A stretch of DNA of 64,000 bases, from NCBI RefSeq assembly GCF_023101685.1, contig NZ_CP082164.1, positions 7,254,001-7,318,000 on the forward strand. The letters run 5' to 3'. The notes under the pieces were generated by a model, which saw nothing but the letters and a program-made list of their open reading frames with translations, was not told the DNA's origin and searched no databases. Source of the stretch: Bradyrhizobium sp. 186 (lineage in GTDB: Bacteria; Pseudomonadota; Alphaproteobacteria; Rhizobiales; Xanthobacteraceae). This document shows positions 1 through 64,000 of the stretch, in pieces. Position 1 is the stretch's first letter, and every line of letters begins with the position of its first letter. A program made the translations under genes and the position numbers.

Positions 1-36
1 TCGTGGGCGCGCAACAGCGTGGCCTCATCCACCGCT

Positions 37-137
37 GTCATTCCCCGCGAAAGCGGGGAATCCAGTATTCCAGAGGCTTCAGACGTTCCTCACAACCGCC
101 GCGGCGTACTGGATCGCCCGCCTTCGCGGGCGATGAC
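37..137. repeat. REP-type palindromic intergenic repeat
   Basis: Two inward-facing arms are visible: gtcattccccgcgaaagcgg on the left and a right arm ending cgccttcgcgggcgatgac, separated by about 60 bases containing ccagta and tactgg. It lies just downstream of the livF-like gene and may fold in the transcript. The family resembles dispersed palindromes seen at several other places in this window. Confidence 0.7.
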
Positions 138-201
138 ATCGGAAGTGTGGCGAGCGAGTCCTCAGTCTCGTCATCGCGAGCGCAGCGAAAAATGGCAGCG
201 C

Positions 202-906
202 CTACAGCCCCAGATACGCCTTGCGCACGTCCGGATTACCCATGATCTCGCTCGCGGCGCCCTGCATCAGCACGCGGCCGGTTTGCAGGATGTAGGCGCG
301 GTCAGCGATTTCGAGGCACTCGGCCATGCGCTGCTCGACGATCAGCACGGTCATGCCGGCATCGCGGATGCGCTTCACCGCCTGAAAGATCTCGTCGACC
401 AGTTTTGGCATGATGCCTTGCGAGGGCTCGTCGAGCATCAACAGCCGTGGGCGCGTCATCAGGGCGCGGCTGATCGCGAGCATCTGCTGCTCGCCGCCTG
501 AGAGCGTCTCCGCGCGCTGGTCGAGGCGCTCGGACAGGCGCGGGAACAGCGTGAAGACGAGATCGAGCGGCTCTTCGCGATTCGCTTCGCTGCGATACAG
601 ATAGCTGCCGAGACGCAGATTGTCGCGCACGGACAGGCGTGGGAACAGGCGGCGGTTCTCTGGCACATAGGCGATGCCGGTGGCCGTGATGTGGTGCTGC
701 GCCATGCCGTCAAGGCGCTTGCCGTCGAACGTCACCGTGCCCGAGCGCGGGCGCTCGGCGCCGGCAATGGATTTGAGAAGAGTCGACTTGCCTGCGCCGT
801 TGGCGCCGGCGACGCAGACGATCTCGCCCTTGGCGACTTCAATGCTGACCGCGGAGACCGCGACCAGGCCCTGATAGGCGGTCGTGACTTCATGCACTGA
901 CAGCAT
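202..906 (-). CDS. livF: Branched-chain amino acid-type ABC transporter ATP-binding protein (LivF-like)
   Basis: This 234-residue protein is the smaller of two ATPases of a LIV/HAAT-type importer. Walker A (GANGAGKST) is near residue 34, the signature (LSGGEQQ) near 135, and Walker B (RLLMLDEPSQG) is followed by the switch histidine region. It ends the minus-strand operon and overlaps the livG-like gene upstream by 17 bases, consistent with translational coupling. Substrate specificity cannot be read from an ATPase; family members carry branched-chain amino acids, amides, urea and related compounds. The neighbouring catabolic genes suggest a ureido or amino-acid-like substrate, which is inference. 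Confidence 0.93.
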   Translation of the reverse strand: MLSVHEVTTAYQGLVAVSAVSIEVAKGEIVCVAGANGAGKSTLLKSIAGAERPRSGTVTFDGKRLDGMAQHHITATGIAYVPENRRLFPRLSVRDNLRLGSYLYRSEANREEPLDLVFTLFPRLSERLDQRAETLSGGEQQMLAISRALMTRPRLLMLDEPSQGIMPKLVDEIFQAVKRIRDAGMTVLIVEQRMAECLEIADRAYILQTGRVLMQGAASEIMGNPDVRKAYLGL

Positions 907-1621
907 GACGATCTCCCAGATATGCGCTGATCACCTTGGGATCGCGGACGATATCGGCGGGCTTGCCCTCGACCAGCACCTTGCCGAGGTCGAGCACGAT
1001 GGCGCGATCGACCAGCGGCATCACGATCTCCATGACATGCTCGACCATCAGCACCGTGATGCCGGCATCGCGGACCTTGCGCACCAGCGCGACGCCGGTC
1101 TGCGCCTCGGTCGGCGTCAGCCCGGTGAGGACTTCGTCGAGCAGCAGCAGCTTTGGTTCGGTCGCAAGCGCACGCGCAACTTCGAGACGGCGCTTCTCGG
1201 CCGGCACGAGATCACTCGCGAGCACGTCGGCGCGGGCGGCCAGGCCGGTGAACTCCAGCACCTCACGCGCCTTGCGGCGGGCTTCGCGCATCACGGTGTT
1301 GCGCACCAGCGCGCCGACGATGACGTTGTCGATGACCGTCATGGTCTCGAAACTCTTGACCACCTGGAAGGTGCGCCCGACGCCGCGCTGGCAGCGCTCG
1401 GCCGCCGGCATCTTCGTGACATCCTCGCCGTCGAACCAGATCGAGCCCTGGGTCGGCGGCAGCACGCCGGCGATGAGATTGAACAGCGTCGACTTGCCGG
1501 CGCCGTTCGGACCGATCAGGCCGACAATCTCACCCCGGCCGACCGAGATCGAGACATCGCTGTTGGCAACGAGGCCGCCAAAGCGCTGCCAGACGCCGCG
1601 GGTTTCGAGGAGCGCGGTCAT
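890..1621 (-). CDS. livG: Branched-chain amino acid-type ABC transporter ATP-binding protein (LivG-like)
   Basis: The 243-residue ATPase has Walker A (GPNGAGKST) near residue 37 and Walker B (LLLLDEVLTGL), and ends with the LivG-type extension (YLGDRH). The family signature loop is degenerate: VPAEKRRLEVAR occurs where LSYGxQRxLEIAR is usual, so the LSGGQ glycines are not conserved. The aspartate and glutamate of Walker B remain. The start ATG overlaps the stop of the livM-like gene in an ATGA arrangement, so the genes are translated as a unit. It pairs with the livF-like ATPase downstream as the second nucleotide-binding subunit. Confidence 0.92.
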   Translation of the reverse strand: MTALLETRGVWQRFGGLVANSDVSISVGRGEIVGLIGPNGAGKSTLFNLIAGVLPPTQGSIWFDGEDVTKMPAAERCQRGVGRTFQVVKSFETMTVIDNVIVGALVRNTVMREARRKAREVLEFTGLAARADVLASDLVPAEKRRLEVARALATEPKLLLLDEVLTGLTPTEAQTGVALVRKVRDAGITVLMVEHVMEIVMPLVDRAIVLDLGKVLVEGKPADIVRDPKVISAYLGDRHAVSA

Positions 1622-2601
1622 CGCGTGGCTCCTTTCGACTTCGCCCGCGAGAACAGGCTCACCAATCCTTGCGGCAAGGCCAGCGAGATCAGCACGATCA
1701 GCGTGCCGTAGACGATGAGGTCGACGCCACGTCCGGAGCCGCCGATATAGGAGCGCGTCAGCTCCGTCATCGGGATCAGGATGGCCGCCCCTAACACCGG
1801 GCCCCAGAGCGTGCCGATGCCACCGAGCACGGCCGGCAGCGCCATCAGCAGCGAGAACTGGAAGCCCATGACGCTTTCAGGATCGATATAGGCGAGAAAC
1901 TGCGCATAGAAGGCGCCGCCGATGGCAACGAGGAAAGCAGAGACCGCAGCCGCGCCCATCTTGGAGTTGAACACGACGACGCCAAGGCTCTCGGCAGCTT
2001 CCGGATTGTCCTTCACCGCGCGCCACCAGAAACCCCATTTGGAGTCTTCGAGCCACCAGGTGACGAACCAGGCCACACAACACAGCACTAGCGCGAAATA
2101 GAAGTATGGCAGCTTGCTGCGCAGGAACTGGAATTTCAGCCAGCTGTCGCCGCGCACCGGAATGGTGATTCCCATCGCAGCCCCCGCCCATTCCCAATTC
2201 TGGAACAGGAGCAACCCGATCTCGGCGATGACGATGGTCGCGATCACGAAGTAGTGGCCGCGCAGGCGGAAGAAGGGATAGCCGAGCACCATCGCGATGA
2301 GCGCTGCGATCACGCCGCCGCCGAGCATGCCGAACCAGGGCAGCACGCCGAATTTCGTGAACAGGAGCTCGGTGGTGTAGGCGCCGATGCCGAAATAGAG
2401 CGCGTGGCCGAGCGATATCTGCCCGCAATAGCCGGACAGGATGTTCCAGCTCTGCGACAGCGCCGCGTACATCAAGGTCAGGATCAGGATGTTCTGGACG
2501 TAGACGTCTTTGATCACCAGCGGCGCAAGCGCAGCGAGCGCGGCCAGCACCGCGGCGATGATGAGGTCGCGGCGGCGCCGCGCGGCAAAATTCTTGTCCA
2601 T
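1618..2601 (-). CDS. livM: Branched-chain amino acid-type ABC transporter permease (LivM-like)
   Basis: This is a polytopic inner-membrane permease of about 327 residues. The LivM signature region ALSQSWNILSGYCGQISLGH is near residue 46, followed by the conserved glycine-rich FFRLRGHYFVIATI segment. At least eight hydrophobic segments are apparent. The chosen ATG overlaps the stop of livH (TGATG); a GTG one codon upstream is also possible. It should pair with the LivH-like permease to form the channel of the importer. Confidence 0.92.
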   Translation of the reverse strand: MDKNFAARRRRDLIIAAVLAALAALAPLVIKDVYVQNILILTLMYAALSQSWNILSGYCGQISLGHALYFGIGAYTTELLFTKFGVLPWFGMLGGGVIAALIAMVLGYPFFRLRGHYFVIATIVIAEIGLLLFQNWEWAGAAMGITIPVRGDSWLKFQFLRSKLPYFYFALVLCCVAWFVTWWLEDSKWGFWWRAVKDNPEAAESLGVVVFNSKMGAAAVSAFLVAIGGAFYAQFLAYIDPESVMGFQFSLLMALPAVLGGIGTLWGPVLGAAILIPMTELTRSYIGGSGRGVDLIVYGTLIVLISLALPQGLVSLFSRAKSKGATR

Positions 2602-3479
2602 CACATCGACCCGAACAGGCCGCGCGGCCGGATGAAAACGACGAGCAGATAGACGGCGTAGATGCCGACCGACTTAAGCGAGGGCGGCAGCACCAGCGCG
2701 GTGGTGGCTTCGACGAGGCCGACGATGATGCCGCCGGCGAAGGCGCCGAACACGCTGCCGAAGCCGCCGAGCGCCACCGTGACATAGGCGATCAGCGCAA
2801 AGGACGCGCCGACGTCGGGATAGATGTAGAAGAAGCTCGCCATGATCGCGCCGGCGAGACCGACCAGCGCGGCCCCAAGGCCCCAGCCCAGCGCAAACAC
2901 ACGGTTCTTGTCGATGCCGACCAGCGCCACGGCGCCCGGATCTTCACGGGTCGCTTCCAGCGCGCGACCGAAATCAGTACGGTGAATGAAGAAGTAGAGG
3001 CCGGCAAAAGCCAGGATCGAGACCAGTGCGCCGGCAAGTTGCGGCTCGGGCAAGAAGATGCCGGCAACAGAAATCGTCTTACCGCCCAGCCACGAATGAG
3101 GAACGCTGCGGTAGTCCGGCGTGAAGAAGAACTGCGCGAGACCGCGCATCACGATGGCAAGGCCGAAGGTCGAGAAGATCTGCACCATGCCCGCGTTGGT
3201 CTTTGCCCGCATGGCGAAGCGTACAATCAACAGGTAGACGACGGCGCCGAACACGAACAGCGCCGCGGCCACCAGCGGCGCCGACAGCAGGGGGTCGATG
3301 GCGAAGAAGGCAAACAGGAAGAAGCTCACGTACATCGCGATCATCAGGAACTCGCCATGGGCGAAGTTCACGACGTCCATCAGGCCGAAGATCAGCGCGA
3401 GGCCGACGGCGATCAGTCCGTAGAGCAGCCCCATCAGGAGGCCGCTTGCGAGACTTTGGATAATGGCTTGGGCTGTCAT
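2601..3479 (-). CDS. livH: Branched-chain amino acid-type ABC transporter permease (LivH-like)
   Basis: The 292-residue integral membrane protein has LivH hallmarks: an N-terminal QSLASGLLMGLLYGLIAVGL segment, VNFAHGEFLMI near residue 37, and GLAGAI with VTVALGGFGSVFGAFAGG toward the C-terminus. Length fits the family. It follows the substrate-binding protein gene after a 194-base gap holding a REP palindrome, an arrangement that often lowers expression of the membrane genes relative to the binding protein. Confidence 0.92.
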   Translation of the reverse strand: MTAQAIIQSLASGLLMGLLYGLIAVGLALIFGLMDVVNFAHGEFLMIAMYVSFFLFAFFAIDPLLSAPLVAAALFVFGAVVYLLIVRFAMRAKTNAGMVQIFSTFGLAIVMRGLAQFFFTPDYRSVPHSWLGGKTISVAGIFLPEPQLAGALVSILAFAGLYFFIHRTDFGRALEATREDPGAVALVGIDKNRVFALGWGLGAALVGLAGAIMASFFYIYPDVGASFALIAYVTVALGGFGSVFGAFAGGIIVGLVEATTALVLPPSLKSVGIYAVYLLVVFIRPRGLFGSM

Positions 3480-3517
3480 TGGTCAGCCTCCACTCCAGGA
3501 GTGCCGCAGTAGAGCTC

Positions 3518-3605
3518 CGTCATTGCGAGGAGCCCTTGCGACGAAGCAATCCAGACTGTCTCCGCGGATACATTCCTGGATTGCTTCGCTGCGCTCGCAA
3601 TGACG
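3518..3605. repeat. REP/BIME-type palindrome between binding-protein and permease genes
   Basis: Outer arms cgtcattgcgag and ctcgcaatgacg and inner arms cgaagcaatccag and ctggattgcttcg are seen. Because it is uninterrupted, this copy is a useful reference for the related copy broken by two insertion sequences at 35.4-38.4 kb. It could act as an mRNA stabiliser or attenuator within the transporter operon; that role is inference. Confidence 0.8.
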
Positions 3606-3673
3606 ACGCGGTGAAGCAGTTCGGTCCTCTCGGCTGTCACAGTGCTTGGTCCCTCATCTGCCCTGCGCGCGGC

Positions 3674-4918
3674 TTACTTCATCGGCCAGATCGCTTCGGC
3701 GATCGCGGCCTGCGGCGGGAAGATGGTAACGAACTTGCCGCCGACATATTGCAGCAGCACCGGGTCGGCGTCGTTGTTCTGACCCGTCTCGTCGAACTTG
3801 ACGCGCTTCCACGGCATGATGGTCTGCTCGCCCGGGATGTCGGTTGCGGCCAGCGCGTCACGGATCTTCTCGCCGTCGGCCGACTTGGCGCGGTTGATCG
3901 CGTCGGCCAGGATGATCAGGCCCATGAACTGGCGCGAGGTGAGGTCATTGAAGTCCTTGCCCGATCTCGCCTTGAACATCTCGTTGATCTTGCCGACCAT
4001 CGGGCGCTTCTGCGCGAGATCGAGCGAGAAGGTCCCGCGCGAGATCACGCCTTCGAGCTTGTCGCCGACGGCATCATAGAGCGCCTTCTCGGAGAAACCG
4101 GCGTCCTGCGCCACGATCGCGTTCGGCTTGTAGCCGAGCTCGGCCATGGTCTTGACCAGGAGGATGCCGTCGGTGGTGTAGCTTGAGGGCATCAGCACGT
4201 CGGCGTTCGCGGACTTGAGCTGCTGCACCTCGGCCGACAGCGACGGCGAGTTGGCGCGGTACTTGATGTCGGAGACGATCTTGTAACCGCGCTCGCCGGC
4301 GATCTTGGCCTGGGCATTGCCGGAGTCGGTGCCGAAGATGGTGTCCTCGTGGAACAGCGACAGTGTGTCGATCTTGGTGCCCTTCTTCTTCAAGGCGTCG
4401 AAGAAGTCGAACATCGCGGCCGAGTACATTTCGTCATGCGGGGAGGCACGGAAGTAATATTTGAGGCCGCGGCGATGCAGGCTCGGCGAGGAGTTGTCGG
4501 CGGACACGAACGGGATCTGGTAGCGTTCGCAGATCTGGCTGACGGTGACGGCAACCGCGCTCTGATAGGTGCCGATGATGGCGGAGACCTTCTCCTGCGT
4601 GATCAGGCGCTCGGCTTCGGCGCGGCCCTTCTGCGGATCGGCTTGGTGGTCGGCGAACACCAGGCGAACTTTTGCGCCGCCGAGGCCCGGCAGGCCCTCG
4701 CCCTTTGCCAGCGGCAGGTCGAAATCGGTGTCCTTGTTGATCACCTCGAGCGCGGTCTCATAGGCCTTCTGCGCGTCGATGCCCTGCTGGGCGCTGCCGC
4801 CCGAGAACGGATAGATGACGCCGATCACGACTTCCGAAGTCTGCGCGCGTGCCGCCAGCGGCACCAGCGCGGCGGTGGCGGTGGCACCCAACAACACATC
4901 GCGGCGAGTGATCGTCAT
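3674..4918 (-). CDS. ABC transporter periplasmic substrate-binding protein (LivK/Peripla_BP_6 family)
   Basis: The 414-residue protein begins MTITRRDVLLGATATAALVP followed by LAARAQ, a Tat-like (RR) signal with signal-peptidase-type AxA cleavage. The mature protein starts EVVIGVIYPFSGGSAQQG, typical of type I LIV-binding proteins, and keeps QKVSAIIGTYQSAVA-like and ASPHDE segments around the ligand cleft. Upstream in-frame starts (to 5008) were rejected because the signal peptide starts at this ATG and an AGGGGAC-type ribosome site precedes it. It is the specificity component for livHMGF-like genes downstream. The ligand is unknown. Confidence 0.92.
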   Translation of the reverse strand: MTITRRDVLLGATATAALVPLAARAQTSEVVIGVIYPFSGGSAQQGIDAQKAYETALEVINKDTDFDLPLAKGEGLPGLGGAKVRLVFADHQADPQKGRAEAERLITQEKVSAIIGTYQSAVAVTVSQICERYQIPFVSADNSSPSLHRRGLKYYFRASPHDEMYSAAMFDFFDALKKKGTKIDTLSLFHEDTIFGTDSGNAQAKIAGERGYKIVSDIKYRANSPSLSAEVQQLKSANADVLMPSSYTTDGILLVKTMAELGYKPNAIVAQDAGFSEKALYDAVGDKLEGVISRGTFSLDLAQKRPMVGKINEMFKARSGKDFNDLTSRQFMGLIILADAINRAKSADGEKIRDALAATDIPGEQTIMPWKRVKFDETGQNNDADPVLLQYVGGKFVTIFPPQAAIAEAIWPMK

Positions 4919-4941
4919 GGCAAAGTCCCCTGTTACTGAAT

Positions 4942-4955
4942 TTCGATTGATCGAA
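4942..4955. promoter_or_regulatory. Palindrome upstream of the binding-protein gene
   Basis: ttcgat-tg-atcgaa forms a perfect 6-bp inverted repeat 23 bases before the start codon. It shares tcgat/atcga half-sites with the palindrome in front of the nearby LysR gene, so it may be a second site for that regulator. No promoter boxes could be assigned with certainty. Confidence 0.4.
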
Positions 4956-5007
4956 TGAAGTGATTGATGGGTGCGGTAAAGCCCGAAGAAGCAGCAAATG
5001 CTGCCCA

Positions 5008-5823
5008 CTAAATCACGGCCATGTTCCTGTTCTTGAGATCCGTCACCAGCATCAAGCCCGGCGAATGCGTGATCGCGAACGGCAGCTTGGCGGCATTGAT
5101 CACCGATTGCGGCGTGACGCCGCAGGCCCAGAACACCGGGATCTCGTCGTCGGCGACAGGCACGGGATCACCGTAGTCGGGCTTGGCGATGTCCTTGATA
5201 CCGATCAGATGCGGATGGCCGAGATGCACGGGCGCGCCATGCACGGCGGGATAGCGCGAGGTGATCTGCACAGCGCGGATCGCATCCGCCGCCTTGAAAG
5301 GGCGCATCGACACCACCATCGGGCCGGCGAATGGACCGGACTCGCCGCACGCGATGTTGGTGCGGTACATCGGCACACGCACGTTCTGCTCGATGTGGCG
5401 GATCGGCATGCCCTCGTCGAGCAGAGCCTCTTCGAACGAGAACGAGCACCCGAGCACGAAGGTCACGAGATCGTCGCGCCAATAGCCGGTCACGTCGGTC
5501 GGCTCGTCGACCACTTCGCCGTCGCGCCAAACACGGTAGCGCGGCACGTCGGTGCGGATGTCGAGATCGGCGCCGAGCGAGGGAATGTGCGGACTGCCGA
5601 CATCGGACATGCCGATGATCGGGCACGGTTTCGGATTGAGCTGGCAGAAGCGATGAAAGGCGCTGGCATATTCCGCCGGCAGGATCGCCAGGTTGCCCTG
5701 CACGAAGCCGGGGGCGACACCCGCGGTAGAGCCGACCTGGCCGCCGCGATAGGCGAGCCGCGCCCGGCGGCTCGGGAGGACGTCGGGCGTTTCAGTTTGC
5801 TGCGCTGCCACCAAAACAGTCAT
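5008..5823 (-). CDS. DUF1445 (UPF0317) protein, putative hydro-lyase / D-glutamate cyclase family
   Basis: The 271-residue cytosolic protein has DUF1445 hallmarks: [20 protein letters not shown] near the start, [14 protein letters not shown] mid-protein, [10 protein letters not shown], and [11 protein letters not shown] at the end. The eukaryotic relative with this domain is D-glutamate cyclase, and bacterial members are annotated as putative hydro-lyases. The ATG at 5823 was chosen over an upstream in-frame start because the homologous region begins there. It heads the transporter operon and is divergent from a LysR gene, suggesting that it acts on the imported compound. The exact reaction is not known. 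Confidence 0.85.
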
Positions 5824-5905
5824 GTGATCGACCTGCCTATAAACTCGACAAAGACAAGCCAACACCAAGCGTGCTATAAAGTCTAATCTTCCTTTCTAAT
5901 CAATA

Positions 5906-5926
5906 TCGATAAATATCTTTTATCGA
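5906..5926. promoter_or_regulatory. Probable LysR operator
   Basis: tcgataaa-N5-tttatcga is a perfect 8-bp inverted repeat in an AT-rich stretch, 17 bases before the LysR start and between divergent genes. It fits the T-N11-A dyad expected for LysR autoregulation and control of the divergent transcript. Confidence 0.6.
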
Positions 5927-5943
5927 AGGGGATATTTCTTCCA

Positions 5944-6861
5944 ATGCTGGACTTCAGGTCGATCGAGACGTTCCTCTGGGTTGTGAAGCTCGGCAGCTTC
6001 CGCGGCGCCGCGGCACGGCTCAACACGACCCAGCCCGCGATCTCCCAGCGCATCGCCCAGCTGGAGCGCGAGATGGGGGTGAAGCTCCTCAACCGCGACC
6101 ATCGGGCGGCCTCGCCGACGCCGAGCGGGCGGCAGATGATGGTCTATGCGGAAAAGCTGATCGGCCTGCGCGCCGCAATGATAGCCGAGATCGGCGATCG
6201 CTCCGCGATGCGCGGCGTGATGCGCCTCGGCGTCGCCGAGACCATCGTGCACACCTGGCTGCCGCGGCTGGTCAAGAGCATGAACGAAATCTATCCGAAC
6301 CTGTCGCTGGAGATCGAGGTCGACATCACACCGAACCTCACCGCGCGCCTGCTCGCGCAGGAGATCGAGCTTGCCTTCGTGGTGGGCCCACTGTCCGCCT
6401 CCGGCGTGCACAACCGCGTGCTCGCCGATTATCCGATCGGCTTTCTCGCAAGCCCGTCGCTCGGGCTCGGCAACGGCCCGGTGACGCGGGCGGAGCTCGC
6501 GCGGTTTCCGATCATCACCTTCCCGCGCAAGACCAGGCCCTACGAAGTCGTGCGCGAGGTGTTCGACCGGCCGGAGCTGCCGCCGATCCGGCTGCACGCC
6601 TCCGCATCGCTCGCCACCGTCATCCACATGGCGGTCGAAGGGCTCGGCGTTGCCGTAATCCCCGATGCCATCGTCGAGAACGAGCTCGCGGACGGGCGGC
6701 TGCAACTGCTCGACACCGATCTCGAAATCGCGCCGCTGACATTCACGGCGAGCTGGCTCGCCTCGCCGGATGTCGTGGCGGTGGAGCGCGTCGCCGAGCT
6801 TGCACGGCAGATTGCGCAGAGCAGCCTCGCGGTTGACGAGCCCGCGCTGGCGCGTCATTGA
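5944..6861 (+). CDS. LysR-family transcriptional regulator
   Basis: The 305-residue protein has an N-terminal winged helix-turn-helix (residues 1-60; FLWVVKLGSFRGAAARLNTT followed by QPAISQRIAQLE) and a LysR substrate-binding domain from about residue 90. Length matches the family. Being divergent from the DUF1445/transporter operon and upstream of three plus-strand catabolic genes, it is the likely pathway regulator. The effector is unknown but is probably the transported or hydrolysed compound. Confidence 0.93.
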   Translation: MLDFRSIETFLWVVKLGSFRGAAARLNTTQPAISQRIAQLEREMGVKLLNRDHRAASPTPSGRQMMVYAEKLIGLRAAMIAEIGDRSAMRGVMRLGVAETIVHTWLPRLVKSMNEIYPNLSLEIEVDITPNLTARLLAQEIELAFVVGPLSASGVHNRVLADYPIGFLASPSLGLGNGPVTRAELARFPIITFPRKTRPYEVVREVFDRPELPPIRLHASASLATVIHMAVEGLGVAVIPDAIVENELADGRLQLLDTDLEIAPLTFTASWLASPDVVAVERVAELARQIAQSSLAVDEPALARH

Positions 6862-6885
6862 AAAAGACGCCGGACAATTTTCACC

Positions 6886-6965
6886 GTCATTCCGGGATGG
6901 TGCGTAATGCATCAGACCCGGAATCTCGAGATTCCGGGTTCGCCCTTCGGGCACCCCGGAATGAC
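6886..6965. repeat. Palindromic intergenic repeat
   Basis: Arms gtcattccgggatgg and accccggaatgac enclose nested complementary segments (acccggaatctcgag / attccgggt). It sits between the LysR gene and the amidohydrolase gene and belongs to the dispersed palindromes of this genome. Confidence 0.65.
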
Positions 6966-6983
6966 AACTGAGAGACTGACCGC

Positions 6984-8234
6984 ATGAGCCGAGCCGCCAC
7001 CAACCTGCAAATCGATTCCGCCCGCCTCTGGGGCTCCATCCATGACACCGCGCAATTCGGCGCGACACAAAAAGGCGGCGTGCGACGGCTGACGCTGAGT
7101 TCCGAAGACAAGCAGGTGCGCGACTGGTTCCGTAGGGCATGCGAGGACGCCGGCCTCGATGTGCATGTCGATGCGCTCGGCTCTCAGTTCGGCCTGCGCA
7201 AGGGACGGGACATGTCGAAGCCGCCTGTCGGCATCGGCTCGCATCTCGATACGCAGCCGACCGGGGGCAAGTATGACGGCATCCTGGGAACACTTGGCGC
7301 GCTCGAAGTGATCCGCACGCTGAACGATGCCGGCATCGAGACCGAGGCGCCGATCTGCGTCGTCAACTGGACCAACGAGGAAGGCTCGCGCTTCGCGCCG
7401 GCGATGATGGCCTCCGCCGCCTATGTCGGCGATTTCACCACCGACGATATCCTGTCGCGCAAGGACGCCGAGGGCACGACCGTCGGCCAGGCGCTCGACG
7501 GCATCGGGTATCGCGGCGACAAGCCGGTCGGCTTCCAGAAGCTCGGCTGCTTCGTCGAGCTGCACATCGAGCAAGGTCCGATCCTCGAAGCCGAGGGTAA
7601 GACCATCGGCGTGGTCGATTCCGGCCAGGGCGTGTTGTGGTACGACGGCAAGATTTCCGGCTTCGAGAGCCATGCGGGCTCGACGCCGATGCCGCTGCGG
7701 CGCGATGCGCTGGCGACACTGTCGGAGATCGTGCTGGCGATGGAGACCATCGCGAAGAAGCACGGGCCGAAGGCGGTCGGCACCATCGGCGAAGCCGTCA
7801 TCGCAAACCCCTCGCGCAACGTCATTCCCGGCGAGATCGCCTTCACCATGGATTGCCGCAGCGCCGATGGCGCGATCATGGATGCGCTCGATCGCGATTT
7901 GCGCGCCGCGATTGCCGAGATCGCCGCGCGCCGCAAGGTCGAGGTGAAGATCGACCTGGTCTGGCGCAAGCCGCCGACGCACTTTGATGCCAAACTCATT
8001 GCAGCCGTCGAGAACGCGGCGAAGACGCTCGGCTATTCCTCTCGCCGCATCACCTCCGGCGCCGGCCACGACGCCTGCAACCTCAACACCATCATGCCGG
8101 CGGCGATGGTGTTCGTGCCCTGCAAGGACGGCATCAGCCACAACGAGCTGGAAGACGCCACACAGCCCGACTGCGCCGCGGGCGCCAACGTGCTGATGCA
8201 TACGGTGCTGGCGATCGCCGGCGTCGCGTCCTGA
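6984..8234 (+). CDS. Zn-dependent amidohydrolase, M20 family (N-carbamoyl-L-amino acid hydrolase / allantoate amidohydrolase type)
   Basis: The 416-residue enzyme shows the carbamoylase/allantoate hydrolase pattern: GSHLDTQPTGGKYDGILG (metal His/Asp), WTNEEGSRFAPAM (metal Glu), ELHIEQGPILE, and GAGHDACNLN with PCKDGISHNE near the C-terminus (last metal ligand region). It would hydrolyse a carbamoyl or ureido amide in the cytosol, releasing ammonia and carbon dioxide. Substrate cannot be fixed by sequence alone: L-N-carbamoyl amino acids, beta-ureido acids and allantoate are all family substrates. The downstream Ldh-family gene is reminiscent of ureidoglycolate dehydrogenase, making a ureide route plausible. 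Confidence 0.88.
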   Translation: MSRAATNLQIDSARLWGSIHDTAQFGATQKGGVRRLTLSSEDKQVRDWFRRACEDAGLDVHVDALGSQFGLRKGRDMSKPPVGIGSHLDTQPTGGKYDGILGTLGALEVIRTLNDAGIETEAPICVVNWTNEEGSRFAPAMMASAAYVGDFTTDDILSRKDAEGTTVGQALDGIGYRGDKPVGFQKLGCFVELHIEQGPILEAEGKTIGVVDSGQGVLWYDGKISGFESHAGSTPMPLRRDALATLSEIVLAMETIAKKHGPKAVGTIGEAVIANPSRNVIPGEIAFTMDCRSADGAIMDALDRDLRAAIAEIAARRKVEVKIDLVWRKPPTHFDAKLIAAVENAAKTLGYSSRRITSGAGHDACNLNTIMPAAMVFVPCKDGISHNELEDATQPDCAAGANVLMHTVLAIAGVAS

Positions 8235-8246
8235 CCGGAGAGAGCC

Positions 8247-9158
8247 ATGCGGGGAGTTTTCGCCGACGCCAATGAAGCTCTCGCCGTGATCATGGAGCGG
8301 CTGGGGAAGCCGGGCGATCCCAAGGTGCGGATCCACCGCGATCCCGATATCAAGCCAGAACAATACCCTGAAATCCTCGACGGCGCCGAGATCGCGATCG
8401 TCGATCACACCGCGCTGCCGACCGAAATTGCGAAAAAGTGCCAGGGCCTGAAGCACGTCGTGTTCCTCGGCACCGGCGCACGCAGCTACATGAATCCGGA
8501 GGAGCTGGCCGAGCTCGGCATCTCCGTGCATCTGATCAAGGGCTATGGCGACACGGCCGTGGCGGAATCCGCAATCGCGCTGATGTGGGCCTCCGCGCGC
8601 GTCGTTGCGATGATGGACCGCGAGATGCGCGCCGGCAATTGGCTGCGCGAGGACGGCATGCAGCTCACCGGCAAGACGCTCGGCCTCATAGGCTTCGGCG
8701 GCATCGCCGCGGAGGTCGCGCGCATTGCGTCCGGCAGCGGCATGAAGGTGATTGCCTGGAATCGCTCGCCGAAGAGCTATCCCGGCGTGGAATTCACCGA
8801 CCTCAACACGGTACTGGCGACAAGCGACGTGGTGTCGCTGCATCTGCTGCTCAACGACGAAACCCGCGGCATGATCACGCGCGAACAGATTGCGAAGATG
8901 AAGCCCGGCGTCATCCTCATCAACACCGCGCGCGCCGCGGTCGTCGATGAGCAGGCGATGATCGACGCGCTGAAATCAGGCCACATCCGCCATGCCGGCC
9001 TCGACGTCTTCAACATCGAGCCGCTGCCCGGCGATCACCCGCTGACGAAGCTGCCGAACGTGACGCTGTCGGCGCATTCTGCTTTCCGCACGCCGGAGGC
9101 GAGCGAAAATCTGATTGAAGCGGCGTGGGAGCACTGCCGGCGGATTGTAAAAGGATAA
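8247..9158 (+). CDS. D-isomer-specific 2-hydroxyacid dehydrogenase
   Basis: The 303-residue NAD(P)-dependent oxidoreductase has the Rossmann motif GLIGFGGIAAEVARIA near residue 150, the substrate/catalytic Arg in NTARAAVVDE, the Glu in GLDVFNIEPLP and the catalytic His in LSAHSAFRTP. A strong ribosome site (ggagaga) precedes the ATG, 12 bases after the hydrolase stop, so the genes form an operon. It reduces or oxidises a 2-oxo/2-hydroxy acid; the precise substrate is not evident. Confidence 0.9.
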   Translation: MRGVFADANEALAVIMERLGKPGDPKVRIHRDPDIKPEQYPEILDGAEIAIVDHTALPTEIAKKCQGLKHVVFLGTGARSYMNPEELAELGISVHLIKGYGDTAVAESAIALMWASARVVAMMDREMRAGNWLREDGMQLTGKTLGLIGFGGIAAEVARIASGSGMKVIAWNRSPKSYPGVEFTDLNTVLATSDVVSLHLLLNDETRGMITREQIAKMKPGVILINTARAAVVDEQAMIDALKSGHIRHAGLDVFNIEPLPGDHPLTKLPNVTLSAHSAFRTPEASENLIEAAWEHCRRIVKG

Positions 9159-9169
9159 GAACAGCAACA

Positions 9170-10243
9170 ATGGCCGAGTATCGCAACATCAAGGCACAGC
9201 CGCTCACCAACGTCATTCGCGCGATCGCCAAGGCGGGCGGATCCACGGACCGTGAAGCCGATCTCGTTTCCACCAATCTCGTCGAGGCGAACCTGAAGGG
9301 CCACGACTCGCACGGCGTCGGCATGATCCCGCGCTATGCCGAAGCGGTTGTCGAGGGCGGCCTCGCCGTGAACCAGCACGTCAAGATCGTGATGGACACG
9401 GGCCCCCTGCTCACGCTCGACGGCCTCACCGGCTACGGCCAAGTGATGGGCCACGAGGCGATGGAGCTGGGTGCCGAGCGTGCCAAGCGCAACGGCGTCT
9501 GCGTCGTCGGCCTCTCCAACTCGCACCACATCGGCCGCATCGGCCACTGGGCGGAGCAGTGCATCGACCACGGGCTGGTGTCGATCCACTTCGTCAACGT
9601 GATCTCGCGGCCGATCGTCGCGCCCTGGGGCGGCAGCGATGCGCGCCACGGCACCAACCCGTTCTGCGTCGGCATCCCGCGCGCCGGCAAGGAGCCGATC
9701 GTGCTTGACTTCGCCACCAGCAAGATCGCGCAGGGCAAGACGCGCGTGGCGTACAACAAGGGCGTCGAGCTGGAACCCGGCACCATCATCGACAACGAGG
9801 GACGGCCCACCAACAATCCACGCTACACCGTGATCGCCCCGCACGGCGCTATCCTGCCGTTCGGCGAGCACAAGGGTTCTGGACTGGCGCTGGTGTGCGA
9901 ACTGCTGGGCGGCGCGCTCTCCGGCGGGGAGGTCGCCAAAGGCCCGGCCGACGGCAAGCGCCGGGTTCTCAACGGCATGCTCTCGATCATCATCGACCCC
10001 GCTAAACTGGGCACGGGCGAAAACCTGGCGCGCGAAGTCGAGAGCTTCGTCGCCTGGCACACCGGCTCGCCTCCGGCGCCCGGCGTCGACAAGGTGAAGA
10101 TCGCCGGCGAGCCGGAGCGCGAGACGAAGAAGAAGCGCTTGGCTGAGGGTATTCCGGTCGATCCGACCACCTGGCAGGAGATTTTGGAGGCCGGGAAGAG
10201 GTTTGGGTTGGATCAGGCGGCGATCGAGAAGATCGTGGGGTGA
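9170..10243 (+). CDS. Ldh-family (malate/L-lactate/ureidoglycolate) oxidoreductase
   Basis: The 357-residue protein belongs to the Ldh_2 fold family, with HDSHGVGMIPRYAE near residue 45, NSHHIGRIGHWAEQ and the nicotinamide-binding WGGSDARHGTNPFC segment. Family members include malate, L-lactate, sulfolactate and ureidoglycolate dehydrogenases. The ATG at 9170 was chosen over an upstream codon that would overlap the previous gene. It ends the plus-strand operon. Together with the amidohydrolase it could oxidise a 2-hydroxy acid such as ureidoglycolate; that assignment is inference. Confidence 0.9.
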   Translation: MAEYRNIKAQPLTNVIRAIAKAGGSTDREADLVSTNLVEANLKGHDSHGVGMIPRYAEAVVEGGLAVNQHVKIVMDTGPLLTLDGLTGYGQVMGHEAMELGAERAKRNGVCVVGLSNSHHIGRIGHWAEQCIDHGLVSIHFVNVISRPIVAPWGGSDARHGTNPFCVGIPRAGKEPIVLDFATSKIAQGKTRVAYNKGVELEPGTIIDNEGRPTNNPRYTVIAPHGAILPFGEHKGSGLALVCELLGGALSGGEVAKGPADGKRRVLNGMLSIIIDPAKLGTGENLAREVESFVAWHTGSPPAPGVDKVKIAGEPERETKKKRLAEGIPVDPTTWQEILEAGKRFGLDQAAIEKIVG

Positions 10244-10277
10244 TCGGAGATAGGGCCGCTGCGACGTTGCGCTTCCC

Positions 10278-10295
10278 TTCTCCCCTTGTGGGAGA
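10278..10295. repeat. Putative left attachment site (attL core)
   Basis: ttctccccttgtgggaga is identical to the 18 bases at 33185-33202. The usual right half of this palindromic element (gaag..ggcgcgaagcgccgg) is missing here but present at the other copy, as expected if an insertion split it. Confidence 0.55.
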
Positions 10296-10404
10296 CCTTC
10301 CGACGTAAAAAGTGTTGAGAGATCAAAGGCTCGGCGGGTCGGTATCCGCCGAGTGTCAGGAATGGCCTCCCCGCGCCCTATCGCTTGGCCCGGTCGTACC
10401 ATTT

Positions 10405-11376
10405 TCACTGGTCGATTTGATTAGCCTCTCCGCGTAGAGTAGCTCGAATTGTCGCAGCCATAGCATCTTCAGCTTTCTTGAGATCACTTGGGTCCCAAAG
10501 GATTGTCAGCATATGGTTCGTATCGAAATGCGTCCTCGATTGTTCCCACGCACCGATTTCGCAGGTGTAAATGACCGGGATTCCGCGTCCCTCGGCAAAG
10601 CCCGCCTCCCAATATGCTCCGTGGCTGCCATGGGTTAGGTCCGCAACGACAAATCTGGCGGATAAGAGAGCCGCTCGAATTTTGTCGTCTATCAATCCTG
10701 CCGCCTGCTGATCTGTAAGAGTTCGAAGCTCAAACCCTGTTCGAGCGACCGCCGGTTTGAAGCATTCCTGAACGGCTTGATCGAGCGATGCGTCGTTGAA
10801 CTTCAAAGCCATAAAGGCTGTGCGGCTCTCGACCCGCTGCTCCTTTAAGTGCTCATATCTCTCCCAACCTTCCATCGTAAGCTGCAAGCGCACCTTTCCG
10901 CCTGCTCCATCGATGAGGCGGTAGAGCCCTTTCGGCTCCAGTTGCGAGTGTAGCCAGCCCCAACCTTGTGAGTCGCCGCCGGACGACAAAGCGATTCCGA
11001 TCGTCGCGGCCACGATGGAAGCAGTGGCTTCGGCCCAAGCCGATGGAGTTTCTTGATTGTCCCCAACCCAAACGATGAAATTATCTGCTTGTTCGATAGG
11101 CGTCGGGAGTCGCGCCTCGCTCCAGAAACTCGGTAGTTCTTCGCTACGGATAACGCGAAGATGCTTGTTCTCCGGAAGTTGCATCCTGCGGAGCGTGTAG
11201 CTCATCAGTGATCGGCGCAGCGAGACTTCGCCTAGCCGTGTCTCCAGAGTGGTCTCCGCGCTGCCAGACAGTATAAACACACCACACCTTGGACAGTCAA
11301 AGCGCGCAAAGTCTCCCTCACCAGCTTGGCGGGATGCGTTCGGTGTGTTGCAGACAATACAATTCGGCATGGTCAT
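10405..11376 (-). CDS. Zinc-ribbon protein with C-terminal nucleoside deoxyribosyltransferase-like domain
   Basis: The 323-residue protein starts with a zinc-ribbon-like pair (CIVC near residue 6, CPRCG near 29), then a middle region with no recognisable motif, then a Rossmann-like domain from about residue 185 beginning AFMALKFND. That domain keeps VVADLTHGSHGAYWEAGFAE with GIPVIYTC, matching the D...ExGxA...GxPV pattern of nucleoside 2-deoxyribosyltransferases and the wider TIR-related group; the Glu of WEAG would be the catalytic residue. It is the last gene of a tight minus-strand trio with SLATT and TIR genes (11-base gap), so it probably acts on a nucleotide as sensor, signal processor or effector. 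The biochemical activity is untested. Confidence 0.7.
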   Translation of the reverse strand: MTMPNCIVCNTPNASRQAGEGDFARFDCPRCGVFILSGSAETTLETRLGEVSLRRSLMSYTLRRMQLPENKHLRVIRSEELPSFWSEARLPTPIEQADNFIVWVGDNQETPSAWAEATASIVAATIGIALSSGGDSQGWGWLHSQLEPKGLYRLIDGAGGKVRLQLTMEGWERYEHLKEQRVESRTAFMALKFNDASLDQAVQECFKPAVARTGFELRTLTDQQAAGLIDDKIRAALLSARFVVADLTHGSHGAYWEAGFAEGRGIPVIYTCEIGAWEQSRTHFDTNHMLTILWDPSDLKKAEDAMAATIRATLRGEANQIDQ

Positions 11377-11387
11377 CAGGCGGCGCT

Positions 11388-11846
11388 TTAAGCCGCGCTC
11401 TCGTTCGGTTTCACTTTTGCAGGGTCATACTCCTGCCGGGTAATCCATTTTGCGTGTTCGGTAGAGACGAGTGCCTCGACCCTTTCGACCAGCGCCTTCA
11501 TCGCTCGTGCGTCGTCCATCCCGTCATACGATCCCGATCTTGCTAGATAAGAGTATTTTTCATGGCGTAACGCTTCGCATGTCGAGCGATACGTGATCCA
11601 GTTGTGTTGCCATTGGTTGAGTTGCTGCAGGCCCTCTAGAACAACTGCACCAGCACCTATCAACGCGGTGATCCTGGCATCTGCTAGAAGGGCGGTAATC
11701 GGGACAAGCCCGCTAAGCACAAACTCGCACAGTTTGATGTTCTTAAACCAGCGCTGCGCGTTTACCGACTTTCCATCGTACCACCGAATTTGCTGTTCCA
11801 GACGCTGGTAGCCAGAGTTCGGTTGGTCATCGGGAGTTGCTGTCAT
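11388..11846 (-). CDS. SLATT-domain (DUF4231) membrane protein
   Basis: The 152-residue protein reads QIRWYDGKSVNAQRWFKNIK, then two adjacent hydrophobic segments (residues about 38-75, around LSGLVPITALLADARITALI and the following GAGAVVLEGL) and the HNWITYRSTCEALRHEKY segment typical of SLATT/DUF4231. Such proteins are predicted two-helix pore formers that respond to nucleotide signals in bacterial conflict systems. Its start overlaps the stop of the upstream TIR gene (ATGA), indicating coupled translation. The N-terminal MTATPDDQ start was chosen because of that overlap. Confidence 0.8.
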   Translation of the reverse strand: MTATPDDQPNSGYQRLEQQIRWYDGKSVNAQRWFKNIKLCEFVLSGLVPITALLADARITALIGAGAVVLEGLQQLNQWQHNWITYRSTCEALRHEKYSYLARSGSYDGMDDARAMKALVERVEALVSTEHAKWITRQEYDPAKVKPNESAA

Positions 11847-12238
11847 TTTGCGTTGATCAAATTGGCGAGACGATTGTGGTCCCAGAGATACCACGGCAAG
11901 CTCAATTGCCGTGCGAGCGCGGGCAGCGTCAACGTACTCGGTCCGCCGGCTAATCCCATGAAGATGAGCTTGTTGCCCTTTCCGAAACTCTCCTCAAGTT
12001 CCCAATCAACCCATCTACTGGTATGAGTGAGATCGCTGACCATGCACACGGTCACCGACGTGCGCGCAATCCTCTCTCTAATCTTTGACTTGATATATCT
12101 TGAATCCTCGCTGTCGATAGCCGTTCGCACAGACTCGTCGTAGAACTCAATATCGAACCTGTCGTTTGCTGCCAGCAGGCGAAGCCCGTTCACCTGAGCT
12201 TTGTCCTCGTGCCTAAAACTGAGAAAAACCCTTTTCAT
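11843..12238 (-). CDS. TIR-like domain protein (DUF1863 / ThsB-like)
   Basis: The 131-residue protein starts MKRVFLSFRHEDKAQVNGLR, the beta-A/box-1 pattern of DUF1863 TIR-like proteins, and has SVTVCMVSDLTHTSRWVDWE, where the Glu of WVDWELEES is the expected catalytic glutamate. Thoeris ThsB proteins share this fold and make a cyclic ADP-ribose-type signal from NAD. A run of G before the ATG is a strong ribosome site. It is the first gene of the three-gene cassette, so the simplest model is signal production here, pore opening by the SLATT protein, and a role for the deoxyribosyltransferase-like protein. The model is inference. Confidence 0.78.
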   Translation of the reverse strand: MKRVFLSFRHEDKAQVNGLRLLAANDRFDIEFYDESVRTAIDSEDSRYIKSKIRERIARTSVTVCMVSDLTHTSRWVDWELEESFGKGNKLIFMGLAGGPSTLTLPALARQLSLPWYLWDHNRLANLINAK

Positions 12239-12825
12239 AACCCCCCAGAGAAAAGAACTAACTAGTCAATCGCAACCTCCGGGCGAGGGCAACGGCCAAA
12301 TTCTCGCTCGGACAACTGAGTTGTGAGTAACGCAGGGGACGACCTGTCCCGACAGGGGCCGGCTCGTGCCGTGTGATACGGAAGTTGCCCCTGAGAGGGC
12401 AAGATGTGGGGCAGCCGCCTTGATTTGGCCCACCACGCAGCCGGTGGTCCGACATGTTCGCCCGGGTCGGCATCTTGCGGGCTTCTAATGCCCATCTGTC
12501 AGCCGAAAGGTCCGGCGCCAACAGAAATCATCGCATTTAGCGCCTCCGCTAATGCGCAATCGATCGACCCGTCCATCGTGACTTCGACGCTCGGGCGTAT
12601 CGAAAGAGCATCTACAAGTCGGCCCGACCTTGACCCGGTACTCCTAAAATACGGCGGGCTCGGTGATGATGTGCTCGGCGATCAAGTAAGCCTTCGGCAT
12701 AGCCGCTCTCCCGCATGGTCTCCTGGTCAGAAGCCTATCACGGATCGGCAAGTCACCGAATGCGACGAGTGGATGACCAAATCCATCCGGACGCAAGGCC
12801 AGGGCCGAGCGGGCGGGCGGCTCAT

Positions 12826-12912
12826 ATGGCGAAACCGCCAGTGGAAACCCTATCCGACTTCGAACATCGACTGGACGATCTGCTTTTCGCGTTGATACTA
12901 CGCCAGAGGTGA
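12826..12912 (+). CDS. Possible small protein (28 aa), function unknown
   Basis: The frame encodes a peptide beginning MAKPPVETLSDFEHRLDDLL and ending LRQR. Its amphipathic helix-like pattern is more protein-like than the sequence upstream in the same frame. A terminator-like hairpin begins 11 bases after the stop, suggesting that a transcript ends here. There is no clear ribosome site, so this is tentative. Confidence 0.3.
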   Translation: MAKPPVETLSDFEHRLDDLLFALILRQR

Positions 12913-12922
12913 TTTGGAACAG

Positions 12923-12950
12923 CCCGGTCAGCGCGAAGCTGGCCGGGTCT
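12923..12950 (+). terminator. Hairpin terminator
   Basis: cccggtcagc-N5-gctggccggg forms a stem of ten pairs, one of them a G-T wobble, followed by tcttaaatttt. A nearly identical hairpin follows the next small gene at 13468. Confidence 0.6.
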
Positions 12951-13182
12951 TAAATTTTGCGCCACCGAGCCGTCTGCCCCAACTTCGCCAATTGTTGGCG
13001 CTCGATTGGAGCACGGAGGCCGCCGACCTGACCCGGACGGCTTCAAGGCGCTTTGGCGCCGCAGGCATGGCAAGGCAAGGCGACAACGCAACGCAATGAT
13101 GTCGACCTTGCTAGGCTCTTCATGGCGAGCATGGTCAGGGCCTAGAGCCGCAAGGTCTCCCTCAAAACCGATGGAGACCACA

Positions 13183-13446
13183 ATGGAAGAAGAACTACAG
13201 GAGCATTTCGTCACAGTATTGAGACAGTGCGTCGATAACGGGATGAAGTTGCCCTTCATTGTTTGCGCCATCAGCCCGAATGGAAGCGCGCTGGTGATGC
13301 GGATCAACGATGGGCGCGGACCGGACACTCTGGCACAGCACTTTGAGGATTACGCCTTCAAAACGCCCGTCCACATCACGGTGGTTGACCATCACGGCGA
13401 GGCGGCGCGAGTAGTGATCACAGGTGGCGCGATCAGCTATCAGTAG
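13183..13446 (+). CDS. Conserved-looking small hypothetical protein (87 aa)
   Basis: The protein begins MEEELQEHFVTVLRQCVDNG, continues with a compact alternating pattern (LPFIVCAISPNGSALVMRI) and ends VVITGGAISYQ, suggesting a small folded alpha/beta domain. The ATG at 13183 has ggaga six bases upstream; an ATG at 13171 is in frame but less well placed. A terminator hairpin follows 21 bases after the stop. No function can be assigned from sequence. Confidence 0.65.
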   Translation: MEEELQEHFVTVLRQCVDNGMKLPFIVCAISPNGSALVMRINDGRGPDTLAQHFEDYAFKTPVHITVVDHHGEAARVVITGGAISYQ

Positions 13447-13467
13447 ACTGTCTTCTAGCAAACATGA

Positions 13468-13500
13468 AACCCGGTCAGCACATCGCTGGCCGGGTTTTGT
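13468..13500 (+). terminator. Rho-independent terminator
   Basis: aacccggtcagc-acatc-gctggccgggtt makes a strong stem followed by a T-rich tail (ttttgtatttt). It lies immediately downstream of the 87-residue hypothetical gene. Confidence 0.75.
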
Positions 13501-13967
13501 ATTTTGAAACACGCTGAAACGCGCCATTTGGCTGCTGGTGTGTTACCGGGGCACGGCCAGTCCCTCGCGTAAACGCATGGACGGGCGGCCCCGGCCGAGT
13601 AAGACAAAGGGCCGAGCGACGGGCTGGTCTTACGGCGGAATCCCGCGAATGTGGTCAGAAAGCAAAATGGCCGCAGATTGCTCTGCGGCCCACCGAAATG
13701 AAGTATCTTTCCGTACTGAAATGGTCTGCCCCGGCGCGAACTGCGTTGTAGCGCGAATGGCGTTGCAATGTGATCCGTGCGTCTACGGTACGTCGAAGGT
13801 CGCATGAACGCCGGCGCTGCCGGTTCCTGCATTTGAAACCGTGCTCACCTGACGGCCACCTCACTTGAGGGCAGCACCGCATTTGCACGGGCAGCCAAGA
13901 TTAACCTAATCTTAGAGTTGTGCAGATGATCTGCGTCTTATGAACATCGAGGGAGAGGTTCCCCCCC
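13501..13967. other. Intergenic stretch without recognised gene
   Basis: Open frames exist on both strands (about 90-125 codons) but none has a recognisable domain, a good ribosome site or protein-like composition. A ggagaggtt near 13951-13959 serves as ribosome site for the next gene. Confidence 0.5.
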
Positions 13968-14453
13968 ATGCTCAAAGGCGGAACTTATGCGGCGTGGTTC
14001 AAGACGCCGCTGGGCCAAGGCACCGGCATTGTCCATGTCGCAGACGGCAAAATCTGGGGCGGTGATAGCATCATGAGCTATAGCGGTTCTTGTGAAGTCG
14101 ATGGAGATCGGTTCACCGCGACCGTAACGCTCAAGAGGCACACCGAAGGACACGCGACGGTCTTTGGTGCCGATGACCTTACGCTTCGGCTTGAGGGAAC
14201 GTGCCCCGGCAAGATAGCTCGATATGTCGGCACAGCCGAACAGGTCCCCGGCGTGCTCCTTGAGGGCACGCTCATCCTGAGCGAACAAGCGCCGCTTCGA
14301 CGTGAGGCGCAAAGAATGACATATTTCATCGCCGCCGATCGATACGCTAAGTTGCTCAGTGCGGAACAGAGGCTCAGTTCCGGAAACTCCCATATTCGCA
14401 CGGCAGCGGTCCTTTACCTAGCTTTAGGCAAACCGGCTCTCTACCGTAGGTAA
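13968..14453 (+). CDS. GrlR-like regulatory protein, C-terminus atypical
   Basis: The first 105 residues match the GrlR-like pattern seen twice more in this window: MLKGGTYAAWFKTPLGQGTG, a DGKIWGGDSIMSYSGSCEVD segment, ATVTLKRHTEGHATVFGADD and a final beta strand ending LEGTLILS. GrlR of enteropathogens is a small beta-barrel repressor of type III secretion; in rhizobia relatives are common and their roles largely unknown. The usual tail FDPSKLPxLPKR of the sister copy is absent and replaced by about 55 unrelated residues, suggesting a frameshift or recombination at the 3' end. It may still encode a functional barrel. Confidence 0.65.
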   Translation: MLKGGTYAAWFKTPLGQGTGIVHVADGKIWGGDSIMSYSGSCEVDGDRFTATVTLKRHTEGHATVFGADDLTLRLEGTCPGKIARYVGTAEQVPGVLLEGTLILSEQAPLRREAQRMTYFIAADRYAKLLSAEQRLSSGNSHIRTAAVLYLALGKPALYRR

Positions 14454-14476
14454 CCACAGCGGACGAGGGAAACCCG

Positions 14477-14886
14477 ATGTTCAAGGACGGAACATACTCC
14501 GCATGGTTCAAGACCTCACTTGGCGAAGGTACAGGCATCGTTCACTTCGCAGACGGCATGCTCTGGGGTCGCGACAGCATCATCAGCTATGGCGGCTCCT
14601 ATCAAGTGGACGGCGATCGATTTGCCGCAACGGTGACAACCAAGAGACATGCCGCAGGCCATCCGACTGTGTTCGGCATTGACGAGATCGACTACAACTC
14701 GTGGAAATAGCCAAGGGCACTATCGTGACGTGCCAAGGGACGACCGATGCAGCACCGGGAATGGTCTTAGAGGTGACGCTCATTTTCAACCAAGGCTCAT
14801 CAGCCGCGCGGGATACGGCGCGACCGGCGGTGAAATTCGACCCGAGCAAACTGCCAAGACTGCCGAAGCGTTTCCCAAGCCGCTGA
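14477..14886 (+). pseudogene. GrlR-like gene broken by a frameshift
   Basis: The first frame (14477-14710) encodes MFKDGTYSAWFKTSLGEGTG and the conserved barrel strands up to FGIDEID, then runs into a stop. The remainder continues in the other frame from about 14692 (VEIAKGTIVTCQGTTDAAPG, ending FDPSKLPRLPKRFPSR). Loss of a single base near 14692-14693 explains the break; restoring it gives a normal-length protein. It is a tandem paralogue of the preceding gene. A sequencing error cannot be excluded. Confidence 0.7.
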
Positions 14887-15114
14887 GCGAGAACACTCGC
14901 ACCGGACGCCGACCGATCGGCACAGCGCTTTAACCGACGATCCGGTACGCCTCTTGGCACGCCTCCGTCGAGGGCCTGCGATCGGCTTTAGCCGGTCGAG
15001 CGCGCGCCTCGCCGATGCAGGCGAACATCGTTGGGCCGCCAAGAGCGGCCATCGTGGGCAAGTATTCATTGCGCGATATATCGCGCACCCCACGGCACCG
15101 CTCCTGATTGCCTT

Positions 15115-17019
15115 TCACGCCCGTATCGAGCCGGGCCAAGCGACCACTTGCCCTGACATAACAAGCCGGTTGCGTCCACCCTCTTTGGCGGCGTAGAGCG
15201 CCCTATCCGCAGCCCCTATCAACGACGCGCAATCCGCCTTATCGGCGGCCGCCATTTGTGTCGCGCCGCCGATACTCAGGGTGACCTGCCTGGATGGCGG
15301 GTTGAGCGTGTGCAGGATGCCGAGTTCCTGAATCGCTTGCTGGACTCGTTCGCCGACCTGCTCGCAACCCCTTGCATCGGTGTTCGGTAACAGCAAGGCG
15401 AATTCCTCTCCACCATACCGAGCCGCCACATCAGCGGGTCGTCTGGCCTGCTCCACTAAAACTCTGGCGATTGAACGAAGGCACGCATCGCCTGCCTGAT
15501 GCCCATATTGGTCATTGAATCTCTTGAAATGATCGGCGTCCATCAGCAACAGCGACAACGGCGCTCCCTCGCGCCTCGCCCGGTCCCATTCCTCCTCTAG
15601 CCGCTCGTCGAAATGTCTGCGGTTCGCCAACGCCGTCAGGCCATCCGAAATGGCGAGAGCCGCCAGCTTATCCTGCAGATCCTTATGTTCGGTCATGTCG
15701 CGCGAGATTGCCACCACGCCGTTTATGTCACCACTTTCCGGACTCCTGGTAACGCGCAGCGCGGTTTCGATCCAGATCTCTCCCTTCTCGCGATGACGAG
15801 TGCGATAGATGATCCTCGCCTCTTCGGCTTCGCCGTTCCTCAACGCGGAGATCGTTTGCTGAACCCGTGGCAGGTCCACGGCATCTATGCCGGCGAGAGC
15901 CGACGTATCCACCAATTGGTTCGGAGCCCAGCCAAGAATTCGTGTACTGGATGGCGACGCATAAAGGATTCGTCCATCAACCCCTATGCGCATGACCATG
16001 TCTCCCGAGTGCTCCGCGAGGAGGCGAAAATCCGCTTCCTTGGCGAGCAGGGCAGCCGACATCCTTTGCCGTTGGTGCAACTGACGCACCAGCAAGAGAC
16101 CCGCAACAGCAAGCCCCCCTGCCAGACCCAGCACCACAGCTATGCGTGTCACCGCGGCTTTACGCCAGGGCGCCAAGACGTCGTCTTGCGATTCTGTGGC
16201 AACCACGATGACGGGGTAGCGACTGCTCAGTTGATAAAAGCTCAGACGCTGAACGCCGTCGAGAGGCGATTTGAAATAATAGGAGCCTGTAGCTGGCCAC
16301 TCACGGAGATGCTTGAAAAGCGGCGCATTAGACAGGTCACGGCCTGTATAGCCGTTATCCGGACTACGTGCGAGGACAATGCCGTCTGCACTCGCTAGAG
16401 CGATTGAACCGTTCTGGCCCACGTCGAACCGGCCATAAAATTGTAAAAAATAGTCAACATCGATCGTCGTAAGGGCGACCCCGGCAAAGCTGCCGTCAGG
16501 ATGATTGAAACGCCTTGACGCGGTGATGATCCATTGCCCGCCCGGTCTACTCTTCACCGGATGGCCAATAAAAGTTCCCCGATCAGTCGAGGCACGATGA
16601 TGCTGGAAATATTCGCGGTCGCTGTTGCTGAGACCGGCGAAATTCACAGGCTCGCTGGTCGCGAGCCAGCGGCCGGTTTCGTCATAGACGAATACGCCGC
16701 GGATCCGGTTCGCGGCTTTGCGGCGAGTAAGAAAAGTCTGAATCTTGGCGATCGCCGCGGGGCCGGTTCCCTCCAGTTCGAGTTGGCCGACCAGCACGTT
16801 GAGAACGGTGTCCGTGAGTTCGAACGTATCGTCCGCTTGTTGCGTCAGCGATCGGGCCAGATTGGCCATGTCCGTTTCGGCGCTCTTCAGCTCCGTTAGT
16901 CGCGAGGACCACTCCCGCCAACCGCTGAGTACGACAATCGCCATGCAAGCGGTTGCCACGAAAGCCGAGGCCCAGAACGTCAAACGCCCATGGCGAAGAT
17001 CACTGCGGTGGTCGATCAA
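15115..17019 (-). CDS. Membrane diguanylate cyclase (Cache-PAS-GGDEF)
   Basis: The 634-residue protein has a transmembrane helix at residues 14-34, a periplasmic Cache-type sensor (residues about 45-290, with YFQHHRAS and PVKSRPGGQWIITASRRF), a second helix near 290-312, a PAS domain (about 325-445) and a C-terminal GGDEF domain. The active site reads GGEEF at 536-540 and an RxxD inhibitory site (RPAD) lies five residues before it, so it should make c-di-GMP with product feedback. The start is TTG, supported by a ggagg ribosome site. It lies next to a PilZ-containing glycan synthase, which it may activate. Confidence 0.9.
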   Translation of the reverse strand: MIDHRSDLRHGRLTFWASAFVATACMAIVVLSGWREWSSRLTELKSAETDMANLARSLTQQADDTFELTDTVLNVLVGQLELEGTGPAAIAKIQTFLTRRKAANRIRGVFVYDETGRWLATSEPVNFAGLSNSDREYFQHHRASTDRGTFIGHPVKSRPGGQWIITASRRFNHPDGSFAGVALTTIDVDYFLQFYGRFDVGQNGSIALASADGIVLARSPDNGYTGRDLSNAPLFKHLREWPATGSYYFKSPLDGVQRLSFYQLSSRYPVIVVATESQDDVLAPWRKAAVTRIAVVLGLAGGLAVAGLLLVRQLHQRQRMSAALLAKEADFRLLAEHSGDMVMRIGVDGRILYASPSSTRILGWAPNQLVDTSALAGIDAVDLPRVQQTISALRNGEAEEARIIYRTRHREKGEIWIETALRVTRSPESGDINGVVAISRDMTEHKDLQDKLAALAISDGLTALANRRHFDERLEEEWDRARREGAPLSLLLMDADHFKRFNDQYGHQAGDACLRSIARVLVEQARRPADVAARYGGEEFALLLPNTDARGCEQVGERVQQAIQELGILHTLNPPSRQVTLSIGGATQMAAADKADCASLIGAADRALYAAKEGGRNRLVMSGQVVAWPGSIRA

Positions 17020-17196
17020 GAAATGCTTCCTCCACCCTTGGAACCTTTACACGCCTCGGGTTAAGGCACGGTTGCTCCTTTCGGTTGACGTTTGTGGCAG
17101 AGCACCAGAAGGAGAGTGACCACGTCGATTGACGCTAGAATGCCCCTCGATACCTGATGGATGCTCGGACAGTAGGAGAACAGTCACAGCATCAAG

Positions 17197-19395
17197 TCAG
17201 CTTGATGGCCTAGAGAGCACCGTGCCGGCCACTCGGCCAAACCTAGGTCCGGTGAACCCAGGTTCGGTGAAAGTTGTCGGATGCACGCTTCGAACTCCGG
17301 CAAGGTGTACCAAATCGTCGGTCGGCGGTCGGGGTCGAATGACCAGGCTCTCCGCCGGTAAACGCTCGGCCGGCGACACGGGTTTCGCGCCGCCTGTGAT
17401 CAAGATCGGCAACGGGGTGTGCATGAGCCAGATGTTCTTAAGCATCGCCCTGTTCACCGAATAGGCGACAGCATTGTTCTTCCTCAGAAAGGCACCGGTA
17501 AACAGCTTCCGGATCAGTAGGTCTCGCTCGATCGACGGCGGCAAGTTGAACTGCACCCCGACGAGTTGCCCCCTTTGTTGCATGACGGTCGCGTCGATCC
17601 AGCCTACTTGCGCGACATGGACGTGCAGCAATGCTCCACGGCAAAGAGAGTTGACACCGCAATCGAGAAGTATGCCAGCGCCGGAGAGAGATACGTCCTT
17701 GACCCGACCGGACAGCCGCTCCCCGGTCTCGGTCCTGATCAAGATCGGCTCGTCGATCACGACGCGTTCCTCGGTACGAGGCATGCGCGCCTGGAGCGAG
17801 GTCATGCAAACGAAAAAGAGCACCACAATGTTCACCACAGACCAGAAGGCGACCATTGGCAATGCGGCCGGATGATCGATCACCCGCCATTCCGGGATCG
17901 TGTTCACGACCAGACCGACAACCGTCAACGCCATCAGCGTCGCCGACGGCCAGAATATCTCCGCGGCGTAGCTTGCGCACCGCGCGGCAGCCCCCTTGGG
18001 CGTCACCCTAAACGCATGTCCCTTCGGCTTAACGAGAGTCCCGAGCACCGTCGGCAGAATTTTGAAGCTCTGGATCGTCGCCGACACCTGAGCGGCGAGC
18101 GGAAAGTGCATGTGCGGCGCAAACCAGGAGATGCCGCCGTTGAGCGCCAGGATCGCGGGGAACAAGTAATAGAAGACCGACTCAGGGGTGACGTCGACGA
18201 CAGGCGCTAGCCCAGTCCACATGAACACGATCGGAACCACTACGACCATGAGCGCCCGCAAGCCCAATGAGAGCCAATGGGTCGGAAAGAACAGGAGCCG
18301 ATGCATCAAGCCCAGTCCGGGGCCGAGCGGGCCGGCGGCGAGATACAGAGTCTGGATCGCGCCACGCGCCCAGCGTTGGCGTTGCACGAAAAACGCGCCA
18401 AGGCTTTCTGGCGCCAATCCAATTGCCAGGGGCTCGTGAAGATAACGGGTGATGTACCCTTTGCGTAGCAGGACCAGCGTCAGCAGGATGTCTTCGGTAA
18501 TGGACTGGGTTGGCAAGGCATCCCCAACCACGCGAAGTGCTGCACGACGAGTGACCGAGTTGGAACCACAACAAAAGGCACCATCCCAGCCATCGCGCGC
18601 GGGCATGATGGAATCGAAGAAGAAGCGCTGCTCGTCCGGCAGTCCCCTGTGCAGGCCGAGATTCGCCTGCATCGGGTCCTCATTGTAGAAGGTATGAGGG
18701 GTCTGAACGATCCCGATCTTTGGATCGGCAAAGAAGCCGATTGTGCGCATCAGGAAATTGTGCTGCGGCACGAAATCCGCATCGAAGATCGCGAAGAACT
18801 CGCCATTTGTCTTCGTGAGGGCGTGATTGATATTGCCGGCCTTGGCATTCGCGTGGTCAGCGCGCGTGAGGTAGCCTGCACCCTTGTGCTCGCAGAGTTC
18901 CTTGAGCCAAGGCCTGCGACCATCATCCAAAACCCAGACCTGGAAGTTAGGATAGTCCAGGCACAGTGCACCCGTGACGGTCTTTTCCAGCACCTCGAGT
19001 GGCTCGTCGTAGGTGGGAATAAAGACATCGACCGAGGGCAGCGCATCGTCCGGCTGACCACGAAGCCGACGTTCGTGCTGATCGGCTTCGTTGCGGCGAT
19101 CGGTTCTGCGAAGGAACGTCAGATAGAGAATGAACTGATCTGTGAAGGTCAGAAGCTCGACGAAGAGACAGAACCAGATCCAGCCGACCTGATACCAGGT
19201 CCCGCTTGCCGGCAGCACGGTGGTGAAAATACGCCATTCGAGATAGCGGGCGACCACAAGCCAAACCGCGATAAAGACCGCGACGCGCGCCCAAAGGCGC
19301 GCGACTGGAAAGGTCGGCGCCAACAGGTACATCGCCGCAAAGATGCCCAGCATCGGCGCGAACAGTTGAGAGAGAGGCAGAGTCATGGCCTGCAT
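17197..19395 (-). CDS. Processive family 2 glycosyltransferase with PilZ domain (cellulose synthase-like)
   Basis: The 732-residue inner-membrane protein has four N-terminal hydrophobic segments, a GT2 domain (about 120-390) with VDVFIPTYDEP, DDG, FDADF, TED and the processivity motif QRQRW, several more membrane helices, and a PilZ domain with the RxxxR (RTEER) and DxSxxG (DVSLSG) c-di-GMP-binding motifs. It probably polymerises and exports a beta-glucan when c-di-GMP is bound. The partner gene upstream is an HlyD-type fusion protein rather than BcsB, and no bcsZ/bcsC genes are nearby, so the polymer need not be cellulose; mixed-linkage glucan or another polysaccharide is possible. Confidence 0.88.
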   Translation of the reverse strand: MQAMTLPLSQLFAPMLGIFAAMYLLAPTFPVARLWARVAVFIAVWLVVARYLEWRIFTTVLPASGTWYQVGWIWFCLFVELLTFTDQFILYLTFLRRTDRRNEADQHERRLRGQPDDALPSVDVFIPTYDEPLEVLEKTVTGALCLDYPNFQVWVLDDGRRPWLKELCEHKGAGYLTRADHANAKAGNINHALTKTNGEFFAIFDADFVPQHNFLMRTIGFFADPKIGIVQTPHTFYNEDPMQANLGLHRGLPDEQRFFFDSIMPARDGWDGAFCCGSNSVTRRAALRVVGDALPTQSITEDILLTLVLLRKGYITRYLHEPLAIGLAPESLGAFFVQRQRWARGAIQTLYLAAGPLGPGLGLMHRLLFFPTHWLSLGLRALMVVVVPIVFMWTGLAPVVDVTPESVFYYLFPAILALNGGISWFAPHMHFPLAAQVSATIQSFKILPTVLGTLVKPKGHAFRVTPKGAAARCASYAAEIFWPSATLMALTVVGLVVNTIPEWRVIDHPAALPMVAFWSVVNIVVLFFVCMTSLQARMPRTEERVVIDEPILIRTETGERLSGRVKDVSLSGAGILLDCGVNSLCRGALLHVHVAQVGWIDATVMQQRGQLVGVQFNLPPSIERDLLIRKLFTGAFLRKNNAVAYSVNRAMLKNIWLMHTPLPILITGGAKPVSPAERLPAESLVIRPRPPTDDLVHLAGVRSVHPTTFTEPGFTGPRFGRVAGTVLSRPSS

Positions 19396-19407
19396 GGAAC
19401 ATCTCGC

Positions 19408-20688
19408 TCACAGGGACGACTGGTCGAACTCCAGGCGAGCGGTCAGCCATTTCAACTTCGAGCTGACCAATCGTAGCAGGCCGTCGGCTCTGCGCTCGAA
19501 GCGCACCTCAGCCAACCGTCCGATATCGCAGGAGCCGTTGCGGTCGGCCGACGTCTCATTGGGCGAAAGCGATATCTCAACGGTAATGTTGCCCGGATCA
19601 GGCCGTGGCACCCGAGCCGCAAGCAGCCGATCATCGCCGTACGCTGCCGATCCGCGGACTTGCCGGATCTGGCCGATCTTCCATTCGCGACTCCCAATCA
19701 GGCGGACGGTAGCCGCATCTCCGGCCTTGATCTTCTCGAAATCGCGCTCGGGTAGTTCAACAACGATAAACCGACGCTCGCAATCTGCAAAATCGAAGAC
19801 CGATTGCCCTTCCGTGACCATCGAGCCAGGGCTGGCCGCGACCGACCAGACCACATGGGCTGCGGGCAAAGCCAGATCGTAGTGATCGAGACGATCAAGT
19901 CGAGTGCGTTCCTCGGCGATTTCCGCGGCCAGCTGCGCGGCACGCGAGCTGTTCTGCAACAGGTCTGTCTCGAGCTCCTGGCGGCGGAGGACAAGCCGCT
20001 CGCGCTGCTGCTGAGAATAGGGCACGTCATTGGCATCGCCACGAAGATAAAGACCCTTCTCGGCCGCCCCCAACTCGGTCTTGAGGCGCTGCAGGCGTTG
20101 ATCGGCCATCTGGCACCGCGTTGCGGTTGCCTCCTGGGAAGCTTGAGCCTCAGCGGAGCGAATCTGCGAACTGATGCCGAGCTTCACGAGCCTCTCCATC
20201 CGGCCCGCGACATCGTTCCGCTGCCGCGCCTCGGCGAGACAGCCGCCTTTTTCAACTTCCGTTTCGCCGATCTCGTGGCTCAGGCGCGCGACCATCCCCA
20301 AACGATAGTCCTCGCTGCGGTCGCGGAGCTTGCGATCGAGCTCGGCGATTTCCTCGAGTTGCCGGCGTGCGAGCTCGGCGCGTTTGGTGGACATGGCAAG
20401 CTGCTGATCAAGGTCCATGAGGTGCCGGCGATCCGGCGAACGCGCCTCGACCAGCGGCACCACCCGGGTGCGCTGGAAATATTCACCCTTGCGTGGAAGG
20501 TCTGACGAGAGCTGACCCGCAAACGGTGCCGTCACCCGCATGAGCTCGGCATTGACGAATGCGGAGGGAGCGATCCGATAGGTCACATACGGCAGCAGAG
20601 CCCATCCGCTCAGAGCGATGATCCCGAGCGCCAGGGAGCGACGGACAATCCGGCTACGAATGAAACGTTCGATATGCAAGCGAACCAC
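19408..20688 (-). CDS. HlyD-family membrane-fusion protein, partner of the glycan synthase
   Basis: A single N-terminal transmembrane helix (LALGIIALSGWALLPYVTY) is followed by a split biotinyl-lipoyl-like beta domain (VTAPFAGQLSS... and ASPGSMVTEGQSVFDFADC), flanking a long coiled coil rich in Arg, Glu and Leu, then a beta-barrel domain. The likely start is GTG at 20688 with ggaga upstream; the frame is open further upstream. Its stop lies 12 bases before the synthase start, so the two form an operon analogous to Alg44/Alg8 or BgsB/BgsA type pairs. It should span the periplasm for polymer export. Confidence 0.85.
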   Translation of the reverse strand: MVRLHIERFIRSRIVRRSLALGIIALSGWALLPYVTYRIAPSAFVNAELMRVTAPFAGQLSSDLPRKGEYFQRTRVVPLVEARSPDRRHLMDLDQQLAMSTKRAELARRQLEEIAELDRKLRDRSEDYRLGMVARLSHEIGETEVEKGGCLAEARQRNDVAGRMERLVKLGISSQIRSAEAQASQEATATRCQMADQRLQRLKTELGAAEKGLYLRGDANDVPYSQQQRERLVLRRQELETDLLQNSSRAAQLAAEIAEERTRLDRLDHYDLALPAAHVVWSVAASPGSMVTEGQSVFDFADCERRFIVVELPERDFEKIKAGDAATVRLIGSREWKIGQIRQVRGSAAYGDDRLLAARVPRPDPGNITVEISLSPNETSADRNGSCDIGRLAEVRFERRADGLLRLVSSKLKWLTARLEFDQSSL

Positions 20689-21041
20689 GACTAGATCTCC
20701 AATGGGCTTTGAATCGCTGAGTCTGACCCAGTGAACGCTCACAGGCGTTCGCCGCAGGTCCCGCGTTGGTGCGAATCTGCGCCCTCGAAGGCATGGAGTT
20801 GCCACTCCAAATCAGGGCTCGCCGCAACGGCAAATCCGGGCTCGCAACCGAGAGACGTTCGGTCGAGCTTTCACCACATTGAATTGCGCACTGTCAAAAC
20901 CGGAAGAGTACGGTCCCGGAAGAGGGATCAAGATGCAAACTCGTTCCGACTTGAAGTCAGCGCGTCGTTTGCGCCTCGTCGAGCAACGTGAGGCCACGCA
21001 AAGCCGAGCACGAAGGAAACCGGAACCTTCAAATTAATCGC

Positions 21042-21382
21042 ATGGCCAAGGCACCCGGCATCGTTCACGTCGCCGACGGTCAATCAGGGGTCGTGACAGG
21101 CGTCATGAGCTACATCGGCTCCTGCCAAGCCGATGGCGACCGACTCACCGCGACCGTAACGACCAAGAGACCATACTGAAGGGCAGTCCACCGTATTCGG
21201 CAACGACGCCGAACTGGAGCTAAAGCTCACTGGCACATGTATCCGGCAGGATCGCCACTTACGTCTTACGTCGGCACGGCTGAGCAGTTCCCGGGAGGCG
21301 ATCCCCCGTGCCTAGGGCGAACGAGCCGATGCCAAAATTCGATCCCGCTAAACTCCCGAAACTGCCAAAGCGCTTCCGCTGA
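21042..21382 (+). pseudogene. Degraded GrlR-like gene, third copy
   Basis: The stretch reads MAKAPGIVHVADGQSGVVTG, then SYIGSCQADGDRLTATVTTK, a premature stop, and then recognisable pieces in other frames, ending KFDPAKLPKLPKRFR. The order matches the two GrlR-like genes at 14 kb. The N-terminal strands are missing and at least two frame changes are needed, so the copy is dead. Confidence 0.6.
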
Positions 21383-21550
21383 TTGGATTGTGAGCCAGCG
21401 CGCGCTGACGGTGGCCGTAGTCTTACGGTCTGGGAACCTTGACCTTGCTCAAGCCGGCGCCCCGGTTGCCGGTTAAGTCTCGCTCAGTTGCGAAAATTTG
21501 GAGCGCAACAAGGGGGGCTGTGGGTTTCCCTTTGATAGAAGTTCACCCGA

Positions 21551-21574
21551 GAGGCCGCCTTAACCGGCGGCCTC
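21551..21574. terminator. Perfect 9-bp hairpin
   Basis: gaggccgcc-N6-ggcggcctc lies downstream of the broken pilin gene on the minus strand. It lacks a T-run on either side, so it is a probable but weak terminator. Confidence 0.4.
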
Positions 21575-21593
21575 TTCGGTCAAGGACCTGGCC

Positions 21594-21754
21594 TTATTTC
21601 AGCGAGCTGCTGATCGAACCAAACTTGTCATTGAAGCTGGTGCCGAGGCCGTTAACCACGGTAATGTTCGCCAGCGCAATGTCGGCTGCAATCAGTCCGT
21701 ACTCAATCGCGGTCGCACGTTTTCATCTGTAATGAAGCGCTCAAGCAAAATCAT
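21594..21754 (-). pseudogene. Flp/Fap-type pilin gene with frameshift
   Basis: Read on the minus strand, the C-terminal two thirds give the Flp pilin core TAIEYGLIAADIALANITVV followed by NGLGTSFNDKFGSISSSLK and a stop. The N-terminal part (MILLERFITDENV) begins at an ATG in another frame; a one-base loss near 21717-21719 separates them. Restored, it would be about 53 residues, the usual Flp pilin size, with the Glu-Tyr pair needed for processing. No tad/cpa assembly genes are nearby, so it is an orphan remnant. Confidence 0.65.
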
Positions 21755-22053
21755 TTTTCCTACCCTTGGCGCGTGAACCACAAGTCACCCCAGGCATTCG
21801 CGACTTTCAACGAGGTAATTCGATCTGTTCCGGTGCGGTTAATAGCTGTGAACCCGAAGTCCTCCGGCGTGCGGTCATGCGCGATACGGATATCCGGCCG
21901 ACGTTTCTTTCCGGGTGAACGTGCGCCGAGTTCCACGTACTACGTTGTTCTTCCGGGATAGTCCTACCGCGAACAACCGGGCAAAGAGATGGACATTTCA
22001 TTCCCGAATAATGTTTGCGTTCTTCCAGCAGTTTTGATCGACTGCCGGGTTTT

Positions 22054-22923
22054 TTACTCATGGTGGTGTCGGACAGCATCAAGTATTTCGGCTGAGATTC
22101 CTTTTTGCGCCTTCAGAGCTTCATATCCGGCTGTAGGATGGGTCTCGATGAGCGCTCGTTCTCCCGCATCGAGTCGCCCAGGCTTGTCGAGAATCGCGAG
22201 CGGTATCTTGGCTTTTCCAACGTCATGGAACAGCGCGGCTTCGTGCAGGCGTTCGAGATCGGCCCTTCCTACTCCGAGGCTAAGTCCGAAATCGATGGCG
22301 ATGCCCGTGACAAGCAGGCAGTGTTGATACGTACCTTCATGATGGCGGCGCACCGTTGCGAGCCAGTCAGTTAGACCATGTTCGGCGATGTGATCGGCGA
22401 GACTAGTGCCGGATTGTTTGGCACCTACCAGATCGACTGGCATCCCGCTCGTCATCGCCGTAAACAACGAAGCGATGGCACCTGCGGCAGTAGTGACAGC
22501 CTCCGAGTCGCGACCAACCTCTGTTTGGCCGCTCGCTGCCCTGCGGCCCTGAGAAAGGGCCTGCAACAGCTTAGCGGCGTTCAGATTGCCTGACAGCACC
22601 AGCGTAGCCCCCAAGGCATATGCCTGTGACACACACACGTGAGCAGGATTCTCGATCAAGAAAATGCGCTTTCGGGTTTGCTGAGCTCCCTCCAGCATGT
22701 TTTTCAGGGCAGGGATATTTTCGGTGGTACGCAAATCTACCCGTACGACTAAAGCTTCCGGATTTTCCGCCTTCAACGCGGCGTCACAGAGCAGGTTTGA
22801 GCTCACCGCGTGATCACGCTCGAGAATGGAGCGAACGCTCGATAGTTTCTTCGGGTCGTCGGCGACTATATGGACCAACATAAGAAAGTACCACTCGGTC
22901 AAAAAGCCGGGCCAAGGCGACAT
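22054..22923 (-). CDS. HD-GYP-related phosphohydrolase, C-terminally truncated
   Basis: The 289-residue protein has a receiver-like N-terminal domain (about residues 15-130) and an HD domain with the conserved YQHCLLVTGIAIDFG, LHEAALFHDVGKAKIP and HPTAGYEAL segments. It stops right after AVRHHHE, where full HD-GYP proteins continue with YLDGSGYP; the GYP half is therefore missing and the sequence beyond is degenerate. c-di-GMP hydrolysis is doubtful. An internal ATG at 22881 (MLVHIVADD) is an alternative start. It follows a small gene by three bases, so they are co-transcribed. Confidence 0.75.
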   Translation of the reverse strand: MSPWPGFLTEWYFLMLVHIVADDPKKLSSVRSILERDHAVSSNLLCDAALKAENPEALVVRVDLRTTENIPALKNMLEGAQQTRKRIFLIENPAHVCVSQAYALGATLVLSGNLNAAKLLQALSQGRRAASGQTEVGRDSEAVTTAAGAIASLFTAMTSGMPVDLVGAKQSGTSLADHIAEHGLTDWLATVRRHHEGTYQHCLLVTGIAIDFGLSLGVGRADLERLHEAALFHDVGKAKIPLAILDKPGRLDAGERALIETHPTAGYEALKAQKGISAEILDAVRHHHE

Positions 22924-22926
22924 CAG

Positions 22927-23151
22927 CTAACCCCAAAACGATCCTTGATCGTGCGGAGCCTCGTTCAGCCAGACGAGCGCCTCACGTGTCGCCAGCCGGA
23001 CGAGTCTTTCCTCCGTCGGTGCCGATGAGACCTCTTTGGAGAGGTAGAGCAGGAAACCACGCGGGTCGCGAAAGAGCGCCTCTTTCGCTTCACAAGGCAG
23101 CAGCGACTCTGTATCGATGGCCGGAATGGTTCGTAAACAGATCAATTCCAT
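22927..23151 (-). CDS. Small hypothetical protein upstream of the HD-GYP-like gene
   Basis: This 74-residue protein (MELICLRTIPAIDTESLLPC..., ending APHDQGSFWG) has no recognised domain. Its stop is three bases before the HD-GYP-like start, suggesting translational coupling, and it lies downstream of a PilZ gene on the same strand. Composition is protein-like and acidic-helical. Confidence 0.5.
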   Translation of the reverse strand: MELICLRTIPAIDTESLLPCEAKEALFRDPRGFLLYLSKEVSSAPTEERLVRLATREALVWLNEAPHDQGSFWG

Positions 23152-23180
23152 TGCGGGCGCGCCAATGATTTCGGTTGCGG

Positions 23181-23489
23181 CTATTTCTTTTCACCAGTCA
23201 TCGAGGATGGACGAGAACCACCTGGACCTAGAAAATGGACACCAGCCTCTGATCCCTCTAGCCGGACCAACTCGCATCGACGGAAAGCCAAGCCAGTCGA
23301 TGACAGCAACAAGAAGAACTCTCGGGCTCTGAGCACGTCTGGCGATCCATCTATCCGGAGTCTTGCACCTGTTTCCGAAACATCGACGAGTATGCAGTCG
23401 CGCCGCCATGTGCCGTCGGCGCCCAACAGAGTCGCTCGGCGTTCATGATCAAGGTGAACGCGCTTCGCATTGCGCTTATCCCAGCCCAT
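23181..23489 (-). CDS. PilZ-domain protein
   Basis: This 102-residue single-domain protein begins MGWDKRNAKRVHLDHERRAT, with an RxxxR-like basic stretch, followed by DCILVDVSETGARLRID containing DxSxxG, the PilZ consensus. It should bind c-di-GMP or serve as a PilZ-like adaptor. It heads a minus-strand group with the 74-residue and HD-GYP-like genes, and shares the neighbourhood with the GGDEF and PilZ-synthase genes. Confidence 0.8.
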   Translation of the reverse strand: MGWDKRNAKRVHLDHERRATLLGADGTWRRDCILVDVSETGARLRIDGSPDVLRAREFFLLLSSTGLAFRRCELVRLEGSEAGVHFLGPGGSRPSSMTGEKK

Positions 23490-24329
23490 CGGCTTGAGTG
23501 CCTTTCACGCGGGCCTCTAAATGGCTTTCAACTAACTAGGAGCGACCGTGAGCAAAAAGCGCTGCTCACCGCGGCAATCGCGTCCCCTGCACGACCAAAA
23601 TTGCGACTCAAAATAACGGACGAGTACTTGGCGATAGTCTCTCGCGATAGTTGTTAATAAGGACTAAATCCCACCACCCGTGCGAATCCGGTGCAGGTCA
23701 AGCGAGGTGGTTCCAAATGGCATTTGCGGCCGAACGGGGTTGAACCGCGTGAAATCGGCACGAGAGGGATCATTCAAGGCGGATCGGAACTCGGAATGGT
23801 CGAATGCAAGTTCTGAGGTTCAGCAAAATAGGTCCGACAGCGGCCGTGTGCCGCCGCAGGCCACGCCGTCTGATACGGTTGTTGTAACTGTCACTTACTG
23901 AACCGCAGAGGCACCTCAAAGACGTGCTGCCAGATTGCCTTCGCGTTCCGATCGCGCGACGACATTGAGTAGCTTTTTTGCGGTTCAATCGACCTGCGAG
24001 GCGGAGACGGTCATCGAATGCGAAACGAGTGCCTGATCTGTCTCAGCATCGCCATGGCGCCATCGTATATCGACCGTTGGTGAGATACTGATCTAACTGC
24101 GATGCACCAAGCAGCAGCAAGACTGTAATCACGAAACCCTTAACATCACGGGCCTCTCCGGTGGAAAGAGACCGCCAACCGAGCGTGTCCCGGGTTTAAA
24201 AGCTTCGGAATTCGCTGCCGCTAATCGCGACCTACCTGTAATGACGCTAGGATGACAACAACCCAGTAATAAATTCCTTAAAGGGCGGCTCGCGGCGTCG
24301 GCGGCGGACACGCTTGCGCTGGGCCGAGT
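23490..24329. other. Intergenic stretch without recognised gene
   Basis: Several frames of 60-73 codons are open but none has a domain, good ribosome site or biased composition. The stretch separates the c-di-GMP-related genes from small membrane and secreted protein genes. No repeat or RNA structure stood out. Confidence 0.5.
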
Positions 24330-24431
24330 TCAGAGCACCACCAATAGGATGAAAATGCCGATCTCGATCAGGAGAACGATGCCCGCGATGGCCGAGCACA
24401 AGAACGGGTCACCTGGCGATGGGGGTCGCAT
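24330..24431 (-). CDS. Small single-helix membrane protein (33 aa)
   Basis: The frame encodes MRPPSPGDPFLCSAIAGIVL followed by LIEIGIFILLVVL and a stop: a short polar N-terminus and one 20-residue hydrophobic helix. A GAGG-containing ribosome site lies a few bases before the ATG. Function is unknown. Confidence 0.55.
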   Translation of the reverse strand: MRPPSPGDPFLCSAIAGIVLLIEIGIFILLVVL

Positions 24432-24484
24432 GGCCTCGCCTCGTTCCGGACGAGCCCCAAAGCGAAAAAATTCCTCCTCGCCGT

Positions 24485-24793
24485 TTAGTCGCAGCGGCGC
24501 TCCCTGCGCGTAACCATACGGCCATCACGTTCGACCGTGACAGTCTCGGTGCGGCAGCGCTGTCTTGGGCCGACGGTGACACCTCCGGGGCCGACGCCAA
24601 CTGTGGTGTCACGGTCGTATCGGTCGCGGTCGTAGCGGTCACGGTCCCTATAGTAGCGGTCCTCGCGATCCCGTCCGATCTGGACATCAACGCCTTGAGC
24701 CATCTTGACGCCTTGGGCGTTGGCCGGAATGGCAAGCGGGGCAGTCGTCAGCAGCGCTGCGGCTGCCGCCACGGCAAGAGCGATCTTCAACAT
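24485..24793 (-). CDS. Secreted protein with RDRYDRD repeats
   Basis: The 102-residue protein starts MLKIALAVAAAAALLTTAPL and has an AxA-type cleavage near PANAQG, followed by a charged repeat region (RYYRDRDRYDRDRYDRD) and a C-terminal segment with two cysteines (QRCRTETVTVERDG...RRCD). It is probably periplasmic. The ATG at 24793 was chosen for its signal peptide and the nearby AAGGAGGA ribosome site. Function is unknown; similar small RD-rich exported proteins are common in rhizobia. Confidence 0.8.
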   Translation of the reverse strand: MLKIALAVAAAAALLTTAPLAIPANAQGVKMAQGVDVQIGRDREDRYYRDRDRYDRDRYDRDTTVGVGPGGVTVGPRQRCRTETVTVERDGRMVTRRERRCD

Positions 24794-25032
24794 GAGGAAG
24801 TCCTCCTTGGGGCTTGATTTAGCGGTGCAACGGGCACGAGCGCTGAGGGTTCCTCCGGGCAATCAAGAGAGGACAGGGTAGCACGGCGTTTCGAGCGGAC
24901 CCTTTGGCTCAAGGTACTTTGGGGTCTGGAACCGGCCCGGGATCGCGGGACCGCGCCTCTTCCGCATATTTGGCGGTGGGCTTTTCCGAGTTTTGTTCCA
25001 CTGCTAGTATTGCGCGATCAGCGAGATAGGCG

Positions 25033-25248
25033 ATGCAATCGAGGCTGGAAACGGCATGGCGGGCATGGCAGTCGCTTTCGCGGATCGAGAAGGCGCAGTT
25101 TCTCGGGTTGTTCCGTGAGCAGTATGCGCGGGAGCGTCAGCGCGCGACGATGGCGCGGAAGAACGGCCATGCTGGTCATGGCGCCAGGATATCGAGCCTG
25201 ACGGACCTGAGATTAAGCGAGGCGGACCTGCAACGGAGCGGGCCATAA
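25033..25248 (+). CDS. Small hypothetical protein (71 aa)
   Basis: The protein starts MQSRLETAWRAWQSLSRIEK and has a helical, charged N-terminal half (AQFLGLFREQYARERQRATM). The sequence upstream (gcgagataggcg) is a weak ribosome site. No domain is recognised. Confidence 0.5.
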   Translation: MQSRLETAWRAWQSLSRIEKAQFLGLFREQYARERQRATMARKNGHAGHGARISSLTDLRLSEADLQRSGP

Positions 25249-25598
25249 ATCGCCGCCCATGCGTTCTATCGGTGAGGGCTACGCCGGCCGAGCCCGCTTG
25301 CGTAAATCGCGGTAAACCGGCTTACCGGGGGCTGGAAATCGCAAGACGGCTGCGGCTCAACAAGCGCCGCCGATTTTGTTTTCGGTCCGGGCGTCTCAAC
25401 TCGCGGTGTGGCAACTTCCGCTTCGCCCTACGGAGCCGCCGCAACGAGAAGGGCGGAAAGAGTCCGGGTTGGGCCAAGAGCGGTCATTCGGTCGACTGGC
25501 TCCGGCGCCCGAGCAATACGGTTTGGCGAGACTCCGCCACGGCCGACGCCCGCGGGGCGAGCGACCGCATCTTGAGGTATTTCCCGTCAGACGAGCCA
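25249..25598. other. Intergenic stretch without recognised gene
   Basis: Open frames exist here but none shows a domain or a credible start. It contains the region downstream of the MipZ-like gene on the minus strand. Confidence 0.4.
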
Positions 25599-26507
25599 CT
25601 ATTCGATCAACAATTCATCGACGCCGAGTGGTGCGCTTGACGAAGCAAACCACTCTTTGCGCGCGGCCGCCCTGCGGCGCGCGCGCTCGCTGGTCGGCAG
25701 GTTCAACAAGCCGACGAGCATGCGAATCTCCCGTTGAGCCAATTGGTGTGACCGATCGGGAGTGGCGCCGAGGGCCGCTTCGTCCAGCGCATCGAGGGCG
25801 GTCAGACCCGCGGGGAAGTACTGGCGATACACGATCCGCTCAGCACAGCCTTCGACGTCCCTGAGGCCCAGCCTGGTGCCCAGCTCGGCAACGCTGCGAC
25901 GTACCAGTCGGCCCCGCGCCGAGCGATTGCGGATGACGACCCAATCGGTACCGCCTTGGTCAAACTCGCGCCGATGCCTGCGGGCCTCGCACACCATTTC
26001 CGCGTAGTGACCGGTTCCCGTCACCTCATGCGTGATGGGATCGATCGAGGCCAGCGTGCCGAGGTCAAGAAAACTGTCGGCGACCGGTGTCAGCACCGTG
26101 TCGGCCACCAGATGCGCAAGGCGCATCAGATATGTGTCGGTCGAGGGCGTATCGATCACCAGGAAGTCGACGAACTTCCGGAGGTCGCAAACGGTGTCCT
26201 CGAAGGCAGACAATTCCTCGGCTTCGTTGTCCTCCAGCTTCGCGCGGCCGGCGCGCGGAACGAAGCCATGCAGCGGCAGTTCGAGTTCGATCCGCCGATG
26301 GTGCGCCCAAATGCGCCGATTTTCGATGTATCGCGTCAGGCCTCTCTGATTGCTGTCGAGATCAATGGTCCCGACCCGATGGCCCTCCTTTAGGAGTGCG
26401 ATAGCCAGATGCATGGCAAGCGTCGTCTTCCCGGAGCCGCCTTTCTCATTACCGATGACGACGACGTACGGCGATCCTGCCCCTGCGATATCTGTCGCGT
26501 GCAGCAT
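25599..26507 (-). CDS. MipZ-like ParA-family ATPase
   Basis: The 302-residue protein contains a deviant Walker A (GNEKGGSGKTTLAMHLAIAL, residues about 18-37), TIDLDSNQRGLTRYIENR with the second catalytic Asp, FLVIDTPSTDTYLMRLAH as Walker B, and DWVVIRNR. This matches MipZ, which positions FtsZ in alphaproteobacteria by forming a gradient with ParB. A core MipZ is normally single copy; this one sits inside a probable island with no parB nearby. It might partition the element or modulate host division; both are inference. Confidence 0.85.
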   Translation of the reverse strand: MLHATDIAGAGSPYVVVIGNEKGGSGKTTLAMHLAIALLKEGHRVGTIDLDSNQRGLTRYIENRRIWAHHRRIELELPLHGFVPRAGRAKLEDNEAEELSAFEDTVCDLRKFVDFLVIDTPSTDTYLMRLAHLVADTVLTPVADSFLDLGTLASIDPITHEVTGTGHYAEMVCEARRHRREFDQGGTDWVVIRNRSARGRLVRRSVAELGTRLGLRDVEGCAERIVYRQYFPAGLTALDALDEAALGATPDRSHQLAQREIRMLVGLLNLPTSERARRRAAARKEWFASSSAPLGVDELLIE

Positions 26508-26870
26508 CGCAAGCCTTGTAAACTAGAGCTTCTATCACAAAACCAATGCGATGCACCGCGCCAGGTTCCTAGCCGACGTTGTCGCCGATGTGTGCGGGCA
26601 AGGCGCGCCTCGCCGTCCGTTGGGATGTTAGCTGGAGCAGTTCCCTTGCCGAGGGATAAGAGAGGCACTTGGCGGCGATGGCGTATTCCGAAGTGGCGCG
26701 TGTGAAGAGAGTCGAATCGTCCCGGAGTCTGCAACGGGGCAAAACCGGCGGTGCAACTGGACGGCGGCCGACGTCCGATCAGCCGCGTATAGCCGACATG
26801 GCATGGTTCGCTCCAGGGCCACAACTTGACCGCCTCCTATCCCGTCGGCGTGCGAGCGCCTACTACCACA
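26508..26870. other. Intergenic stretch without recognised gene
   Basis: About 360 bases between the MipZ-like gene and the coiled-coil gene. Frames on both strands appear to be shadows of no known family. A promoter for the MipZ-like gene is expected here but was not resolved. Confidence 0.4.
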
Positions 26871-27458
26871 TTAGCCAGTCTTTTCGGCCGGGCGCGGTCG
26901 ACGTGGGATCTGGGCTTCGCCGCGCTCGACGGCTCCCGCCAGGCCACGCAGGAGAGGCGGCGTGATGCCCGCCGCGACCTCGATCTCCCCGGCTGTTTTC
27001 CGAAGGAAATGACCGAATCGAAAGGTCTCGGCCGTCAAGTGCTCGAACGCGACAAAGCTTTCCCCGAGACTGCGCATTTCGCGGAGCAGCGACTCAAGCC
27101 CTTCCTGAAGTGCGCTGGCCATAGCCGTGATCTCCTTTGCCGCGGCCTCTCGCTCCTCGCGCTCGGCCTCGGTGGCAATCTTCTGTTCCGCGTCAACGAT
27201 CTGGGCTGCAAGCGCTGCGCATGCGTCACTGAGGCTTGAAAGCCGCAGCGTCGCCGCGCCAAGCGCGTTTTCAAGTCTTGTGATCGTGCCGATGTCGTTG
27301 ATGTCGGCATCGAGGAAGAATCTCTGCTGATCCGCTTTGGCTCGATCGAACGCAGATTGGGCTTCCGCCTTTCGCTCGTTGAGCGTCGAATGCCGCGAAC
27401 GCAATTTCGTGAGGGTGGTTTCGAGATTCGAAATCGTTGTCGTCTTTCGGAGTGACAT
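26871..27458 (-). CDS. Coiled-coil hypothetical protein of the island
   Basis: The 195-residue protein starts MSLRKTTTISNLETTLTKLR and has a long helical region rich in Ala, Glu, Arg and Leu with heptad-like spacing (residues about 8-135), then a less regular C-terminus rich in Pro/Arg. Phage and mobile-element structural or scaffolding proteins often look like this, but no family is recognised. It is 13 bases downstream of the next small gene in the same minus-strand series. Confidence 0.6.
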   Translation of the reverse strand: MSLRKTTTISNLETTLTKLRSRHSTLNERKAEAQSAFDRAKADQQRFFLDADINDIGTITRLENALGAATLRLSSLSDACAALAAQIVDAEQKIATEAEREEREAAAKEITAMASALQEGLESLLREMRSLGESFVAFEHLTAETFRFGHFLRKTAGEIEVAAGITPPLLRGLAGAVERGEAQIPRRPRPAEKTG

Positions 27459-27471
27459 GTTGGGATCTCTC

Positions 27472-27657
27472 TCAGTCCAATTTTTCCATTGGTGCGGGCG
27501 TGACACGTCGTTTGAGCGTGACGACGATCTGATCAATCGTGTGCCAGTCGGGCCCAAACTCCACGATGTCGTGCAACTCGACTAATTCTTCAAAGGCGAC
27601 AGCCTTCAGCGGCTCGCCATTGTTGTAGTGGATCTCAGCCATCCAGCGATACGTCAT
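27472..27657 (-). CDS. Small hypothetical protein of the island (61 aa)
   Basis: The protein MTYRWMAEIHYNNGEPLKAV...APMEKLD is compact, with hydrophobic/charged alternation resembling a small alpha/beta domain. Its ATG overlaps the stop of the upstream 70-codon frame (ATGA). No function can be assigned. Confidence 0.6.
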   Translation of the reverse strand: MTYRWMAEIHYNNGEPLKAVAFEELVELHDIVEFGPDWHTIDQIVVTLKRRVTPAPMEKLD

Positions 27658-27866
27658 TTGTAGAACTCCCTGTTTGCAAGAACTGATTGGGATGATCCTT
27701 CGGGCTCTCTGCCGCGAGCGACGTTGCGCCGTTGGCGCGCCGTTGGGAAAAAGCTAATGGAAGCTCCTGCGCCATTAGCTTTTTCCCTTAGGCGCCAATT
27801 CAATAACGGCGCAGAACGGTTGCGCCATTGGTGCGCCATTGGATCTCGGTCAATGGCGCAGGTCAT
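27654..27866 (-). CDS. Possible small coding frame overlapping both neighbours (70 aa)
   Basis: Both ends show ATGA overlaps: its ATG overlaps the stop of the primase-helicase and its TGA overlaps the start of the 61-residue gene, a pattern typical of coupled genes. However, most of the frame runs through short repeats and a perfect inverted repeat, and the protein (QWRNRSAPLLNWRLREKANG) looks unusual. It may be a real small protein, or simply an open path through a regulatory or origin sequence. Confidence 0.4.
   Translation of the reverse strand: MTCAIDRDPMAHQWRNRSAPLLNWRLREKANGAGASISFFPTARQRRNVARGREPEGSSQSVLANREFYK
27724..27842. repeat. Iteron-like repeats around a perfect 16-bp inverted repeat
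   Basis: gggaaaaagctaatgg (27745-27760) and its exact complement ccattagctttttccc (27772-27787) are separated by 11 bases. On each side lies a 23-base block made of two short units: ttgcgccgttgg/cgcgccgttgg at 27724-27746 and ttgcgccattgg/tgcgccattgg at 27820-27842. It is directly downstream of the primase-helicase gene, where replication origins of some integrative satellites are found. Confidence 0.65.
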
Positions 27867-29956
27867 GACGGCCTCTTCGCGGGGTCGATCCAGAAACCGG
27901 TAACGGTCTTCCGGGTCACCGGGTTTTCGTAAGGCTTACGGATCAGAAGGCCCGACATCGTCCAGGTCTTGATGACCTTTCGCGCCGCCGCTTCGCTCTT
28001 GTTCGGGCAATGTTTCACAATGACGCGCCATGCCGCACGATCGAAAGCGTTCGGTGCATCGGTATATCGGTTGCCGTCAGGGGTGCCGGTCTCGATGTCG
28101 GTTAGGATTTCGTTGAGCAGGGCGCTGCTTAGTCCTTCGAAGGTGTCAGGCGGCGACCACGGTTCGATCGTCTGCACCTGATCGCCGTTCGGATACATTT
28201 CGGTCGCGTTGCCGAGATCGATGCCTATAATCCGGAACCATTTGGCCTCGACGGTCGGTGGCGCGATGTTGACCTTGGCGCTGTCCATGCGGATCAGATT
28301 GCGGCGATCGGCTTCGTTTAGGCCGAGGGTCTGCGCCTCCTCGGGGCTCATGGCCGTCAATGTATAAACCAACCTGGCAGCGTCCCTCATGCTGCTGGCG
28401 CCGCGACCTCGATTGGGATTGCCGGGATCGGCGGGTCCCTTCGAGGCATGGTGCGGCACATCGACGGCGATATCGAATTGCCCAGCGAGATCACTCAGGA
28501 CTTGCACCACCTCGTCGATTTGGCTGTTGCTGTTTTCCTCGACCGTATGCACTTTCACAAACGGATCGAGGCTGACGATGTCGATTTGGCGTGCCGTTAT
28601 CGCATGCGCGAGTTTGCCGGCAAGGTCACCAATGACCGGCCGCCCATGCTGATCCATTGTCATGATCTTGCCACCGGCTTTGCCCGGTGACGCCAGAAAC
28701 AGCCAGCCTTTGAGTTCACGGCGCTCAACGCGGTGGTGCAAGCAGGCTGCTCTGAGCCGGCGGCGCAACTCGTCGGCATCATCTTCAAGTGAAACGATCA
28801 GCACACGCGAACGTACGAAAACATGAGCGCCCGTTAGCTTCCGGCCGGTGGCAAGAGAAAGCAGTTGCGCCATGCGCAGCGCCGTTTTCCCGGTACCACC
28901 ATCGGCGATCAGCGAGCTGACATAACGTCGGCAGAAGACGTTGCCGAGCAACCACCCGCGTGGCGGAATCGGCCGATCATCCTCGCCGGCGTCCCACTCG
29001 CCTAGCGGTTCCGGCGGACACGGCGTGTCGGTCACGGGCGGCAACACCGCACTGGGCTGCCACTTCGGTGCGGCGAGACAGTGAGCGGTCAGGGCATCGG
29101 CATCATGTTTCTCAGGATCAAGCGCGAGCCAATCGCTCACGTCGCCCTTGGGAGGCAGATCGGCGAACGAGACAATGCGGATGCTCCTGGCGAGGCCATG
29201 CAGCGCCCTCGCGGCTGCAAGTGCTTTGTCGCGTCCTGCCCTGTCGTTGTCCTCAAGAATGAAGATGTCGCGGCCGGCGAACGGCGCGGTACAATCTGCG
29301 GTCCATACGCCACCTGCAACCGTAGTCGCGCAGAGTCCGAGCGCGGCGACATTATCGGCGTCCTTCTCGCCTTCGGTGACAAAAACGGTGCCATCTGGAT
29401 ATTTCGCGAGATCAGCAAGCCTGTACGGAACGCGCGAGATACCCTCGAACACGTTGTGGGTGATCCAGCCGCCAGAGCCGTCGGGTCGGCGTTGCCGAAA
29501 GTCCTTCGGTTCGTAGCGCACCACCTGGTAGAGCAGGCTGCCATCGGTGGCGGCGTAGTCGTATGTCGCCACCGCCGTGCCCGCGGACGCGGTCCCTTTC
29601 GCCAGTGCGGCCACAGCCCGTGCGGTGGCGGCGGCGCGCCTTGCGGCGATCTCCGCGGAAGTTGCTGACCGTGTCCCGTTCGAATTGTCTGTGGCTTTCT
29701 TCGCCTTGAAGGCCGGCAGGTCCGCTTTGTCCCGGACGTAATCCTTGAGGGCGATGGCATCCCTGTCCTTGTCCGAGAAGCTGTTCACGAGGAAACCGTC
29801 CGGCGCGGACGGATCAATCCTGACCGTCAAGCTGGCATCCTTGGTGGAATGTCCGGGACCGGGCGCGGCGACATATGGGCCATTTCCGTCCCTGCGGACT
29901 GTGCCACCGAGTCTGGCGGCGATTTGCTCTAGACTGACGCCTAGGTTTTCGGGCAT
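27863..29956 (-). CDS. Toprim primase / RepA-like helicase fusion of a mobile element
   Basis: From the ATG at 29956 the protein is about 697 residues. It has an N-terminal region (DGNGPYVAAPGPGHSTKDAS) resembling the primase binding domain, a Toprim domain (VFVTEGEKDADNVAALGLC ... ILEDNDRAG) with the catalytic Glu and DxD, and a RecA/RepA-like ATPase with Walker A (IADGGTGKTALRMAQLL) and VLIVSLEDD. This architecture is typical of phage, satellite and plasmid replication proteins. A GTG at 30013 is also in frame, but AAGGGA before the ATG supports the shorter form. It follows an SSB-like gene directly. Confidence 0.85.
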   Translation of the reverse strand: MPENLGVSLEQIAARLGGTVRRDGNGPYVAAPGPGHSTKDASLTVRIDPSAPDGFLVNSFSDKDRDAIALKDYVRDKADLPAFKAKKATDNSNGTRSATSAEIAARRAAATARAVAALAKGTASAGTAVATYDYAATDGSLLYQVVRYEPKDFRQRRPDGSGGWITHNVFEGISRVPYRLADLAKYPDGTVFVTEGEKDADNVAALGLCATTVAGGVWTADCTAPFAGRDIFILEDNDRAGRDKALAAARALHGLARSIRIVSFADLPPKGDVSDWLALDPEKHDADALTAHCLAAPKWQPSAVLPPVTDTPCPPEPLGEWDAGEDDRPIPPRGWLLGNVFCRRYVSSLIADGGTGKTALRMAQLLSLATGRKLTGAHVFVRSRVLIVSLEDDADELRRRLRAACLHHRVERRELKGWLFLASPGKAGGKIMTMDQHGRPVIGDLAGKLAHAITARQIDIVSLDPFVKVHTVEENSNSQIDEVVQVLSDLAGQFDIAVDVPHHASKGPADPGNPNRGRGASSMRDAARLVYTLTAMSPEEAQTLGLNEADRRNLIRMDSAKVNIAPPTVEAKWFRIIGIDLGNATEMYPNGDQVQTIEPWSPPDTFEGLSSALLNEILTDIETGTPDGNRYTDAPNAFDRAAWRVIVKHCPNKSEAAARKVIKTWTMSGLLIRKPYENPVTRKTVTGFWIDPAKRPS

Positions 29957-30013
29957 TGGCACGATCCCTTCGGCGCAGCCGGCACTCGCGGCTGACTGCG
30001 CCGGTGCGGACAC

Positions 30014-30649
30014 TTAGAACGGAATATCTTCGTCCATATCGTTCTGCCGGGCTTTCGGCTCCGCGACCGGGACGTCGTTCTTTTCGACAACGACACCCGA
30101 CCAGGGCGCATCGTCATCGATGTAGTCGGTGATCTCGAAAACCGGATCGTGCTCGTCGTGGCCGTTGCGGCGGACGATGGTCGAAGTCAGCACGACGACG
30201 GGCCGGCGGCGCTTCTCGGCGAAATCCTCCAGCAGCTTTCCGATGGCCGCCTTCGCGATGGACGCGCTTGCTTTGAACAGCACCATCTGGCAGGTAGCCT
30301 CATTCCGCAGCGGGAGCGAGTACTGTGGGCGCCACGGATCGCTGCGCCAACCGCCCGAGCTAATCTTCCAAGCGGACTTATCCGTATGGGTGTTGGGACG
30401 CGGCGGTCGATCGCTTGCGAGGGCCGATACGAAAAGTTCGCCCGCCATCCGATTGTCCTGAAACAGCGTCCACCCAACGGCGCACATGTCGGTGCCAGCG
30501 ACCCATTCGGAGTCGTTGACCTGGTCGCCGCCGATCTTCCAAACGCCGCTCTCGTAGTTCAGGAATGGAAGCGGGATTACCTGCGCCTCCTGCGCATGCC
30601 TCTTGAGGCGATCGATCGCCTTGGTGTCCAACTCGTCGAATACACTCAT
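30014..30649 (-). CDS. Hypothetical replication-associated protein with SSB-like acidic tail
   Basis: The 211-residue protein starts MSVFDELDTKAIDRLKRHAQ and ends NDMDEDIPF. The last residues are the classical C-terminal tip of single-stranded DNA-binding proteins (DDIPF), which docks replication and repair partners. The body does not obviously contain a standard OB-fold signature but has an alternating beta pattern (QMVLFKASASIAKAAIGKLL, PVVVLTSTIVRR). Its stop codon abuts the primase-helicase reading frame, so the two work together. A phage-type SSB substitute is the best guess. Confidence 0.65.
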   Translation of the reverse strand: MSVFDELDTKAIDRLKRHAQEAQVIPLPFLNYESGVWKIGGDQVNDSEWVAGTDMCAVGWTLFQDNRMAGELFVSALASDRPPRPNTHTDKSAWKISSGGWRSDPWRPQYSLPLRNEATCQMVLFKASASIAKAAIGKLLEDFAEKRRRPVVVLTSTIVRRNGHDEHDPVFEITDYIDDDAPWSGVVVEKNDVPVAEPKARQNDMDEDIPF

Positions 30650-30944
30650 CGTTTTTCCATCCTTGTAAGTTGCGCTAAATCATCTGCGGGCACCTGCAAT
30701 CGACGCCACTACATCGCGTGGCGAGATCAGGATCAGATGACGTTGGAGGATGAGTGATCGGCTCTGCCGGCTGCGACGTTGACTGCGCGGCAACAGGAGT
30801 GATATTTGTCATTATCCTACTACTCGTTAGCGAGGTCCCGGGGCTATTGCCTTTCCAGAGCCAGCCCCGGGTCTCGTTGTTAGCTGCCTTTGTGATCAGA
30901 CCGCTCGTGCCGGCAGCCGGGGGCGTCGAGCGGAATTCCGGGAT
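30650..30944. other. Intergenic stretch without recognised gene
   Basis: Roughly 295 bases between the HTH gene and the SSB-like gene. It probably carries the promoter of the replication operon; no clear boxes or operators were identified. Confidence 0.4.
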
Positions 30945-31229
30945 TCAACTGATTGCAGTCTTGCGACCAGCGTGCTGCTCGCGCGCGGCGGCCCATTCGG
31001 CGGCGGCGGCCATAGAAATCCGAACCGTCCTGCCGATGCGCAACTCGCGCGGACCGCAGCCTTCGTCGCGCATGTTGAAATACGTGCGCTCAGAGATGCG
31101 GAATGCCTCACAAAATTCGGGGATAGTGTAGGCCGCGCGCGCGATCGGTGGACCGCGGATCGGTGGCGTCGCTGCGGCGGGATCAGCGGAAACACCCGGT
31201 TTCCGGCCTGTGACTTCTGGGCGAGCCAT
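30945..31229 (-). CDS. Helix-turn-helix (AlpA/excisionase-like) protein
   Basis: The 94-residue protein has a Pro/Ala-rich N-terminus and a winged-helix core: AYTIPEFCEAFRISERTYFN, then MRDEGCGPRELRIGRTVRIS, the pattern of MerR-like excisionase and AlpA regulators of prophages and integrative elements. It may act as excisionase or as activator of the replication operon. It lies between the integrase group and the replication genes. Confidence 0.8.
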   Translation of the reverse strand: MARPEVTGRKPGVSADPAAATPPIRGPPIARAAYTIPEFCEAFRISERTYFNMRDEGCGPRELRIGRTVRISMAAAAEWAAAREQHAGRKTAIS

Positions 31230-31344
31230 TGCTCTGTCCTCTCATGCACGTCGATGCATGGGAATGACAGCGCCGAACTCGTTTTCAAAAAAGAGGAGAG
31301 TTTTTCAAAACTCGATGCCGCCTAGTTTTGACGAAATTCAAAAC

Positions 31345-31758
31345 TCAGGCGCGAGGGTTTCGACGAGCCTCGTGGACGATGCTCCTCCATAGCGTCGTGT
31401 CGCTTGTATCGGTCTGCAGCAGCTCTCGCAGCAGTGGGTACGCTTGCTTCAACGGCAGCTTCGGACGCTTGCGCAACTCGCGGAGACCCAATTCGATCTG
31501 TTCTGGCGTGAGATCGGGCGGGCGGCCACCGCCACGCTTGCGCTTGGCCTTGGGCCGCTGTTCTTGAGCACCGCCGCGCAGTGCGCGACGGATCGGGCCG
31601 AACAACTCCTCGTTGGTCTTGTCGCTGATGCGCAGTTTTTTCGATAGTTGGGTGCCGCGCATACCAAAGCGCTCGGACAGCTTAGGCGCTTGCTTGATCT
31701 GCTCGCGCCATTTCGCCAATCCTGCAGGCACCGTCGGAGGCGGTCGCTTGCTGCTCAT
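31345..31758 (-). CDS. Basic hypothetical protein downstream of the integrase
   Basis: The 137-residue protein is strongly basic, with a central KAKRKRGGGRPPDLTPEQIE linker and two helical segments (LSERFGMRGTQLSKKLRIS; LTPEQIELGLRELRKR). It may bind DNA. It starts five bases after the integrase stop and is probably co-transcribed with it. No family is recognised. Confidence 0.6.
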   Translation of the reverse strand: MSSKRPPPTVPAGLAKWREQIKQAPKLSERFGMRGTQLSKKLRISDKTNEELFGPIRRALRGGAQEQRPKAKRKRGGGRPPDLTPEQIELGLRELRKRPKLPLKQAYPLLRELLQTDTSDTTLWRSIVHEARRNPRA

Positions 31759-31763
31759 GGCGA

Positions 31764-33035
31764 TCAGCCCGCCAGCGCGACGACATTGTCGGCAAGCGGC
31801 GCGGCGTCATGATGCAGCAGCGCCCGACGCGAGACCGCATCGCTATGTTCGGTGATGTACTTGCTGTAAGTCCGCTCGATCTCGGCAACCGACGTGTTGT
31901 GGGTTGCGGCGACGACCCGGACCGGGACGTTTCTGAGCAACTGCCGCACGATGCTGCTGTGCCGCAGCGCGTAGGGCGTCACCTCATTGGGATCGAGGCC
32001 AATGGACTTGATGACCTCAGTGATATCCTCGCGATAGTCGTCGCTGACCCCTTTACCGTCCAGTCCCCAACTCTTGCCGTTGCTCTGCACCAGCAGCGGT
32101 GCATGGGCCGGCCGGCCAACAGCAGTCTTCGCCAGTTTGATCGCCAGTGCTTGCGTGATCGGCACGCTGTACCGCTCGACTCTCTTGCGCGAGCGGTTGC
32201 GTCCGCCACCCTTGCCAGACTTCGGCATCATCAGCTTCGGCTCGGACTTGTGCATAACGAGGTCTCGCACATTAAGCCGCGCGGCCTGCGACGGGCGGGT
32301 TCCCGTCACCGCGAGCACGTCCATCAGTAGTCCGAGCATTTCGTCGCGGACATACGAAGCCGTGACCAGTTTGCTGACGTGATCATCGGGGAGGATGACG
32401 TTGTTGGCCTCAGTGGCATCCGGCAGCATCTGCAAACCGGTCTGCCATGCGTGTCTGTTCCGGATGCGCTGATCCTGCGAGGCTGCAAGGTTGAGTGCGG
32501 CGATGATGTTTTTGCAATGACGGTTGACGCTAGCCGGGGCCATCTTCGCCAGCAGGCCATCGCGCCACTTGCGCAATTCCTGGGCGCCGAGCAGAGGCAC
32601 CGGCTTTGATAGCAACGCGGCGGTCAGGTGTCCTCGCGGCGTCCGCGCATTGTAGACATTCGCGCCCCGTGCGGTCAGATCATATTCATAGCGGGTCATT
32701 GCAATATCGAGGGTGACCGGCTTGTTACCCTGTTCCTCGGGAACGTCATCGTCATCGCCGCCGCGCACCAGCTTGCGGGCTGCGGTGATCGCCTGCGAGT
32801 AATCGAGTACACCCTTGCCATCTGCCGTCTCGTAGTCGTCGGCGATGCCGAATTTCTTCAACCACTCGCCGCCACGTCCGTCGCTCGCGCGGATAGACCA
32901 TGTTCCCGTGCCCTCGTTGCGCCGATAGCCAAGCGACAGGCCAGGGCCTAATCTCTGCCAGTGCGGGCGCTTCTTGATCGGCAGTCTAAGGCGCGCGGTG
33001 GGCGTTTCGAGCGATGAGTTGCGAGGCTTTGGCAT
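31764..33035 (-). CDS. Tyrosine recombinase / integrase
   Basis: The 423-residue protein has an N-terminal arm-binding and core-binding region (residues 1-210) and a catalytic domain with Arg I in VTGTRPSQAARLNV, the Lys region, HxxR-like YALRHSSIVRQLL, and the nucleophile in ERTYSKYI. It would integrate and excise the island. It reads inward from the right edge, and its start is about 150 bases from the putative attR, the usual position. Confidence 0.93.
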   Translation of the reverse strand: MPKPRNSSLETPTARLRLPIKKRPHWQRLGPGLSLGYRRNEGTGTWSIRASDGRGGEWLKKFGIADDYETADGKGVLDYSQAITAARKLVRGGDDDDVPEEQGNKPVTLDIAMTRYEYDLTARGANVYNARTPRGHLTAALLSKPVPLLGAQELRKWRDGLLAKMAPASVNRHCKNIIAALNLAASQDQRIRNRHAWQTGLQMLPDATEANNVILPDDHVSKLVTASYVRDEMLGLLMDVLAVTGTRPSQAARLNVRDLVMHKSEPKLMMPKSGKGGGRNRSRKRVERYSVPITQALAIKLAKTAVGRPAHAPLLVQSNGKSWGLDGKGVSDDYREDITEVIKSIGLDPNEVTPYALRHSSIVRQLLRNVPVRVVAATHNTSVAEIERTYSKYITEHSDAVSRRALLHHDAAPLADNVVALAG

Positions 33036-33124
33036 GGTCGGGCGGCTTCCAGTATCCAGAAAGTGTCAGGAAGAGCGGGATACAGAAGTGTGCGCCAAGT
33101 TTCAGCCAGATGCAATATTTCCTT

Positions 33125-33170
33125 GCATTTCCATGCAGTTAGTGGGGGATTAGTTGGTGCATGGAAATGC
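33125..33170. repeat. 13-bp inverted repeat between integrase and attR
   Basis: gcatttccatgca (33125-33137) and tgcatggaaatgc (33158-33170) are perfect inverted copies, 20 bases apart. They lie between the integrase start and the attR core and could be arm-type binding sites for integrase or operators for its promoter. Confidence 0.55.
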
Positions 33171-33184
33171 GTGGTAATGCAAAA

Positions 33185-33202
33185 TTCTCCCCTTGTGGGA
33201 GA
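33185..33202. repeat. Putative right attachment site (attR core)
   Basis: ttctccccttgtgggaga repeats the left copy at 10278-10295. It is followed by agttggcgcgaagcgccgg, the right part of a genomic palindrome missing at the left copy. Confidence 0.55.
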
Positions 33203-33363
33203 AGTTGGCGCGAAGCGCCGGATGAGGTGTTCTCACCGCGAGGAAACATTTTGCAACTGAGAGGTCTGTCTCCATGGAGAGAGACCCCTCACCCGTCTCG
33301 CCGCTACGCGGCGAGCCACCCTCTCCCACAAGGGGCCCACAAGGGGAGAGGGAAAGCACTGCC

Positions 33364-34437
33364 CTAATCCACCATCTCCGCGACCGCCTTGCCGCAGGCC
33401 GTCGTATCCGCATTGCCGCCGAGATCTTTCGTGCGCAGCGTGCGTTCGGCCAGCGTGCGTTCGATCGCGTCCACAATCGACTTGCCGGCTTCCTTCTCGC
33501 CGAGATGCTCCAACATCATCGCGCCCGACCAGATTGCGCCGATCGGGTTGGCGATGCCCTGCCCCGCGATGTCGGGCGCCGAGCCGTGTACCGGCTCGAA
33601 CACCGACGGGAAATTTCCCTCGGGATTGATATTGCCGGACGGCGCAATGCCGATGGTGCCGGTGCAGGCAGGGCCGAGATCGGAGAGGATGTCGCCGAAC
33701 AAATTCGAGCCGACCACGACGTCGAACCAGTCCGGGTGCAGCACAAAGTTCGCCGTCAAAATGTCGATGTGATACTTGTCCCACTTCACGCCCGGAAACT
33801 TCTTCGCCATCGCCTCCACGCGCTCGTCCCAATAGGGCATGGTGATGGAGATGCCGTTGGACTTGGTCGCCGAAGTCAGGTGCTTCTTCGGCCGCGACTG
33901 CGCGAGCTCGAAGGCGAACTTGAGGATGCGGTCGACGCCCACGCGGGTCATCACCGTCTGCTGCGTGACGAATTCGCGATCGGTGTCCGGGAACATGCGG
34001 CCGCCGACAGAGGAATATTCGCCTTCCGTGTTCTCGCGCACCACCCAGAAATCGATGTCACCGGGCTTGCGATTTGCCAGCGGCGACGGCACGCCGGGCA
34101 TCAGGCGCACCGGGCGCAGGTTCACATACTGGTCGAACTCGCGGCGGAACTTGATCAGCGAACCCCACAGCGAGACGTGATCGGGGATCTTGGCGGGCCA
34201 GCCGACCGCGCCGAAGTAGATCGCGTCGTGCTTGCCGATCTTCTCCTTCCAGTCGTCCGGCATCATCTGGCCGTGCTTCTCGTAATAGTCCCAGGACGAA
34301 AAGTCGAAATGGTCGAAATGCAGGGAGACCCCGTGCTTCTTTGCTGCCGTTTCCAAAACACGCAGGCCTTCGGGCATCACTTCCTTGCCGATGCCGTCGC
34401 CGGGAATGACCGCGATCCGGTATTGCTTCTTGCTCAT
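33364..34437 (-). CDS. ttuC: Tartrate dehydrogenase/decarboxylase-type isopropylmalate dehydrogenase homologue
   Basis: The 357-residue protein has the isocitrate/isopropylmalate dehydrogenase fold: AVIPGDGIGKEVMPEGLRVL at the start, VVRENTEGEYSSVGG with the substrate-loop, NLFGDILSDLGP (metal Asp region) and FEPVHGSAPDIAGQGIANP (NAD-binding). The sequence around WGSLIKFRREFDQYVNLRPV is typical of tartrate dehydrogenases, which oxidise tartrate or D-malate with NAD and Mn. It is divergent from an SDR gene, across a region with repeated operators. Confidence 0.88.
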   Translation of the reverse strand: MSKKQYRIAVIPGDGIGKEVMPEGLRVLETAAKKHGVSLHFDHFDFSSWDYYEKHGQMMPDDWKEKIGKHDAIYFGAVGWPAKIPDHVSLWGSLIKFRREFDQYVNLRPVRLMPGVPSPLANRKPGDIDFWVVRENTEGEYSSVGGRMFPDTDREFVTQQTVMTRVGVDRILKFAFELAQSRPKKHLTSATKSNGISITMPYWDERVEAMAKKFPGVKWDKYHIDILTANFVLHPDWFDVVVGSNLFGDILSDLGPACTGTIGIAPSGNINPEGNFPSVFEPVHGSAPDIAGQGIANPIGAIWSGAMMLEHLGEKEAGKSIVDAIERTLAERTLRTKDLGGNADTTACGKAVAEMVD

Positions 34438-34480
34438 CGAAAACGTCCCTGGTTAGTCCGGCACCCGCCGCCTTTTGATC

Positions 34481-34529
34481 GCACTGCAATGAACCAAAGT
34501 CAGCGGCAGTGCAACGCTGCACTGCAATG
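34481..34529. promoter_or_regulatory. Repeated operator-like motif between divergent genes
   Basis: gcactgcaatg occurs twice in direct orientation (34481-34491 and 34519-34529), and gcagtgc (34506-34512) is an inverted copy of gcactgc. It lies 44 bases upstream of the tartrate dehydrogenase start and about 64 bases before the SDR start, a natural site for a shared regulator. Confidence 0.5.
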
Positions 34530-34592
34530 TTGACCATGGCGCGGCCGACCGCCTACTGATTTCATCCTGTTCCTATCCTGCGAGTAACTCCC

Positions 34593-35369
34593 ATGGATCT
34601 GCATCTGCGTGGCAAGCGCGTCCTGATCACGGGCGCGTCCAAGGGCATCGGCGCAGCCGCTGCCGAGGCGTTCGCCGAGGAAGGCTGCCATCTCCTCCTC
34701 GCTGCCCGCAGCGGCGATCAGCTCAAGGTGCTGACCGAGCGCTTGCGCTCCGCGCACCAGATCGATGCAACGGCGAGCGTCGTGGATTTGCGCAAGGCCG
34801 AGGACGTCGCGCGCCTCGCCAAGGAAGCCGCCGACATCGACATCGTCGTCAACAATGCCGGCGACATTCCCGGCGGCTCCATCGACAAGATCGACGAGGC
34901 GACCTGGCGGCACGCCTGGGAGCTGAAAGTGTTCGGCTACATCAACCTCACGCGCATGATCTATGCGCAGATGAAGGCGAAGGGCGGCGGCGTGATCGTC
35001 AACGACATCGGCGCGGCCGGCGAGAAGTTCGACGCCAACTACATCTGCGGCAGCGCCGGCAATGCCGCGCTGATGGCTTTCACGCGCGCGCTCGGAGGCA
35101 AGAGCCTTGCCGACAACATCCGCGTGGTCGGCATCAATCCCGGCCCAGTCGGCACCGACCGTCACGTGACGCTGCTGAAGACGCGGGCAAAGCACCAGTT
35201 CGATGACGAGAACCTCTACAAGGAATTCCAGAGGAGCCTTCCGCTCGGCAGGCCTGCGCATGCGCGCGAGATCGGTGACCTCATGGCGTTCCTGGCGTCG
35301 GATCGCTCCGGCTATACGTCGGGCGTGATTTATACGGTGGATGGCGGCATCAGCGCGGGGTGGGGTTAA
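34593..35369 (+). CDS. SDR-family oxidoreductase with atypical active site
   Basis: The 258-residue protein has the NAD(P)-binding GASKGIGAAAAEAFAEEG motif near residue 13, NNAG near 90, and a C-terminal GVIYTVDGGIS. The usual YxxxK is replaced by NYICGSAGNAALMAF, where the Lys position is Ser, and the region before it (VNDIGAAGEKFDAN) lacks the usual serine. It may be a divergent SDR with different chemistry or one using other residues. Its partner across the divergent promoter is the tartrate dehydrogenase-like gene. Confidence 0.85.
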   Translation: MDLHLRGKRVLITGASKGIGAAAAEAFAEEGCHLLLAARSGDQLKVLTERLRSAHQIDATASVVDLRKAEDVARLAKEAADIDIVVNNAGDIPGGSIDKIDEATWRHAWELKVFGYINLTRMIYAQMKAKGGGVIVNDIGAAGEKFDANYICGSAGNAALMAFTRALGGKSLADNIRVVGINPGPVGTDRHVTLLKTRAKHQFDDENLYKEFQRSLPLGRPAHAREIGDLMAFLASDRSGYTSGVIYTVDGGISAGWG

Positions 35370-35378
35370 CTCCATCCT

Positions 35379-35437
35379 CGTCATTGCGAGCCAACGGGTC
35401 CGCGCAAAAGCGCGGCCCGATGACAGGCTCCGCGAAG
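35379..35437. repeat. Left part of a REP palindrome interrupted by IS110
   Basis: cgtcattgcgagccaacggg through cgcgaag matches the left arm of the dispersed repeat. The continuation caatccagac appears at 37211 after the IS110 element, and the distal arm ctcgcaatgacg appears at about 38380 after an IS630 element. Confidence 0.65.
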
Positions 35438-35512
35438 ATTCCATGGGGAGTGGATAGCGACCAGGTCTGAGGCCAGACTGAGGTTGCTGAACCCCTCAAC
35501 CTGGAGACGACG

Positions 35513-36694
35513 ATGTTGCTCGATCATCCTTCCGACGGACCGACCGCTATCCGGACGCAGTTTGGCGCAATTTTTGTGTCTTTGGAACTGAGCCGTTCGA
35601 CGTGGGTGATTACGTCACTTTCGCCTGGTACGGGCGAGAAGATGTCCAGGCACAGCGTCACGGCCGGCGATACGGCTGAGCTGATGAAGCTGTTTGCGGA
35701 ACTCAGGCGCAAGGCGGAGGCCAGGACCCGCGAGAGCTATCCGATCATCACGATCCAGGAAGCTGGGCTGGACGGGTTCTGGCTGCACCGTGTTCTGCAA
35801 CAGAACGGCATTGAGAGCCACGTGGTCGATCCCGCCTCGATTGCGACGTCGCGACGGCGGCGGCGGGCCAAGACTGACAGGCTCGATGGCGAGGCGCTGT
35901 TGCGGGCGCTTCTGGCCTACAAGCGCGGCGAGCCGCGGGTCTGTGCGATGGTGGTTGCGCCCTCGCCTGAAGAGGAGGACCGGCGCAGGCTGTGTCGCGA
36001 ACGAGCGACGCTGATCGCCGAGCGCATCACGCATGTGAACCGGATCAAGGGTCTTCTGTTCGCGCAGGGGATATCCGACTACGTGCCGCTGCGGCGCAAT
36101 CGGCGGGCGCGGCTTGAGGCCTTGCGCACGGGCGACGGGCGGGAGCTGCCTTCGCATTTGAAGGCGCAGATCGGCCGCGAGCTCGATCGGGTCGAACTGC
36201 TTCTGGAACAGATCAAGGCGGTCGAGGCCGCGCGAGATGCTCTGCTGGCCGCAGCCCGGAAGCCTGCAGACAAGAACGCTGCAGACAAGGTCGCGCCGGA
36301 TCCGGTGGCGATGCTGCTGGCCTTGAAAGGGCTCGGCGCCAACTTTGCGGCCGTGCTCTGGTCGGAGGCGTTCTACCGGCAGTTCTCCAACCGCCGCCAG
36401 GTCGCCGCCTATGCGGGGCTTGCGGCGACGCCGTGGCAAAGCGGAGGCATCCGGCACGAGCAGGGCGTGTCGAAGGCCGGCAATCCCAGGCTGCGGACCA
36501 CAATGATCCAGCTCGCCTGGCTGTGGATACGTCACCAGCCGCAGTCGGCCCTGACGCGCTGGTTCAAGGAGCGAAGCCCGCAAGGCCGCAAGCGCGCGAT
36601 CGTGGCGCTGGCGCGCAAGCTTCTCGTGACCTTGTGGAAGTATGTCACCGCGGGCGAGACCATCGAGGGGGCCGTGATGAAGCCCGCCGCCTGA
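35513..36694 (+). CDS. IS110-family transposase
   Basis: The 393-residue protein has a RuvC-like DEDD N-terminal domain (FVSLELSRSTWVITSL; IQEAGLDGFWLHRVLQ; RRAKTDRLDGEALLR) and a C-terminal Tnp_20 domain (LLALKGLGANFAAVLWSEAF; AAYAGLAATPWQSGG with KAGNPRLRTTMIQLAW). Length is normal and the frame intact, so it is probably active. Confidence 0.93.
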   Translation: MLLDHPSDGPTAIRTQFGAIFVSLELSRSTWVITSLSPGTGEKMSRHSVTAGDTAELMKLFAELRRKAEARTRESYPIITIQEAGLDGFWLHRVLQQNGIESHVVDPASIATSRRRRRAKTDRLDGEALLRALLAYKRGEPRVCAMVVAPSPEEEDRRRLCRERATLIAERITHVNRIKGLLFAQGISDYVPLRRNRRARLEALRTGDGRELPSHLKAQIGRELDRVELLLEQIKAVEAARDALLAAARKPADKNAADKVAPDPVAMLLALKGLGANFAAVLWSEAFYRQFSNRRQVAAYAGLAATPWQSGGIRHEQGVSKAGNPRLRTTMIQLAWLWIRHQPQSALTRWFKERSPQGRKRAIVALARKLLVTLWKYVTAGETIEGAVMKPAA

Positions 36695-37198
36695 TCCGGA
36701 CCGCACCAAGCGGCGTGCTTCGCCGCCCGCGCGCAACGAAAGAACCATAACCCATCTGCCGAGGCCCGATCAGTCTCGGAAGATCCGGGTGGACGAACCG
36801 ATGGATTGCATGGCTTCAAACGCCGCAACGAAGAATGGCCTCGTCCTCTCGAGCCTGCCCGCCGCAAGCGGAATCGTGGTGCAGTCGCCTTGTGCGACGA
36901 CCGAATGTGAGTTTGATCTGGCAAGCAACCCAGATCGTCGAACCGGCTCGACCCTTGGATCGCAAATGCGAGGATGGCAGATGCCCTGACAGAACCGCCA
37001 ACGCGAGGAGCTCCTATCGGCCCAACGCACCAAGCATGATGGCGTGCTCGCTCAACTCAAGGCCAAGCCGCTTCGCGGCGGCCCTAACAGGCCGGCCTTG
37101 ACTTGATCTGCGCGCGCCATCCTGCAGAACCCGCGGTCGGGACGAAGAGGTGGCTGCAGTCGAACAAAAAGGTGACTGCTCATCCTTGACATACACAT
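36695..37198 (+). ncRNA. Candidate guide (bridge/seek) RNA region of the IS110 element
   Basis: These ~500 noncoding bases lie between the transposase stop and the right end of the element. IS110-family recombinases use a guide RNA from a noncoding end, in the IS1111 subgroup located 3' of the gene. Two short stretches resemble the insertion target: tggattgc (36802-36809) is the complement of gcaatcca, and aagcaacccaga (36923-36934) matches target aagcaatccaga with one change. No RNA boundary or structure was proven. Confidence 0.4.
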
Positions 37199-37238
37199 TC
37201 CCCATGTGAGCAATCCAGACCGCCGCCGCGGTAACAGG

Positions 37239-38362
37239 CTAGTACCCACTTTTCTTGGATTGTGAGTCGTGATTCAAGATATGGATGATCCCCGAAGCAA
37301 AAGAAGTCCACCTTTCGCGGAAAGATCGCAAGGTGCTTGAGGCGTGTTGTCGCTCGCCGGTGACGTTGCAGCGCGATTTGAAGCGAGCGCGGATCGTTCT
37401 GTTGGCGGCGGATGGGCGCAGCACCCGCTCGATCGCCAAAGAAGTCGGAGTCCAGCCGCGGATTGTCAGCCTTTGGCGGCACCGCTATGCCGATCATGGC
37501 CTTGAAGGGCTGCAAGACAAGCCGCGGCCCGGCAAGCAGCCGATCTATACGAAGGTCACCGACAAGCGGATTCTGAAGCTGCTGGATAAGCCGGCCCCGC
37601 AAGGGTTTGCGCGCTGGACCGGCCCTCTGCTGGCCGAGGCGCTCGGCGATGTTGACGTCCAATATGTTTGGCGGTTCCTGCGCAGCCACAAGATTGACCT
37701 CGCGGCTCGCAAGTCTTGGTGCGAGAGCAACGACCCGAACTTTACGGCCAAAGCCGCCGATGTTGTCGGCCTCTACGTCGCCCCGCCCGCGAAGGCCATT
37801 GTGCTATGCGTGGACGAGAAGCCCTCGATCCAGGCCTTGGAGCGAGCGCAGGGTTACCTGAAGTTGCCCAATGGCCGCGCCTTGACCGGCCAGAGCCACG
37901 ATTACAAGCGGCATGGCACGACAACGCTGTTTGCGGCGCTTGAAGTCGCCACCGGAAAGATCATCGCGACGCATTCAAAACGCCGTCGCCGCGTCGAGTT
38001 TCTCGACTTCATGAACAGTGTCGCCGCGGCCTTTCCGGGCCGAAAGCTTCACGTCATCCTCGACAACCTCAACACCCACAAGAAGAACGAGCCCTGGCTC
38101 AAGGCCCACCCCAACGTGCAATTTCACTTCACGCCGACAAGCGCGTCCTGGCTCAATCAGGTCGAGGTCTGGTTCTCGATCTTGCAGGGGCAGTCACTTA
38201 GCGGCACCTCCTTCACAAGCCTCAACCAGCTTCAGGAACACATCGATGCCTACGTCAACGCCTACAACGACAAAGCCGAGCCCTTCATCTGGACCAAGAA
38301 AAAGGTCTGTCAACGCCGTTTCAAAGGCCGCCGTATCACTCAGCTCTGATTCCGAATACTAG
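37239..38362. mobile_element. IS630-family insertion sequence, copy A
   Basis: The element is bounded by CTAG on both sides (37239-37242 and 38359-38362), consistent with TA target duplication of the IS630 family in a CTAG site. It starts tacccacttttcttgg and ends ctctgattccgaata. It interrupts the same REP palindrome as the IS110 element, since the distal arm attgcttcgctgcgctcgca follows directly. A nearly identical copy lies at 50686-51832 in the same orientation. Confidence 0.8.
37285..38349 (+). CDS. IS630-family transposase, copy A
   Basis: The 354-residue protein has an N-terminal HTH (RSTRSIAKEVGVQPRIVSLW) and a DDE catalytic core: VLCVDEKPSIQALERA (first Asp), LHVILDNLNTHKKNEPWLK (second Asp), and PTSASWLNQVEVWFSIL (Glu). 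The frame is intact. It differs from copy B by a few substitutions and by its N-terminus, which here reads MIPEAKEVHLSRKD. Confidence 0.92.
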   Translation: MIPEAKEVHLSRKDRKVLEACCRSPVTLQRDLKRARIVLLAADGRSTRSIAKEVGVQPRIVSLWRHRYADHGLEGLQDKPRPGKQPIYTKVTDKRILKLLDKPAPQGFARWTGPLLAEALGDVDVQYVWRFLRSHKIDLAARKSWCESNDPNFTAKAADVVGLYVAPPAKAIVLCVDEKPSIQALERAQGYLKLPNGRALTGQSHDYKRHGTTTLFAALEVATGKIIATHSKRRRRVEFLDFMNSVAAAFPGRKLHVILDNLNTHKKNEPWLKAHPNVQFHFTPTSASWLNQVEVWFSILQGQSLSGTSFTSLNQLQEHIDAYVNAYNDKAEPFIWTKKKVCQRRFKGRRITQL

Positions 38363-38418
38363 ATTGCTTCGCTGCGCTCGCAATGACGACACCAGGAATA
38401 AGCATAGGAGTAAAATAA

Positions 38419-39837
38419 TTGTCTCAAGACCTGATCCGCGAAACTGCCTGCACCATCGTCGACAAGCTTCGCTCCGGCGACGTCACGCCGCTCGAGCTGC
38501 TGGATGTGCTGGAGAAGCGCATCGCCGAGGTCGACGGCAACGTGAATGCGCTGCCGACGCTGTGCTTCGACCGCGCGCGCACCAACGCCAAGGCGCTGAT
38601 GCAGAAGCCAGCCGGCGCGCGCGGCCTGCTCGCCGGCCTGCCGGTGCCGATCAAGGACCTCTCCGACGTGGCCGGCGTGTTGAACACGCAGGGCTCGCCA
38701 ATCTTCAAGGACAACGTGCCCGCGCGTTCCGACCTCATGGTCGAGAACCTCGAGGCCAACGGTGCAGTCGTCTACGCCAAATCCAACACGCCGGAATTCG
38801 GCGCCGGGGCCAACACCTTCAACGAGGTGTTCGGCGCGACCCTCAATCCCTGGGACACATCGAAATCGGCAGCAGGCTCCTCCGGCGGCGCGGCGGTCGC
38901 GCTCGCCACCGGGATGGCCTGGCTGGCGCAAGGCTCCGACATGGGCGGCAGCTTGCGCAGCCCGGCGAGCTTCTGCGGCATCGTCGGCATGCGCCCGAGC
39001 ATCGGCCGCGTCGCACACACGCCGAAATCAGCCGTGGACCGCAATCTCGGCGTCCAAGGGCCAATGGCGCGCAACGTCGAGGACCTCGCGCTGCTGCTCG
39101 ACGCCATGAGCGGCGACTACGCGGCCGATCCGCTGTCGCTGCCGGCGCCGGCGACCTCGTTCCTGTCGGCAGCGCAGTCCGCGAAGAAGCCGAAACGCAT
39201 CGCCTATTCGCCCGATCTCGGCATCACGCCCGTCGATCCCGAGGTCAAGGCGATCACGCGCAAGGCGGCGGAACGCTTTGCCGAAGCCGGCGTGATCGTC
39301 GAAGAGGCGCATCCGGACTGGCGCGAGGCGCATGAATGCTTCCACGTGCTGCGCGCCTTTGACTTTGCGATCAGCAAGGCGCAATTGCTGCGGACCAAGC
39401 GCGACCTGCTCAAGCCCGAGGTGATCTGGAACATCGAGGAAGGCCTCAAGCTCACCATCGAGAAGCTCGAGCGCGCCGAGGCGCAGCGCGTCGGGATGAC
39501 CGCGCGCGCGGTCGAGTTTTTCAAGACCTACGATCTCCTGCTGGTGCCGACGACGATCGTGCCGCCGTTCCCGATCGAGAACCGATACGTCGCCGAATGC
39601 GCCGGCAAGAGGTTCGACAATTACGTCGAATGGCTCGGCATCGTCTACGCCATCACCCTCGCCTGTTGCCCGTCGCTATCGCTGCCCTGCGGCTTCACCG
39701 CCTCGGGCCTGCCGGTCGGCATGCAGGTGGTCGGCGCTCCGCGCGCTGACGCGCAGGTGATCGCGGGTGCAAAAGTGCTGGAGGATATTCTAGGCCTGCG
39801 CGAGACCACGCCGATCGATCCGCGGGTGAAGAAGTAA
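38419..39837 (+). CDS. Amidase (amidase-signature family)
   Basis: The 472-residue enzyme has the Ser-cisSer-Lys layout: catalytic Lys in GLPVPIKDLSDVAG, cis-Ser in SAAGSSGGAAVALATG and nucleophile Ser in GSDMGGSLRSPASFCG. It hydrolyses an amide to acid plus ammonia, probably in the cytosol; the substrate is not evident. The start is TTG at 38419 with taggag eight bases upstream. It lies just right of the IS630 copy and converges on the amino acid permease genes, so it may have been part of that amide/amino acid locus. Confidence 0.9.
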   Translation: MSQDLIRETACTIVDKLRSGDVTPLELLDVLEKRIAEVDGNVNALPTLCFDRARTNAKALMQKPAGARGLLAGLPVPIKDLSDVAGVLNTQGSPIFKDNVPARSDLMVENLEANGAVVYAKSNTPEFGAGANTFNEVFGATLNPWDTSKSAAGSSGGAAVALATGMAWLAQGSDMGGSLRSPASFCGIVGMRPSIGRVAHTPKSAVDRNLGVQGPMARNVEDLALLLDAMSGDYAADPLSLPAPATSFLSAAQSAKKPKRIAYSPDLGITPVDPEVKAITRKAAERFAEAGVIVEEAHPDWREAHECFHVLRAFDFAISKAQLLRTKRDLLKPEVIWNIEEGLKLTIEKLERAEAQRVGMTARAVEFFKTYDLLLVPTTIVPPFPIENRYVAECAGKRFDNYVEWLGIVYAITLACCPSLSLPCGFTASGLPVGMQVVGAPRADAQVIAGAKVLEDILGLRETTPIDPRVKK

Positions 39838-40045
39838 AGCGAGTTGCGCGCCGTACGCTCGGCGCGCTCCCTCGCCCCGTTCTTACGGGGCCGGGACGAG
39901 CTTCGCTCGCCCTGAGAGGGCTGGGGTGAGGCGCTGCCTCCACAAAAACGGTAACAGTTGCACTCGCGGAGAGCCCCCTCACTCGGATCGCATCTGACGA
40001 TGCGATCCGACCTCTCCCCGCAAGCGGGGCGAGGTGAAGCAGCCG
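39838..40045. repeat. REP-rich intergenic region
   Basis: Several short palindromes are visible, including cgccccgttcttacggggc-like arms, atcgcatctgacgatgcgat and ctccccgcaagcggggcgag. It separates two convergent genes and probably supplies bidirectional transcription termination. Confidence 0.5.
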
Positions 40046-41152
40046 TCACCGCCCGCTCGTCGCCTCAAGGCTCCTGCTGTAGCGCGACATCGCGAAGCAG
40101 AAGACAAAGTAGATCGCGGCGACGAAGATGTAGACCTCGACCGAAAACTGCTGCCAGGCGGGGTCGATGATCGCGGTCTTGGCGGTGGTGAGCAGGTCGA
40201 AGATGCCGATGATCAGGACAAGGCTGGTGTCCTTGAAGAAGGCGATGAAGGTGTTGACCAGCGGCGGTATGACGTGCCGGATCGCCTGCGGCAGAACGAT
40301 CAGCCGGTTTTTGCGCCAATAGGACAGGCCGAGGGCGTCGGCGGCCTCATATTGTCCGCGCGGCACGGCCTGGAGGCCGCCGCGGATGACCTCGGCAAGA
40401 TAGGCCCCGGCGAAGAGGATGATCGCGATCTGCGCCCGCAGCAGCTTGTCGATGTTGAAGCCGCTGGGCATGAACAGCGGAAACATCACGCTCGCCATGA
40501 ACAGCAGGCTGACCAGAGGCACGCCCCGGATCAGCTCTACATAGAGCACCGAGAGCGAACGGATCGCCGGCAGCTTCGAGCGCCGGCCGAGCGCGACGAG
40601 AATCCCCAGCGGAAAGCCGAAGGCGAGACCAAAGGTGGCGAGGATCAGCGTCACCGGCAATCCACCCCAACGATCCTGCGAAACGAACGACAAGCCGAGC
40701 ACGCCGCCCCACATCAGCACGCTGATCAGGCCAAGCACGGCGATCCAGAGATAGACGAGTTCGCGACGCCATAGGGCGCGGCGGGAAGACAGATAGAACA
40801 GCGCGATGAACAGCAGGACCGACAACGCCGGCCGCCACTGCTCGTCGAACGGATAGATGCCGAACAGGATGAAGCGGTATTTTTCGGGGATGATCGCCCA
40901 GCAGGCGCCGAAGCCACGCACCGCACGGCAGGCGCTGGAGTCGTTTGCCGGTGTGAGCCACACCGCATTCGCGAGGCCCCATTGCACGAAACTGAAAACG
41001 CCCTTGCCGAGCACCGCCAGCAGCACGACCGTGAGGATGCCATTCGGGATCGATGAGAACAGGTTCGTACGCAGCCAGCGCAGCACCGGGTTGCCCATTT
41101 GAGGACGGCGCGCGGCGCGCGGCACTTCCGGACTATCAGTGATCGCCGTCAT
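40046..41152 (-). CDS. aapM: General amino acid ABC transporter permease (AapM-like)
   Basis: The 368-residue protein has multiple membrane segments and the polar amino acid permease signature toward its end: EVIRGGLQAVPRGQYEAADA ... LPQAIRHVIPPLVNTFIAF (EAA loop that contacts the ATPase). It starts three bases after the AapQ-like stop, forming a pair. The long N-terminal half is typical for AapM of rhizobia. The ATP-binding AapP gene that would normally follow is absent; a REP region and a convergent amidase come next. Confidence 0.88.
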   Translation of the reverse strand: MTAITDSPEVPRAARRPQMGNPVLRWLRTNLFSSIPNGILTVVLLAVLGKGVFSFVQWGLANAVWLTPANDSSACRAVRGFGACWAIIPEKYRFILFGIYPFDEQWRPALSVLLFIALFYLSSRRALWRRELVYLWIAVLGLISVLMWGGVLGLSFVSQDRWGGLPVTLILATFGLAFGFPLGILVALGRRSKLPAIRSLSVLYVELIRGVPLVSLLFMASVMFPLFMPSGFNIDKLLRAQIAIILFAGAYLAEVIRGGLQAVPRGQYEAADALGLSYWRKNRLIVLPQAIRHVIPPLVNTFIAFFKDTSLVLIIGIFDLLTTAKTAIIDPAWQQFSVEVYIFVAAIYFVFCFAMSRYSRSLEATSGR

Positions 41153-41154
41153 GC

Positions 41155-42336
41155 TCAGCGCTCCACCAGCGCGATGCGCGCATTGTACCAGTTCATGAAG
41201 AAGCTGATGCTGAGGCTGATCGTCAAAAATACCGCCATGATCAGCGCGATCGCCTCGATCGCCTGTCCGGTCTGATTCAGCGTGGTGTTGGCGATCGAGA
41301 CGACGTCCTGGTAGCCGATCGCCACCGCGAGCGAGGAGTTCTTGGTGAGATTGAGATATTGGCTGGTCATCGGCGGCACGATCACACGCAGCGCCTGTGG
41401 CAAAATGATCTGCCGCAGCATGAAGCTGCGCCGCAGGCCCAGCGCATTAGCTGCATCCCACTGGCCGCTCGGCACGGACTGGATGCCGCTGCGCACGATC
41501 TCGGCGATGAAGGCCGACGTGTAGGTCACGAGCGCAATCAGCAGCGCAAAATATTCCGGCGCAAGCGTCAGACCGTCGACGAAGTTGAAGCCGCGCAGTT
41601 CAGGCCACGCAACGGTCCACGAAACACCCAGCCACCACGACAGTAATGCCGGAAGCACAAAAATGAGAACAGCCGCATAAGGCCACGCCGGCCGCGGCTG
41701 CCCATCGCGCATCTGCTGCGAAACCAGATATCGCTGCACGGCATAGAACACAATCATGCCCAGCACCGCCGCGCCGAGCACCCAGATCTGTGGCGTATCG
41801 ATCGGGATCGACGGCACGATCAAGCCACGATTTGACAGGAACACGCCGTCGATCGGCCGCCACGCTGCGCGCGCGGCCGGCAAGGCCTGCATCAGCACGT
41901 ACCAAAACAGGAGCTGGAGCAGCAGCGGGATGTCGCGCAGCGTTTCGACATAAACGGCGGCGAGCCGGGAAAGCAACCAATTGGCCGACAGCCGCGAGAT
42001 GCCGATCAGCGTGCCCAAAACAGTCGCGAGCACGATACCGATCACGGCGACGCGCAGGGTGTTGGCGATGCCGACGACGAAGGCCCAGAGGTAGCTGTCT
42101 CTCGGATTGTAGGAAAGAAGGCTGTCGGCGATGGGCATGCCGGCCTCGCGGCCGAGAAAGGCAAAGCCGGTCGTGATGCGGCGGGCCGACAGATTGGTGA
42201 CGGTGTTGGACCAGAGGAAGCCGATGACGGCGACCGCGATCCCAACCACCAGAACCTGCCAGAACAGGCCTTTCAGCTCGCGGCTTCCGAGTGCGACCGA
42301 GAAACGGCGGCGCGGCGGCGGTCTGGGATTATCCAT
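41155..42336 (-). CDS. aapQ: General amino acid ABC transporter permease (AapQ-like)
   Basis: The ~393-residue protein starts MDNPRPPPRRRFSVALGSRE (a GTG two codons upstream is possible) and has eight or so hydrophobic segments, with the EAA loop EIVRSGIQSVPSGQWDAANA and LPQALRVIVPPMTSQYLNLT near the C-terminus. AapQ/AapM pairs import a broad range of L-amino acids in rhizobia. It is divergent from the RpiR-type regulator, with the binding-protein gene further along on the other strand. Confidence 0.88.
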   Translation of the reverse strand: MDNPRPPPRRRFSVALGSRELKGLFWQVLVVGIAVAVIGFLWSNTVTNLSARRITTGFAFLGREAGMPIADSLLSYNPRDSYLWAFVVGIANTLRVAVIGIVLATVLGTLIGISRLSANWLLSRLAAVYVETLRDIPLLLQLLFWYVLMQALPAARAAWRPIDGVFLSNRGLIVPSIPIDTPQIWVLGAAVLGMIVFYAVQRYLVSQQMRDGQPRPAWPYAAVLIFVLPALLSWWLGVSWTVAWPELRGFNFVDGLTLAPEYFALLIALVTYTSAFIAEIVRSGIQSVPSGQWDAANALGLRRSFMLRQIILPQALRVIVPPMTSQYLNLTKNSSLAVAIGYQDVVSIANTTLNQTGQAIEAIALIMAVFLTISLSISFFMNWYNARIALVER

Positions 42337-42429
42337 GGTCACAGCACAAAAATCCTCGTCGAGAGCAGCGATTTCCGGCGGCGCGCGTCAACTGTTGCAC
42401 CGATCTTTCGTTCGTGCAACAAATGTTTC

Positions 42430-43302
42430 ATGGCCGAGCCCGCGAAATCCTCGCCGCTGAGCGAACTGCGCATTGCATTGCCATCGCTCCCCCTGCGGTT
42501 GCAGGAGGTCGGACGTTTCGTCGCGGCTAATGATTACGACGCCACCACGCGTTCGATGCGCGATCTCGCCGCAGAAGCCGGCGCCGATCCCGCCGCGTTC
42601 ACGCGGCTTGCGAAAGCGATCGGCTATTCCGGCTGGGACGAATTGCGCACGGCGCTGACGGAGGCGCGGCGGCCGTCGCAGATATCGCCCTTCTCCGGCC
42701 GGGCCAAAAACCGCCGCCATGGTCCGAACGCCGATGTCACGCTCGTCACCGACAAGCTCGAGGCCGAGGCTGCCGGCCTTCCGCGCATCCCGGCGCAACC
42801 GATTGCGGAGGCGGCCGGCGCGCTGCACGACGCAAAGCGGATCTGGATCACGGGCTACCGAAGCTGCCGCAGCGTCGCGGAGCTGCTGAACTACGAGCTG
42901 CGGCTGTTCCGTCCTGAACAGGTGCAGCTCGTTGGCACGTCCGGCCCTGACGATCTCGACCTCGGCGCGTTCCGTCCCGGGGAAGCCGTTATCGTCATCG
43001 GCTTCATGCCCTATACGCGCGCGAGCGTCCGCGTCGCACAGGCCGCCTACCGCGCCGGTGCAACGTTGATCGCGATCGCGGACAGCGTGACGGCGCCGAT
43101 GGCCGAGGGCGCCGACCATGTGCTGCTGTTCGAAGCGGCCGCCTCCCCCGGCTTCTTCCCGAGTCTCACCGGTGCCATCGCAATCGCGCAGTCTCTGGCC
43201 GCGGTGACGTTCTCGCTCGGCGGCACGCCAGCGAAGAAGCGCCTTCAGGATACCGAGGCGCGGCTCGCTGCAGCCTCCACTTACGTTTCAGAGAAAGGTT
43301 GA
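42430..43302 (+). CDS. MurR/RpiR-family transcriptional regulator
   Basis: The 290-residue protein has an N-terminal HTH_6 domain (RFVAANDYDATTRSMRDLAA ... GADPAAFTRLAKAIGYSGW) and a C-terminal SIS domain (about residues 125-265; WITGYRSCRSVAELLNYEL, VIVIGFMPYTRASVRVAQAA). SIS regulators commonly sense phosphosugars, but in amino acid loci the effector may differ. It divides the permease and aminotransferase/binding-protein transcripts and is likely to control both. Confidence 0.9.
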   Translation: MAEPAKSSPLSELRIALPSLPLRLQEVGRFVAANDYDATTRSMRDLAAEAGADPAAFTRLAKAIGYSGWDELRTALTEARRPSQISPFSGRAKNRRHGPNADVTLVTDKLEAEAAGLPRIPAQPIAEAAGALHDAKRIWITGYRSCRSVAELLNYELRLFRPEQVQLVGTSGPDDLDLGAFRPGEAVIVIGFMPYTRASVRVAQAAYRAGATLIAIADSVTAPMAEGADHVLLFEAAASPGFFPSLTGAIAIAQSLAAVTFSLGGTPAKKRLQDTEARLAAASTYVSEKG

Positions 43303-43305
43303 CCC

Positions 43306-44655
43306 ATGGCCGCTCGCACCAGCCGCGTGCTGCACCGCTCGTTGCGCGAAACGCCGCCCAAGGCGATCGGCGGCGAAGGCGTCTATCTTTTCGCCGAGGA
43401 CGGACGCCGCGTGATCGACGCGTCCGGCGGCGCGGCGGTCTCCTGCCTCGGCCACCAGCACCCGCGCGTGATCGCGGCGATGGCGAAGCAAGCCTCGACG
43501 CTGGCCTATGCGCACACGGCTTTCTTCTCGTCCGAGCCGGCGGAAGCGCTCGCCGACACGCTGGTCGGGCATGAGCCCGGCGGTCTCGCCTACGCCTATT
43601 TCGTCAGCGGCGGATCGGAGGCGATCGAGGCCAGCATCAAGCTGGCGCGGCAATATTTCATCGAGCACGGCGAGCCGCAGCGGCAGCATTTCATCGCGCG
43701 GCGGCAGAGCTATCACGGCAATACGCTCGGCGCGCTCGCGGCCGGCGGCAATGCCTGGCGGCGCGCGCCTTATGCGCCACTGCTCTCCGCGGCCTTCAGC
43801 CATGTGACGCCCGCCTTTGCCTATCACGAGAAGCGCGACGGCGAGTCGGATGCGCAGTTCGTGGCGCGGCTTGCCGCCGAGTTGGAAGCCGAATTTCAGC
43901 GGCTCGGCCCCAACACCGTCGCGGCGTTCCTCGCCGAACCCGTCGTCGGCGCCACCGCCGGTGCCGTAACGGCGCCGGACGGCTACTTCAAAAGGGTCCG
44001 CGAAATCTGCGACCGGCACGGTGCCCTGCTCATCCTCGACGAGGTCATGTGCGGCATGGGCCGCACCGGCACCACCCATGCCTGGGAGCAAGAGGGCGTC
44101 GCGCCCGATATCCAGGCGATCGCAAAAGGCCTTGGCGGCGGCTACCAGCCGATCGGCGCGATGCTTGCGAGCGGCAAGATCATCGATACCATTCGTGCCG
44201 GCTCAGGCGCATTTCAGCATGGCCACACTTATCTGGCGCATCCACTCGCCTGCGCGGCCGCGCTCGCGGTGCAAGACGTGATCCACGAGGATGGCCTGCT
44301 CGATCAGGTCAAGCAGCGCGGCCGGCAGCTCGAGCAGCGCCTCACCGAGCGCTTCGGCAATCACCGCCATGTCGGCGATATCAGGGGACGCGGATTGTTC
44401 TGGGCGATCGAGCTCGTTGCGGATCGCGCAACGCGCAAGTCGTTCGATCCGGCGCTCAAGCTCAACCAGAAGATCAAGGCGGAGGCCTTTGCCAACGGAC
44501 TCGGCTGCTATCCCGGCGGCGGCACCGTGGATGGCGTCCGCGGCGACCATGTGCTGCTGGCGCCGCCCTATATCGCGTCGGCTGACGAGATCGACCTGAT
44601 CGTCAACAAGCTCGGCACGGCCGTCGACAACGTGTTGCATAGTGTCAATCACTGA
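43306..44655 (+). CDS. Class III PLP-dependent aminotransferase
   Basis: The 449-residue enzyme has a class III pattern: RVIDASGGAAVSCLGHQHPR near the start, AYFVSGGSEAIEASIKLARQ (PLP phosphate), RRQSYHGNTLG, ILDEVMCGMGRTG (PLP Asp), and AIAKGLGGGYQPIGAML with the Schiff-base lysine. Class III enzymes transaminate omega-amino or diamino acids to oxo-acids or aldehydes. It follows the regulator after three bases and precedes the binding protein, so it probably breaks down the imported amino acid. Confidence 0.92.
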   Translation: MAARTSRVLHRSLRETPPKAIGGEGVYLFAEDGRRVIDASGGAAVSCLGHQHPRVIAAMAKQASTLAYAHTAFFSSEPAEALADTLVGHEPGGLAYAYFVSGGSEAIEASIKLARQYFIEHGEPQRQHFIARRQSYHGNTLGALAAGGNAWRRAPYAPLLSAAFSHVTPAFAYHEKRDGESDAQFVARLAAELEAEFQRLGPNTVAAFLAEPVVGATAGAVTAPDGYFKRVREICDRHGALLILDEVMCGMGRTGTTHAWEQEGVAPDIQAIAKGLGGGYQPIGAMLASGKIIDTIRAGSGAFQHGHTYLAHPLACAAALAVQDVIHEDGLLDQVKQRGRQLEQRLTERFGNHRHVGDIRGRGLFWAIELVADRATRKSFDPALKLNQKIKAEAFANGLGCYPGGGTVDGVRGDHVLLAPPYIASADEIDLIVNKLGTAVDNVLHSVNH

Positions 44656-44667
44656 GGGGAGACTAGC

Positions 44668-45681
44668 ATGATGAGGAAAGTGGTTATTGCGGCAGGTGTG
44701 CTCGCGGCATCGACGGTTATTGCGTCGGCGGCGACGCTCGACACGGTGAAGAGCCGTGGCACGCTGGTGTGCGGCGTCAGCGCCGGCTTTGCCGGCTTCT
44801 CCGCGCCGGATTCGCAAGGCAATTACAAGGGCCTCGACGTCGACTATTGCCGCGCGCTCGCAGCCGGCGTGCTCGGCGATCCGAGCAAGGTACGCTACGT
44901 CTCGCTGACCGCACAGAACCGCTTCACTGCGCTGCAATCCGGCGAGATCGACGTGCTCTACCGCAACTCAACGCAGACCTATCTGCGCGGTGTGACGCTC
45001 GGCTTGCGGCAGGGCCCGATCAACTTCTACGACGGCCAGGGTTTTGTGGTGAAGAAGGACCTTGGCGTGAAGGAGATCAAGGACCTCAAGGGCGCCACCG
45101 TCTGCGTTGCGCAGGGCACCACGCATGAGGTCACGCTCGGCGACTACGGCCGCGCCAACGGCATCGATTGGAAGCCTTTGGTGTTCGACCGCGTCGACAC
45201 GATGTACCAGACCTTCTTCGGCGGCCGCTGCGATGCGATGACCCAGGACGCTTCCGCACTCGCCGGCGCCGTGACGACCGCAGCACCCAATCCGGTCGAC
45301 TACGTCGTGCTGCCGCAGACCATCAGCAAGGAACCGCTCGGGCCCTTCACCCGCAACGGCGACGAAGTCTGGAGCGACATCATCACCTGGCTGCATTACG
45401 GCCTGATCGAGTCCGAGGAGCTGGGAGTCTCGCAGGCCAATGTCGACGAGATGGCGAAGTCGCAGACGCCTGCGATCCAGCGCCTGCTCGGCGCCTCCGG
45501 CGATCTCGGGTCGCGGCTTGGGCTGGACAACAAATGGCTGGTCACGGCGATCAAGGCCGGCGGCAATTATGGCGAGATCTATGAGCGCAATGTCGGCAAG
45601 GCGAGCCCGCTGAAGTTGGAGCGTGGGCTCAATGGCCTCTGGAGCAAGGGCGGCTTGATGTACGCGGTGCCGTTCAAGTAA
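44668..45681 (+). CDS. aapJ: Amino acid ABC transporter substrate-binding protein (AapJ-like)
   Basis: The 337-residue protein has a signal peptide (MMRKVVIAAGVLAASTVIAS, cleavage near SAA) and a PBP type II fold with TLVCGVSAGFAGFSAPDSQG, DVDYCRALAAGVLGDPSKVR and GQGFVVKKDLG-type sequence as in AapJ/BztA. It binds L-amino acids in the periplasm. A strong ribosome site (gagggga) precedes the ATG. It is the binding partner of the divergent AapQ/AapM permeases. Confidence 0.9.
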   Translation: MMRKVVIAAGVLAASTVIASAATLDTVKSRGTLVCGVSAGFAGFSAPDSQGNYKGLDVDYCRALAAGVLGDPSKVRYVSLTAQNRFTALQSGEIDVLYRNSTQTYLRGVTLGLRQGPINFYDGQGFVVKKDLGVKEIKDLKGATVCVAQGTTHEVTLGDYGRANGIDWKPLVFDRVDTMYQTFFGGRCDAMTQDASALAGAVTTAAPNPVDYVVLPQTISKEPLGPFTRNGDEVWSDIITWLHYGLIESEELGVSQANVDEMAKSQTPAIQRLLGASGDLGSRLGLDNKWLVTAIKAGGNYGEIYERNVGKASPLKLERGLNGLWSKGGLMYAVPFK

Positions 45682-45739
45682 AGAGCCCCTCACGCCTACC
45701 CTCTCCCCGTAAGAACGGGGAGAGGGAGAAAAAGATACG

Positions 45740-46378
45740 ATGCGCATCGCCCTGATCCACGCCCTCAAGCATTCCATCGCACCGATTGAAGCCGCATTCG
45801 CGCAGCTCTGGCCGGATGCAACGCTGATGAACCTGCTCGATGACAGCCTGTCGGCGGATCTAGCGCGCGACGGCAAGCTCAACGGCGCCATGACCGAGCG
45901 CTTCCTCGCGCTCGGCGACTATGCGGCGGCAACGGGGGCGGACGCGATCCTGTTCACCTGTTCGGCCTTCGGTCCCTGCATCGAGGCGGTGGCGCGCGCG
46001 CATGCGCCGATGCCGGTGCTCAAGCCGAACGAGGCCATGATTGAGCAGGCGGTGACGATGGGCCAGCGCATCGGCCTGCTCTCGACGTTTCCGCCGACCC
46101 TGGTCTCGATGCCGCCAGAGTTTCCCGCCTCCGTCGAGGTCGTGCCGAAGCTGGCCGAGAGTGCGCTGACCGCGCTCGACCGCGGCGACCGCGCCGAGCA
46201 CGATCGGCTGATTGTGGCAGCCTCGCGGAGTTTACGCGATTGCGATGTGATCGCGCTGGCGCAGTTCAGCATCGCGGCAACGGCGCCGCTGGTCGCGGAA
46301 GCTACCGGCCGCCCCATCGTGACCACACCGGACAGCGCGGTGCAAAAGCTGATGAAGCTGCTCGCGGCGAAAGCCTAA
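45740..46378 (+). CDS. Asp/Glu/hydantoin racemase-superfamily protein
   Basis: The 212-residue protein resembles the Asp/Glu racemase superfamily: it begins MRIALIHALKHSIAPIEAAF, has DAILFTCSAFGPCIEAV with the first cysteine in the expected catalytic position, and a second half with IALAQFSIAATAPLVAEATG, where a second catalytic Cys would be expected but is not apparent (QFS). It may therefore be a one-base enzyme, a decarboxylase-like relative, or non-catalytic. It ends in a four-base convergent overlap with the TetR gene. Confidence 0.75.
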   Translation: MRIALIHALKHSIAPIEAAFAQLWPDATLMNLLDDSLSADLARDGKLNGAMTERFLALGDYAAATGADAILFTCSAFGPCIEAVARAHAPMPVLKPNEAMIEQAVTMGQRIGLLSTFPPTLVSMPPEFPASVEVVPKLAESALTALDRGDRAEHDRLIVAASRSLRDCDVIALAQFSIAATAPLVAEATGRPIVTTPDSAVQKLMKLLAAKA

Positions 46379-47022
46379 GCGCCTGGCTTCGCCCTGCGGC
46401 GCGCGTCCTTGATCGCAGCCGCGAGCGCCGTCTTCGTCTCGTTCACGAAATCCTCGACCAGATCCTCGCGTGTCGCATGGGCCGCCTCGCCCGTGAACAG
46501 CCCCTGCTCAGCCAGCATCACCACGCCGTGCAGCGCCGCCCAGATCTTGAGCGCTTGCCGCTCGCGCAAGTAACCAACCGCCGGCGCTTCCAGCGCTTCG
46601 ATCACGAGCGCAAAAGTCTCGCGCGTCGCCTCGTGCAAATCGCTGCCTTTGGCCGCGCACGACACCGTGCGCGAGGCGAACATCAAGCGGTAGATGCCAT
46701 TGCGGCGCAGGCCGAATTCGAGGGTTGCCTGTGCCAGCCGCGATAGTTTCGACTGCTTCGACGGCTTCGCCATCGCCGCCCGCAAGATTGCGCTGAGCTG
46801 CCGGAACGCCTCTGCCGTCACCGCCGCAAGCAGCGCTTCCCGATCGGAAAAATGCCGGTATGGCGCGGGCTGCGAGACGCCGAGCTGCTTTGCAAGCGCC
46901 TTGATGCTGATCGCCTCCGCTCCGCCCTGCTCGGCCTCGCGCAACGCGGCCTTGATCAGGGCGTCGCGGAGATCGCCGTGGTGGTAGGTATTCTGCGGCT
47001 TGCGGGCAAGTTGTGAGCGCAT
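46375..47022 (-). CDS. TetR/AcrR-family transcriptional regulator
   Basis: The 215-residue protein has a TetR HTH (LIKAALREAEQGGAEAISIK with LAKQLGVSQPAPYRHFSDRE) and a C-terminal ligand domain of the TetR_C type (residues about 90-200). It is divergent from the ferredoxin-P450 operon and probably represses it until a substrate binds. The effector is unknown. Confidence 0.92.
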   Translation of the reverse strand: MRSQLARKPQNTYHHGDLRDALIKAALREAEQGGAEAISIKALAKQLGVSQPAPYRHFSDREALLAAVTAEAFRQLSAILRAAMAKPSKQSKLSRLAQATLEFGLRRNGIYRLMFASRTVSCAAKGSDLHEATRETFALVIEALEAPAVGYLRERQALKIWAALHGVVMLAEQGLFTGEAAHATREDLVEDFVNETKTALAAAIKDARRRAKPGA

Positions 47023-47048
47023 GTTGTTCCAAGCCTATAAGTTTGCGC

Positions 47049-47078
47049 TTGACAGGGGAAGCCCGCCGCGAATGTAAT
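47049..47078 (+). promoter_or_regulatory. Possible sigma-70 type promoter for the ferredoxin-P450 operon
   Basis: ttgaca (47049-47054) and tgtaat (47073-47078) are 18 bases apart. Nearby cctataag and ggctataac share a tata-containing core on either side and could overlap a TetR operator, though the symmetry is imperfect. Confidence 0.4.
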
Positions 47079-47176
47079 AGGCTATAACTTAAACTGCGGT
47101 GGATGCCGCGGATAAAATTTGAGATGAGGAACGCGCGTCCCTTCGGGCCTGCGCGCACACGACCGAGGAAGCCGCG

Positions 47177-47386
47177 ATGACAGAGCGACTGAGGGTTCGC
47201 GTCGATCCCGACAAGTGCCAGGGCCACGCGCGCTGCAAGGCGCTCGCGCCGGAGCTGTTCGAGCTCGACGAATACGGCAACGCCCATGAGGCCGGGGACG
47301 GCATGGTTCCGCCGGGCCTCGAAGACAAAGCCCGGCTTGCCAAATCCAACTGTCCGGAAATCGCAATCGATGTGATCGAGGAGTAG
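47177..47386 (+). CDS. Ferredoxin ([3Fe-4S]-type) of the P450 system
   Basis: The 69-residue protein has DKCQGHARCKALAPELFELD and a C-terminal NCPEIAI, giving the C-x2-H-x2-C ... C-P pattern of [3Fe-4S] ferredoxins that donate electrons to bacterial P450s. The second cysteine of a standard [4Fe-4S] motif is replaced by His. It immediately precedes the P450 gene, so it should be its redox partner. No ferredoxin reductase is encoded nearby. Confidence 0.9.
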   Translation: MTERLRVRVDPDKCQGHARCKALAPELFELDEYGNAHEAGDGMVPPGLEDKARLAKSNCPEIAIDVIEE

Positions 47387-47444
47387 CGCGGCTTTCGCCC
47401 GCTTGCGTGCCTTCAGCGAACACGAGCCCCGAGGGATTCCCGAG

Positions 47445-48665
47445 ATGTCCGACGTCAGCCAGCCCGCCGCCCATCCGCCCGTGACCGACTGGGTCAACGA
47501 TTTCGACCACACCGATCCGCAATGGACGGAAGATCCGTTCCCGATTTGGGATGAGCTGCGGGCCGCAAGCCCGGTCGTGCACACCGATCGCTTTCTCGGC
47601 TGCTACATGCCGACGACCTATGACGCCGTGCGCGAGATCGCCAACGACAGCGAGCATTTCTCCTCGCGCCGCATCATCGTCCGCGACGTCCGGCCCGAGA
47701 TTTCCAGGAACGCGGCCCCGCCGATCACCTCCGATCCGCCCGTGCATAAGCCGGCTAAGCAATTGCTGCTGCCGCCCTTCACCCCGGATGCGATGAAGAA
47801 GCTCGAGCCGCGGATGCGCGCGATCTGTAATGAGCTGATCGACGGGTTCATCGCCGACGGCAGGGTCGATGCCGCGGCGCGCTACAGCAAGTACATTCCG
47901 GTTCAGGCGATCGCCCACATGCTCGGCATTCCCGAGAGCGACAGCGACCTCTTCATCAACTGGATCCACATGATCCTGGAGCTCGGCATCAAGGACGAGA
48001 ACATGCTGCTCCAGGCCGTGCACGAGATGAGCGCTTACTTCAGCGCCCACATCGAGGAGCGCAAGAAGAAGCCGACCGACGATCTCATCTCTTATCTGAT
48101 GAACGCCCGGGACAAGGAGGGCCAGCCGCTGGAGGATTCCCATGTGCTGGGCTCGCTGCGGCTGCTGTTGATCGCTGGCATCGACACCACCTGGAGCGCC
48201 ATCGGCTCCTCGCTCTGGCACCTCGCCAGGACACCCGCCGACCGCGAGCGGCTGATCGCCGAGCCCGATCTGATCCCGACCGCGGTGGAAGAGCTGCTGC
48301 GCGCCTATTCGCCGGTGACGATGGCCCGCGAAGTGGTCGGGGAGACCACGATTTCAGGCTGCCCGGTCAAGCCGGGCAACATGGTGCTGTTGTCGTTCCC
48401 GGCCGCCAACCGCGATCCAAAAATGTTTCCGGATGCTGACAAGGTCGTGATCGACCGCCGCGAGAACCGCCACGCTGCCTTCGGACTCGGCATCCACCGC
48501 TGCATCGGTTCCAATCTGGCGCGGATGGAGATGCAAGTTGCGCTGGAGGAATGGCTGAAGCGGATTCCGGACTTCCGCCTCGATCCCGCAGGCACCGTGA
48601 CCTGGTCCCAGGGAACCGTCAGAGGCCCGCGTCAGTTGCCATTTCTGCTCGAAAAGGCGATGTAG
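47445..48665 (+). CDS. Cytochrome P450
   Basis: The protein (406 residues from the ATG at 47445) carries the I-helix oxygen-binding motif AGIDTTWSAIG, the ExxR motif in VEELLRAYSP and the heme loop AAFGLGIHRCIGSNLARMEM with the axial Cys. It is soluble and of bacterial class I type. The chosen start has a cgaggga ribosome site; an upstream in-frame codon at 47403 lengthens it by 14. With the ferredoxin it forms a monooxygenase of unknown substrate. Confidence 0.92.
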   Translation: MSDVSQPAAHPPVTDWVNDFDHTDPQWTEDPFPIWDELRAASPVVHTDRFLGCYMPTTYDAVREIANDSEHFSSRRIIVRDVRPEISRNAAPPITSDPPVHKPAKQLLLPPFTPDAMKKLEPRMRAICNELIDGFIADGRVDAAARYSKYIPVQAIAHMLGIPESDSDLFINWIHMILELGIKDENMLLQAVHEMSAYFSAHIEERKKKPTDDLISYLMNARDKEGQPLEDSHVLGSLRLLLIAGIDTTWSAIGSSLWHLARTPADRERLIAEPDLIPTAVEELLRAYSPVTMAREVVGETTISGCPVKPGNMVLLSFPAANRDPKMFPDADKVVIDRRENRHAAFGLGIHRCIGSNLARMEMQVALEEWLKRIPDFRLDPAGTVTWSQGTVRGPRQLPFLLEKAM

Positions 48666-48697
48666 GCCTCCCGAACTAACGGAGCGAGAGGCCGGAC

Positions 48698-50020
48698 GTG
48701 ACAGAGCAAGCAATCAAACCGGCCTCCGAGCATTTCGACGTCGCCGACGCAGAGCGGCGGATCAAGGCGATCTTCATCGGCTCGATCGGCAATCTCGTCG
48801 AATGGTATGATTTCTACGCCTATACGGCGTTCGCACTCTACTTCGCGCCGGCCTTCTTTCCCGGCAACGACCCCGTCGTCCAGCAATTGAACGTCGCCGT
48901 CGTGTTCGCGGCGACCTTCCTGATGCGCCCGCTCGGCGGCTGGTTCTTCGGCTTTCTCGCCGATCATTACGGGCGGCGGATCTCACTGACGCTATCGGTC
49001 GTCTTCATGTGCTTCGGCTCGCTGATCATCGCGCTGACGCCGACCTATGCCACGATCGGCTTCGCCGCGCCGGTGATCCTGGCGCTGGCACGCATCATCG
49101 AAGGCCTGAGCCTCGGCGGCGAGTACGGCGCCAGCGCCACATATCTCAGCGAAGTCGCCGACCCCAAGCACCGCGGGTTCTATTCGAGCTTTCAGTACGT
49201 CACGTTGATCGGCGGCCAGCTCACCGCGATCATCGTGCTGCTGCTCCTGCAAAAGGTCTTCCTTACGCCGGAGGAACTGAGGGCCTGGGGCTGGCGGATT
49301 CCGTTCGCGATCGGTGCCATGCTCGCGATCTTTGCCGCGGTGATGCGGCGCGGCTTGCATGAAACAGAGGCCTTCGAGGAAGCCAGGAAGGTGGTGAAGC
49401 CGACCGGCTCGATCACCAACCTGCTGAAATATCCGAAGGAGCTGCTGCTGGTGGTCGGCCTGACCGCGGGCGGCACTGCGGCGTTCTACACCTTCACCAC
49501 CTACATGCAGACCTTCGTCAAGCTTTCGGTCGGGTTGACCGAGGACCAGACCACCTTCGTGATCTTCGGCACGCTGATCTTCGCGACCATCCTGCAACCG
49601 ATCTATGGCGCGATCTCCGACAGGATCGGGCGCAAGCCGCTGCTGATCTTCTTCGGCGTCGCCGGCACGCTCGCGACCGTGCCGCTGCTGATGACGCTGA
49701 AGGAGACCAAGTCGCCGTTCATGGCGTTCATCCTGATCTGCTGCGCCTGGCTGTTCGTGGCCGGCTACACCTCGATCAATGCGGTGGTGAAGGCCGAGCT
49801 GTTCCCGACCAATGTCCGCGCGCTGGGCGTCGGCCTGCCCTATGCGATCACGGTCTCGATCTTCGGCGGCACCGCGCCGGCGATCGCGCTCTATTTCAAG
49901 AGCATCGGGCATGAAGAGTGGTTCTACTACTATCTCGCCGGCGTGATCTGCCTGTCGCTGATCATCTATTCTACCATGCGCGACACCAAGCATGCTTCCG
50001 CGATGCATCGCCACGAGTAA
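48698..50020 (+). CDS. MFS transporter, metabolite:H+ symporter (MHS) type
   Basis: The 440-residue protein has about 12 hydrophobic segments and begins with the MHS signature IGSIGNLVEWYDFYAYTAFA, then RPLGGWFFGFLADHYGRR and SLGGEYGASATYLSE. MHS carriers import dicarboxylates, osmolytes or shikimate-like acids with protons. The start is GTG with ggagcgagag upstream. It follows the P450 gene on the same strand and may take up its substrate. Confidence 0.9.
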   Translation: MTEQAIKPASEHFDVADAERRIKAIFIGSIGNLVEWYDFYAYTAFALYFAPAFFPGNDPVVQQLNVAVVFAATFLMRPLGGWFFGFLADHYGRRISLTLSVVFMCFGSLIIALTPTYATIGFAAPVILALARIIEGLSLGGEYGASATYLSEVADPKHRGFYSSFQYVTLIGGQLTAIIVLLLLQKVFLTPEELRAWGWRIPFAIGAMLAIFAAVMRRGLHETEAFEEARKVVKPTGSITNLLKYPKELLLVVGLTAGGTAAFYTFTTYMQTFVKLSVGLTEDQTTFVIFGTLIFATILQPIYGAISDRIGRKPLLIFFGVAGTLATVPLLMTLKETKSPFMAFILICCAWLFVAGYTSINAVVKAELFPTNVRALGVGLPYAITVSIFGGTAPAIALYFKSIGHEEWFYYYLAGVICLSLIIYSTMRDTKHASAMHRHE

Positions 50021-50023
50021 GCC

Positions 50024-50689
50024 ATGGCCGACGACAACGAGCCTCTGTCCGACAGCAAGCTGACGCGCACCAAGGAGAAGTGGGCGCGCGAAGGCCGTTT
50101 CCTCACGGGCCGGATCACGCGTCCTGAAGACCAGCGGCTGCCGCCCGGCCAGCACCTTACCAAGGATTGGCCGGTACTGGATCTCGGAGTCATGCCTCCG
50201 GTTTCGCGTGAACGTTGGCGGCTCGACGTCTACGGCGCAATCGAGAACCCCGTGTTCTGGACGTTTGCGGAGTTCAGCGCGCAAAAGCAGGCGCAGTTCA
50301 CCTCCGACATCCACTGCGTCACGACCTGGTCGCGCTACGACAATCAGTGGGAGGGGCTGGCAACACGCGAGCTGCTCGCCGCCTGCTGGCCGCGCGACGA
50401 TGCGCGCTTCGTTGTGCTACATTCCCATGACGGCTACACCACCAACCTCGCGCTGGACGATTTTGCCGCCGAGGACGCACTGCTCGCCCATAGCTGGTCG
50501 GGTCAGCCGCTGTCGGACGAGCATGGCGGTCCGGTGCGGCTCGTCGTGCCGCATCTGTATTTCTGGAAGAGCGCCAAATGGCTCCAGGCCATCGAATTTT
50601 TGACCGAGGACGCCCCGGGCTTCTGGGAAGTCCGCGGCTACCATAACCGCGGCGATCCCTGGGTCGAACAACGCTACTCCGAGGACTAG
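50024..50689 (+). CDS. Sulfite oxidase-like molybdopterin-dependent oxidoreductase
   Basis: The 221-residue protein has the cofactor-binding cysteine in FTSDIHCVTTWSRYDNQWEG and the PLSDEHGGPVRLVVPHLYFW segment typical of the YedY/YuiH-like sulfite oxidase superfamily. No signal peptide is evident, so it appears cytoplasmic. Its stop codon (TAG at 50687-50689) is formed by the CTAG target site of IS630 copy B; removing the insertion restores the same stop, so the protein is not altered. Substrate is unknown. Confidence 0.85.
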   Translation: MADDNEPLSDSKLTRTKEKWAREGRFLTGRITRPEDQRLPPGQHLTKDWPVLDLGVMPPVSRERWRLDVYGAIENPVFWTFAEFSAQKQAQFTSDIHCVTTWSRYDNQWEGLATRELLAACWPRDDARFVVLHSHDGYTTNLALDDFAAEDALLAHSWSGQPLSDEHGGPVRLVVPHLYFWKSAKWLQAIEFLTEDAPGFWEVRGYHNRGDPWVEQRYSED

Positions 50690-51832
50690 CACCCACTTTT
50701 CTTGGATCGTGAGTCGTGATTCAAGATATGGATGATCCCCGAAGCAAGAGAAGTCCACCTTTCGAAGCAAGAGAAGTCCACCTTTCGCGGAAAGATCGCA
50801 AGGTGCTTGAGGCGTGTTGTCGCTCGCCGGTGACGTTGCAGCGCGATGTGAAGCGAGCGCGGATCGTTCTGTTGGCGGCGGATGGGCGCAGCACCCGCTC
50901 GATCGCCAAAGAAGTCGGAGTCCAGCCGCGGATTGTCAGCCTTTGGCGGCACCGCTATGCCGATCATGGCCTTGAAGGGCTGCAAGACAAGCCGCGGCCC
51001 GGCAAGCAGCCGATCTATACGAAGGTCACCGACAAGCGGATTCTGAAGCTGCTGGATAAGCCGGCCCCGCAAGGGTTTGCGCGCTGGACCGGCCCTCTGC
51101 TGGCCGAGGCGCTCGGCGATGTTGACGTCCAATATGTTTGGCGGTTCCTGCGCAGCCACAAGATTGACCTCGCGGCTCGCAAGTCTTGGTGCGAGAGCAA
51201 CGACCCGAACTTTACGGCCAAAGCCGCCGATGTTGTCGGCCTCTACGTCGCCCCGCCCGCGAAGGCCATTGTGCTATGCGTGGACGAGAAGCCCTCGATC
51301 CAGGCCTTGGAGCGAGCGCAGGGTTACCTGAAGTTGCCCAATGGCCGCGCCTTGACCGGCCAAAGCCACGATTACAAGCGGCATGGCACGACAACGCTGT
51401 TTGCGGCGCTTGAAGTCGCCACCGGAAAGATCATTGCGACGCATTCAAAACGCCGTCGCCGCGTCGAGTTTCTCGACTTCATGAACAGTGTCGCCGCGGC
51501 CTTTCCGGGCCGAAAGCTTCACGTCATCCTCGACAACCTCAACACCCACAAGAAGAACGAGCCCTGGCTCAAGGCCCACCCCAACGTGCAATTTCACTTC
51601 ACGCCGACAAGCGCGTCCTGGCTCAATCAGGTCGAGGTCTGGTTCTCGATCTTGCAGGGGCAGTCACTTAGCGGCACCTCCTTCACAAGCCTCAGCCAGC
51701 TTCAGGAACACATCGATGCCTACGTCAACGCCTACAACGACAAAGCCGAGCCCTTCGTCTGGACCAAGAAAAAGGTCCGTCAACGCCGTTTCAAAGGCCG
51801 CCGTATCACTCAGCTCTGATTCCGAGTACTAG
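50686..51832. mobile_element. IS630-family insertion sequence, copy B
   Basis: It is bounded by CTAG at 50686-50689 and 51829-51832. It is near-identical to copy A at 37239-38362 and in the same orientation, but has a tandem duplication of 23 bases (units starting cgaagcaagagaagtcc, between about 50738 and 50784) near the transposase start. The insertion is at the stop codon of the upstream oxidoreductase gene. Confidence 0.85.
50728..51819 (+). CDS. IS630-family transposase, copy B with altered N-terminus
   Basis: From residue 20 or so it is nearly identical to copy A (HTH, DEKPS, DNLNTH, WLNQVEVW motifs intact). The 23-base duplication shifts the frame upstream, so the ATG at 50728 now gives MDDPRSKRSPPFEAREVHLS instead of MIPEAKEVHLS. 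The catalytic core is whole, so activity is plausible. Differences elsewhere are a few substitutions. Confidence 0.9.
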   Translation: MDDPRSKRSPPFEAREVHLSRKDRKVLEACCRSPVTLQRDVKRARIVLLAADGRSTRSIAKEVGVQPRIVSLWRHRYADHGLEGLQDKPRPGKQPIYTKVTDKRILKLLDKPAPQGFARWTGPLLAEALGDVDVQYVWRFLRSHKIDLAARKSWCESNDPNFTAKAADVVGLYVAPPAKAIVLCVDEKPSIQALERAQGYLKLPNGRALTGQSHDYKRHGTTTLFAALEVATGKIIATHSKRRRRVEFLDFMNSVAAAFPGRKLHVILDNLNTHKKNEPWLKAHPNVQFHFTPTSASWLNQVEVWFSILQGQSLSGTSFTSLSQLQEHIDAYVNAYNDKAEPFVWTKKKVRQRRFKGRRITQL

Positions 51833-51859
51833 AGTTCAGACTAAACACGGGGGAAGCCC

Positions 51860-53083
51860 ATGCCGACGGAACGCTTTCAATTTACGGGCGAAGGCGGCCA
51901 CCAGCTTTCGGCCGCGCTGGAATTGCCGGACGGCGAGCCCGCGGCCTACGCGCTGTTCGCGCATTGCTTCACCTGCGGCAAGGACACGCTGGCGGCCAAG
52001 CGCATCTCGGTCGCACTCGCCGCCAAGGGCATCGCTGTGCTGCGCTTCGACTTCACCGGGCTCGGCTCCAGCGAAGGCGATTTCGCCAATTCGACGTTCT
52101 CCTCCAATGTCTCCGATCTCGTGCGCGCGGCCGACCATCTGCGTGCGACGCGCAGGGCGCCGTCGATCCTGATCGGCCACAGCCTCGGCGGCGCCGCGAT
52201 CGTGGCGGCAGCCGGAAAGATTCCAGAAGCCAAGGCGGTCGTGACCATCGCGGCGCCGTCCGATCCCGCCCACGTGACCGGCTTGTTCAGTGAGCACATC
52301 GACAATATCCGCGCACAAGGCGAAGTCGAGGTGTCGCTTGCGGGGCGCCCGTTCCGGATCGGGCGCGAATTCCTCGACGACATCGTCGAGCATGAACTGA
52401 TGAAGGACGTCACCGGCCTGCACAAGGCACTACTGGTAATGCATTCGCCGGTCGACAACACCGTCGGCGTCGACAACGCGACCAAGATCTTCGTCTCGGC
52501 GAAGCACCCCAAGAGCTTCGTCTCGCTCGACCACGCCGATCATCTCCTGACCAAGCCAGCCGACGCGCTCTATGCGGCAGACGTGATCGCTGCCTGGGCG
52601 AGCCGATACGTCGACGCCGCGAAACCTGCGAAGACGATCGATCTCCCCGAGGCGCCGCGTCAGGTCGTGGTGCGGGAAACACGCAAGAGCAAGTTCAACC
52701 AGATCATCAGCGTCGGCCCGCATCGCCTCGTGGCGGACGAGCCGGTCGCCGCCGGCGGCGAGGATGCCGGACCTGGACCTTATGATTTCCTGCTCGCCGG
52801 CTTAGGTGCCTGCACCTCCATGACCATGCGTCTCTATGCCGACCGCAAGTCGCTGCCGCTCGACCGCGTCACCGTCACGTTGAAACACTCCAAGATCTAC
52901 GCAAAAGACTGCGCAGAATGCGAGACGCGCGAGGGCATGCTCGATCAGATCGAGCGTGACATTACGATGGAAGGTGCGCTCGACTCCGAGCAGCGCAAGA
53001 AGCTGATGGAGATCGCCGACAAATGTCCGGTGCACCGGACGCTGACTTCGGATATCCGCATCGTGACGAAGGCCGTGAGCTAG
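51860..53083 (+). CDS. Alpha/beta hydrolase fused to OsmC-like domain
   Basis: The 407-residue protein has an N-terminal alpha/beta hydrolase (residues 1-250; nucleophile in LIGHSLGGAAIVAAA, catalytic His near LDHADHLL) and a C-terminal OsmC/Ohr domain (about 268-405; YDFLLAGLGACTSMTMRLYA and DKCPVHRTL, giving the two peroxidatic cysteines). Such bifunctional proteins are common in alphaproteobacteria; the OsmC half is linked to hydroperoxide reduction. A gggggaag ribosome site precedes the ATG. Confidence 0.9.
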   Translation: MPTERFQFTGEGGHQLSAALELPDGEPAAYALFAHCFTCGKDTLAAKRISVALAAKGIAVLRFDFTGLGSSEGDFANSTFSSNVSDLVRAADHLRATRRAPSILIGHSLGGAAIVAAAGKIPEAKAVVTIAAPSDPAHVTGLFSEHIDNIRAQGEVEVSLAGRPFRIGREFLDDIVEHELMKDVTGLHKALLVMHSPVDNTVGVDNATKIFVSAKHPKSFVSLDHADHLLTKPADALYAADVIAAWASRYVDAAKPAKTIDLPEAPRQVVVRETRKSKFNQIISVGPHRLVADEPVAAGGEDAGPGPYDFLLAGLGACTSMTMRLYADRKSLPLDRVTVTLKHSKIYAKDCAECETREGMLDQIERDITMEGALDSEQRKKLMEIADKCPVHRTLTSDIRIVTKAVS

Positions 53084-53093
53084 CCCGACCGCT

Positions 53094-54542
53094 CTAGAAG
53101 CAGGACGCCATCGTCCGCACGGCCGCGCTGATCTCGTTCTCGCGCCACGCCGCAAAGCCGAGCAGCAGGCCGTGATCGCGCGGCTTTCCGAGGGACAGGC
53201 TCGACAAGGCCCGCGTTTCAACCCCCGCAGCGACCAACCGCTTCACCGCTGCCTGATCAGCCGTGCCGCGCTTGAGGCGCGCGACGAGCTGGATACCGCC
53301 CGAGGGCACCTCGACCGAGAGCACCTCGCCCAGATAGCGTTGCAGACTGTCGACGAGGTGATCGCGGCGCGCGTGATAGAGCCGGCGCATCCGACGAAGA
53401 TGCGCGAGGAAATGGCCGTCAGTGATAAACTCCGCCAGCGCCTCCTGGACGTGACTGGCGGCGATGAGTCCGATGTGCCGCTGCGCGATCTCCAAGGTGC
53501 TGACCAGCGCCGGTGGCGCGACGAGATAGCCGAGCCGGATATCCGACGTCATCGCCTTCGAGAAGGTGCCGACATAGAACACGCGGCCATGGGCGTCGAG
53601 CCCCTGCAAGGCCGGCACCGGCCGGCTGTCGTAATGAAACTCGCCGTCGTAATCGTCCTCGACGATCCAGGTCTTGCCGGGCCGGCTCAGGTTGAGAAAT
53701 TCGGTGCGGCGGGCCAGTGACATCAACCGTCCGGTCGGGTGCTGGTGCGATGGCGTCATGAAGATCAGCGTTGGGGCCGCCAGTCCCGGCACGCGCTGCA
53801 TGCCTTGCTCGTCCAGGCCGACGCCGACCACGCGCGCGCCGGAGGCGCGGAGGGCAGCCGCCGCCCCAGGATAGCCGGGATCCTCGACCCAGACATCGTC
53901 GCCGGGCGTGATGACTGTGGCCGCAATCAAGGTCAGCGCGGCCTGCGCGCTCGGCAGGATCATGATCTGGTCTGCCGTGGCGCGGACGCCCCTATTGCTC
54001 GCGAGATATTGCGCCAGCGCCTCGCGCAGGCGTGGCCGGTTGACCGGCCCGAGTTCGCGCTTGCCCGCACGCACGGCACTGCGGCGCAGGCAGCGGGCCC
54101 AGGCCTCGTTTGGAAACTCCCTGAAATCACCATGGCCCGGACGCAAGGGACGCATCAGTGCCAGATAGGACATCGGCCAATCCGTCTGCTTGAGCTTCGT
54201 GGCCCAAGGGGAGAGCCGTGGCTTGCTACGCCGCAGGCGCGACGTGGCGGCGCCTGCTCCGTCCGTGCGCTCGCCACCGTCGGCCGTCACCACCGGGCGC
54301 CGTCCGTGCGACGTCGCGAGATATCCCTCAGCGGCGAGCTGCTCGAACGCGTAGGTGATGGTGTTGCGCGAGACGCCGAGATCGGTCGCAAGCTGTCGAC
54401 TCGACGGCAGCGCGCGTCCCTTGTCGATGCGACCGCTGGCGATCAGGCCCTTGAGCTGGCTCGTCAGCTGAGCGACCAGCCCTTCGTCGCCCGATCGCCT
54501 CAGCTCGATCAATCCGGCGAGCATCGCTTTTGAAACTGGCAC
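53094..54542 (-). CDS. MocR-type transcriptional regulator (GntR HTH + aminotransferase-like domain)
   Basis: The 482-residue protein has an N-terminal GntR winged helix (ALPSSRQLATDLGVSRNTIT) and a type I PLP aminotransferase-like domain with the lysine in GTFSKAMTSDIRLGYL. It regulates a gene in response to PLP plus an amino compound. It is divergent from a DMT exporter, which it probably controls, with an inverted repeat in the shared intergenic region. Confidence 0.9.
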   Translation of the reverse strand: MPVSKAMLAGLIELRRSGDEGLVAQLTSQLKGLIASGRIDKGRALPSSRQLATDLGVSRNTITYAFEQLAAEGYLATSHGRRPVVTADGGERTDGAGAATSRLRRSKPRLSPWATKLKQTDWPMSYLALMRPLRPGHGDFREFPNEAWARCLRRSAVRAGKRELGPVNRPRLREALAQYLASNRGVRATADQIMILPSAQAALTLIAATVITPGDDVWVEDPGYPGAAAALRASGARVVGVGLDEQGMQRVPGLAAPTLIFMTPSHQHPTGRLMSLARRTEFLNLSRPGKTWIVEDDYDGEFHYDSRPVPALQGLDAHGRVFYVGTFSKAMTSDIRLGYLVAPPALVSTLEIAQRHIGLIAASHVQEALAEFITDGHFLAHLRRMRRLYHARRDHLVDSLQRYLGEVLSVEVPSGGIQLVARLKRGTADQAAVKRLVAAGVETRALSSLSLGKPRDHGLLLGFAAWRENEISAAVRTMASCF

Positions 54543-54552
54543 CTTATTCCTT

Positions 54553-54585
54553 CTCGATCTGGCACTTTTTCAGGTGCCAATCGAG
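54553..54585. promoter_or_regulatory. Inverted repeat between MocR and DMT genes
   Basis: ctcgat-c-tggcac ... gtgcca-atcgag forms an inverted repeat with arms at 54553-54565 and 54574-54585. It overlaps the region where divergent promoters are expected, so it is a candidate operator. Confidence 0.5.
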
Positions 54586-54624
54586 ATGCTATCCACCGGG
54601 CCGGACTGCTTCAAGGACCTTTCG

Positions 54625-55542
54625 ATGAATTCCCCTTTGTCACCCCGCGCGGCCGTCGGCCTGTTTCTCATCGTCGTTTTGGCTTGGGGCGTGAACTGGT
54701 CGGTGACAAAACAGCTGGTGCAGTTCCTCCCGCCGCTATGGACCGCAGCGATCAGGAGCTGGATCGCGCTCGTCGGCCTCGCCGCAATCCTCGGGGTGAG
54801 CAACAATCTGGTGATCCCGGAGCGGCGCGACGTCCCGGTGATCCTGAGCGTTGCGCTGCTGCACATGACGTTGTTCTCGACGCTGGTCGCGGCGGGCCTG
54901 CGCTTCCTGCCCGCGAGCAAGGGTATCGTGCTGGGCTACACCACGCCGCTCTGGGTCGCGCTCGCCGCACCCTTGCTCGGAAAGGACACATTGACCGCAC
55001 CAAAACTCGCCGGCGCGTTGCTGGGGCTGATCGGCCTCGCCGTGATCCTGAACCCGACATCGATCGACTGGACCAATGTCAACGTCCTGCTCGGCGCCGG
55101 CATGGTCATTCTGGCCGCGATCTGCTGGGCCGCGAACATTATCTATATTCGCGAGCATCGCTGGAACGCGTCCCCGCTTCAGCTCCTGATCTGGCAGGTT
55201 CTGGTGGCAACGGTGGTGCTGTCCGTGATGGCAATGATCGTCGACGGTCTGCCGCACGTAGAATGGTCGTGGAGGCTCGCGCTGCTATTCCTCTATTCGG
55301 GTCTGATCGGAACGGCGCTCGCCTACTGGGCCATGTCGATGGTCAACAAGAGCATCTCGGCCCTGACGACATCGCTCGGCACCACCGGGACCCCGATCGT
55401 CGGCATCGCCAGCGCCGCGATCCTGCTGGGTGAGCCCATCGACATAAGTTTGGCTATCGCGGCTGCACTGATCGTCGCCGGCATCGGCGTCGCCACACTC
55501 GTGGACCGTCCGTTGCGCGCTCAGGCCGCGGCCAGAGGCTGA
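54625..55542 (+). CDS. DMT-family (EamA) transporter
   Basis: The 305-residue protein starts MNSPLSPRAAVGLFLIVVLA and has ten hydrophobic segments with two EamA repeats (VLAWGVNWSVTKQLV and ICWAANIIYIREHRW). The ATG was chosen because aagga precedes it at a good distance. Family members export amino acids or metabolites. Its 3' end overlaps the YeeE gene tail-to-tail by 22 bases. Confidence 0.88.
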   Translation: MNSPLSPRAAVGLFLIVVLAWGVNWSVTKQLVQFLPPLWTAAIRSWIALVGLAAILGVSNNLVIPERRDVPVILSVALLHMTLFSTLVAAGLRFLPASKGIVLGYTTPLWVALAAPLLGKDTLTAPKLAGALLGLIGLAVILNPTSIDWTNVNVLLGAGMVILAAICWAANIIYIREHRWNASPLQLLIWQVLVATVVLSVMAMIVDGLPHVEWSWRLALLFLYSGLIGTALAYWAMSMVNKSISALTTSLGTTGTPIVGIASAAILLGEPIDISLAIAAALIVAGIGVATLVDRPLRAQAAARG

Positions 55543-56579
55543 ACGCGCAGCACGCCGCGCAGACCTGCTGTCGTGCCGAGCAGGATGCCGGCGATCGCAA
55601 TGATCGAGCCCAGCGCGAGCGTCGACAGACCGGTGAGCCCCTGCCCAACCGAGCAACCGAACGCCATCACGCCGCCGATGCCCATCAGCGCGGCCCCACC
55701 CGCCGAGCGCAGCATGTGGCGGGGCGAGGAATAGCCCTCCAGATGGAAACGGCCCGTTGCGATTGCTGCGACTAGACTTCCAACGAAGACGCCGGCAACC
55801 GTCGCGATGCCAAAGTTGAGCGTCAGACCGGTCGAGAGCATGGCGTATTGCAGCGCATCGGCGATCGGCGCGATAAAGGTGAGCGAGGTCACCGGGACCG
55901 GGTTGAAATCGTCGGCGCCGAAATAGCCGGTGACGAACCAGCCGCCGGCGACGAGGAGACCAACGAGAACGCCGGCTGCGATCTGGCCCGGCGAGCGGCG
56001 GAATGCAGGATGCGCGAACGCAAACTGGATCAGCGCAACGACGATCGCGGCGGCAGCCAGCGCGCGCGAGAAAGCTTCGCCGGGACCGAGTGCTGCCAGC
56101 AGCGACGGCAGCGAATTCGCGCTGACGGTGGTTTGCGAGACTTGAACCAGCGCAATGCGGGCGGGCGCGATCAGACCTTTGAGCGTCATCTGCGCGGCAA
56201 TGGCGAGCACGATCACGACGACGAAGGAGCGGAGATTGCCGCGGCCGAGCAGTACCAGCGCGCGAGAGCCGCAGCCGTTCGACAGCACCATGCCGTAGCC
56301 GAACAGCAGGCCGCCGAAGAACAGCACTGGCGCCGAGAAGGTAGGTTGCAGGTAAATCGACTTACCGAGATCGACCGTGCCGCTGCCGGCGAGGAACTGG
56401 CTCGCCGCAATCGCGACGGCGATCGCCAGCGCATAGGTCCGCACCAGCCGGCCGTCCCCCTCGGCGAGAAAGCCGCGCATGCTGCTCATCAGGCAGAAGC
56501 CGCTGAGCAGGCCGACGGCGCCGTAGACGAGCCCGATCGCGAGGCCGGCGAGGATGACGAGCTGAGCGGACGACTCCAT
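55521..56579 (-). CDS. YeeE/YedE-family transporter (sulfur compound uptake type)
   Basis: The 352-residue membrane protein has two pseudo-repeats with conserved cysteine motifs, SNGCGSRALVLLGRGNLR in the first and VMAFGCSVGQGLTGLSTLAL in the second, as in the TsuA/YeeE thiosulfate channel family. Nine or more hydrophobic segments are seen. The start ATG is two bases after the upstream oxidoreductase stop. No TsuB/TusA partner gene is nearby. Confidence 0.88.
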   Translation of the reverse strand: MESSAQLVILAGLAIGLVYGAVGLLSGFCLMSSMRGFLAEGDGRLVRTYALAIAVAIAASQFLAGSGTVDLGKSIYLQPTFSAPVLFFGGLLFGYGMVLSNGCGSRALVLLGRGNLRSFVVVIVLAIAAQMTLKGLIAPARIALVQVSQTTVSANSLPSLLAALGPGEAFSRALAAAAIVVALIQFAFAHPAFRRSPGQIAAGVLVGLLVAGGWFVTGYFGADDFNPVPVTSLTFIAPIADALQYAMLSTGLTLNFGIATVAGVFVGSLVAAIATGRFHLEGYSSPRHMLRSAGGAALMGIGGVMAFGCSVGQGLTGLSTLALGSIIAIAGILLGTTAGLRGVLRVQPLAAA

Positions 56580-56581
56580 GA

Positions 56582-57586
56582 TTACGGCTTCAGGATCACG
56601 CGATCGCGCGACGAACCGGCGACCGCAACATATGCCTCCTTGGCGCGCTCCAGCGGATAGATCGCATTCGTCTTGATCGGAAAAGGCTTCAGATACCGGC
56701 TCGCAAAGCCGGGCCCGAGCTCGCGCAGCACCGCGCCCGTCGCCGCCGACGGCAGGCCGAGCGTGTCGATGCCGACGTAAGTGTGCTGCCCCCGATAGAA
56801 TTCGAGGATGTTGAACTGCACGATGCGGTCGATCGCGGCGATCAGGATTTGGCGGCCGCGTAAGCCCAGCGACTTGTGCGCGGCCTGGAAATAGGGGTCG
56901 CCAACGGTGTTGAAGACGATGTCGGCCCCTTTGCCGCCGGTCACTTCGCACACGCGCGTGGCGACATCGGTGGCGGACGCGTCGATCACCTCGATGGGCG
57001 CATTGCTGTGGCCTTCATAGGTTTCCGCCTTGCGGACCACGCCGATGACACGCGCGCCCTGCCAGGTCGCGATCTGCACCGCCGCCTGGCCGACCTTGCC
57101 GTTGACGCCCATCACCAGCACGGTCTCAGCCCGCCTCGGCAGGCCCGCGCGCCGGAAACCTTCCATGGCGGTGACGAAGGGAACGCCGATGCCGGCGGCC
57201 TCCTCCCAGGAGACGCTCTTCGGCTTCTCCACCACCGCATCGGCCTCGACCACGAGATGGGTGGCGTGCGTGCCGTCGCGGCGAATGCCGAGATCGCCCG
57301 AGGAGCCGAACACTTCGCGGCCGACCATGCCGGCCGGCCCGTCGATCACCACGCCGGCGTAGTCGCGGCCCGGCGTGCGGGGGAATACGGCATAAGGCAT
57401 CAGGCCGGTCGCCGCCTTGACGTCGGACGGATTGACGGCCGCGGCCTTCACCTCGATCAGAACGTCGTTGACGCCGCGGGCGAGCGCATGACGCTCGACG
57501 ACCGGCGCGAGCGCGGTCGCGTTCTCGGCCTTGGCATTGAAGCGCACGCAACGCGCCTCGACGGTCTTGGTATCGGCTACAGACAT
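56582..57586 (-). CDS. Zinc-type alcohol dehydrogenase / quinone oxidoreductase-like protein (MDR superfamily)
   Basis: The protein (334 residues from ATG 57586) has the MDR pattern NPSDVKAATGLMPYAVFPRT, GRDYAGVV, AAGIGVPFVTAMEGFRRAG and the nucleotide-binding segment LVMGVNGKVGQAAVQIATWQ. Structural zinc cysteines are not evident, so it is quinone-reductase-like. A GTG four codons upstream is possible. It is followed directly by the YeeE gene. Confidence 0.88.
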   Translation of the reverse strand: MSVADTKTVEARCVRFNAKAENATALAPVVERHALARGVNDVLIEVKAAAVNPSDVKAATGLMPYAVFPRTPGRDYAGVVIDGPAGMVGREVFGSSGDLGIRRDGTHATHLVVEADAVVEKPKSVSWEEAAGIGVPFVTAMEGFRRAGLPRRAETVLVMGVNGKVGQAAVQIATWQGARVIGVVRKAETYEGHSNAPIEVIDASATDVATRVCEVTGGKGADIVFNTVGDPYFQAAHKSLGLRGRQILIAAIDRIVQFNILEFYRGQHTYVGIDTLGLPSAATGAVLRELGPGFASRYLKPFPIKTNAIYPLERAKEAYVAVAGSSRDRVILKP

Positions 57587-57637
57587 CGAATGGCCCACGA
57601 TTTCTCGTCGGCCTTGTCCCCCTTACGGGAAGTCAAG

Positions 57638-58969
57638 TCAATCCTTCGGCCGCTTGTCGTAGAGCCGCCTGGCCTTGCCGAGCGAGCGCTCCAGCGTGGC
57701 CGGCGCAACCGCCTGCACCCTGGCGGTGATGCCGATGGTGTTCTTGATATGCGTGCTGACACGGTCCGCATGGTCGATGAGCCCCCGGCCGTCCCAGCTC
57801 TCGGGCCGCGCCTCCGCGATGATGGTCAATTCATCCATGCGGCCTTCACGCGTCAGTTCGAGGATGAAGTGGCCGCCGCACCAGTCTGTCGCGAGCAGCA
57901 CCTCCTCGATTTGGGTCGGGAACAGGTTGACGCCGCGCAGGATGATCATGTCGTCCGAGCGCCCCGTCACCTTCTCCATGCGCCGCATGCCCGGCCGTGC
58001 CGTGCCCGGCAACAGCCGCGTCAGGTCGCGGGTGCGATAGCGGATCACCGGGAAGGCTTCCTTGGTAAGCGAGGTGAAGACCAGCTCGCCCTTCTCGCCG
58101 TCGGGCAGCACCGCGCCGGTCTCGGGGTCGATCACTTCCGGGTAAAAATGATCCTCCCAGATGTGCAGACCGTCCTTGGTCTCAATACACTCCTGCGCGA
58201 CGCCCGGGCCGATCACTTCGGAGAGGCCATAGATGTCAGTCGCGTCCATGTCGAAGGCGTCCTCGATCTCGGCGCGCATGGCGTTGGTCCAGGGCTCGGC
58301 GCCAAATATGCCGACCTTGAGCGAGCATTGGCGCGGATCGAGCTTCTGGCGCTTGAACTCGTCGAGGATCGCCAGCATGTAGCTCGGCGTCACCGTGATG
58401 ATGTCGGGACGAAAATCGTTGATGAGCTGAACCTGCCGCTCGGTCATGCCGCCCGAGATCGGCACCACCGTGCAGCCGAGCCTTTCCGCGCCGTAGTGCA
58501 CGCCCAGCCCGCCGGTGAACAGGCCATAACCATAGGCATTGTGGATGATCATGCCGGTGCGGCCGCCGGCGGCACGGATCGAGCGCGCCATCACCTCCGA
58601 CCAGGTGTCAATGTCGGCCTGCGTGTAGCCGACGACGATCGGCTTGCCCGTCGTGCCGGAGGAGGCATGCACGCGCACCAGCTTTTCACGGGGCACGGCG
58701 AACATGTTGAAAGGATAGTTGTCGCGCAGATCCGTCTTCACCGTGAAGGGAAATCTTGCGAGATCGGACAGCTCGCGAAAGCCGGACGGGTGCACGCCGG
58801 CCTGGTCGAAAGCTTTGCGATAATGCGCGACGTTGTCGTAGGCATGCTTCAGCGACCAGGCAAGGCGCTGGGTCTGGAGCGCCATGATCTCATCGCGCGA
58901 CGCGCGCTCATGCGCATCCATCTCGGCACGATAGGCGGTGCCACCTTCCTTGCGCTTTGTTAGAACCAT
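57638..58969 (-). CDS. paaK: Phenylacetate-CoA ligase
   Basis: The 443-residue enzyme has the AMP-binding motif VHASSGTTGKPIVVGYTQAD, YGAERLGCTVVPISGGMTER and the C-terminal TGRSDDMIILRGVNLFPTQI of PaaK. It activates phenylacetate to phenylacetyl-CoA with ATP, the first step of the pathway. It lies downstream of the other paa genes on the same strand, though with its own 33-base gap. The ATG at 58969 is directly preceded by GAGG, so the start is slightly uncertain. Confidence 0.93.
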   Translation of the reverse strand: MVLTKRKEGGTAYRAEMDAHERASRDEIMALQTQRLAWSLKHAYDNVAHYRKAFDQAGVHPSGFRELSDLARFPFTVKTDLRDNYPFNMFAVPREKLVRVHASSGTTGKPIVVGYTQADIDTWSEVMARSIRAAGGRTGMIIHNAYGYGLFTGGLGVHYGAERLGCTVVPISGGMTERQVQLINDFRPDIITVTPSYMLAILDEFKRQKLDPRQCSLKVGIFGAEPWTNAMRAEIEDAFDMDATDIYGLSEVIGPGVAQECIETKDGLHIWEDHFYPEVIDPETGAVLPDGEKGELVFTSLTKEAFPVIRYRTRDLTRLLPGTARPGMRRMEKVTGRSDDMIILRGVNLFPTQIEEVLLATDWCGGHFILELTREGRMDELTIIAEARPESWDGRGLIDHADRVSTHIKNTIGITARVQAVAPATLERSLGKARRLYDKRPKD

Positions 58970-59002
58970 CCTCGTTTCCCCGCATCATCGGTTTGTTCTT
59001 TT

Positions 59003-59503
59003 TTATTGATCCTGCGTCGGCAGCCACGTGCCGGGAATGACACGCGAATGCCCACGGAATTCGGCTATGACCGTGTCGTCGGCGGTGACGCGCACGTCGT
59101 AGATGCCGGAGCGGCCGCTGCGCGTTACCTCGCGCGCTTTTGCTATGAGGCGATCGCCGAGCTTGCCCGGCTTGATAAAGGTGATCTGCCCCTGCGCTGC
59201 GACCACGCGCTCATTGTGCGAATTGCAGGCGAAAGCGAAGGCGGAATCGGCCAGCGTGAAGATGAAGCCGCCGTGGGCGATGCGCTGGCCGTTGACCATG
59301 TCGGACCGCACATTCATCGCCAGCGTCGCAAAGCCCGGGCCGATCTCGACGATCTCCATGCCGAGGCCTTTCGAGGCGCCATCCTCGGCCCACATCGCAT
59401 CGGCGCAGGCGCGGGCAACATCCTGAGGCGACAAGGCGGCTTTGACGTTCACGCGCTTCTCCCGGCCGAATGTTTGCACATGATGTTCTGCTGGTTGTTT
59501 CAA
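59003..59503 (-). CDS. paaI: Hydroxyphenylacetyl-CoA thioesterase
   Basis: The 166-residue hot-dog fold protein has GQRIAHGGFIFTLADSAFAF with the HGG and catalytic Asp of PaaI, and a C-terminal VTADDTVIAEFRGHSRVI. PaaI removes CoA from dead-end aromatic thioesters to rescue the pathway. The start is TTG at 59503, with a possible GTG at 59479. It is placed four bases after paaE. Confidence 0.92.
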   Translation of the reverse strand: MKQPAEHHVQTFGREKRVNVKAALSPQDVARACADAMWAEDGASKGLGMEIVEIGPGFATLAMNVRSDMVNGQRIAHGGFIFTLADSAFAFACNSHNERVVAAQGQITFIKPGKLGDRLIAKAREVTRSGRSGIYDVRVTADDTVIAEFRGHSRVIPGTWLPTQDQ

Positions 59504-59507
59504 GCTG

Positions 59508-60590
59508 TCAAACGTGGTCGTAGTCCACCACCACCCGCTCTGACGACGGCTTGGCCTGGCAGGTCAGCACAAATCCGGCCTTCAGCTCCCAGGGCTCCAG
59601 CGAGTAGTTGATATCCATCGGCGCTTCGCCCTCGACCAGCTTTGCGCGGCAGGTCGAGCACATGCCGCCCTTGCAGGCGAAGGGCAGATCGACCCCGGCG
59701 CGCAGCGCAGCATCGAGGATCGCCTCGTCCTCGGCGACGGGAACGTCGCGGCGCTTGCCGTCGATGATCAGGGACGCGATCGCTTTCGGGGGCTCATCTG
59801 GAGCAACGATCTTCTTCGGCCGCGGCTTGCCGCCGAACTCGGAAACGAAACGTTCCACGTGAATGCGATCTTCGCCGATGCCGATCTCGCGGCAGGTCGC
59901 CTCGATCTCCTCGCTCATGCCAAGGGGACCACAGATGAAGACATGATCGACGCTTGCGGCCGGCACCAGTGACCGCAGCAGCACCCTCACCTTGTCGCCG
60001 TCGAGCCGGCCATGCAGGATCGGGATGTCCTGCTCCTCGCCCGAGATGACGTGGAAGATCGCGAGGCGATCGATGAAGCGATCCTTCAGCTCCTCGAGCG
60101 CCTCGATGAACATGATATTGTCCGTCGCGCGGTTGCCATAGAACAGGAAGAACCGGCTCTCCGGCTCGCGCGCCAGCACGCCCTTCACGATCGACAGGAT
60201 CGGCGTGATGCCGGAGCCCGCGGCGAAGCCGACATGGATACGCGCGGTATGGGCTGCCGGGACCACGCCAAAGCGACCCGTCGGCGTCATCACGTCGAGC
60301 TCGTCACCGCATTTCAGTTCGTCGGCTGCCCAACTCGAAAACGCGCCGCCGTCGACCTTCTTCACGGCGATGCGGAGTTCGTCATCGTCCGGCCCGGAGC
60401 AGATGGAATAGGAGCGTCGCACCTCCTCGCCGTCGAGCGTGGTGCGAAGCGTGAGGTATTGGCCTGGCGTAAAGCGATAGTCGTTGGCGAGATCGCATGG
60501 GATGGCGAACGTCATCGACACCGCGTCGGAGGCCTCGCGGCGGAGACCGTTGACGGCCAGGCGATGGAAGCGCGGTGCGGCTGCGGACAT
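59508..60590 (-). CDS. paaE: Phenylacetyl-CoA epoxidase reductase subunit
   Basis: This 360-residue protein has an FAD domain (RRSYSICSG), an NAD domain (GFAAGSGITPILSIVKGVLA) and a C-terminal plant-type [2Fe-2S] domain (LPFACKGGMCSTCRAKLVEG plus a later Cys). It transfers electrons from NADPH to the PaaABC oxygenase. The ATG at 60590 lies three bases after the paaD stop; a GTG at 60602 is in frame. Confidence 0.94.
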   Translation of the reverse strand: MSAAAPRFHRLAVNGLRREASDAVSMTFAIPCDLANDYRFTPGQYLTLRTTLDGEEVRRSYSICSGPDDDELRIAVKKVDGGAFSSWAADELKCGDELDVMTPTGRFGVVPAAHTARIHVGFAAGSGITPILSIVKGVLAREPESRFFLFYGNRATDNIMFIEALEELKDRFIDRLAIFHVISGEEQDIPILHGRLDGDKVRVLLRSLVPAASVDHVFICGPLGMSEEIEATCREIGIGEDRIHVERFVSEFGGKPRPKKIVAPDEPPKAIASLIIDGKRRDVPVAEDEAILDAALRAGVDLPFACKGGMCSTCRAKLVEGEAPMDINYSLEPWELKAGFVLTCQAKPSSERVVVDYDHV

Positions 60591-60592
60591 GG

Positions 60593-61096
60593 TCAATGAC
60601 ACTTGAAATAGTCAAAAGGTTCGCGGCAGGCCTTGCAGCGCCAGAGCGCCTTGCAGGAGGTCGAGCCGAATTCGGACAGCAGCTCGGTATTGTTCGAGCC
60701 GCATTGCGGGCAGGCAACCGCCTGTTCGCCGAACAGCGCACGCCGCGAGCTTGAGGCATGCGGCGGCGCGATGCCGTAGGCGTGCAGCTTGCGGCGTCCC
60801 TCCTCGCTCATCCAGTCGGTGGTCCAGGCCGGCGACAGCACGGTGTGCACTTTCGGCTGGCGGAAGCCGGCGCGCTCCAGCGCCAGCTCGATTTCGAGCG
60901 CAATCATATTCATAGCCGGGCAGCCCGAATAGGTCGGCGTGATCGCGACCTCGATCTGATCGCCGTCGAGAATGACGTCGCGCAGCACGCCGAGGTCGGC
61001 GATGGTCAACACCGGAATTTCCGGATCGACCACGCTCGATGCAGCGTCCCAGGCGCGCTGGCGCAGCTCGGTGTCGCCGTCGAGCACGGTCACCAT
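60593..61096 (-). CDS. paaD: Phenylacetyl-CoA epoxidase assembly protein
   Basis: The 167-residue protein contains a MIP18/DUF59 domain (VVDPEIPVLTIADLGVLRDV, TYSGCPAMNMIALEIE) and a C-terminal zinc-ribbon-like tail (ACPQCGSNNTEL ... CKALWRCKACREPFDYFKCH), as in PaaD. PaaD is thought to help assemble the iron centre of the multicomponent oxygenase. The ATG at 61096 overlaps the end of paaC. Confidence 0.93.
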   Translation of the reverse strand: MVTVLDGDTELRQRAWDAASSVVDPEIPVLTIADLGVLRDVILDGDQIEVAITPTYSGCPAMNMIALEIELALERAGFRQPKVHTVLSPAWTTDWMSEEGRRKLHAYGIAPPHASSSRRALFGEQAVACPQCGSNNTELLSEFGSTSCKALWRCKACREPFDYFKCH

Positions 61097-61866
61097 GTCA
61101 GCCCCGGGAAGGTACGCTGCATCGATTGCAGCTCGCTGAGGAGATGACCGAGATGCTCGCTGTGGCGGCCGGTCCGGCCGCCCTGCTGCATCCAATTGTT
61201 CTGCGGCAGCGTGAGCGTGGCCTCACCGGTGACGCCCGAGACGGTCTTCAGCCAGCGACCGCGCAGGACATCAGGGTCGATCGCGATCCCGGCGTGGATC
61301 AGGCCGCACTCGCCGGCATCGACCACGAACATCTCACCGGTGAAGGCCCAGAGATGATCGATCGCGGCTTGTGCGCGGACGTGGCTCTCTTCCGTGCCGT
61401 CGCCGAGCCGGATGATCCATTCCGAGGCGTGGCGCAGGTGATAGGCGCTCTCCTTCTCCGACTTGGCGGCAATGGCGGAAAGTGTCGTATCGCGCGAAGA
61501 CATCATCGCGCGCCAGTAGAGATCGGCGAAGGCGGAATAGAAGAACTGCCGCACTAAAGTCTGGGCAAAGTCGCCGTTCGGCTGCTCGACCAGCAGCAGG
61601 TTGCGGTACTGCCTGACATCGCGGAGGTAGGCCAACCTGTCCTCATCATTGTCCTTACCCTCGACCTTGGCCGCGTAAGTGTAGAGCTCGCGCGCCTGGC
61701 CGATGAGATCGAGCGCGATGTTGGAGAGCGCCATGTCCTCTTCCAGCATCGGAGCGTGTCCGCACCACTCCGACAGCCGATGGCCGAGGATCAGCGCGTC
61801 GTCGGCGCGCCGCAGCGCGTAGAGCGCCAGCGGTGTCTCAGCAACCTGGACGTTGGCAATCGGCAT
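61090..61866 (-). CDS. paaC: Phenylacetyl-CoA epoxidase subunit C
   Basis: The 258-residue helical protein has ADDALILGHRLSEWCGHAPM, LEEDMALSNIALDLIGQARE and ESAYHLRHASEWIIRLGDGT, typical of PaaC, the non-catalytic ferritin-like partner of PaaA. The start (ATG 61866 or GTG 61869) overlaps the paaB stop. Confidence 0.94.
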   Translation of the reverse strand: MPIANVQVAETPLALYALRRADDALILGHRLSEWCGHAPMLEEDMALSNIALDLIGQARELYTYAAKVEGKDNDEDRLAYLRDVRQYRNLLLVEQPNGDFAQTLVRQFFYSAFADLYWRAMMSSRDTTLSAIAAKSEKESAYHLRHASEWIIRLGDGTEESHVRAQAAIDHLWAFTGEMFVVDAGECGLIHAGIAIDPDVLRGRWLKTVSGVTGEATLTLPQNNWMQQGGRTGRHSEHLGHLLSELQSMQRTFPGLTW

Positions 61867-62153
61867 CACATATGCCCCACTTCTTCGGGCACTTCATAGA
61901 ACGTCGGGTGCCGGTAGATTTTCGACTCCGCCGGTTCGAACATCATGCCCTTCTCGGCGGGGTCGCTTGCGGTGATCGCGGTCGACGGCACCACCCAGAT
62001 CGAGAGGCCCTCGCCGCGGCGGGTGTAGATGTCGCGGGCGGCTTGGAGCGCCATTGTCGCGTCGCTCGCATGCAGCGAGCCGACATGCTTGTGCGCGAGC
62101 CCGTTGCGGCTGCGAATGAAGACTTCCCAGAGTGGCGTGTTCGGCGTGGCCAT
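61866..62153 (-). CDS. paaB: Phenylacetyl-CoA epoxidase subunit B
   Basis: The 95-residue protein (MATPNTPLWEVFIRSRNGLA, KHVGSLHASDATMALQAARD, ending YEVPEEVGHM) matches PaaB, the small bridging subunit of the oxygenase. The ATG at 62153 was chosen over a longer upstream frame because of the family length and start. Confidence 0.95.
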   Translation of the reverse strand: MATPNTPLWEVFIRSRNGLAHKHVGSLHASDATMALQAARDIYTRRGEGLSIWVVPSTAITASDPAEKGMMFEPAESKIYRHPTFYEVPEEVGHM

Positions 62154-62163
62154 CGTGATCTTC

Positions 62164-63156
62164 CTACTCCGCAGCTTGCGCGGTCTGACGATGCTGACGC
62201 TTCGCGGCATAAGCGGCTGCTGCCTCGCGCACCCAGGCGCCGTCCTCATGCGCCTTGCGCCGCGCGGCGAGGCGGTCGCGGTTGCAGGGGCCGTTACCGG
62301 CGAGCACCTGCTTGAACTCGGTCCAATCGATCTCGCTGTAGCGCCAGTGCCCGTCGGCATCCTGAATCATGCCGGGATCGGGAATAACGAGGCCGAGATA
62401 TTGCGCCTGCGGCACGGTCGCATCGACGAATTTCTGGCGCAGCTCGTCATTGGAGAAGCGCTTGATCTTCCACTTCGTCGAGGTGTCGCTGTGCTGGCTC
62501 GTGGCATCAGGCGGGCCGAACATCATCAAGACCGGCCACCACCAGCGGTTCAGCGCATCTTGCGCCATTACCTTCTGCTCGTCGGAGCCGCGGCAAAGCG
62601 TCAGCATGATCTCGTAGCCCTGACGCTGGTGGAACGACTCCTCCTTGCAGACGCGGATCATCGCGCGCGCATAGGGGCCGTAGGAGCAACGGCACAGCGG
62701 GATCTGGTTCATGATCGCGGCGCCGTCGACCAGCCAGCCGATGGTGCCGATGTCCGCCCAGGTCAGCGTCGGATAGTTGAAGATCGAGGAGTACTTTGCC
62801 TTGCCGGCGAGCATGGCATCGACCAGCTCCTCGCGCGAGGTGCCGAGCGTTTCGGCGGCGGCGTAGAGATAAAGCCCGTGGCCGCACTCGTCCTGCACTT
62901 TCGCAAGCAGCGCGGCCTTGCGGCGCAACGACGGCGCGCGCGTAATCCAGTTGCCTTCGGGCAGCATGCCGACGATTTCGGAGTGAGCGTGCTGGGAGAT
63001 CTGGCGCGTGAGCGTCTTGCGATAGGCCGCCGGCATCCAGTCGTTCGGCTCGATGCGCTCCTCGGCATCGATGCGCGCCTGGAACTGCGCAGCCCGCGCC
63101 GCATCCTCGACGTTGCGGTCGTCGGCCTCGGCCGTGTTGAGCGCCTGGGTATACAT
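62164..63156 (-). CDS. paaA: Phenylacetyl-CoA epoxidase catalytic subunit A
   Basis: The ~330-residue protein is the di-iron oxygenase subunit: it has [19 protein letters not shown] and [20 protein letters not shown], giving the ExxH iron-ligand pairs. It forms 1,2-epoxyphenylacetyl-CoA with PaaB, C and E. The ATG at 63156 has GGGAGG six bases away; the ATG two codons upstream would sit on the ribosome site. It is the first gene of the operon. Confidence 0.95.
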
Positions 63157-63232
63157 GCGCATCCTCCCGATTTATTGGGAGACAATATATAACAAAAACT
63201 AGTTCATGCAAGATATTTCTGTAACATAATGA
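63157..63232. promoter_or_regulatory. paa operon promoter region
   Basis: The 76-base gap upstream of paaA and downstream of the paaX-like gene is AT-rich. On the minus strand it contains ttgcat followed by a ttatata box with roughly standard spacing and a strong GGGAGG ribosome site. A PaaX operator is expected nearby but was not identified. Confidence 0.4.
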
Positions 63233-64000
63233 TCAAGCCTCGAACCTGCGCTCCAGAAGCTTCCGCGCCGGCGGCAACGGTCCCTTCTCGTTGGTTCCAT
63301 GGCCATCAAGCCATTGCTCTGACGGCACAAGCAGCGCGCGATAAATCTCGCCGCAGAGCTCGCGGGCAGCCCGGCCCGGCCAGTCCGCCGGCAGCAGGCT
63401 GTCCGGCAGCAGCGGATCGCGCAGCACGACGCGGCGGTAGTAGTGGATCAGGAGAATACGCGCAGTGAAGGCGTCGGCCTCGGACAAATCCGCGCCCCGC
63501 CCGATCGCGGCGCGCAGCGGCTCGAACGTCTTCATGAACTTCAGATAAGCATCCGCTGTGCGGTCCAGCGGCCAGCTCGCGCTGAGCAGCCGGCGCCCGC
63601 TGTCATCCTCCGCGGAGACTTCGAGGCGAATGGCGCCCGCAGCCTCGTCCGGCGCGGGGACGCCGGAGGGCGCGACCCACACACCCGGCAGCGGACTGCC
63701 GAAGCCGGCGTTGCGCAGCGCCTCGCGCGAGGCGTCGCGGTCCTCGCCATTGCCGATCAGCAGGAGCTCGAAGCGGCCGGTCCAGTCCGACGGCGGAGGA
63801 TCGTAGATGTGGCGCGTGGCGGCTTCAAACGTCTGGCGACCCTTTTCGGCGAGACGATAAAAACTATTGCGGCCGACTTTTTCGCGCGTCAGCCAGCGGT
63901 CTGCCGCAAGGCGCGACATCGCCGTACGCACCACGCCGCTGTCGATGTCGAGACCTTCGAAGAATTTCAGCAGGGTGCCGAGCCATACCGAGCCGCCACG
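63233..64000 (-). CDS. paaX: PaaX-family transcriptional repressor (partial, cut by window end)
   Basis: The visible C-terminal part includes the wHTH end (FEGLDIDSGVVRTAMSRLAA, DRWLTREKVGRNSFYRLAEK) and the PaaX C-terminal domain (HIYDPPPSDWTGRFELLLIG; HYYRRVVLRDPLLPDSLLPA). PaaX represses paa genes and is relieved by phenylacetyl-CoA. The frame is open through position 64000, so the start lies outside. It is located just upstream of paaA, on the same strand. Confidence 0.93.
   Translation of the reverse strand, partial: RGGSVWLGTLLKFFEGLDIDSGVVRTAMSRLAADRWLTREKVGRNSFYRLAEKGRQTFEAATRHIYDPPPSDWTGRFELLLIGNGEDRDASREALRNAGFGSPLPGVWVAPSGVPAPDEAAGAIRLEVSAEDDSGRRLLSASWPLDRTADAYLKFMKTFEPLRAAIGRGADLSEADAFTARILLIHYYRRVVLRDPLLPDSLLPADWPGRAARELCGEIYRALLVPSEQWLDGHGTNEKGPLPPARKLLERRFEA

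Follow-up and report, generated by a model that had tools for sequence, protein, structure and literature searches.

The window, a stretch of 64,000 nucleotides from the 10.8-Mb genome of Bradyrhizobium sp. 186, contains three tightly spaced genes on the minus strand, which encode a ThsB-type TIR protein, a SLATT protein and a zinc-ribbon protein, the last of these referred to as gene 3 (Table 1). All three ORFs lie where an earlier sequence-only reading had placed them, and its picture of a packed one-strand array agrees with the coordinates and the junction sequence: TIR and SLATT are joined by an ATGA overlap, reading AAAATGACAG, and gene 3 starts after a gap of 11 bases behind the SLATT stop. 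The same overlap between TIR and SLATT is found in a second Bradyrhizobium genome, G172. For the SLATT gene the ATG was taken as the start; a longer GTG start in the ORF list (11894) falls within the TIR gene. At E ≤ 1e-3, 539 homologues were obtained for the TIR protein, 856 for SLATT and 1598 for gene 3, which argues that the three ORFs are more than chance. The terminator-like stem is not significant, since the region has two such sites and shuffled sequence gives 2.4 on average.

Table 1. Features of the cassette and its surroundings; positions are those of the window.
Feature	Position	Strand	Remarks
TIR (ThsB-type) gene	11843..12238	(-)	131 aa
Predicted catalytic Glu80 codon of TIR	11999-12001	(-)	motif WVxWE
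SLATT_1/DUF4231 gene	11388..11846	(-)	152 aa counted from ATG
Gene 3	10405..11376	(-)	323 aa; N-terminal zinc ribbon, unassigned middle, C-terminal NDT/TIR-superfamily-like domain (~residues 180-323)
Predicted catalytic Glu257 codon of gene 3	10606..10608	(-)	within GAYWEAG
Terminator-like stem	10330..10353	(-)	3' of gene 3; 8 pairs, 7 G-C
Inserted segment, ~23 kb	10244..33366		absent from five relatives; cassette at its left end
Integrase-like gene	31764..33035	(-)	right end of insertion; PF00589 E 3.7e-5, 24.0 bits, below the cut-off of 27.1

The left flanking gene, which encodes a dehydrogenase, was recovered at 87-88% identity in five of 20 relatives searched (G009, G008, G002, G005 and G011), and in each of these the sequence passes from window positions 10241-10295 straight to 33185-33366. 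Since these relatives continue directly across the gap, some 23 kb is inserted at the cassette locus, and this gap bears out the earlier placing of the cassette at the left edge of an island. The G+C content drops from about 0.65 to 0.55-0.58 across the cassette. Among ten island ORFs scanned, six match Pfam families (GGDEF/PAS, PilZ glycosyltransferase, HlyD-type, HD, MipZ and AAA_25); the integrase-like ORF matched only under a looser limit.

The assignment of the first two genes to TIR-like and SLATT/DUF4231 families holds, with PF08937, DUF4231 and SLATT_1 all above cut-off. The TIR protein matches ThsB_TIR (PF08937) with E 8.6e-20 and 71.5 bits (cut-off 21.2) and is also recognized by the ThsB models of PADLOC. 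Its WVxWE motif, WVDWE in the window, is carried by W76, V77, W79 and E80, each invariant in 20 of 20 aligned rows, and Glu80 is aligned to a glutamate in three solved chains, namely 9b7d (ThsB1), 6lhy (DUF1863) and 8fz9 (TIR). By profile score and by this alignment, the protein is of the ThsB type and possesses the predicted catalytic glutamate of Thoeris TIR proteins. Its best named matches come from Bradyrhizobium. A search across the order yielded TIR matches in 16 of 397 genomes, none of them, own genome aside, above 48% identity.

The SLATT protein matches DUF4231 with E 2.2e-20, SLATT_1 (PF18181) with E 2.4e-7 and 31.2 bits (cut-off 26.3), and the NCBIfam model SLATT_1 (NF033634) with E 8.7e-34 and 116.3 bits (cut-off 41), while no PADLOC model matched it. 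Two adjoining hydrophobic stretches occupy residues 37-73, and the protein is predicted to be a membrane effector. The effectors described for Thoeris types I, II and IV are SIR2, TM-macro and caspase-like proteins (PMC12847820). None of the three cassette proteins has a SIR2, SLOG, macro or caspase match among the Pfam, PADLOC and NCBIfam profiles, so that in place of an effector of the described kind (SIR2-SLOG, TM-macro, caspase-like) the TIR protein is partnered by a SLATT_1/DUF4231 protein. Likewise, none of the three is matched by a CD-NTase model, and by this measure they do not constitute a CBASS system.

The gene 3 protein is less readily classified. In an alignment of 52 rows, residues C6, C9, C28, C31, F188, Y255, W256, E257, F284 and D285 are invariant throughout, the four cysteines being those of the zinc ribbon, and E257 is likewise invariant in 27 of 27 rows of a set that includes four distant plasmid homologues. 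The window protein matches Nuc_deoxyrib_tr (PF05014) weakly (E 0.0077), and with 16.8 bits against a cut-off of 28.8 it was not accepted as a member of that family by score; a PF05014 match at E ≤ 0.01 is obtained for 37 of the 52 members. Where names are given among the best 120 homologues, most read "hypothetical protein" and some "nucleoside 2-deoxyribosyltransferase". The PADLOC model Effector/TIR, which we take to be a CBASS effector model, matches residues 203-298 with E 4.4e-6. Neither ThsB_TIR nor DUF4062 was matched among the Pfam profiles.

Against solved structures, the full-length gene 3 profile retrieved no NDT, DNPH1 or TIR chain, the best match being a chemotaxis protein with E 0.069. 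The C-terminal profile gave Rcl/DNPH1 as best match, weakly at E 0.035, and a nucleoside 2-deoxyribosyltransferase at E 1.5; in the former alignment E257 falls on the glutamate of the GYELG stretch, which is presumably the catalytic residue of Rcl/DNPH1. Profile-profile comparison with TIR families was weak as well (probability 2.8%, 5.3% and 17% (C-terminal domain); E 0.016, 0.0072 and 0.0015), with Glu257 placed on the TIR glutamate in all three alignments. Side by side, the window TIR protein reads VSDLTHTSRWVDWELE and gene 3 reads VADLTHGSHGAYWEAG. The catalytic-looking glutamate that had been pointed out in gene 3 thus corresponds to an invariant residue at the NDT/TIR glutamate position of weak alignments. 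A tyrosine is bonded to the catalytic glutamate in NDTs and DNPH1, and its place in TIR domains is usually taken by phenylalanine or alanine (PMC11204291, PMC12578639); the invariant F188, located upstream of E257, is a candidate for this position. The fold proposed for the gene 3 protein is supported by weak sequence evidence. To judge from Glu257, gene 3 would be distantly related to TIR and probably belongs to the same TIR/NDT enzyme superfamily.

The TIR and SLATT genes form a real unit, as the earlier description of the locus had supposed. With a diverse SLATT alignment, 59 SLATT loci were found on viral contigs, and a TIR profile, seeded by 11 earlier TIR genes and grown in three rounds on these loci, detected a TIR ORF nearby (no farther than 1.5 kb on the upstream or 2.5 kb on the downstream side) in 58 of them. 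In the sole exception, L204, the upstream side is truncated by the contig end. The set is redundant: at 90% identity, the 56 viral loci whose SLATT ORF is intact group into 39 clusters, and a TIR gene is present in 38. In the 55 viral loci that combine a complete SLATT ORF with a TIR gene, the nearest TIR gene lies within 300 bases of SLATT in 54 and on the same strand in all; the order is SLATT-TIR in 50 and TIR-SLATT, as in the window, in 5. The top protein matches of the window TIR and SLATT, comprising 117 and 115 distinct source-contig sizes, respectively, have 38 sizes in common, compared with 1-5 in shifted controls. In the window itself the two genes are adjacent and co-directional, as in such pairs elsewhere. 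TIR-SLATT occurs in many phages and phage satellites, with integrase or repressor genes close by in those that were opened.

On plasmids, a TIR gene adjoins SLATT in three of six records (two from Staphylococcus, one from the archaeon Natronomonas), and nothing was matched by the window TIR in the remaining ones, from Streptomyces and, twice, Halocatena. Starting from TIR, SLATT is present at one of five plasmid loci opened (H14, H16, H26, H28, H29), this one being L193. TIR relatives at or below 48% identity often have other neighbours. A class-level SLATT search produced eight matches besides the own genome; of five loci opened, G699 and G917 possess a TIR gene, and none was detected at G843, G747 and G926. 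At the phylum level, the SLATT alignment found 5 of 398 genomes, own included.

Gene 3 follows a different distribution. Narrow and broad profiles applied to the fetched flanks (up to 8 kb, shorter at contig ends) of the best 80 of 167 gene 3 loci in other genomes, from many phyla, revealed TIR or SLATT beside none of them. The expectation that all three genes would recur together in unrelated genomes is not supported by this result, and gene 3 was accordingly rejected as an obligate partner of TIR-SLATT. The viral contigs L179 and L180 have no TIR or SLATT near their gene 3 relatives either. A genus-level search around G328 was negative (0 of 146). Among the gene 3 neighbours, of which 222 were listed and 83, nearly all immediate and on the same strand, were scanned, defence genes are scattered and a fixed partner is missing: each PADLOC family occurs in at most two of the 83, and the Effector/TIR models match one neighbour. 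The most frequent Pfam family is ETF, present in seven, five of which come, by similarity, from one Planctomycetes operon.

Within Bradyrhizobium, the window SLATT is present in two of 195 genomes (own and G172), and a gene 3 homologue follows in both. Any gene 3 match is obtained in 24 of the 195, that of G094 consisting of two pieces covering 6-299; in four (own, G149, G139 and G172) the match spans at least residues 5-321. The long matches in G149 and G139 have no TIR or SLATT near, for G139 within about 7 kb. G172 and the window share TIR and SLATT at 80% identity and gene 3 at only 37%. The G172 gene 3 contains an in-frame TAG; with TTG as its presumed start codon, it lies some 90 bases beyond SLATT. 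In a tree, the window gene 3 lies in a clade of 23 rows (support 100/100) that excludes the G172 copy, and the latter pairs with that of G139 (100/100, branch 1.65); the placing of the G172 gene is not exact, because it was represented only by the piece beyond the stop. The copies that stand behind TIR-SLATT thus come from two distant branches, and therefore the slot would have been filled twice or the gene exchanged; probably it was filled at least twice. Two metagenome contigs from jgi (2342 and 13378 bases) apparently carry close homologues of all three proteins, by size coincidence only, and their gene 3 proteins (P0002, P0006) are sisters of that of the window. Only this triple coincidence, with all three proteins labelled jgi, was used, pairwise coincidences being at or near chance (gene 3 with TIR 3, controls 0-4; gene 3 with SLATT 4, controls 0-3). 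The trio was hence found only in Bradyrhizobium (window and G172) and, by size coincidence, in these two contigs.

The slot behind TIR-SLATT may also be occupied by other genes. A second TIR gene comes next in three of five readable loci of this order: it encodes a ThsB-type TIR in L202/L173, a TIR_2 protein in L203/L174, and again a ThsB-type TIR in the plasmid locus L193, in which SLATT is a SLATT_3-SLATT_1 tandem and the gene series is TIR, hypothetical gene, QueC, TIR, SLATT, TIR. No second TIR is present in L210/L178, where an HTH and a BglII-type gene follow, and in L257, where nothing follows on that strand; L205/L172, in which the contig ends after TIR-SLATT, was not counted. The commoner SLATT-TIR order mostly shows no second TIR. 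In L157, a SLATT gene, an unassigned gene for 330 amino acids, an Ogg-HhH glycosylase gene, QueC and TIR are arranged in series. On a Leptospira plasmid, an NDT-like gene, a distant gene 3 relative above the PF05014 cut-off, begins 12 bases after a SEFIR-domain gene. L234, which belongs to the 59 viral SLATT loci, has a distant NDT-like gene about 2.1 kb upstream, and genes for a phage-type repressor and a lipoprotein-like protein lie in between; this locus was left out of the support for gene 3 association.

Parts of this arrangement have precedents. A TIR-SLATT neighbourhood is conserved in firmicute phages, with SLATT predicted to be a membrane effector regulated by ADP-ribose derivatives (PMC9503650), so that the core pair is already known by prediction and the third component would be new. 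Those loci share with the window adjacent genes for TIR and a two-transmembrane SLATT protein and sometimes include an HTH regulator or a zincin-like peptidase; the passages that describe them do not mention a zinc-ribbon NDT-like gene. GTPase-centred conflict systems also combine TIR or PNPase effectors with a SLATT gene (PMC7159879), yet they are much larger and built on GTPase cores, and their description, as far as it was available, names no NDT-like third gene. Type II Thoeris with TM-macro ThsA (PMC11204291) resembles the window in pairing a ThsB-type TIR with a two-helix membrane effector, but the SLATT effector is devoid of a macro domain and the zinc-ribbon/NDT-like protein is additional. 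In staphylococcal Thoeris, the signal-making ThsB2 is recruited by ThsB1, which binds the capsid protein (PMC12578639); as in the reading given below, two TIR-superfamily proteins and one effector share an operon, although the effector there is the NAD+-degrading ThsA, and gene 3 has a zinc ribbon and no ThsB_TIR match. The DUF4062 "Swarozyc" TIR-like NADases (PMC13174449) share with gene 3 the distant TIR/NDT similarity, a conserved glutamate and a location in defence islands; Swarozyc assembles with the phage portal, and gene 3 differs in having no DUF4062 match. To NDT (PF05014) and DNPH1, gene 3 bears weak profile similarity around the glutamate loop, but it scores below the family cut-off and has an extra zinc ribbon, and such an activity is putative. 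The sequence-only reading knew of no system with this third component, and a TIR-SLATT-NDT system was not found in the open-licence PMC literature either. Thoeris type III is implied by the type numbering; open-licence PMC papers provided no text on it for comparison, because of which TIR-SLATT may turn out to be that type.

Tentatively, and at somewhat less than an even chance, the cassette is read as a Thoeris-like abortive-infection operon in which gene 3 is an exchangeable accessory, acting as a second sensor or co-enzyme of TIR. Upon infection, the TIR protein would convert NAD+ via Glu80 into an ADP-ribose-type signal; this would gate or cluster SLATT in the inner membrane, and the action of SLATT would kill or arrest the cell. 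The sequences themselves show how the genes are arranged, that TIR and SLATT pair recurrently, that the glutamates are conserved and that gene 3 copies from two distant branches lie behind TIR-SLATT; NAD+ use by TIR and membrane action by SLATT are suggested by analogy with known families. The TIR-SLATT core likely works like Thoeris, with which it is not equated here. Gene 3 would stand where some related operons carry a second TIR. Most likely it would serve as a second infection sensor or TIR co-enzyme, comparable to ThsB1 and ThsB2 of staphylococcal Thoeris, and would widen or sharpen sensing or add a signal; that it senses or synthesises at all is conjecture. A bolder version, in which gene 3 represents a new signalling class, that is, a zinc-ribbon sensor or second synthase for SLATT from the NDT branch of the TIR superfamily that replaces the second TIR, appears unlikely, though it should be kept in mind.

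Several other explanations compete with the operon reading. TIR-SLATT may be complete by itself. Gene 3 would then act independently in defence, as a TIR-like NADase or nucleotide hydrolase that senses through a zinc ribbon of its own, and would have no more than the operon and island in common with the pair. The 80 genome loci and two viral contigs without TIR or SLATT speak for this, as do the scattered defence genes and the missing fixed partner among the sampled neighbours, whereas it is at odds with the finding that in both Bradyrhizobium genomes carrying this SLATT a gene 3 copy lies right behind TIR-SLATT, at 11 and some 90 bases, the two copies belonging to distant branches; it is judged possible, if doubtful. 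Gene 3 might instead be an N-glycosidase resembling DNPH1 or NDT. It would destroy nucleotides, perhaps modified ones of phages, or clear away the TIR signal and so limit self-toxicity. The weak PF05014 similarity of most members and the Rcl/DNPH1 and nucleoside 2-deoxyribosyltransferase matches of the C-terminal profile are in line with such an enzyme; the window protein, however, stays under the PF05014 cut-off, neither enzyme was found by the full-length profile, and gene 3 mostly occurs without TIR, because of which a dedicated signal-degrader is unlikely. The second TIRs and the SEFIR company at the slot, small as the numbers are, also speak for a second sensor or enzyme rather than for a signal-degrader. 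The N-glycosidase is thus considered improbable, and the earlier proposal of signal modification or breakdown by gene 3 receives no direct support, the second TIRs in three of five loci suggesting a second sensor or synthase. Hardly probable at all is a function outside phage defence, as an island-maintenance or toxin-type module in which SLATT damages membranes upon island loss or stress. It would accord with the position at the insertion end together with an integrase-like gene, but an antitoxin-like partner was not seen, and the carriage of TIR-SLATT by phages and satellites, near integrase or repressor genes, suits defence against superinfection.

If the reading as a Thoeris-like operon with an exchangeable accessory is true, TIR-SLATT would be a Thoeris-type core of signal enzyme and membrane effector that ranges from a plasmid of an archaeon to phages of staphylococci and streptococci, with a modular accessory slot filled by a second TIR, a QueC/glycosylase set or a zinc-ribbon NDT-like protein, and a testable function would be at hand for the large gene 3 family. 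Should gene 3 be a signalling class of its own, nucleotide-signalling defence would draw on the whole NDT/TIR superfamily, and the gene 3 copies without TIR-SLATT would be sensor-effectors of an unrecognised defence family. The cassette suggests that such systems can acquire different sensors or enzymes.

QueC is found in tight array with TIR genes at four loci in other genomes and plasmids (L157, L193, L195, and L196), with SLATT being present or absent, and at all of these except L193 the array also includes an HhH/DNA-lyase-type gene. These arrays partly resemble the set of ancillary genes that accompanies type IV CBASS. In its main text, the QueC family survey PMC13329287 contains no mention of the terms Thoeris, SLATT, or Toll.

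TIR gene arrays and their neighbouring genes
Locus	Source	Coordinates	Array	Remarks
L157	G699:C27	7330-10686	TIR/QueC	QueC by Pfam; HhH/DNA-lyase-type gene
L193	Agrobacterium leguminum plasmid stretch	223-4801	TIR/QueC	QueC by annotation
L195			TIR/QueC	QueC by annotation; HhH/DNA-lyase-type gene
L196			TIR/QueC	QueC by annotation; HhH/DNA-lyase-type gene
L158	G917:C187	5207-8706	TIR + SLATT	Nmad2, MazG-type, and uracil-DNA-glycosylase-type neighbours
L198	Cupriavidus plasmid	2139-6390	TIR + SLOG + SIR2	Same neighbour group as L158

Relatives of the NDT-like gene 3 of the cassette also occur in other neighbourhoods. At five loci of Planctomycetes (L049, L056, L063, L075, L076), the relative is tightly flanked by the genes of a 303-amino acid protein, which contains an ETF domain in L049, and of a protein of ~135-147 amino acids. 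At L064 (6655-8948), two NDT-like ORFs overlap by 4 bases, namely the gene 3 relative and a second ORF immediately upstream of it. The viral contigs L179 (2722-3687) and L180 (2797-3825) carry relatives without TIR or SLATT. A distant, NDT-like relative is encoded on a Leptospira plasmid (L268, 1-1983), 12 bases downstream of a SEFIR-domain gene. Viral contig L234 (1188-4806) carries five consecutive genes on one strand, which encode an NDT-like protein, an S24-type repressor, a lipoprotein-like product, SLATT, and TIR, in this order. SLATT is adjoined by the gene of a SAVED-domain protein on the Halocatena marina plasmid (L152, 3462-5323); by eye, the N-terminal start of this protein reads like a TIR domain.

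At window 15115-20805, the inserted segment that harbours the cassette further encodes a GGDEF/PAS protein, a glycosyltransferase with a PilZ domain, and a protein of HlyD type, a set resembling an exopolysaccharide/c-di-GMP cluster. The five relatives that lack this inserted segment also lack another one, about 3 kb long, at window ~35.4-38.4 kb.

The TIR genes of L158 and L198 are adjoined by the neighbour group listed for them, SLATT being present in the former and SLOG and SIR2 in the latter. These loci possibly represent TIR systems linked to modified nucleotides.
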